In this document: positions 1-36,697 of the stretch, one piece after another | Layout of the letters: each line of letters begins with the position of its first letter | How positions within the stretch are numbered: position 1 is the stretch's first letter | Assembly (NCBI GenBank): GCA_016935975.1 | Contig: JAFGPX010000300.1 | Span: 1 to 36,697, forward strand | DNA length: 36,697 nucleotides | Direction: 5' to 3' | From: Deltaproteobacteria bacterium | GTDB lineage: Bacteria; Myxococcota_A; Polyangia; Fen-1088 | Translations under genes and position numbers: made by a program | The notes under the pieces: model-generated | Databases searched by the model: none | Seen by the model: the letters and a program-made list of their open reading frames with translations, nothing else | What the model was told of the DNA's origin: nothing

Positions 1-129
1 GCTTTGATTTCAGAGGCTTGGCTATGAAGGCGGAGGTGCGGGCAATGTAGCACAGGGAATTTCTGCAAATCAACAAAATTTCAGTCGTGGTCCGACGTTT
101 CCATTTCTCCAGATCTGGCGCGAAGGATT

Positions 130-1578
130 TCAGTTACCATATGCGCCCTCGAAGAGAGCCTCCACGAACTCCTCCGCGTCGAACTCCCGCAGATCCTCGA
201 CGCGCTCTCCGATCCCGATGAAGCGCACCGGGATTCGTAGCTGGTCGGCGATACCCAGGATGACCCCTCCTTTCGCGGTGCCGTCCAGCTTCGTCAGCAC
301 GATGCCCGAGACGGACATCGCCTGCGTGAATATCTGCGCTTGTGCAATGGCGTTCTGGCCGCTCGTGGCATCGACGACCAGCCAGGTTTCGTGAGGAGCA
401 CCTGCCAAGGCCTTGCGGGCGACACGGCCGACCTTCTGAAGCTCGTCCATCAGATTTGCTTTGGTATGCAGACGACCTGCCGTGTCAGCGATGACCACGT
501 CGATTCCCTCGCTCGCGGCTCGCTTGATGGCATCGAAGACCACGGAAGAGGGATCGCCTCCCTCTTTGCCGCGGACCACGGGCGCCGCGACGCGAGCGCC
601 CCAGACCTCGAGCTGCTCGGCCGCCGCGGCACGGAACGTGTCGCCGGCCGCGAGCAGCACCGACTTGCCCTCGGCCTTCAGCTTGGCCGCCAGCTTTCCG
701 ATGGTCGTGGTCTTGCCGCTCCCGTTCACACCGATGGCCAGCAGGACGAAAGGTTTGGCCTTCGCATAGTCCACGGGAGGGGACTCGATGTGGAGGAAAT
801 CGACACAGCGGCTGCGAAGGTAGCTCCAGACGGCGTGCGGGTCGGCCAGCTCTCGGCGACCAAGGCCGGAACGGATCTCTTCGAGGAGCTTCTGGCTGGT
901 GCGTACCCCGATGTCGGCGGTGAGCAAGACCTTCTCGATCTCTTCCACCAGAAGTGGGTCGATCTCTCGCTTCGCGGTGAAGAGCTGGCCGAGCCGCGAG
1001 ACCCAGCCGGCCTTGGTGCGGGCGAGGCCGGGCGCCAAGGCGGCTGCGTCGCGGGCCCTGCGGCGTGCGGGGATCTCCGGCAGCCGCGGCTTGTCGACCG
1101 GCAGGGCAATCTTGCCGAGCACGGCGGCCTCGGTCGGGGGGTGTGGTTCCGGCGCTGCCGGCTTGGCCGTAGGTACCACCGCGACAGCCGGGTGCGGTTC
1201 GGGCTCGGGCGTCCGGAGGAGGGGCGCCGCGACCGGGGTGCGGGGCGCGGCCGTCGCTTCCGGCTTGACTCGCGGTGCATCGGGTGGGGGGGTGGGTGCT
1301 TCGGGTGGGGGAGTGGGTGCTTCGGCTCGGCTTGCCGGCGAAGGCTCGGCGACCGGCGCTTCGTCGCCCGCTTCATCCGGAACCACGTCTTCTACGCGTA
1401 GCGCCGTTCGCTTCGGCCTGGCGAGAGACGAGAAGCGGTCCTCTCCAGCCGACTCGATCTCCCGCTGTCTAGCTCTGCGCGCGCGACGAATCGCGTAGAT
1501 CAACAAGAGAACCAGCGCAAGAAAGGCGGCAACGGCGACCGCGGCGCCAATTAGTTCTTTGTCAATGCCCACTTCCAT
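130..1578 (-). CDS. ftsY: Signal recognition particle receptor FtsY (N-terminal TM helix, Pro/Ala-rich linker, NG GTPase domain)
   Basis: Translation contains [15 protein letters not shown] (G1), [40 protein letters not shown] and [18 protein letters not shown]; hydrophobic N-terminus [27 protein letters not shown]. Confidence 0.97.
1282..1323. repeat. Two tandem 21-bp units (gggtggggg[g/a]gtgggtgcttc) inside ftsY; G-rich on + strand
   Basis: 1282-1302 GGGTGGGGGGGTGGGTGCTTC and 1303-1323 GGGTGGGGGAGTGGGTGCTTC differ at one base; encode repeated EAPTPPP on the minus strand. Confidence 0.9.
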
Positions 1579-1708
1579 GCGCGGCAGACCTTAGCAGGGT
1601 CGGCGGAAATGTTCGATCTTTTTGATATTTTCGATATCTGCGCGGAAGATTTCTCTACGAGGTCGCAAGGGCTTTACAGACAAGGACATGAGGTGTTAGC
1701 TATCTAGT

Positions 1709-1744
1709 GTCACGAAGTGGCCAGTATCGTCACGTAATGTCACG
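1709..1744 (+). promoter_or_regulatory. Three direct GTCACG repeats upstream of smc (possible operator)
   Basis: GTCACG at 1709-1714, 1729-1734 and 1739-1744, i.e. offsets of 20 and 10 bp; smc ATG at 1756. Confidence 0.4.
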
Positions 1745-1755
1745 CCGGGTGCCTG

Positions 1756-4700
1756 ATGAGGATAAAGCGGCTCGAAATCTGCGGGTTCAAGTCCTTCGTT
1801 GAACGAACCGTGCTGACGTTCGACGACCCTATCACGGGCGTGGTGGGGCCCAACGGCTGTGGCAAGTCGAACATCGTCGACGCCATTCGATGGGTCATGG
1901 GCGAACAGTCGGCGAAGCATCTGCGCGGCCGCGCCATGGAAGATGTCGTGTTCAACGGCTCCGAGTCACGCGGGCCCGCGGGCATGGCCGAGGTCTCCAT
2001 CACCTTCGATGCAGGTTCGCTCGCCGGCGGTGTGGCACCAGGCGGCGTGCCCTGGGGTGCGGCCGGCCCGTCTGACGTGGTGGTCACGCGGAGGTACTAC
2101 CGCGGGGGAGAGAGCGAGTATCTGCTAGGCGGCGTGCCCTGCCGGCTGCGCGATATCGTCGAGTTCTTCTTGGGCACGGGCGTGGGCTCGAAGGCCTATG
2201 CCGTCATCGAACAGGGACGCATCGGGTTCATCGTCTCGTCGCGATCGGAGGATCGGCGCGCATTGATCGACGAGGCGGCGGGCATCACGAAGTACAAGGC
2301 CAAGAAGAAAATCGCCGAACGGCGCATGGAAGCGACCCACCAGCACCTGCTGCGAGTGACCGACATCTTGGGTGAGATCGAGACCCAGTTGCGCTCGCTC
2401 AAGCTCCAGGCGCAGAAGGCGGAGCGCTACAAGCGCTACAAGGCCGAGCTTCGAGATCTCGAGCTGTGGGCGGCCACGCATCGTTATCTGGGGATGGTGG
2501 CCGAGGAGAAGTTCCTGGCTGCCGCGCATGCCGAGTTGGAGGCGCGGCACGCGCAAGGGACTGCGGCCCTGGCGGCCGAGGAGGCGAGCGTCGAGGCGGA
2601 GCGCCTGTCGCTGGTGCAGGAGCAGGACGAGCTTTCCAGGACGAAGGATGAGCTTTTTGCGCTCGACAACCGCGCGCAGCTTTCGGCGCAGCTTGCGGAA
2701 CATCGTCAGGACGAGTCCGCGACGCTCGTCGGCCGGGCCGAGCGTTCCAGAAAAGACAGTGAAGACCATGCGCTGCGGATCGCACGCGCCGCCGAGTCCC
2801 TCCGTGAAATCGAGGGGCAGGTGGCTTCGCTCGATGCAGACGCCGAAAACCGAGATCGGGCGCTCGCGGCGCTGGAGACCACCTTTGCGGCGGCGCGCGA
2901 CGAGTTGGCGGCCGTGCGCCAGGCGTGCGAATCGACGGTCGCGGCCACCAATGTCTCGCGCACGCGCGTGGCGCGACTGGAATCCGATATCGAATCGGCG
3001 CGCGTGCGCGCCCTGGATCTGGCCCAGCGACTGGAGGATCTGCGGCGCGACGATAGGGTCGCGAGCGAGACGCTCGAGCGGGTATACGGTGAAGCCAGAC
3101 AGACCGACACGCGGGGCGGCGAGTTGCAGGCGCGGGCCGGTGAGTTGGCCGAGAGTCTGTCGCGCATCGAGAGCCGAGTCGCGGCGCTCCGTGCCGAGGT
3201 TGCTCGGGGGGAGATTGAGCTCGAAACCCTGCGGGAGGAGGCCCATCGCCGCCGCTCGCGCCTGCAGTCGCTGACGGAGATACAGGCCCGGTATGAGAGC
3301 TTCCAGCGCGGGGTGCGCGCCATCATGCAGCGCGTGCGCGAGCCGCTCGCGAGCAGCGATGCGGCTGGCGGCAGCCCGGCGTGGACGGCCGGTGGCGTGC
3401 GTGGCCTGGTGGCGGATATCGTGCAGCCGCCGCCCGAGCTGGAAACCGCGCTGGAGGCGGTGCTGGGAGAGCGCCTCGGCAATATCATCGTCGAATCCCA
3501 CGAGGTCGGGGTCGAGGCCATCGACTACCTCAAGCAGCGCAGCGAGGGACGCTCGAGCTTCATCCCCCTGTCGCTGCGCACTCCGAGCCCGCCGGGAACC
3601 GTGCTCTACGACGCCACGGGCGGCGCTAGCCTCGAGTGCGGTACCAGCTCTGCCGTGGTGCCCGTCGAGTGGCCGAGTGGCGAGGGCGTGCGCGGGCCGA
3701 TGCTCGAGCTGATTGGCTTCGACCGCGACTACGACCGCGTGGCGGCCTACCTGCTCGGCGATGTCATGGTGGTCGAGAATCTGCCTCGAGCGCTCGAGAT
3801 CTGGCGGCAAACCAGGACGAGCAAGACCCTGGTGACGCTCGACGGAGAGGTCATCGATCCCCATGGTGTCGTCACGGGAGGCTCGCGCGAGGCCGCCACC
3901 GCGTCCGTTCTTTCGCAGAAGCGCGAGATACGCGAGCTGGAGGAGGTCGTCGCGCAGCTTGAACGGGACTACCAGGCGTCACTGGCTCGTCACGTCGGCA
4001 ACAAACAGGCGCTGGCGGACGCGATCGCCGAGTTCGACGCGACCAGCTCGGCCATCCGGCGCGATGAGGTGGATCTTGCCGCGCAGAAGAAGGATGCCGA
4101 ACGGCTAGCTCGCGAACGGGAGATGGCCGAGTCTCGGCGCGCGCAGATTCGCGCCGCTATCGAGTCCGTGCACACCTCGATCGAAGAGAACCAGGCACGC
4201 TGGCAAGAGGCAAGCGCGCAACTCGCCGCCGAGCAGGAGAGGGTGGAGCAGGGGGAAGCCGGCGCGGGCGACCTGCGTAGCCGGGTTTCCGTCCTGAGCG
4301 AGCGCTCGGAGGCAATCCTCGGCGATCTGTCGGCGGCGAGAATCGAGGCGGCGCAAGCCGGCGAGCGCAAACGGACGGCGCACCAGAGCGTGGAGCGTCT
4401 GCGTCGAGAGGTCGCCGAGTACGAGGGCAAGCGGGCGCAACTCGCCGAGGAGATGGAAGCCGACCTCGTGCAAGCCGGAAGACTGCGCGTCGAGGCCGAG
4501 CAGCTTCGCCAGGAGGCCGCCCGCCTGCAGGACGATCTGGCCGAGCGCACCCGGGCGTTCGGCCAGCGACAGGGGGCGGCAGAGGAGCGCAGCGGACAAC
4601 TAGCGCGGCGCGAGGCCGACCTCAAGACGCTGCGGTCGCAAGTCGGGCATCTGGCGCAAGAGCTGAGCTCTCTCGACCTGCGCTGCCAAGAAACCGCCAT

Positions 4701-5514
4701 GCGCCTGCGGGCGCTCGACGAGCAGGTGTGCGAGCGCTATGCCGATGTGGGAAAGGTGGCCGAGGTCGTAGCGGACTTTCATTTGCGCGGGTTTTGCGGC
4801 GAGTCGCAAGAAGGGCGCATCCGCGAGTTGCGAGGGCTTCTGGAACGCATGACGGAGGTCAACTTGATGGCCATCGAGCAGTCCGCGGAGCTGCAGCAGC
4901 GATACGAATTCCTGTCCGCCCAGAAGGCCGATCTGGAATCCGCTACGAACCGCCTGGAGACGGCAATCAACAAGATCAACCACGCTTCGCGCAGGCGCTT
5001 TCGCGAGGTCTTCGATGCCGTGAACGCCAAGTTCCAGCAGGTGTTCCCGCACCTCTTCGGCGGAGGCAAGGCCTATCTGGCCTTGACGGACGAGGGCGAT
5101 CTTCTGGAAACCGGCGTCGAGATCGTGGCCAATCCGCCCGGCAAGAAGATGATGCAGAACCTCGAGCTGCTCTCCGGCGGAGAGAAGGCGCTGACCGCCG
5201 TGTCTCTGCTCTTCGCGATCTTCCTGGTCAAGCCGTCTCCCTTCTGCGTGCTCGACGAGGTGGATGCTCCGCTCGACGATGCCAACGTCGGTCGCTTCAA
5301 TCACGCCGTGCGCGAAATGACCGATCAGGCGCAATTCATCATCGTGACCCACAACCAGCGCACCATGGAGATCGCCGATCGCCTGTGCGGCATCACGATG
5401 GAGGAGTCCGGGGTTTCGAAGTTGGTGGCCGTCAAGTTGCGAGACCGGGACAAGCCGCCGCCGCCGGACTTCCCGCGAGCCACCGCTGCTCCCGGAGCTG
5501 CACCCGCCGCCTGA
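1756..5514 (+). CDS. smc: Chromosome segregation protein SMC
   Basis: MRIKRLEICGFKSFVERT start, Walker A GPNGCGKSNIVDAIRWVMGE, hinge region, C-terminal LLSGGEKALTAVSLLFAIF and VLDEVDAPLDDANV. Confidence 0.98.
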   Translation: MRIKRLEICGFKSFVERTVLTFDDPITGVVGPNGCGKSNIVDAIRWVMGEQSAKHLRGRAMEDVVFNGSESRGPAGMAEVSITFDAGSLAGGVAPGGVPWGAAGPSDVVVTRRYYRGGESEYLLGGVPCRLRDIVEFFLGTGVGSKAYAVIEQGRIGFIVSSRSEDRRALIDEAAGITKYKAKKKIAERRMEATHQHLLRVTDILGEIETQLRSLKLQAQKAERYKRYKAELRDLELWAATHRYLGMVAEEKFLAAAHAELEARHAQGTAALAAEEASVEAERLSLVQEQDELSRTKDELFALDNRAQLSAQLAEHRQDESATLVGRAERSRKDSEDHALRIARAAESLREIEGQVASLDADAENRDRALAALETTFAAARDELAAVRQACESTVAATNVSRTRVARLESDIESARVRALDLAQRLEDLRRDDRVASETLERVYGEARQTDTRGGELQARAGELAESLSRIESRVAALRAEVARGEIELETLREEAHRRRSRLQSLTEIQARYESFQRGVRAIMQRVREPLASSDAAGGSPAWTAGGVRGLVADIVQPPPELETALEAVLGERLGNIIVESHEVGVEAIDYLKQRSEGRSSFIPLSLRTPSPPGTVLYDATGGASLECGTSSAVVPVEWPSGEGVRGPMLELIGFDRDYDRVAAYLLGDVMVVENLPRALEIWRQTRTSKTLVTLDGEVIDPHGVVTGGSREAATASVLSQKREIRELEEVVAQLERDYQASLARHVGNKQALADAIAEFDATSSAIRRDEVDLAAQKKDAERLAREREMAESRRAQIRAAIESVHTSIEENQARWQEASAQLAAEQERVEQGEAGAGDLRSRVSVLSERSEAILGDLSAARIEAAQAGERKRTAHQSVERLRREVAEYEGKRAQLAEEMEADLVQAGRLRVEAEQLRQEAARLQDDLAERTRAFGQRQGAAEERSGQLARREADLKTLRSQVGHLAQELSSLDLRCQETAMRLRALDEQVCERYADVGKVAEVVADFHLRGFCGESQEGRIRELRGLLERMTEVNLMAIEQSAELQQRYEFLSAQKADLESATNRLETAINKINHASRRRFREVFDAVNAKFQQVFPHLFGGGKAYLALTDEGDLLETGVEIVANPPGKKMMQNLELLSGGEKALTAVSLLFAIFLVKPSPFCVLDEVDAPLDDANVGRFNHAVREMTDQAQFIIVTHNQRTMEIADRLCGITMEESGVSKLVAVKLRDRDKPPPPDFPRATAAPGAAPAA

Positions 5515-5628
5515 CTGTCGTCCCGGCCTCATGGGACGCGTCATCCCGCGAAGGCCGCGCGTACGACGCGCTCGGTCCCGGGATCCTCGGCGCGCTCAGC
5601 ATCCTCTGCTCTCTTTGGTGTTCCGGGG

Positions 5629-5657
5629 TTGACGGATCCGGGGGCACTAACTACACT
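5629..5657 (+). promoter_or_regulatory. Putative sigma70-type promoter of the ferredoxin gene
   Basis: TTGACG (5629-5634) - 17 bp - TACACT (5652-5657); SD-like AAAGGAG before ATG 5717. Confidence 0.6.
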
Positions 5658-5716
5658 CACCACCTCTCTGACGGGCTCCGCGTCCGCGGGCACTCCGTCC
5701 CCTCGAAAGGAGCAAC

Positions 5717-6022
5717 ATGGCTACCTACATCACCGATGAATGCATCAATTGCGGCGCCTGCGAGCCCGAGTGCCCGAACGACGCAATCAGCGAAGGCGAC
5801 AGCAAGTACGTCATCGATCCCGCTCGCTGCAGCGAGTGTGTCGGTTTCTCGGACACCGAGAAATGCCAATCGGTTTGCCCGGTCGAGTGCTGTTTGCCGG
5901 ATCCCAACAACGCGGAGACGGAAGAGGTGCTGCTAGCGCGCGCCAAGCAGCTCCACCCGGACAAGAACCTGCCCGACCTGGCGGCGCTGCCCGCGAACCT
6001 CTCACGTTTCCGCAAGGCCTAG
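5717..6022 (+). CDS. YfhL/Allochromatium-type 2[4Fe-4S] ferredoxin
   Basis: [16 protein letters not shown] and [22 protein letters not shown], with the characteristic expanded spacing of the second cluster motif. Confidence 0.92.
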
Positions 6023-6065
6023 CCAGCGCGGCGCGCGGCCACGGGCTCTCGACCCTCAAATCGGG

Positions 6066-6965
6066 TCAGGGCTCTGGTTCGGTCAAGGACAGGCGCTCGA
6101 AGTAGGCCACCACTTCGTGGGCCTTCATGAGATTCGATGTGTACTCGGCGAACTGCTGCTGCTGCCAACGCTCGTGGAAGGCCTCGAGCAGTGTCGGGCG
6201 TGCTTGCTCATAGCCGATGTTCTCCGGTGGCTTCTCGCTGATGTAGCGGGCGATGTAGAAACCATCCTCGTTTGAGAGCAAGCCGGTGGTTTCGCCGACC
6301 GAGCGGAGTCTCTGGATTTCCTGGCCGATCTTTCGCTCAATCGGCCGATCGATGGACTGGAAGAAACGATCATAGACCACGTTCCGTTTCGCCCATTCCT
6401 GCTTGCGCGCGATGGCGGCGAACTCCTCGAGCGAGGCCGGCGGATGAGCCGTGACGAACGCCGCAAGCTCCTCCGCCGTTCGTTGTCGCGCCAAGCGCGG
6501 CTCTGGCTTCATGCGTGCGCCGGTGTAGACGGCAAGCATCCCGATCTCCACGAGTCGCGGATGAACGAAGCCATGCTTCGCGTGCTCGTACAGGGGGCGC
6601 AGCACGCTGTCGGGCACGGCTTCGGCACGAAGACGGGGCTCCAACTCGACCTCGAGCAACCGCTGCACCAAGGCGCTCTCCACCTCCGGATCCGAGCTTG
6701 CGGCCGGGCGTCGGCCGTCTTGCCGCGCGCGTTCGGCCAGAAGGTACATCGTGACCAGGTCGTCGAGGGCCTGGCGCGCCGGCTTGCCAGACCGTTTTGC
6801 CTCGGCCAGGACTTGGCTTGCGTAGACGGGAACCTGCCCAACGCGAGCCACGGGCGCACCTAGGTCCGTTGCGGGCCGAGGCGTCCAGTCGGCATCGGGG
6901 GCCTGCCGCGGCGACTGGCAGCCGCCGAACCCAAGGAGGAAAGCCAGAGGAACGGAGTGGCGCAC
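6066..6965 (-). CDS. Divergent PpiC/SurA-like peptidyl-prolyl isomerase family protein, probable exported/lipoprotein
   Basis: GTG start giving VRHSVPLAFLLGFGGCQSP (signal-like with Cys), SurA_N-like helical region, C-terminal LRSVGETTGLLSNEDGFYIARYISEKPPENIGYEQARPTL resembling the parvulin C-terminus. Confidence 0.6.
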   Translation of the reverse strand: MRHSVPLAFLLGFGGCQSPRQAPDADWTPRPATDLGAPVARVGQVPVYASQVLAEAKRSGKPARQALDDLVTMYLLAERARQDGRRPAASSDPEVESALVQRLLEVELEPRLRAEAVPDSVLRPLYEHAKHGFVHPRLVEIGMLAVYTGARMKPEPRLARQRTAEELAAFVTAHPPASLEEFAAIARKQEWAKRNVVYDRFFQSIDRPIERKIGQEIQRLRSVGETTGLLSNEDGFYIARYISEKPPENIGYEQARPTLLEAFHERWQQQQFAEYTSNLMKAHEVVAYFERLSLTEPEP

Positions 6966-7058
6966 GCAGCGATGGTAGCAGAATTGACGGTCCAGGCGAT
7001 GCGCGAGCGCAGGTCTTGGCTCAAAACCGCGCGAAGAGGTGTTAGCCTGGTTGCCACC

Positions 7059-7745
7059 ATGACGACCTCGCGAGGATCGCCGTTCGTGGTGGCCATCGAC
7101 GGGCCGGCGGGAGCCGGCAAATCGACGGTGGCTCGCGCTCTGGCCGAACGTCTCGGTTACACCTTGCTCGATACCGGTGCTCTGTACCGTTCGGTTGCCC
7201 TCATGGCGAAACGACGGCAGATTCCCTGGGATGATGGTCCTCGTCTGGGGCAACTCGCAAGCGGTCTGTCGGTCGCGTTCGTCAAAGACGGCGAACAGAC
7301 GCGGGTCGTTGCCGACGGCTGCGACGTGACGGCCGAGATCCGCAGCGCCGAGATCTCGGAAGGCGCCTCCCGGGTCTCGGCGTTGCCGGAGGTGCGCCAG
7401 GGCCTTCTGGGCATTCAACGCCGGGTGGCCGGCGGCGCCGACATCGTAGCCGAGGGGCGGGACGTCGGCACCGTCGTGTTCCCATCGGCGCAGGCCAAGT
7501 TCTTTCTCGTCGCGAATCCCGAAACTCGCGCCCGGCGGAGAGCCCTGGAGCTGCATGCCGCGGGTCGACCGGCGGACTTCGAAAAGGTGCTTGCCGAGAT
7601 GCGCGCGCGCGACGCTCGGGACAGCGACCGCGCCCATGCCCCCTTGCGCCGCGCCACAGACGCCATCGAAATCGACTCTTCCGACGCGACCCCGGAGGAA
7701 GTCGTCGAGCGCATGATGGCCGTCGTGCTGTCGCGCGGCGGATAG
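7059..7745 (+). CDS. cmk: Cytidylate kinase
   Basis: VVAIDGPAGAGKSTVARALAERLGYTLLDTGALYRSVA, DIVAEGRDVGTVVFPSAQAKFFLVANPETRARRR; immediately upstream of rpsA. ATG at 7059 chosen over the track start at 6957. Confidence 0.97.
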   Translation: MTTSRGSPFVVAIDGPAGAGKSTVARALAERLGYTLLDTGALYRSVALMAKRRQIPWDDGPRLGQLASGLSVAFVKDGEQTRVVADGCDVTAEIRSAEISEGASRVSALPEVRQGLLGIQRRVAGGADIVAEGRDVGTVVFPSAQAKFFLVANPETRARRRALELHAAGRPADFEKVLAEMRARDARDSDRAHAPLRRATDAIEIDSSDATPEEVVERMMAVVLSRGG

Positions 7746-7810
7746 GCGGCGAGCTATCGCAGCAGGGGGCACAGAACTCGCGTCCCCCCTGTGGCGGGTG
7801 GCATCATCCG

Positions 7811-7839
7811 TTGACACGGGCATGGGGCGGCGGTAATTT
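7811..7839 (+). promoter_or_regulatory. Putative rpsA promoter
   Basis: TTGACA (7811-7816) - 17 bp - TAATTT (7834-7839). Confidence 0.7.
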
Positions 7840-7847
7840 TCGCCGCC

Positions 7848-7973
7848 TTTCGCTATTCCCGATGGTGGGGGTATGCGACGAAGTGAAAACCTGCCGGGTC
7901 GCGCCGGGGGCGCGCGTCGATCCGGCTCAGCCGACCCGCAAGGGTCGCGTTGCCTCGGAAACAAAGGATACTC
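7848..7973 (+). promoter_or_regulatory. Predicted structured 5' leader of rpsA
   Basis: Two short perfect hairpins: GCGCC-ggg-GGCGC (7901-7913) and CGACCC-GCAA-GGGTCG (7932-7947, GNRA tetraloop); ends at AAAGGA + ATG 7974. Confidence 0.4.
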
Positions 7974-9695
<1,722 letters not shown>

Positions 9696-9766
9696 GGGCG
9701 TGGCCGGCGCGGCCTGGCGCTGGCGAACACCTGCAAAGCCTACGCTTCGCCGCCTCCTGGGCGTCG

Positions 9767-9782
9767 CCGGTCCTCTGACCGG
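9767..9782. terminator. Short hairpin between convergent rpsA and hydrolase genes (no U-tract)
   Basis: CCGGTC-CTCT-GACCGG perfect 6-bp stem. Confidence 0.35.
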
Positions 9783-9790
9783 TATCGAGG

Positions 9791-10695
9791 CTAGATCGGT
9801 CCGTTGCCCATGGGGGCGAGCAACCACGCTGCAATGTCGGCCAGGACGTCATCGACCTCCGGTTCGAGGAACACCTCGTGGAAAAGACCGTCGTAGGTGC
9901 GCGTTTCCACCATGCTGCCGGCGGCTTTGGCGAATGCTTGGCTGGCATCGTTGGCCACGATGCGGTCCTCGCCGGCGAGCAGCAGCAGGGTAGGGAGCGC
10001 AAGCTCCGCTGCGCGGACACGAAGGCTGGCCTGGGCGCGCAGGGTGGCCATGAACCAACCGGCGCTGGCGACGTGGTGGACCAGGGGATCTTTGTGGAAA
10101 TTGGCCAAGACCACAGGATTGCGGGAGACATCCTCGGCACGCAGCCCGTTCGGCATGGTCAGAGTCGGAACCACCCGCGCCGCCACGTTGGCTGCGAATC
10201 GCTTGGGCGCGGGGACCTTCATCCTGAGCCTGAGCCACGGTGCCAGGAGCACGAGGGCGCGCGGCTTGTCGTCGCGGGTCTTGTCGAGCGCGTAGAGCAA
10301 GGCGATGACGCCCCCCAAGCTGTGGCCTAGCAAGGCCCAAGGCAGCTCGGGTTCTCGCTGCCTGGCCCACGCTGCGACGGCGGCGAGGTCGTCGAGGTAC
10401 TGAACGAAGCCGTCTACGTGACCGCGCCTGCCCGCCGAACGGCCATGGCCGCGGCAATCGAACTGGGTCACGGCGATGCCGTGGGCGGCGAAAGCTGCGC
10501 CGACATGCCGGTAGAGTCCGCAGTGTGCCGAAAAGCCATGCACCATGACGAGCGCGAGCCGCCGCCGGCCGCGGGGATGGTAGTATTCGACGTGCAAGTC
10601 AAGATCGGGCCGGGCCAACGAGCACTCGATATCGGGCTGCGCAGCAGCGGGCATCGCCGTGGAAATACCATGGACTGCGAGGCGCGCGCGAACCA
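9791..10695 (-). CDS. Alpha/beta hydrolase (lysophospholipase / monoacylglycerol lipase-like)
   Basis: VMVHGFSAHCGLYRHVG, FDCRGHGRSAGRRGHV, LLGHSLGGVIALLYAL (nucleophile elbow GHSLGG), LLLAGEDRIV, LFHEVFLEPE. Alternative start ATG at 10654. Confidence 0.88.
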
Positions 10696-10714
10696 TAGTG
10701 CGCTCACGGCAGCG

Positions 10715-11350
10715 ATGCGGATCTCGGAAATCTACGCCACCGTGCATGGCGAATCGCAGTACACCGGACTGCCTTGCGTCTTGGTCCGGACCACGGGTTG
10801 TGATTTGCGCTGCACGTACTGCGACACCACCTATGCCTTCGTTGGTGGCAAGGAGATGTCGCTCGATGCGATCGTCGCCGAGGTTGATCGTCTCGGCCTT
10901 GCCTTCGTTCTACTCACGGGCGGCGAGCCGATGTTGCAGCCGGAGACGCCCGGGCTGGCGAAACGCCTGCTGGCGGCGGGTAGGCGAGTGGCCGTCGAGA
11001 CCTCTGGGGCGCACGCGCTCGACGGCCTGCCCGCGGAGGTGATTCGGATCGTCGATGTGAAGACGCCATCTTCCGGCGAGTGCGAACGCATGCGCTGGGA
11101 GCTGTTGGACGAGCTGCGCACATGCGACGCCGCCAAGTTCGTGCTCTCGGACGAGGCCGACTATCGCTGGGCGGCAGGCCACGTGGCGCGGCTCGCTCTC
11201 GCGCGGCGGACCGAGGTTCTGTTTTCCCCCGTGCACGGACGCCTCGATGCGCGCGAGCTGGTCGCTTGGATTCTACGAGATCGTCTTCCCGTTCGCCTCA
11301 ACGTGCAGCTCCACAAGTACCTATGGGGGCCCGAAACCAGAGGCGTGTAG
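10715..11350 (+). CDS. queE: 7-carboxy-7-deazaguanine synthase (radical SAM)
   Basis: MRISEIYATVHGESQYTGLPCVLVRTTGCDLRCTYCDTTYAF (CxxxCxYC), LLTGGEPMLQPE, C-terminal LNVQLHKYLWGP. Confidence 0.93.
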   Translation: MRISEIYATVHGESQYTGLPCVLVRTTGCDLRCTYCDTTYAFVGGKEMSLDAIVAEVDRLGLAFVLLTGGEPMLQPETPGLAKRLLAAGRRVAVETSGAHALDGLPAEVIRIVDVKTPSSGECERMRWELLDELRTCDAAKFVLSDEADYRWAAGHVARLALARRTEVLFSPVHGRLDARELVAWILRDRLPVRLNVQLHKYLWGPETRGV

Positions 11351-11451
11351 TCGGTCCGGGCGGCGCTTCGCGGGGCGCTCACTTTCGGGTTGACTTGACT
11401 TCGGTGATCCTGCTAACGTCCGGCCGCGTCTCGCGGTCTAACCTATCGAGA

Positions 11452-12324
11452 ATGCTTGGAAAAGGTGACCAAACCAGTGCCAGTTTGAAAGGGCTATTCC
11501 TGACCATGGGTACTTGCATCGCGGTGCTGACGGCTCCGGGGTGCGCTACGCGCGCCAAGCGGGATCCTGATCAGTCGCAGGTGCGCTACCAGCTTGCGGT
11601 CGGGTACTTCCACAACCAGCGAGTCGAGGCCGCGATCGAGGAGCTGCAGCAGGCCATCGCCCTGGATCCGGAAAACGCCGAAGCCTACAACATGCTCGGC
11701 TTGGTCGCCCTCAAGCAGGCCTACGACTATGGAGCGCAGGCCGAAATCCACTCCTGCCTCGAAGGCGCCGACGAACGCTCGGTGCGCGCCGAGGAAAACC
11801 GGAAGTTGAGGGAAGCCGAGAGCCGGTTTCGCAAAGCCGTCGAGCTTCGTCCGAACTACGCGGAGGCGTGGAACAACATCTCCGTCGTCTCCCTGCTTCT
11901 GCGGCGATGGGACCAGGCCATCCTGGGCGCCGAGAACGCCCTCAAAGAGCCGACTTACGATGCCCCGGTTTTGGCGCGCGCCAACTTGGGTTGGGCCTAT
12001 TTTCACAAGAAGGACTTGCAGAACGCGTGGAAGGAGCTTCACGAATCGGTTTCGCGGGCGCCCGGGTTCTGCGTCGGGCGTTACCGTCTGGCCAAGGTCT
12101 ATCTCGAGCGTGGTGATGTCGAGCAGGCCGTCGACGCCCTCGATCCCCTCCTGGCCGACATCAAGCGCTGTCCGATTCAGGAAGCGTTCCTGCTTGGCGG
12201 CCTGCTCTACCAGAAACGCAAGGAATCGCAACGGGCGCGCGAGCTCTTTCAGACGTGCGTGGAGATGTCCCCTCGTAGCTGTGCGGCGGAAGAATGCCGG
12301 CGCTACGCGCAGTTGATCCAGTGA
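11452..12324 (+). CDS. TPR lipoprotein, PilF/PilW/Tgl-like (type IV pilus biogenesis candidate)
   Basis: Signal-like TMGTCIAVLTAPGCATR; TPR units VRYQLAVGYFHNQRVEAAIEELQQAIALDPENAEAYNMLGLVALK etc.; followed by a RodZ-like gene. Confidence 0.75.
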   Translation: MLGKGDQTSASLKGLFLTMGTCIAVLTAPGCATRAKRDPDQSQVRYQLAVGYFHNQRVEAAIEELQQAIALDPENAEAYNMLGLVALKQAYDYGAQAEIHSCLEGADERSVRAEENRKLREAESRFRKAVELRPNYAEAWNNISVVSLLLRRWDQAILGAENALKEPTYDAPVLARANLGWAYFHKKDLQNAWKELHESVSRAPGFCVGRYRLAKVYLERGDVEQAVDALDPLLADIKRCPIQEAFLLGGLLYQKRKESQRARELFQTCVEMSPRSCAAEECRRYAQLIQ

Positions 12325-12339
12325 ACGAGGTTCTGGCGA

Positions 12340-12849
12340 ATGGAAACAGCAAACTTCGGCACATTTCTCAGGGAAGAACGCAAGAAGCGGCAGGTTTCGC
12401 TGACCGATCTCTCCCATTCGACCAAGCTGTCGGTTTCCTCGCTCAAGCTGATAGAAGCGGGGAATCTCGACGACCTGCCGCCTGACGTTTTCGTGCGAGG
12501 CTTCATCCGCGCCTACGCCAAGCGACTCGGCATCTCCAGCACCGAGCCGCTCGGATTGCTCGATCAGGTTCTGAACGAGCGCCGTCATGCCTCTTTGCCG
12601 CCGGTGGTTCTCGAAAGCCGGTACGAGCCCCAGCCCGCGCGCGAGCCCTCTATGCCAATCTATCCGCAGGTCGAGGATGAAGTGCTGCCCCCGCGCCGGG
12701 GCATCGGCCTCGCGGTCTTCGTCATCATCGTGCTTCTCATCGCCACCATCACTCTCTCGCTCTTCTTGCGCCAGCAACCACCATCCGGCGAAGGCCTCAG
12801 CCTCGAAGAAGGCGCCACCTCCCCACTGTCCGCCTCTCGCTCCGGCTGA
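12340..12849 (+). CDS. RodZ-like helix-turn-helix protein with single TM helix
   Basis: FGTFLREERKKRQVSLTDLSHSTKLSVSSLKLIEAGNLDDLPPDVFVRGFIRAYAKRLG; TM GLAVFVIIVLLIATITLSLFL; very short region after the TM. Confidence 0.82.
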   Translation: METANFGTFLREERKKRQVSLTDLSHSTKLSVSSLKLIEAGNLDDLPPDVFVRGFIRAYAKRLGISSTEPLGLLDQVLNERRHASLPPVVLESRYEPQPAREPSMPIYPQVEDEVLPPRRGIGLAVFVIIVLLIATITLSLFLRQQPPSGEGLSLEEGATSPLSASRSG

Positions 12850-12867
12850 CGAGCCCCGCCTCGCGTC

Positions 12868-13626
12868 GTGGGGCATCTCATCCTTACTCCAGCGATCCTG
12901 CTGCGCCGGGTGGTCTACGGCGAAGCGGATTTGGTCGTCACCTTGCTGGGGCTCGAAACCGGGCGTGTGTCTGCGCTCGCGCGCGGCGCGCGCCGCAGCT
13001 CCAGGCGCTTTTCGGGCGGGCTCGGGCCGGCCTTGGCCGGGGATGCGAGGCTGCGCGATCGGCCCGGGGCCGACCTCATGGCGTTCGAGTCCTTCGAGGC
13101 GCGCGGTGATCGGGGAGGACTGGCAGGGGATCTGGCGAAAGCCGCCCACGCGGCCTACGCCGTCGAACTGTGCGATCGCTTGTGTCCGCCCCGGCAGCCG
13201 GAACGGGCGGTCTTCGTCTGGCTTGACGAATTCCTCGCGCGGCTGGAGGCGGGTACGGCCAGAGCCGAACGCCTGCGGGTTTTCGAGATCGGGCTTCTGC
13301 GCGCACTCGGCTTGGGGCCCTCCTTGGGCCGCTGCTTGGCGTGCGGGCGCGACGACTTGGGAGACGAGGAGGTGGGATGGCAGCCCGAGGCCGGGGGCGT
13401 GTTGTGCCGGCGCTGCGCCCGCGGCGCGGAGCGCATGAGCGCGGGCACCCGCCGGGCCCTGGCGAGCCTGGACCAAGCCACGCTCGCTGCCGCCGACGGC
13501 ATCACGCTCGACCGCGCGGTCGGGGCCGCTTGCCGCCGGGCCGTGCTCGCCTTGCTGCGCGAACACGTGCACGGGCCGATGCGTTCGCTCGATTTCATCG
13601 AAAAGATGTCGGGTGGGCAGCTGTGA
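12868..13626 (+). CDS. recO: DNA repair protein RecO (GTG start)
   Basis: ILLRRVVYGEADLVVTLLGLETGRVSALARGARRSSRRF; zinc motif CLACG...CRRCA. Confidence 0.93.
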   Translation: MGHLILTPAILLRRVVYGEADLVVTLLGLETGRVSALARGARRSSRRFSGGLGPALAGDARLRDRPGADLMAFESFEARGDRGGLAGDLAKAAHAAYAVELCDRLCPPRQPERAVFVWLDEFLARLEAGTARAERLRVFEIGLLRALGLGPSLGRCLACGRDDLGDEEVGWQPEAGGVLCRRCARGAERMSAGTRRALASLDQATLAAADGITLDRAVGAACRRAVLALLREHVHGPMRSLDFIEKMSGGQL

Positions 13627-13635
13627 TGGGAAGCC

Positions 13636-13659
13636 CGGGAGGGTTTCCGAATCCTCCCG
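13636..13659. terminator. Stable hairpin after recO (no clear U-tract)
   Basis: CGGGAGGGTT-TCCG-AATCCTCCCG; 10-bp stem with one G-U pair. Confidence 0.5.
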
Positions 13660-13724
13660 CGACGCTGCGCTGCCGGCAGGGGCGAGGGCCGGCGCGGCGA
13701 GGGCTCCGCACGCGTAGGTTCTCG

Positions 13725-13752
13725 TTGACTGCCGTCGTTGGATAGCTAGATT
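13725..13752 (+). promoter_or_regulatory. Putative glyS promoter
   Basis: TTGACT (13725-13730) - 16 bp - TAGATT (13747-13752). Confidence 0.45.
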
Positions 13753-13763
13753 GCCGCCTCACC

Positions 13764-15395
13764 ATGCCAGCATCATCCCTCGACAGCATCGTCAGCCTGT
13801 GCAAACGCCGCGGCTTCGTCTTTCCGTCCTCGTCCGTCTACGGCGGCTTGGGCAGCACCTGGGACTACGGCCCGCTCGGCGTCGAGCTCAAGAACAACGT
13901 CAAGCGGGCCTGGTGGCGATCCGTGGTGCACGAGCGCGACAACATGGAAGGGCTCGACGCCGCCATCCTGATGAACCGCCTGGTATGGAAGTACTCGGGG
14001 CACGAGGCGACTTTTTCGGATCCCATGACCGACTGTCGGGCGTGCAAGGCGCGGCCGCGCGCGGACCACGTGTTCGCGGCCCAGAAGGGACGCGACCCCA
14101 AAGGCCTGCCCGAAATCAACGCCGCCATCGAGGCCAAGGAGCTCGCATGTCCCAAGTGCGGTTCCAAGGATCTGACCGCGGCGCGGCCCTTCAACCTGAT
14201 GTTCCGAACCTCGGTTGGCCCGGTCGATACCGGCGATGAGTCGGGTCTGGTCTACCTGCGCCCGGAGACGGCGCAAGGGATCTTCGTCAATTTCGGCAAT
14301 GTGCTCGATACCATGCGGCGCAAGTTGCCCTTCGGCATCGCCCAGGTCGGCAAGGCCTTCAGGAACGAGATCACTCCCGGCAACTTCACGTTCCGCACGC
14401 GCGAGTTCGAGCAGATGGAAATAGAGTACTTCGTGCGTCCCGGCGAGGACGAGGCCGCGCACGAGGGGTGGATCGCGGAGCGTACGAGCTGGTATCTCGC
14501 GCTCGGGATACGCAAAGAGAACCTGCGCGTGCGCGAGCAAGAAAGGCACGAACTCGCTCACTACGCAAAGCGTTGCGTGGACATCGAGTACCTCTTCCCG
14601 ATGGGCTGGAGCGAGCTCGAGGGCATCGCCAACCGGACCGACTTCGATCTGCGTTCGCACAGCCGTTCGGCCGACAACCCCGACGCAGTCGGCGAGTTGC
14701 GCTACTTCGACCAGGAGCAGAAGAAGCACATCGTTCCCTATGTCATCGAGCCCTCGGCGGGCGCCGATCGCGCCACGCTGGCCTTTCTGTGCGACGCCTA
14801 CGAGGACAGCCTGGTCAAGGAGCCGCCGGCCGAGGAGACCGCCAAGCTGCGCGAACTGGTCGAGAGCTTCGCCCGCTCCGTGGGGCGTCGCGAGGGTATG
14901 GCCGCGGAGAGCAAGCAACGCCTGGTGGCGACTGCGGAGGCCGTCGCGGCAGGACTGCCACAAACCTTGCCGCGGCTCATCGGCCTGATGGAGGACTCCG
15001 AGGCCGCCGCCTTCGAGGTCATGAAGAAGGTGCGCGGTGTGGGGGAGAAATTGGCCGACGAATACACGCGCACGGTGTTGCACCTAGATCCCCGTTTGGC
15101 GCCCCTGACCGTCGCGGTATTCCCTCTCAAGCGCAACGACCCCCGCCTGGTCGACATGGCGCGCGGCCTTCGGCGCACCCTGCAGAAGTCCGGGCTGCGC
15201 GCTGTCTACGACGACACTGGCGCCATCGGGAAGCTCTACCGGCGGCAGGACGAGATCGGGACGCCCTGGTGCGTCACAGTCGACTTCCAAAGTCTGGAGG
15301 ACCAGACGGTCACGGTTCGCGACCGGGACAGCATGCGGCAGGAGCGCGTTGGGGCCGCGGAACTGGCGCAAGCGCTCACGGCCCGTCTGGGATGA
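13764..15395 (+). CDS. glyS: Glycyl-tRNA synthetase, single-chain (alpha2) class II type
   Basis: KRRGFVFPSSSVYGGLGSTWDYGPLGVELKNNVKRAWW, RPETAQGIFVNF, GKAFRNEITPGNFTFRTREFEQMEIEYF, C-terminal anticodon domain LAPLTVAVFPLKRNDPRLVD. Confidence 0.97.
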   Translation: MPASSLDSIVSLCKRRGFVFPSSSVYGGLGSTWDYGPLGVELKNNVKRAWWRSVVHERDNMEGLDAAILMNRLVWKYSGHEATFSDPMTDCRACKARPRADHVFAAQKGRDPKGLPEINAAIEAKELACPKCGSKDLTAARPFNLMFRTSVGPVDTGDESGLVYLRPETAQGIFVNFGNVLDTMRRKLPFGIAQVGKAFRNEITPGNFTFRTREFEQMEIEYFVRPGEDEAAHEGWIAERTSWYLALGIRKENLRVREQERHELAHYAKRCVDIEYLFPMGWSELEGIANRTDFDLRSHSRSADNPDAVGELRYFDQEQKKHIVPYVIEPSAGADRATLAFLCDAYEDSLVKEPPAEETAKLRELVESFARSVGRREGMAAESKQRLVATAEAVAAGLPQTLPRLIGLMEDSEAAAFEVMKKVRGVGEKLADEYTRTVLHLDPRLAPLTVAVFPLKRNDPRLVDMARGLRRTLQKSGLRAVYDDTGAIGKLYRRQDEIGTPWCVTVDFQSLEDQTVTVRDRDSMRQERVGAAELAQALTARLG

Positions 15396-15482
15396 CCGCG
15401 CTCTAGGCTCGCAAGCAGCCGGATTTCGAGCAGTGGCGGGGCTTTCAATCCTCGCTGCACCCTGATAGAAAACCCACCCACG

Positions 15483-18305
<2,823 letters not shown>

Positions 18306-18317
18306 AGACCAGTCACG

Positions 18318-18360
18318 TTGAACCACAGAGGGCACAGAGGGGACGGAGGCCGCAGAGAGA
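18318..18360. repeat. Intergenic repeat of the 'AACCACAGAGGnCACAGAGGnnACGGAGG' type
   Basis: TTGAACCACAGAGGGCACAGAGGGGACGGAGGCCGCAGAGAGA; internal imperfect ~9-bp periodicity (ACAGAGGgC / ACAGAGGgG / ACGGAGGcC / GCAGAGAG). Confidence 0.6.
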
Positions 18361-18401
18361 GGAAGAGCCAGGACGCGAATGCGGAGAAGCCTGGCTCTTC
18401 C
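18361..18401. repeat. 12-bp perfect inverted repeat (hairpin) downstream of ppdK
   Basis: GGAAGAGCCAGG (18361-18372) and CCTGGCTCTTCC (18390-18401), 17-nt loop. Confidence 0.85.
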
Positions 18402-18437
18402 GGACTCCGGGGTCCCTTCGCTCTCGGCGCCCCTGGG

Positions 18438-19937
18438 ATGACGCTCTATTGCCTCGTCGCCGCGTTTGCCGTGCTCGGCGAAGGATGCGACTTCGGTCAG
18501 AGCGGCATCGAGCCGCCCGTCGATCGCATCTTTCTGCCTGCCGCCATTGCGGCTGATCCGGACAGGGATCTCCTCTACGTCGTCAATTCCAACTCGGATC
18601 TGCGCTACAACGCTGGCACCGTCACCGTGGTCGACCTGAGCAGGGTGCGGGCCGTCCACGAGCAGGCCGCCGTCACGCCGTTCCCTCTGTGCAGCAAGAC
18701 GCGTTTCGCCCGCACCGAAACGGTGGCGGGGGACTACTGCTGCCGCGACCTCGTGGACAGCAACGTGACCAACTGCAGCGAACCGCAGTTCATCGGGGCC
18801 GAGAGCACCGTGTCGGTCGGCAGCTTCGGCACCGCAATCCAACTGCAGCGCTACGTGCGCGACGACGGCGTGGTGGTGCGACGGCTGTTCGTCGCGGTTC
18901 GTGCCGAGCCGTCCATCACCTATGCCGATGTCACCGTCGACGAAACCAGCGGCAAGGTGGCAGTCCGCTGCACGGGCCCGCACCAAGGCGGCCTTCCACA
19001 ACCGGCAGGCGCCTACTGCGACGACAACTGGAAGCTGCGCCGTCCATCCGGAGCCACCCCCGGGGCGTTGGTGCTTCCCGAGGAGCCGCACGCCCTCATG
19101 CTCGACGAGACGCTCGGTATCCTCTTCGTCGGGCATCTGACGGTAACCGCCAACGCCGAAGTCCAGGGCGGAGGAGTTACCTCGGTGGATGTCTGCAATC
19201 CACAAGACGACAGCCCCGTGCGCTTCGCCGGACTGGCTCGCACCACCTTCCTGCCGGCCACGCTTTCGCAAGCCGTGGCCGGGCTCTCTCCGGGCGATCC
19301 TGCCAATTCCGAGACAAGGCTCCATGCGACCGCGCGCTACTCGGCGGCCATCAGCGGGTTGGTGCTGAAGGAACGCGATGCCACGCGCATCGCCTGCTCT
19401 CGCGCCGCCCAGGAGCGCGATCTCACGCTGGTGCCGTCCGAGTCGTTCTACTCCCCGGCCTTCTTGCCCCGTGGCGCCGACATCCGCGGTATCTTGTTCT
19501 CGGGCGACGGTCGCACGGCCTACGTGCTGCACCGGAACGACACGGATTCGGCGGTCAATCCGGCCGCGCTCGTGGTTCTCGATCGGACCCGGCTGGCCGA
19601 CGGCAGCGCGGCCAACACGCCCACCGCCATTCTGGGGCTTTGTTCCGGTCCCACCGCCATGCAGATGCACGATGCCGGTCGCGGCGAACGCATCTACGTA
19701 ACCTGCTACGACGACGGGCAGATCTACGTCGTGGATCCCCGTGCGCTGGTGGTCGTCGCAGCCATCGACGCAGGGGCTGCTCCGGCCAGCCTCGTGTTCT
19801 CGCCGGCGGACCCTGGTTTCGCGTACCTCGCGAACTACGTCGACAGCCACCTCTCGGTCATCGATCTCAAACCCGGCAGTCCCACGGAGAATCATACCGT
19901 GCTACGCGTCGGGCTACCTCACGGGTACGGCGAATGA
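18438..19937 (+). CDS. Uncharacterised exported/lipoprotein with YncE-like beta-propeller features
   Basis: Signal-like MTLYCLVAAFAVLGEGC; repeats such as LLYVVNSNSDLRYNAGTVTVVDLSRV, IYVTCYDDGQIYVVDPRALVVVAAIDAGAAPASLVFSPADPGFAYLANYVDSHLSVIDLKPG; high GC3 coding bias. Confidence 0.75.
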   Translation: MTLYCLVAAFAVLGEGCDFGQSGIEPPVDRIFLPAAIAADPDRDLLYVVNSNSDLRYNAGTVTVVDLSRVRAVHEQAAVTPFPLCSKTRFARTETVAGDYCCRDLVDSNVTNCSEPQFIGAESTVSVGSFGTAIQLQRYVRDDGVVVRRLFVAVRAEPSITYADVTVDETSGKVAVRCTGPHQGGLPQPAGAYCDDNWKLRRPSGATPGALVLPEEPHALMLDETLGILFVGHLTVTANAEVQGGGVTSVDVCNPQDDSPVRFAGLARTTFLPATLSQAVAGLSPGDPANSETRLHATARYSAAISGLVLKERDATRIACSRAAQERDLTLVPSESFYSPAFLPRGADIRGILFSGDGRTAYVLHRNDTDSAVNPAALVVLDRTRLADGSAANTPTAILGLCSGPTAMQMHDAGRGERIYVTCYDDGQIYVVDPRALVVVAAIDAGAAPASLVFSPADPGFAYLANYVDSHLSVIDLKPGSPTENHTVLRVGLPHGYGE

Positions 19938-22900
19938 GTCGCTGCCGTCTCCTGTCGGTCTTCCTGCCGTTGCTCGGTCTGGCCAGCGCCTGCTCGTCGA
20001 CCCCGACCGTCATTCCGACCAGGAACCTCGACCGCCCGACCGACATGGCTTTCGTTTGCCTCGGCATGGTGGCCGCGGACGCGAGCGGTACGACGCTGCT
20101 CAGCGGGCAAGGGATGGACGCCTGCCACCCGCGCACCGCCGTCGACCCCGACATCCTTGCCAACGGCCAGCGGACGCTAGGCACCTTCGCCTTCATCACC
20201 AACGTCGGTCGTGGCGAGCTCGCGGTCGCCGATATGGACAGTGGCCGTTTGCTCGACCTCGCCCCGGAAGTTCCGGGCTACGGGATGCTGCCGGTCGGCG
20301 GCAATCCCGAAACCGTGGTCGCAAGCCAGGACGGCTGCTGGGTCATGACCGCGAGTCGGTCGAGCTGCAGCCTCTCGCTCGTCGATCCCGCTCGCCTCTT
20401 GGCCAGGACCTTCTCGACGAGTTCCACACCGGCCGAGCCCGCTACCGGGCCCGGCGAAGTGGCGCGCCGCTTGGTCGTGCACACCGGCGCCGGCAGGGCG
20501 CTCGACGTCTCGGTAGGGGAAATCGCCTTTCTGCCGCCCGCAGTGACCGCGCCGACCTGCGGGGCGGCGGCCTTGCCCCGCGCCGTGGCGACCTTCCCGG
20601 GCTGCGATATGGTGGCGGTTCTGGAGCTGTCGTTCGAGGCCGCGACGGCGCGTATTGTTGACGCCTACTACGTGCGCCCCGACCTGCCGGGCGGAGCCTT
20701 GGCCGCGGGCAGCGAGCCCATCTGCCCCGACGATTGCTCTCCGCCCTCGGGGAAGGACGACGCCGTCCTTGTACGCGACGGAGGTGCGGGGGCTCTCGAC
20801 GGCGGAGGCAGAGAAGGGATCGACGCCGGGGCCGTCTCTGGGCAACCTCCTTTCTACCTGCACCCGCTGGCCTTGGTTCCCGACGGAACCCGGGTGTACG
20901 TCGGAAGTCTTCTCGACACGGCCGTCACCTCGCTCGACATCGCAGGCAGCGCCATGGGCCATCCCGTGCGCGTCACGCTAGCCGAGAGTCCGGGCGGCGT
21001 CACCCGTTTGCGCCTCGGCATCGACCCGCACCTCACGGCGCAAGTCCTGCGTCCCGACGGCAGCACCGGCACGGTGACCGGCCAGTTCCTGCACGACCGC
21101 GGCTCCTTCCTGTACGTCTTCGCGTCCGACGCCTCCATCCGCGTGCTCGACATCGGCGGTGAGGCGCCCGTCGAATGCGACGTGAACATCCCCGTCACCT
21201 CGGATCGCGCGTGTTTCCCCGTCGGAACGCCAGGGCGACGGCCTCTCGCGGCCGGCCCCGGCATCCGCATTCCCACCTTCGCGAATCCCGACAGCCCGCC
21301 GCCCCTGCCGCGCGATCTGGCTTTCGTGGATCTGCGGCCGACGGAAAACGACGGCAACTACCACGCTCTTTCCGGCCAATTCGCCTTCGTGCTGGCCGCG
21401 AACGGACAAGTTTACGTGCTCAACCTGGCTCCCAACGGCGAAAACGGCACCGCCACGCATTCCTTCCGCGAGAGCCGCGACGTGGGCAAGAACACGCGAA
21501 CCCCGATCGCCGTGTCCATCGCGCCGCAACGCTCGGTCGTGCAGTCGGACCAGGCCTTTGCCACCACGGCCTCCTTCTCGGCGATGGAGGGTCCGCTCAT
21601 CGAATCCTTCCTCTCCGATGGCGTGGCGACCCCGAGTTGGTTCGGTTTCCCCGATCCCGACAACGTCGTCTCGCGTCGCTGGGACATCGTCTGGGAGGGC
21701 GTCCTGCCCCTGACCACGCGCGGCAGTGGCGTCGTGGAGAGTGCAGCCGCGGGAGAAGTCGCCGGCAGGCTATTCGACGCGGGCGCGGATTTCTGCCGTA
21801 GCGGTGTGCGAATCGGGGACATCCTCATGTTCTCGGGTTGCACGCAGAACTCGGAGTGCCAGCCCGACGACGAGTTCACCTGCCAGGTGACCGTTTCGGG
21901 AGCGCGTGGCATGTGCCTGCCCAAGCAGGCCTCGTCCAGCACGGGAATCGTCGATCAGTGCGTGCGCTTCATGGGCAGCCGCATGCGCTACGAGGTGGCG
22001 CAAGCCATGACGGACTCTCTCGCCTTGCGGCTGAAGCTCGACGAGGTGCCCAAGACGACGCTCAACCCCTGCACCCAGGATTCCGACTGTCGCCCCGACG
22101 TCGATCACGGCAAGCTGTCGAGCGGCAACCCGGACGGGGGCGGGCGGCAGCCGTTCGCGTGCCTCGAGGTGCGCCCGCAAGAACGTCGCTGCGTTCAGCG
22201 CTGCCACCCGGAAAACGGCGACTCCGATTGCCGGGCGGGGCACGTCTGCGAATTGGTGCCCTGGGTCTTGCCCGAGGTGGGCCCGCTGTGCGTCGAGGCC
22301 CCACCCATCGACGCCAGGTGCTTCCCGCAGCCCATGACTGCGTACAGCGTTCGCGCCGGCCACGCCTTCATGGTCTACGGCTCCTCCATGCCGAGCCTCC
22401 TGCACACCGCGCGGGTTGCTCCCGATGGAAACTGCCAGTACGACGCCGGCCCAGATCCCGCCCTCGTCGACCGCATCCCACTTCTGGCTCCGCCCTGCCC
22501 GGACAGCTTTTTGTCCCAAGTGCGCGAGGCCGAGAAGGATCCCCTGACCGGCGCGGAGATCTCTCCGGCCGTGCACGTCCAGGATCTGGCTGCCCAGGCA
22601 GGCAGCAACCCCTGTCTCTATCGAACGGCTTCCTCCGGCGGCGGCCAGTCTCCGGACGGCGGCGCGCCGAGCGACCAGCCGATTCGCGCCTTCTTCCAGA
22701 ACCCGCAGATACGCTTCGTGCTGACGAATCTGGACGCCTATGCGGGCGATCTGCTGGCGATCCACTTCGAGTTCCAATACGGCTTCGTTCCGCTGACCGT
22801 TCAGATTCCGAGCTACGAGGTGCAGCTCACCATGGGCACGCGAATCCTCACCGGACCAACCAAGACGCCCGAGAGCCCTCTTCGCCACGTGCCGCCGACG

Positions 22901-23065
22901 GCGGACATCAGCTACCCATACCTCTACGTCGTCGATCAGGGGCGGACGGCGCTCACCCCTGGCAGCAAGGGGCAAGTCTTGCGCATCAACCCGCGCGCGG
23001 GGAGCAACGAGATCGTTGTCTTCGACACGACCATGTCCGGCAGCACGCCGTTCCAGCTGCAGTAG
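19934..23065 (+). CDS. Large uncharacterised Cys-rich lipoprotein with beta-propeller-like N-terminal half
   Basis: MSRCRLLSVFLPLLGLASACSSTP (lipobox-like); C-rich modules CTQNSECQPDDEFTC, NPCTQDSDCRPD, ENGDSDCRAGHVCEL; 4-nt ATGA overlap with the upstream gene. Confidence 0.78.
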   Translation: MSRCRLLSVFLPLLGLASACSSTPTVIPTRNLDRPTDMAFVCLGMVAADASGTTLLSGQGMDACHPRTAVDPDILANGQRTLGTFAFITNVGRGELAVADMDSGRLLDLAPEVPGYGMLPVGGNPETVVASQDGCWVMTASRSSCSLSLVDPARLLARTFSTSSTPAEPATGPGEVARRLVVHTGAGRALDVSVGEIAFLPPAVTAPTCGAAALPRAVATFPGCDMVAVLELSFEAATARIVDAYYVRPDLPGGALAAGSEPICPDDCSPPSGKDDAVLVRDGGAGALDGGGREGIDAGAVSGQPPFYLHPLALVPDGTRVYVGSLLDTAVTSLDIAGSAMGHPVRVTLAESPGGVTRLRLGIDPHLTAQVLRPDGSTGTVTGQFLHDRGSFLYVFASDASIRVLDIGGEAPVECDVNIPVTSDRACFPVGTPGRRPLAAGPGIRIPTFANPDSPPPLPRDLAFVDLRPTENDGNYHALSGQFAFVLAANGQVYVLNLAPNGENGTATHSFRESRDVGKNTRTPIAVSIAPQRSVVQSDQAFATTASFSAMEGPLIESFLSDGVATPSWFGFPDPDNVVSRRWDIVWEGVLPLTTRGSGVVESAAAGEVAGRLFDAGADFCRSGVRIGDILMFSGCTQNSECQPDDEFTCQVTVSGARGMCLPKQASSSTGIVDQCVRFMGSRMRYEVAQAMTDSLALRLKLDEVPKTTLNPCTQDSDCRPDVDHGKLSSGNPDGGGRQPFACLEVRPQERRCVQRCHPENGDSDCRAGHVCELVPWVLPEVGPLCVEAPPIDARCFPQPMTAYSVRAGHAFMVYGSSMPSLLHTARVAPDGNCQYDAGPDPALVDRIPLLAPPCPDSFLSQVREAEKDPLTGAEISPAVHVQDLAAQAGSNPCLYRTASSGGGQSPDGGAPSDQPIRAFFQNPQIRFVLTNLDAYAGDLLAIHFEFQYGFVPLTVQIPSYEVQLTMGTRILTGPTKTPESPLRHVPPTADISYPYLYVVDQGRTALTPGSKGQVLRINPRAGSNEIVVFDTTMSGSTPFQLQ

Positions 23066-23092
23066 GACGATTCCTTAGCAGTTTCAACAATG

Positions 23093-23122
23093 TTGACAAT
23101 TGGTAGGGATAGAACCTACATT
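23093..23122 (+). promoter_or_regulatory. Putative argS promoter overlapping palindromes
   Basis: TTGACA (23093-23098) - 18 bp - TACATT (23117-23122); ACCTACA-T-TGTAGGT at 23114-23128. Confidence 0.6.
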
Positions 23123-23130
23123 GTAGGTGA

Positions 23131-24915
23131 ATGAGCGATAGCGTTCGCACCACCGTTCGAGAGATCCTGCGGCAAGCGGTCCTCGGTGCCCATGCGGGGG
23201 GTCAGCTTGGCGAGGTTCCCGACCAGATGCCACTCGAGCGTACCAAGCGGCCCGAGCACGGCGACTACGCCACCAACATGGCTCTCGGGCTGGCGAAAGC
23301 CGCCGGCAAACCGCCGCGGGATCTCGCCGAAGCCATCGCCAAGCAGTTGCGCCTGCTCGGCGGTTCCGATCTGGCCGAAGTGGCCGTGGCGGGCCCGGGT
23401 TTCGTCAACATCCGTCTTTCGGATGCTTTCTGGCAGCGTCGCTTGCTGGCGATTCGCGCGGCCGGAAAGGCGTGGGGCAGGGGCCGGGCCAAGCCCGAGA
23501 GACTATGTGTCGAGTACCTCTCGGCCAATCCCACGGGGCCGCTGCATTTCGCCCACGGTCGGCACGCGGCGGTCGGCGACTCGTTGACCCGGCTTCTGCG
23601 TTTCGCGGGCCACGACGTCGTCCGAGAATTCTATCTGAACGACGCGGGCAACCAGGTCGCGGCGCTCGCGCTCTCGGTGTGGACCCGCTACATGGAGGCC
23701 GCGCGAGCGGCCGACGCAACCGTCCCCGCGGTTGTCTTCCCCGAAAACGGCTACCGCGGCGACTACGTTCGCGGCATCGGCCGCGAGCTCCTCGCACGTG
23801 ACGGTCCCCGCTGGGTGGGCACGGAACCTCCGGCCGACATCGAGCCGGTCAGGCGTTTCGCCATCGAGCGCTGTCTGGCCATGATTCGCGCCACGTTGGA
23901 GCGTTTCGGCGTCGACTTCGACGTGTGGCAGAGCGAGCGCGATCTGCACGAAAACGGCGAGGTCAAGGCAACGCTGGAGGTTCTGGACAAGGCCGGGTTC
24001 ATCGATCGGCGCGACAACGCGGTCTGGCTGCGCACGACGGCTCTGTGGGGGGACGAGAAGGATCGCGTCGTGGTCAAGTCCGATGGTCTGCCGACCTACC
24101 TGCTGGCCGACATCGCCTACCACCGCAAGAAACTGTCGCGCGGCTTCGACAGCCTGTGCGACATCTGGGGCGCCGATCATCACGGACACATCCCGCGCAT
24201 GCAGGCCGCCCTCAAAGCGCTCGGGGCGGCTCCGGATCGTCTGTCGGTGATCCTCATCCAGATGGTGAGCCTTCTGCGAGACGGCAAGCCGGTGCCCATG
24301 GGCAAGCGAGAGGGCGAGTTCGTCACGCTCGACGCCGTGGTCGACGAGGTTGGCCGCGACGCCACGCGTTTCTTCTACTTGATGCGGCGGCACGACACGC
24401 CGCTGGAGTTCGATCTCGAGCTGGCCAAGCGCCAGTCGATGGACAACCCCGTGTACTACGCGCAGTACGCGCACGCTCGCTGTGCCTCGCTGCTCCGCCG
24501 CGCCGCCACGCTGCAAGCACCGAGCATGCCGCTCGACGAGGAGCTGGCGCGAGGCTTGAGCCTGCCCGAGGAGATAGCGATCCTGCGCCGCCTTTCGGAC
24601 TTCCCGGACCTTCTGTCCGACGCGGCTGCGGCGCGCGAGCCGCATCGCCTGGTGCAGTACATCCAGGAACTGGCCGCGGAATTCCAGAGCTACTACACCC
24701 GCCTGCAGAAAGTACACGGCGACAGCATCCTGCCGCAGAAGCGGCAAAGGGTAGGGGACTGGCACGCGACGTGGGACTGGAAGCGCACCGCCGCTCGCCT
24801 GGCCTGGGTCGAGGCCATCCGACAGGTCCTGGAAATCGCCTTGTCGCTCGTGGGAGTCTCCGCCCCCAGCGAGATGAAACGCGCCGAAGCCGGTGAGGAA
24901 GTCGAGGGACTCTAG
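23131..24915 (+). CDS. argS: Arginyl-tRNA synthetase
   Basis: EYLSANPTGPLHFAHGRHAAVGDSLTRLLRFAGHDVVREFYLNDAGNQ; KREGEFVTLDAVVDEVGRDATRFFYLMRRHDTPLEFDLELAKRQSMDNPVYYAQYAHAR; DALR-type C-terminus. Confidence 0.97.
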   Translation: MSDSVRTTVREILRQAVLGAHAGGQLGEVPDQMPLERTKRPEHGDYATNMALGLAKAAGKPPRDLAEAIAKQLRLLGGSDLAEVAVAGPGFVNIRLSDAFWQRRLLAIRAAGKAWGRGRAKPERLCVEYLSANPTGPLHFAHGRHAAVGDSLTRLLRFAGHDVVREFYLNDAGNQVAALALSVWTRYMEAARAADATVPAVVFPENGYRGDYVRGIGRELLARDGPRWVGTEPPADIEPVRRFAIERCLAMIRATLERFGVDFDVWQSERDLHENGEVKATLEVLDKAGFIDRRDNAVWLRTTALWGDEKDRVVVKSDGLPTYLLADIAYHRKKLSRGFDSLCDIWGADHHGHIPRMQAALKALGAAPDRLSVILIQMVSLLRDGKPVPMGKREGEFVTLDAVVDEVGRDATRFFYLMRRHDTPLEFDLELAKRQSMDNPVYYAQYAHARCASLLRRAATLQAPSMPLDEELARGLSLPEEIAILRRLSDFPDLLSDAAAAREPHRLVQYIQELAAEFQSYYTRLQKVHGDSILPQKRQRVGDWHATWDWKRTAARLAWVEAIRQVLEIALSLVGVSAPSEMKRAEAGEEVEGL

Positions 24916-24945
24916 AAACCGCCCGTTTTCGCCGAGGAGTAAACC

Positions 24946-25857
24946 ATGGGATACACTTCAGGGACAACGATGGAAGACCGGGGTCTACGCGACATAGAGC
25001 GGTGGCGCGACAAGATCGAGGTGCGTCTCGACAACCGCCAGGTCTTCTTTCTGTTTTTCGGCAGCGCGTTGGTGGCATGCATGTTGTTCGTGCTCGGCGT
25101 GATCGTGGGCAAGCGCCTGGAATCGCGCGGCCGCGCGGTTTCGCCCGAGATCGAAGATCCGCTGGCCTTGCTCGACAAGGTGGCGACCAGCCCGCGGCCG
25201 GCGCAAAGCGGGGTCACGTTCCCGCAGGCCCTCTTCGGCGCGAACGGCAAGACCTCGTCGTCGGACAGGCACGGCAAGAAGCTCTCGGGGCGCGCATCGA
25301 CGGTTCTCGACAAGAGTGACGGCCCGCTCAAGCCCGCGCAGGCGGCTGCCAAACCGGCCGAGACGGCAGCCAGACTGCCCCTGGCAACGGCGGTCAGAAC
25401 CCCCGAGGTGGCCCCCAAGCCCCCGGCCAACACCGCGCCCCAAGGCAAGCCAGCTCCGGCCAAGCCCGAAGCCAAGCCCGCGCGCGCCGAGGAGAAGCAA
25501 ACGAACGTGGCAGCGGCCACGAGCAAGGCAACGGACACGAAAGCAGCAGGGGACAAGACCGCCGAAGCCAAGGAGGCCATGCCCGCGCCCATCCCTACCG
25601 TCGCGGCCACCGGTGACAGCAAGAGCAAGGGGCACTTCACCCTGCAGCTCAGCTCGTTCCAGGACAAATCCGAAGCCGAGGCCTTCGCGCAGAAATTCGC
25701 GAGCGAACGCCCCTACATGGTGAAGTCCGATATTCCCGGCAAAGGCATCTGGTACCGTGTGCGCGTCGGCGACTTTGCGTCGTCCAAGGACGCCATGGCC
25801 GCCAAGGAGGCCTTCGAGAAGAAGCACAACGTGATCGCGTACGTGGCGCAGAAGTAG
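24946..25857 (+). CDS. SPOR-domain single-TM protein with Ala/Pro/Lys-rich linker
   Basis: TM QVFFLFFGSALVACMLFVLGVIVG; C-terminal GHFTLQLSSFQDKSEAEAFAQKFASERPYMVKSDIPGKGIWYRVRVGDFASSKDAMAAKEAF; SD GAGGAG. Confidence 0.9.
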   Translation: MGYTSGTTMEDRGLRDIERWRDKIEVRLDNRQVFFLFFGSALVACMLFVLGVIVGKRLESRGRAVSPEIEDPLALLDKVATSPRPAQSGVTFPQALFGANGKTSSSDRHGKKLSGRASTVLDKSDGPLKPAQAAAKPAETAARLPLATAVRTPEVAPKPPANTAPQGKPAPAKPEAKPARAEEKQTNVAAATSKATDTKAAGDKTAEAKEAMPAPIPTVAATGDSKSKGHFTLQLSSFQDKSEAEAFAQKFASERPYMVKSDIPGKGIWYRVRVGDFASSKDAMAAKEAFEKKHNVIAYVAQK

Positions 25858-25870
25858 GCGCGCTCGAGTT

Positions 25871-28800
25871 TCAGAACATCAGCCCCACGTTGAAGTGGGT
25901 GCGCCACCGGTCGTCGCCGGGGCGGCGGTTGAGAGGGATGGCGAAGGACAAGCTCAAGTCGCCGACGGGAAGCTTGATGAGCAGGGGCGAAAAACCGACC
26001 CCATGGCGGAAGTCGCGGGCCGAGATGCCCCCGAGAGAGTAGCCGACCGTGCCGCTGTCCAGGAACACCGAGCCGTAGAGCGGAGCCGCTATGGGGAACT
26101 GCAGGTCGATGTTCTGCAGGATGCGCAGGTTGCCACCCATCGGCCGGTAGCCGACGTAGCTCATGCCCGGCGTCGCCGGCCGGCTGATGGTTTCGGTCAG
26201 GGCATGATCGAGTTGATAGCCGCGAATCGTGGTGTCGCCACCGGCGAAATAGCGCTCGACCTTGGGCAGCAAGGCGGCGCCGCCCAGCGGGAAGCCCTGG
26301 TCGTAGCGGATGCTGTAGCGCAGGCTGAGCCACGGCAGGAGCGGCACCACGGACAGACCACGTCCGTAGAACTTCACGAAGCTGTCGTCGCCGACATTGA
26401 AGGCGAGGGCACGCAGCGCCACCTCGACGCCAGCGGCGATCTTGAAGCCGCGCGTGGGCACCAGCACGTGATCCAGCCGCCGCCATTCCACGGTGGCGCT
26501 CAGGCTGCTCACGAAAGTGCCGATGCGCACCGTGTTCTGTTCCGGGCCTTGGAACGGCCCGGGGGTGGCCCCGCGGTCGAGCATTTCCGTGCGCGAGGTA
26601 TTGCGCAGGTTGTAGCGCAGGCCGGCGTCCACTCCCGGGTACATCTCGCGCGAGAAGCCGAACGAGCCGCTGCCCGAGTGGATGTCGCCCAACCGCAAGG
26701 TGGCCTGCTGCAAGTAGCTGCCGACGATCTCCATGCGGAAAAGCGAGCCGAAGAAGCGCGGATTCAAGAAGCTGGCGGTGTAGTTCTGCAATGTCGAGCC
26801 GTAGGCCAACGAGGTCAAGAACGTCCAGCCATGACCGAAGAGGTTGCGATGCTCGTAGCCGGCCGCTCCGTACACGCCGAGGTGGGGGAACGAGGAGTCG
26901 GGCGGAGCCTGGTCCGTCGAGGCTCCGCCCCCGACCTTGATCACGCCCCAGTGGTCGTGCCGCTCTTCGACCTCGATGACCATGGGCACGAGGGGATCCT
27001 CGGGGCCGATGCTCGGGAAGGCGATGGGGTTGGGATTGTTGAAGAGCTGGATAAGGGCCAGGTTGCGCTGCGCTCGCTCCAACCCGCGCGTGGTCAGGAT
27101 ATCGCCGCTGCGGAGCTCGGCCCAGGTCATGATGGTGCGGCCGGTGGTCAGGAAGTTGCCGCGCAGGAAGACGGGCCCGATGCGCACTTGCGGCCCGGTC
27201 TTGACCTGCCAGGTGATGTGCATCTGGTTGCCGTGACGCACGCTCTTGGCCTCCACCTGGGCGTAGCGGTAACCGTCGTCGCCCAGTGCGCGCTTGATGC
27301 GGTTCTCGTCGCGCCTGATGAAGGTCGGCTGATAGGGAGCTCCCAGGGTCGTGCGCAGGGACTCCATGTAGAACTCGTCCTCACGGGGCAGGCCCTCGCC
27401 CGGCCCCAGGCATGTGAACTGCATGCCGGCCACCCACAAGAGCTGCGACTCCTCGATGATGAACCGGACGTACAGGCTGTCGGCATTCCGCCAGACCGGC
27501 TCCTCGGCCTTCTCGATGCTGGCCGGCAACGGACGCCATTCGCCGGGGTGGGGCGCGATCTCGGCGCGCACCTTCGTCTCCGGATAGCCCTGAGCCGCGT
27601 AGTGCTCGACCAGGCTCTCCACGTCCAACTGCAGCTGGCGGAGGCTGGCGAAACCTCCCTCGCCGAGCCCGATGACGCCCAGGAAGGGAAACACCTTCGT
27701 GCGAATACCCTCGGCGAGAGCATCCGAGGAGAAGGCGTGGTTGCCCTCGAACGAGATGCCCCGAACCTTGAGCAAGGGCCCCTCGTCGATGGTGAAGATC
27801 ACGCGGTCGGAGTGCTCGGAGATTCTCTGACGGCGCCACTTGACCTTGACCAGCATGTGCCCGCGCTCGTGGTAGGCGTGCTCCAGAGCCGCGGCGCTGG
27901 TTGCGGCTTCCACATCGTCGTAGGCCCCGTGGGCCAGAAACGTCAGGTGGTTGTGCAGGCTGGCCGCCGAACGGGTGCGATTGCCCTCGAAGGCGACTTC
28001 GACGTGGCGCCGCTCTCGGATCTCGATGCCCAGCCGGACGTTCTTGGCTTGCCGGTCGAGACTCCTCTCCTCGTCGAAGTCGTCCTGGACGCGGACGCCG
28101 GGGAACCCGATGCGGCGGTAGCGCATGACCAGATTGGCGATGTCTTCGCGTAGATCGGCGCGCTGAAAGGGCTTGGGCAGGAGCCAAAGCGTGTGCCAGT
28201 CCCCATGGCGGAAGCCCTCTTCGATGTCGTTCGGCGCCAGGGCCGTGGCTCCGACGATCTGCAGTGGCCCCAAGGGATAGGCCGGCCCCAACCTGACCCT
28301 GACCAGCAGGTCATAGCCGGCGGGCTCCTTGCCATGGTCGTGCAGCTCGATGCGAACTTCGGCTTCCCAGTAGCCGCTGCTGCGCAGAAAGTCCCGCACG
28401 TGGTCGACCTCGGCGGCGATGAAGGCGTCGCGTTCCGGACCGGCGGACGGCAGCTTCATGCCCGGCCGGATGCTCAATTTGCCGATGATCGTCTCCTGAC
28501 GCATGCCCTGACGGAGAAAGGGCTGGTTGCCGGAGACGAAGATGCGACGCACACGATTCATGGGGCGCAGGCGCACGCGGAGTTGCACGGAGCCGCCCGA
28601 CGCGGCTTCGCCGATCTCCGCCGCGTAGCCGATGACCGCGAGAACGTGCTTGATGCGCGGGATGGTGCCGATGGGCATGCCCACGCGGTCCGCCTCGCCG
28701 GAAGGAACGAAGGGCTGGCCGGCGGGCGCGACGGTTTCGATCAAGGCTTCGATGCGGCCCGGCGGATCGATGCTGCCCTCCACCACGACGCTCCCCAGGA

Positions 28801-28948
28801 CGGCCACGGGTCCGGCGGTCGTAGGCTCGCTGGCGCGCGCGGGTTGAGCGTCTTCGTCTTCGTCTTCTTCTTGCGCGTGCCCGGGGCCCGGCCATGCCGC
28901 GGAGGCGACAGCCAGGAGGAGAAGGGCTGGGGATAGGAGCCGGGACAA
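25871..28948 (-). CDS. Omp85-family outer membrane protein (BamA/TamA-like) with multiple POTRA-like repeats, TTG start
   Basis: Signal peptide, repeated POTRA-like segments, barrel with FAGGDTTIRGYQLD and terminal WRTHFNVGLMF. In-frame TGA just upstream makes TTG 28948 the first usable start. Confidence 0.92.
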   Translation of the reverse strand: MSRLLSPALLLLAVASAAWPGPGHAQEEDEDEDAQPARASEPTTAGPVAVLGSVVVEGSIDPPGRIEALIETVAPAGQPFVPSGEADRVGMPIGTIPRIKHVLAVIGYAAEIGEAASGGSVQLRVRLRPMNRVRRIFVSGNQPFLRQGMRQETIIGKLSIRPGMKLPSAGPERDAFIAAEVDHVRDFLRSSGYWEAEVRIELHDHGKEPAGYDLLVRVRLGPAYPLGPLQIVGATALAPNDIEEGFRHGDWHTLWLLPKPFQRADLREDIANLVMRYRRIGFPGVRVQDDFDEERSLDRQAKNVRLGIEIRERRHVEVAFEGNRTRSAASLHNHLTFLAHGAYDDVEAATSAAALEHAYHERGHMLVKVKWRRQRISEHSDRVIFTIDEGPLLKVRGISFEGNHAFSSDALAEGIRTKVFPFLGVIGLGEGGFASLRQLQLDVESLVEHYAAQGYPETKVRAEIAPHPGEWRPLPASIEKAEEPVWRNADSLYVRFIIEESQLLWVAGMQFTCLGPGEGLPREDEFYMESLRTTLGAPYQPTFIRRDENRIKRALGDDGYRYAQVEAKSVRHGNQMHITWQVKTGPQVRIGPVFLRGNFLTTGRTIMTWAELRSGDILTTRGLERAQRNLALIQLFNNPNPIAFPSIGPEDPLVPMVIEVEERHDHWGVIKVGGGASTDQAPPDSSFPHLGVYGAAGYEHRNLFGHGWTFLTSLAYGSTLQNYTASFLNPRFFGSLFRMEIVGSYLQQATLRLGDIHSGSGSFGFSREMYPGVDAGLRYNLRNTSRTEMLDRGATPGPFQGPEQNTVRIGTFVSSLSATVEWRRLDHVLVPTRGFKIAAGVEVALRALAFNVGDDSFVKFYGRGLSVVPLLPWLSLRYSIRYDQGFPLGGAALLPKVERYFAGGDTTIRGYQLDHALTETISRPATPGMSYVGYRPMGGNLRILQNIDLQFPIAAPLYGSVFLDSGTVGYSLGGISARDFRHGVGFSPLLIKLPVGDLSLSFAIPLNRRPGDDRWRTHFNVGLMF

Positions 28949-28976
28949 GTGGGAGTCTCAGGGGTCGTGGGAGAGT

Positions 28977-31900
28977 CTATGGGTTGGGCCACCGGAGCGG
29001 GTACTCGAAGGTCAGCTCGAAGCGCACGGTGTTGGTCTGCACGGGCAGACCCTGTTGCAGGGAGTAGGTGAGGCTGTCGGCTATGGCCCGGGTGGTCAGG
29101 TAGTCGCGAATCCATACTGTACTTTGCGCCCTGTAGCGTACTTGGCTCTGGAAGCCCCGCAGATAGGACAGCTCCAGGTCGAACTCGCGCGTGGCGCGGG
29201 CCTGGACCTTGACCTCGAAACCATCGGCGCCGACCGCCGGCCGGAGGTTCCACTTGCGCCCGGTCAGCATCTGCAGGGTGTCGTCGATGTAGGGCTCGAT
29301 CAAGCTGGACACGGCATCGCGGGACACCTGGCCCAGGACGTTGAGCCCACTCTGCTGGTTCATGCCGAAGATCTGGCCGCTGTTGCCGCTGATGTTGTCG
29401 GTCGTTCGCCCGGAGAGCAGCAGCAGCATGGTCTGGTTGCGGTCCAGCCCCTCCTTGGTGGACAAATCGATGGTGGCCTGGTTGATGGGGCCGCGGATTC
29501 CCATGAGCACCGTGTGTTCCTTGCCCGAAGCATCGACCATGGCGTTCTGAGCCTCGAGGTTCAGCTCGGGCGTGTCGCCCAGCGCGATCGACTTGGTCGG
29601 CACAAAGGTCACGTAGTTCACGTTGGGCACGAGCTCGAAGTCCCCGCGCAAGCCAATGATGTGGAACCGACCGTCGGTCGGCAGGATCTGCCCGGAAATC
29701 GCCGGTCGTGCCAGCGTGCCGCCGATGCCCAGGTCGATGCGAAGGTGGATCTCGGGCGCGAGGTTGTTCTGCACAACGAAACCATCGCCGTCGGTGCGCA
29801 CCCGGAGGGCCAGGACCAGGTTCTCCAGTAGAGGCTGGTTCTCCCAGATCGGGGTCGGGTCCGATTCGTTGATGCGCGCTGAGAGCACGAGGTTGCGCAC
29901 GTTGAAATCCTGCAGGTAGCGCCCAGAGATCAGGCGCACGTCGCCGGCCAAGCGCAGCCCGTCGTCGGGATTGCCGCTCAGCTCCATGGCCAGCGCCAGG
30001 TCGTCGACTTCGACACCGCCGTCGCGGTACCCGAGCCGGGTGCCCTTGAGCGGTAGGTAGAGATCGTCCCAGACGAACTCCGGCCGCAGGCTGCGGATGT
30101 GGATACGGCCAGGCTTCACTCCGCCGGCACCGATCAGCAATTCGCCCTCGTCGTCGAGACGGACCTTCACGTCGCGCAGCAAGATCTCGCGGCTCGTCAC
30201 ATCCAAGGTGCCGCTCTTGATGGCGATCTGGCGACTGACGCCGCGCAAGCGCATCTCGATCTCGCCCAGGCTCAAGCGCGCGCGGACGTCCGGTTCGTCG
30301 ACCGTGCCCGCGACCTTGGCCGAGATGGCGGCTCTGCCCGACACGTCCGAAACCTCGCTCGGCGCCAACGACTCGAGAATGTTGGCGCTGATCTCGCCGC
30401 CGACGTCGAGAGCGACGGTCCGGGGCGCGAAGCCGGCACCGAGACCCACTTTGCCGCTCACGCGGAGTGCGGCGTTGTCGACCACCACGGCCAGATTGCT
30501 CAACTCCACCGCCGACGAAGTCAAGCGCACTGCTCCCGACGGAATCGCCACGACTTGGTCGAATCCCCGTGGCCTGGCGCGCACTGGGCGCGTTATGGCG
30601 ATCTTGCCGCGCACATCGGGCTTCTTGACCGTGCCGCGGGCGTGGACCCCGAGGGCAATGCCGCCGCGCAAGGACGCAAATCTGCCACGCAGGATGGGTT
30701 GCAGAAGGTCGAGGTCGAACCTGCCGGCCACGTCGGCAGTCACCGCCTGGTCGACCACCTCGCCTCTTCCGTCCTTCATCGGCCGAACCTCGGCGAGCAA
30801 GGTGAACTCGCCGCCCGGGGTCAGCAAGGTCGCCGGCTCGACGGTCACGCGCTGAGTGTCCGTGAGAATGTGCAGGGGAGTCGAGTTCTTGAGCCAGACG
30901 CGCTCCTTCTTCGTGCTGCCGTCCTCCTCCACCAGATCGCGCGTCAGTGCGGCGTCGATCTGGGAGATGAGCACGTCGATGGCGGGTAGCTTTCCGGGCA
31001 GAAGGTCCAGCCGGATCTTCCCCGACAGCGCCGCCGCGATGCCCTCTTCGTCGAGGTCGGGAAGCAACTCCTCGAGATGCAAGTCCTCGAAGGCAAGGCT
31101 GGCGTGGACGCGCGGCCCCTTTGCGCCATAGGCGGCTTCGGCGTCGAGCTGCATGCGACCAAAGAGAGCCCCGCTTGCGACGACGCCGCCGTCCGGCGTC
31201 GGAGACAGCACCAGTTGGGCGTCACCCAGATTCAGGTCGAAGGCGCGCACCTTGCCCAGCGTGATGGTGCCCTCGACCAAGGGGGCGGTGACCGTGCCGG
31301 CCACGCGCAGGTCGACGCTCAGATTGCCGGCTACCGGCGCGTCCACCTTCGCGGCCTCCAGAATCGAGGCGACAGGCAGGTCGATGATTCTGATTCGCCA
31401 GTCGATGGCCAACGGCGCTTTCGCCAAATCGGCGCGTCCCTCGATGCGAATGTCCCCGCCCGACTTGCCCGCCACGTGGCACAGGCGGACCACGAGCGCG
31501 TCCTTGCCGGCCTCGATCTCGATGCCTTCGAGCAGCCACGGCTGGCCGAGAACCTCGACCGCGGTTCCGGCCGGCACGCGGAAGAGGATCTTGGGTCTCT
31601 TGGTCGTGCCCGAGGCCTTGAGCGCGAACGAGACGCGACCGGAAACCACGCCCGAGCCGATCAACTCCTCAAGCGACAGATTCTCGCCGTCCAGCCGGAA
31701 GTTGATGGCAGGGGCGCCCAGCATGTGCGCCAAGCCGCGCTCGAATAGACGGGCCGTGCCGTCACCCTCGACGGTGCCGTTGGCCACCTTGGCGTGCAGG
31801 CGGTCGACGGTTAATGTGCCATCGCGCAGGCGGAAGCCGCTTCGCAATTGGCCCACGGGGGGAATGCCGGTTGCGCCACCGCCGATGCCGCGCACTTCGA

Positions 31901-33518
31901 TGCTGCCGTCGGCCGTCGGCCGATCCATCGGTCCCGAGACATCGAGCGCCACGTCGGCGCTTCTGGCCAGGGGAGGGGCATTGACCGCGGCCAGCACCTT
32001 GCGCAGGTCGGACGCGCCGATGCGTAGACCCAGGTCGACCAGCTTCTTGGCCAACTCGACCTTGCCGCGAACGTCGGCCTGGGCCCCTGGAATGGCGATG
32101 CGCAGGCCGGAGGTGCTGGCCGATTCGGCCGAGGCCCGGGCCTGGCCGCTGATGCGCACCGAGCCCGGGATCCCGCCGCCCTTGCTCGTCCGGTCGTAGG
32201 CCAGGTTCATCTCGAAGAGCTTGATCGACTTCTTCTCGCCGATGTTGGCCGCGATAGCGAGGTGGCCGTGCGCCTTGCCCGCAGCCAGCTTCCGCAGCCC
32301 GGAAGGCAAGTAGCTCCGCGTGTCGAATCTGGCGAGATCGATCTTGGCCGCGATGTCGTCGTCGGCCATGGTGAGCGAGGTCGCAAACCTGCCACCGGTC
32401 GGCGATTGGAACCACAGCTCGTCGACGTTCACGGTCATCTCGGGCGGTTTGGTGTCGAACTTCACGCCGGCGTGCAGGTGGAGCTGCTCGGCCCAGTAGC
32501 TCTCGTAGCCGGCGTCGAGACCGTCGATCGCGGCTTTGATGTCCAGGGTGACGTAGGGCCCGTTGAGGTCGCTCACCACCTTGACGTCGTCGCCGCCAAT
32601 GCCCAAGCCGGCGATGCCGTGCGGTTTGGCGACCGCGTTGAGCGCGTCGGCACCGCGATCGAATTCGGCGTGCATGTTGATGCCCGAAACCGAGTCCGGG
32701 GCGTAGATGCCGCGGAAGAAGCCCCTGCCGCGCAGGGTGCTGCGGCCGGTCCGCCCCTCGGTCATGTCCAGGAATATGTCGTCCCAGTACTCGCGCAGCG
32801 TGGCCACCTGCTTGACCTTCACGAAGTCGAAGGGCAGCTCCTCCGTCAGCACGCGGAGGTAGCCGCCCTGGCGTGCCTCGAGATCGACCGCCTCCCAACC
32901 CACGAAGCCCTCGCCGTCCACCAGCAGCCAGGCGGGCGCGTGCACGTCGCGCAGATCGAAGCCCCAGGTCCCGGGGAAATCGAAGATGACGCGAAAGCCG
33001 TCCAAATCGGCGTTCACGATCTGGAAGACGAACCCTTTCTCCTTGGGGGCCCCCGGCGGCTTGGGCGGAGACGGCGGAGGCGGGGTCTTGGGGTCGAACG
33101 AGGCCAGAAAGCCAATCCCTTTGAGCTTCTTCATGCGACCGAACAGCCACATGGACTTCGGCCCGACGTGCAGGTCGGAGAGGATGACGCCGCCGCCACC
33201 GATGAGGGGCTGCAGGCGGATCTTCACCTCCAGGTTGGGCACGTCGAGGACCGTCGTGCCCTCGGGATCCGTGATAAGGAGCCCGCCGATGACCATGGGC
33301 GTGGGCCGGTCGACGATGAGATCCCAGAGCAGGCGGGGTTGCCAGCGTATCGAGTCGAAGTGGATCTTGCCCCGCATCGGCGGCAGGACCGCGTTGACGA
33401 TCTTCGCCATGCGCTCGCCCTGGACGAACAGGATGGCGGCCACCACGACCACTGCCAGCAGTGCGACCAGCCCGGCCAGGCCATAGGCCAGGATCTTGAC
33501 GATTTTCCGACGCAACAC
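28977..33518 (-). CDS. tamB: TamB/DUF490 translocation and assembly module protein
   Basis: N-terminal TM ILAYGLAGLVALLAVVVVAAILFVQG; long AsmA/TamB-like beta repeats; C-terminal DUF490-like region (SGLNVLGQVSRDAVSSLIEPYIDDTLQMLTGRKWNLRPAVGADGFEVKV...). GTG start 33518 inferred. Confidence 0.88.
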   Translation of the reverse strand: MLRRKIVKILAYGLAGLVALLAVVVVAAILFVQGERMAKIVNAVLPPMRGKIHFDSIRWQPRLLWDLIVDRPTPMVIGGLLITDPEGTTVLDVPNLEVKIRLQPLIGGGGVILSDLHVGPKSMWLFGRMKKLKGIGFLASFDPKTPPPPSPPKPPGAPKEKGFVFQIVNADLDGFRVIFDFPGTWGFDLRDVHAPAWLLVDGEGFVGWEAVDLEARQGGYLRVLTEELPFDFVKVKQVATLREYWDDIFLDMTEGRTGRSTLRGRGFFRGIYAPDSVSGINMHAEFDRGADALNAVAKPHGIAGLGIGGDDVKVVSDLNGPYVTLDIKAAIDGLDAGYESYWAEQLHLHAGVKFDTKPPEMTVNVDELWFQSPTGGRFATSLTMADDDIAAKIDLARFDTRSYLPSGLRKLAAGKAHGHLAIAANIGEKKSIKLFEMNLAYDRTSKGGGIPGSVRISGQARASAESASTSGLRIAIPGAQADVRGKVELAKKLVDLGLRIGASDLRKVLAAVNAPPLARSADVALDVSGPMDRPTADGSIEVRGIGGGATGIPPVGQLRSGFRLRDGTLTVDRLHAKVANGTVEGDGTARLFERGLAHMLGAPAINFRLDGENLSLEELIGSGVVSGRVSFALKASGTTKRPKILFRVPAGTAVEVLGQPWLLEGIEIEAGKDALVVRLCHVAGKSGGDIRIEGRADLAKAPLAIDWRIRIIDLPVASILEAAKVDAPVAGNLSVDLRVAGTVTAPLVEGTITLGKVRAFDLNLGDAQLVLSPTPDGGVVASGALFGRMQLDAEAAYGAKGPRVHASLAFEDLHLEELLPDLDEEGIAAALSGKIRLDLLPGKLPAIDVLISQIDAALTRDLVEEDGSTKKERVWLKNSTPLHILTDTQRVTVEPATLLTPGGEFTLLAEVRPMKDGRGEVVDQAVTADVAGRFDLDLLQPILRGRFASLRGGIALGVHARGTVKKPDVRGKIAITRPVRARPRGFDQVVAIPSGAVRLTSSAVELSNLAVVVDNAALRVSGKVGLGAGFAPRTVALDVGGEISANILESLAPSEVSDVSGRAAISAKVAGTVDEPDVRARLSLGEIEMRLRGVSRQIAIKSGTLDVTSREILLRDVKVRLDDEGELLIGAGGVKPGRIHIRSLRPEFVWDDLYLPLKGTRLGYRDGGVEVDDLALAMELSGNPDDGLRLAGDVRLISGRYLQDFNVRNLVLSARINESDPTPIWENQPLLENLVLALRVRTDGDGFVVQNNLAPEIHLRIDLGIGGTLARPAISGQILPTDGRFHIIGLRGDFELVPNVNYVTFVPTKSIALGDTPELNLEAQNAMVDASGKEHTVLMGIRGPINQATIDLSTKEGLDRNQTMLLLLSGRTTDNISGNSGQIFGMNQQSGLNVLGQVSRDAVSSLIEPYIDDTLQMLTGRKWNLRPAVGADGFEVKVQARATREFDLELSYLRGFQSQVRYRAQSTVWIRDYLTTRAIADSLTYSLQQGLPVQTNTVRFELTFEYPLRWPNP

Positions 33519-33608
33519 CGTCAGAGTACCCCGAGCGCGCGCACCTCGCCAAGTCGCCAGGGAGGCTTTCTCAGGCAACTTCCGCCCATGAAGGACCGAT
33601 AGTCCGGC

Positions 33609-34304
33609 ATGCTCTGGCGCCACGTCGCCGCCCTGCTGTGGCCCGCCCGGTGTGCCGGGTGCAACGCCTTCGTCCCCGAGGGAGTGTCCTTCTGCCCTTC
33701 GTGCGAAGTCAGCATCGTCTCGCTGGGGGTGTGCTGCCCCGGTTGCGCCATGCCGGTCGATGCTTTCGGTGCTTGCCAGGGCTGCCAGAAGATGCCCTTG
33801 CCGTTCGCCCGGGCACAAGCGGCGCTGGCCTACGGCGGCGCGCTCGCGCAGGCCCTGTTGCGCTGGAAGCACGGCGGCCAGAGGCACGTTGCGCGGTCCT
33901 TGGCGGGCTATCTCGCACCGCTGCTCGCGCGGGCGGCTGACCAGGGGGCCGAGATCGCCTGTCCGGTGCCCCTGCATCCCCGCCGACTGCGCGATCGTGG
34001 ATTCAACCAGGCGCTGGATTTGCTGCGCGCAGCTCGACCTCGCGTCGCTTCCATCGCGATCGCTTGCGACGCCCTGGCGCGCACGGTGGACACCCCTTCG
34101 CTCGGGCATGGCACCCCCGCGCAACGGCGTCGCATCGTGGCCAATGCTTTCGCGGTCGCCCGACCGGGCAAGATCGAGGGCAAGCACGTCTTGCTGGTCG
34201 ACGACGTCATGACGACGGGCGCAACCCTGGCCGAGTGCTCGCGCGTGTTGCTCGAAGCCGGAGCGAAGGAGGTCGCGGTGACTGTCCTGGCGCGGGCGAT
34301 CTGA
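33609..34304 (+). CDS. comF: ComF family phosphoribosyltransferase-like protein
   Basis: Cys motifs CAGCNAF...CPSC...CPGC...CQGC; PVPLHPRRLRDRGFNQALDLLRAA; HVLLVDDVMTTGATLAECSRVL (PRPP motif). Confidence 0.93.
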   Translation: MLWRHVAALLWPARCAGCNAFVPEGVSFCPSCEVSIVSLGVCCPGCAMPVDAFGACQGCQKMPLPFARAQAALAYGGALAQALLRWKHGGQRHVARSLAGYLAPLLARAADQGAEIACPVPLHPRRLRDRGFNQALDLLRAARPRVASIAIACDALARTVDTPSLGHGTPAQRRRIVANAFAVARPGKIEGKHVLLVDDVMTTGATLAECSRVLLEAGAKEVAVTVLARAI

Positions 34305-34370
34305 GATTCTCTCCCCTTGACACCTCACCTCGGATCGCTAAGGTAGCCGGCCTGGACCAGAACACTGCAC

Positions 34371-34442
<72 letters not shown>

Positions 34443-34586
34443 CTGGCTTTCCGCCCCACCGAGGCAAAAGCCGAGCAAACCAGGCCGCGGTGTGCTACTC
34501 TCCTTCCTCGTTGATTCAGCTATCCCTATCTTTCGTGAAGCTGGCGCCTGCCGCCGCAGGTGGTTTGCGCTCGGAGTGCCGGCCCC

Positions 34587-36374
34587 GTGAGTGAAGTCGT
34601 TCGCCCCCGCAGCAAGGGGGATGTTCCGGACGATCCGTTGTCGCGTCTGCGCCACTCGGCGTCGCACGTCATGGCCGATGCGGTCCGCCGACTGCGGCCG
34701 AACGCCAAGGTGACTATCGGCCCGGCCATCGAAAATGGCTTCTACTACGACTTCGACACCGAGCCGTTCGCGCCCGAGGACATCGAGAGAATCGAGGCGG
34801 AGATGGCGAAGATCGTCGCGCAGAATCTGCCGTTCGAGCGCAAGGTCGTCTCGCGCGCCGAGGCGCTGAAGCTGTTCGGCGAGCGCGGCGAAACCTACAA
34901 GGTCGAGATCATCCACTCCATCCCCGAGGGCGAGGAGATCTCTCTTTACCAGCACGGCGATTTCATCGACCTGTGCGCCGGCCCGCACGTCGAGCGCACC
35001 GGGGACATCAAGGCTTTCAAGGTGCTCTCTTTCGCAGGCGCCTACTGGCGCGGGGACGAGAGGAACGCGCAGCTCCAGCGCGTCTACGGCACCGCCTTCG
35101 CCTCGCAGGCCGATCTCAAGGCTCACCTCGACCGATTGGAAGAGGCCAAGCGACGCGACCACCGCGTCCTCGGCAAGCAGCTCGACCTGTTCTCGTTCGA
35201 CGAGGTCGTCGGCCCCGGCTTCGTGCTCTGGCACCCCAAGGGCGCCATCGTGCGCGAGGTTCTCGAGGATCTCATTCGCAAGGAGGTCGTGCGGCACGGA
35301 TACCAGCCGGTCTACTCGCCGCACGTGGCGCGCGAGCAGCTCCTCATCCAGTCGGGTCACATGGCGCATTACAAGGACAACCTCTTCGGCGGCATCGAGC
35401 TGGAAGGCCAGCGCTACCTGGCCAAACCGATGAACTGTCCGTTCCACATCGCCATCTATCGCTCGCAGTTGCGGTCCTACCGCGACTTGCCGATTCGCTA
35501 CGCCGAGCTCGGGACGGTCTACCGCTACGAGCGCTCCGGCGTGCTGCACGGGCTTCTGCGGGTGCGCGGCTTCACCCAGGACGACGCCCACCTCTTCATT
35601 CGCGAGGACCAGATCGAGGCCGAGATGGCCGGTTGCCTGCGTTTCGGTCTCGACCTGCTCAAGCTCTTCGGCTTCGCGAACGTCAAGGCGTTCCTCGCCA
35701 CCCGCCCGGCCGATTTCATGGGCGAAATCCAGGCCTGGAACGACGCCGAGGCGGCCATCCGGCGAGTGCTCGATGCGGCGGGCATGCCCTACGAGGTCGA
35801 CGAAGGCGGCGGGGCCTTCTATGGGCCGAAGATCGATCTCAAGATCCGCGATGCCATCGGCCGCGAATGGCAGTGCACCACCTTCCAGCTCGATTTCCAG
35901 ATGCCCCAGCGTTTCGAGCTGGAGTACGTGGCCCCGGACGGGTCGCGCAAGCGACCGATCATGATTCACCGCGCTCTCTTCGGATCCGTCGAACGTTTCA
36001 TCGCGGTGCTCATCGAGCAATTTGCGGGCGCTTTCCCCATGTGGCTGGCCCCGGTGCAGGCGCGCGTGATCACGGTCAGCGAGAAGGCCGAGGCCTACGG
36101 TAGCGAAGTCGCGGCGATTCTAACGGCGGCCGGCCTGCGCACGGATTCGGACCTGTCGGCGGACAAGCTGAACGCCAAGATCCGCCGGTCCCAGCTCGAG
36201 AAGATCCCCTACATGCTGGTGGTTGGCGAGCGGGACATGGCGGCACGCGTGGTGTCGCCGCGCACGCGGGACGGCAGGCAGCTCCCGGCCCAGCCAATTG
36301 ACGACCTGGCCCAAATGCTGCTCGCCGAAGCGACGGTTCCTTCGCTCGGCGGCACCCAATCCAAGTCGGCGTAA
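34587..36374 (+). CDS. thrS: Threonyl-tRNA synthetase lacking the N-terminal TGS domain
   Basis: RHSASHVMADAVRRLRPNAKVTIGPAIENGFYYDFD (N2/SAD region), MNCPFHIAIYRSQLRSYRDLPIRYAELGTVYRYERSGVLHGLLRVRGFTQDDAHLF, GGGAFYGPKIDLKIRDAIGREWQCTTFQLDFQMP. GTG 34587 or 34560. Confidence 0.96.
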   Translation: MSEVVRPRSKGDVPDDPLSRLRHSASHVMADAVRRLRPNAKVTIGPAIENGFYYDFDTEPFAPEDIERIEAEMAKIVAQNLPFERKVVSRAEALKLFGERGETYKVEIIHSIPEGEEISLYQHGDFIDLCAGPHVERTGDIKAFKVLSFAGAYWRGDERNAQLQRVYGTAFASQADLKAHLDRLEEAKRRDHRVLGKQLDLFSFDEVVGPGFVLWHPKGAIVREVLEDLIRKEVVRHGYQPVYSPHVAREQLLIQSGHMAHYKDNLFGGIELEGQRYLAKPMNCPFHIAIYRSQLRSYRDLPIRYAELGTVYRYERSGVLHGLLRVRGFTQDDAHLFIREDQIEAEMAGCLRFGLDLLKLFGFANVKAFLATRPADFMGEIQAWNDAEAAIRRVLDAAGMPYEVDEGGGAFYGPKIDLKIRDAIGREWQCTTFQLDFQMPQRFELEYVAPDGSRKRPIMIHRALFGSVERFIAVLIEQFAGAFPMWLAPVQARVITVSEKAEAYGSEVAAILTAAGLRTDSDLSADKLNAKIRRSQLEKIPYMLVVGERDMAARVVSPRTRDGRQLPAQPIDDLAQMLLAEATVPSLGGTQSKSA

Positions 36375-36395
36375 AGAGAACCAGGAGGAAAGAGC

Positions 36396-36697
36396 ATCGC
36401 AAGACCAGGTGGATATCAAGGCGGGCGAGGCCCGGCGAGCGCAACAGACAACTACCGCGTCGGGCGTCGCATCCGCGTGCCCGAGGTGCGGGTCATCGGC
36501 AGCGACGGCGGGCAAGTCGGCATCGTGCCGACCCACGAGGCCTTGCGCATGGCCGAGGACCAGGGCCTGGATTTGGTCGAGGTCAGCCCGCGTGCCGTGC
36601 CGCCGGTGTGCCGGATCATGGACTTCGGCCGTTTCAAGTACCAGGAGTCCAAGAAGGAGAAGGCCTCGCGCAAGCACCAGTCCACGGTGGTCATCAA
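36396..36697 (+). CDS. infC: Translation initiation factor IF-3 (3'-truncated by window), apparent ATC start
   Basis: Frame read from ATC 36396: (M)ARPGGYQGGRGPASATDNYRVGRRIRVPEVRVIGSDGGQVGIVPTHEALRMAEDQGLDLVEVSPRAVPPVCRIMDFGRFKYQESKKEKASRKHQSTVVI; AGGAGG 36383-36388 7 nt upstream; follows thrS. Confidence 0.93.
   Translation, partial: MARPGGYQGGRGPASATDNYRVGRRIRVPEVRVIGSDGGQVGIVPTHEALRMAEDQGLDLVEVSPRAVPPVCRIMDFGRFKYQESKKEKASRKHQSTVVI

Follow-up and report, generated by a model that had tools for sequence, protein, structure and literature searches.

The window, by which we mean the whole 36,697-nucleotide stretch of DNA that was analysed, carries argS between a gene for a lipoprotein-like protein and a gene for a SPOR-domain protein (Table 1). 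The argS-then-SPOR gene order is conserved among relatives, and the two genes are presumably cotranscribed. The codon directly 5' of the argS ATG is a stop, TGA in the window and TAA in most close relatives; the start at 23131 is therefore secure, with none further upstream. Beyond the SPOR gene, the minus strand (25871-34328) holds an Omp85/POTRA protein (TamA-like) in tandem with a very large TamB, beside tRNA-Val.

Table 1. Features at the argS locus, in window coordinates
Feature	Position	Strand	Basis or remark
Lipoprotein-like gene, no Pfam family; syntenic marker	19934..23065	+	homologues precede the site even without argS
Second palindrome CAACAATGTTG, probably incidental	23085..23095	.	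unconserved outside the genus; arms of 5 in 10% of shuffles
-35 element TTGACA	23093..23098	+	sequence; invariant in nine family members
Perfect palindrome ACCTACA-T-TGTAGGT = ACCTACATTGTAGGT, putative operator, core CCTACA(N)TGTAGG	23114..23128	.	sequence, family conservation, class-wide recurrence
-10 element TACATT (TANNNT), within the palindrome	23117..23122	+	sequence; spacing fixed in 9/9 g1/g6 argS promoters
Predicted transcription start, at or no more than 2 nt from the argS ATG	23129..23131	+	position of the -10
argS, arginyl-tRNA synthetase, 594 aa	23131..24915	+	Pfam DALR_1, Arg_tRNA_synt_N, tRNA-synt_1d
SPOR-domain protein, N-terminal membrane segment	24946..25857	+	Pfam SPOR 3.9e-13; 30 bp past argS

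A first-pass annotation of this DNA had placed the promoter TTGACA-N18-TACATT in front of argS, with a perfect 15-bp palindrome over its -10 element. Both were confirmed, and the 10 kb from 18000 to 28000 hold no sigma-70-like match besides this promoter with its 18-nt spacer (0.6 expected). Tight palindromes with arms of at least 7 arise in 0.6% of shuffled 65-mers of the same composition. Because 17 palindromes with such arms occur in the whole window, ACCTACATTGTAGGT alone is not rare and the case for it rests on comparison. CTACANTGTAG was found once in the window (0.09 expected, allowing up to one mismatch). The other element of that annotation, CAACA-A-TGTTG over the -35, is present one base from where it had been put. 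It is not kept outside the genus, and five-base arms like those of CAACAATGTTG arise in 10% of the shuffled 65-mers. We therefore rejected it as an operator.

Conservation of the argS promoter and its predicted leaderless start

We compared the argS intergenic region from nine family members, the window counted among them. Two blocks are conserved, TTGACA with a few flanking bases and CCTACA-N-TGTAGG (CCTACANTGTAGG), with T or G as the centre base of the palindrome; the rest is unconserved. The first-pass annotation had named lack of conservation in relatives as grounds for giving up its proposal, and the opposite was found. Genera g2 and g4 carry an even-centred form upstream of argS (CTACATGTAG), about 21 nt from TTGACG as against 17, and argS promoters in other families have CCTACATGTAGG, CTTACATGTAAG or CCTAC(A/G)(G/T)GTAGG. 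By this comparison CCTACA(N)TGTAGG is conserved in orthologous promoters in the manner of an operator for a dimeric transcription factor. A plain core promoter, its -10 palindromic by accident and served by no regulator, would account for a -35, spacing and -10 that are all good and conserved. It would not explain why both arms are conserved beyond the -10, or why the same palindrome stands at other positions relative to the predicted -35 and -10 before other genes and in other families, and we regard it as unlikely.

The distance from promoter to start codon is also conserved. All nine measured argS promoters from g1 and g6 have an 18-nt spacer and a -10 that ends 8 nt before the ATG. At pilZ, a gene unrelated to argS in the same family, all 12 loci have a 17-nt spacer, and in 10 of them the -10 lies 6-8 nt from the ATG. 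The other two, both in g2, have the same promoter followed by a 28-30 nt leader with AAGGAGG, a strong Shine-Dalgarno sequence; a leadered and a putatively leaderless form of one promoter can thus be compared in nature, with pilZ of g2 set beside that of genera g1, g6 and g7. The 60-residue acidic gene treated below is, in contrast, preceded by an ordinary leader. A TANNNT motif about 10-12 bp upstream of the start codon has been described as the signature of leaderless bacterial genes (PMC3160421). The argS TACATT, running from 14 nt (first T) to 9 nt (last T) before the ATG, lies at this distance in the same way, but differs from those genes in that it doubles as part of a putative operator. 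The earlier proposal that the argS mRNA is leaderless, or nearly so, is well supported by these comparisons. Its companion statement, that there is no usable Shine-Dalgarno sequence, holds if transcription starts near 23129; a longer transcript would hold a weak AGGTGA against the ATG.

The repeat could instead work in RNA, as a hairpin (an attenuator, or a device sequestering the start site) on a transcript from further upstream. ACCUAC-AUU-GUAGGU could indeed pair and, in a read-through mRNA, hide the region around the start. However, folding of 23080-23180 gave nothing out of the ordinary (z -1.3), which led us to reject this reading; the even centres at many sites leave a weak hairpin, and the element, where other families have it within the promoter spacer or 5' of the -35, would not be transcribed. 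These observations make an RNA device extremely improbable. A search for Rfam elements near argS gave no match, and together with the unremarkable fold this bears out the original remark that control here is unlike a T-box or attenuator. T-box and other synthetase leaders likewise place control before a synthetase gene, but argS has no leader RNA in which one could form, and the other genes that share its palindrome are not related to amino acids.

Recurrence of the palindrome before other genes

The first-pass annotation had suggested a genome search for similar sites upstream of other genes, and across the class such sites were found before PilZ, ParA, FtsK, FtsZ and MreB genes. The 5.4-Mb genome of the window has four CTACA(N)TGTAG sites. 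TTGAC precedes three of them, those at argS, at a PilZ-domain gene and at a gene for an acidic protein of 60 residues, divergent from parA, and all three recur across the family. TTGAC-N16..30-CTACA(N)TGTAG occurs in 17 of 18 family genomes (42 matches, versus 3 for the reversed control), and CCTACA(N)TGTAGG was found 25 times in the family versus once for its control. The association with TTGAC is weaker outside family f1. A looser pattern, TTGAC-N12..32-CTAC-N1..2-GTAG, returned almost only known CTACATGTAG sites from eight family genomes; since its control counts exceeded its matches, no clear further family targets emerged.

We then considered the whole class, for which the data are DNA, largely from metagenome-assembled genomes, and the list of sites is a sample. 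Among the sites listed, the neighbours encode FtsZ, FtsK, ParA, MreB, N-acetylmuramoyl-alanine amidase (Amidase_3) and a transpeptidase (PBP); SPOR, PilM, FHA-GGDEF and many PilZ genes also adjoin. A pooled scan of 127 ORFs adjoining mostly non-f1 sites gave PilZ 11, ParA 6, amidase 5, FtsK 4, SPOR 3, PilM 2 and FtsZ 2, a tally that is descriptive because ORFs whose identity as FtsZ, MreB, amidase or FtsK was known beforehand were included by hand. Genes beside the sites were called by simple mechanical ORF finding. At 50 reversed-control sites in the same class, GGATGT(N)ACATCC, the 30 adjacent ORFs matched protein-kinase-type families only, with no division, envelope or PilZ types. Certain exact sites fall within genes, or next to lipoprotein genes without an obvious link, and these may be chance occurrences. 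Taken together, the sequence comparisons indicate that the same inverted repeat is found above chance upstream of several functionally linked genes.

The consensus of 66 even-centred sites is CCTACATGTAGG, its inner ten bases fixed by the search pattern, with a mild A/T preference outside. Some sites also have an outer palindrome, TATCC-N8-GGATA, which may resemble the E. coli HipB operator. The acidic protein of about 60 residues (R-x-YRTFEEFEREEL...DEMF...ELDFE) is conserved beside ParA with the operator in front (L115/L136 1577-1759, L161, L162, L250, L265); neither Pfam nor NCBIfam gave a match for it. Two copies of the palindrome, adjacent or degenerate, are found at several promoters of family f8, for example CCTACACTATACTACATTGTAG (L169, L167, L168, L170), which suggests cooperative tandem operators.

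These targets bear on whether argS is controlled as a synthetase gene. An operator specific to arginine or tRNA-Arg supply would fit the presence of the site before argS in several families. Nevertheless, the remaining targets are division, envelope and PilZ genes, other synthetase or arginine genes were absent from the site neighbours inspected, and the palindrome is missing at the two further synthetase genes of the window (13764-15395 and 34560-36374). Furthermore, three relatives (G004, G006 and G008) lack a close copy of this argS, their best matches reaching 25-32% identity, and still carry the palindrome upstream of the SPOR gene (L132-L134), preceded by a homologue of the lipoprotein gene of the window. 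At three additional loci (L233, L234, L238) the site precedes a SPOR-type gene and argS is absent there too. Because the site is kept before the SPOR gene where argS is missing, the site tracks the SPOR gene in evolution, and its place between the lipoprotein gene and the SPOR gene in three relatives that lack this argS argues against aminoacyl-tRNA-synthetase control. We consider such control very improbable, and this part of the first-pass annotation, in which expression of a synthetase as such was regulated, did not survive. Instead, argS probably heads a division/envelope (SPOR) operon and would be regulated by position rather than for its own sake.

Two of the loci without argS (L133 and L134, both 1501-1600) have an ATG 8-9 nt past the palindrome. 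A short ORF (e.g. MTTLCMSVLLHTILLSTPK) begins there, well ahead of the SPOR gene, and may be a relic or a leaderless leader peptide. Outside Myxococcota, a genome-contig scan with the ArgS of the window gave Bacillaceae-type ArgS only, at 40-44%, and three members of the family to which the window belongs carry a different, distant ArgS; these matches suggest that argS was replaced or transferred.

Placement of the proposed operator and a candidate regulon

The palindrome is not fixed relative to the promoter elements, which were assigned by eye. It lies over the -10 at argS and pilZ in f1, at about +1 at the 60-residue gene, f4 argS and f8 pilZ, between -35 and -10 at f7 argS and pilZ, and just upstream of the -35 at f10 PilZ genes. 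At six loci (L181, L196, L213, L253, L256, L277) CCTACATGTAGG is directly followed by (A)TTTTTGACTTCAT, so that the palindrome stands just 5' of the -35, mostly before PilZ genes. This variation favours the operator of a DNA-bound dimer over a sigma-factor element or an RNA device. Judged from position, most placements likely favour repression, although f10-type sites upstream of the -35 (e.g. L181, L196, L213) fit activation, so the factor may be dual. Of the repressor control proposed at the outset, the conserved regulatory palindrome over the -10 thus stands, and repression itself is likely by its position.

We think it likely that CCTACA(N)TGTAGG is the operator of a dimeric factor with a small division, partition, cell-wall and c-di-GMP/pilus regulon in this class of Myxococcota, and that in the genome of the window it overlaps the -10 of a repressed, leaderless argS-SPOR operon. 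RNA polymerase on TTGACA-N18-TACATT would start at about the argS ATG and yield a leaderless mRNA, and the candidate factor, when bound, would block this start. Since the site recurs before division, wall and polarity genes, it appears to mark an undescribed division circuit rather than synthetase control. A broader reading, which we offer tentatively and hold at somewhat less than even, is that CCTACATGTAGG may be the site of a master regulator of division and polarity in many families of one Myxococcota class. Such a regulator would link ftsZ, ftsK, parA, mreB, peptidoglycan enzymes and c-di-GMP effectors, with one family having leaderless mRNAs whose -10 lies inside the operator. A search of open-access literature gave no description of a cell-division transcriptional regulon in Myxococcota and nothing relevant on CTACATGTAG. 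The palindrome at ftsZ, ftsK, parA, mreB, wall-hydrolase and PilZ promoters provides a handle for isolating the regulator, and for asking how these bacteria coordinate division, polarity and c-di-GMP.

Candidate factors and known systems

It has been reported that mycobacterial BlaI affects cell-division genes (PMC12565901). Operators of the BlaI/MecI/CopY (Penicillinase_R) repressors are palindromes with a TACA...TGTA core over core promoters, as here. The CopY-type core TACANNTGTA has a two-base centre (PMC7253601), whereas the centre is 1 base at the conserved argS site and 0 at the pilZ and 60-residue-gene sites of the family, and none of these reads TACA-N2-TGTA; the class-wide site search covered centres of 0 and 1 base. 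In addition, PF03965 (BlaI/CopY) is lacking in the genome of the window and in most of the tested genomes that bear sites (G000, G002, G016, G009, G019, G047, G031, G085 and others), and is present in siteless g74 genomes (G116, G129). On these grounds we rejected this group as the factor. No helix-turn-helix gene recurred among the site neighbours, which included two sigma-54 activators.

We also weighed a ribbon-helix-helix protein like CdbA/CdbB (TIGR04563) that would act on c-di-GMP. CdbA is a nucleoid-associated protein of Myxococcus xanthus that binds c-di-GMP, has the PilZ partner CdbS and affects chromosome segregation and division (PMC7156744, PMC10313047). PilZ genes and one GGDEF gene are among the targets of the palindrome, TIGR04563 is near universal in the class, and in a genome of another class (G262; L302 1418-1660) CCTACATGTAGG lies 45 bp upstream of a TIGR04563 gene. 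However, the sequence bound by M. xanthus CdbA is a GC-rich direct repeat, occupied at hundreds of sites with minor transcription effects (PMC7156744), and its motif was discarded as a match for an inverted repeat with an AT-rich core. TIGR04563 is equally present in families without sites, and the palindrome is mostly missing upstream of its genes, which also speaks against their general autoregulation. We therefore find a CdbA-like factor distinctly unlikely.

CdbA and the candidate regulon have themes in common, namely DNA binding, c-di-GMP, a PilZ partner and segregation and division. They differ in that the palindrome has few sites per genome and is an AT-centred inverted repeat at promoters. 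In the CtrA and WhiA/WhiB regulons one factor controls several division, partition, wall or polarity genes, as is proposed here; these regulons belong to other organisms and use other motifs.
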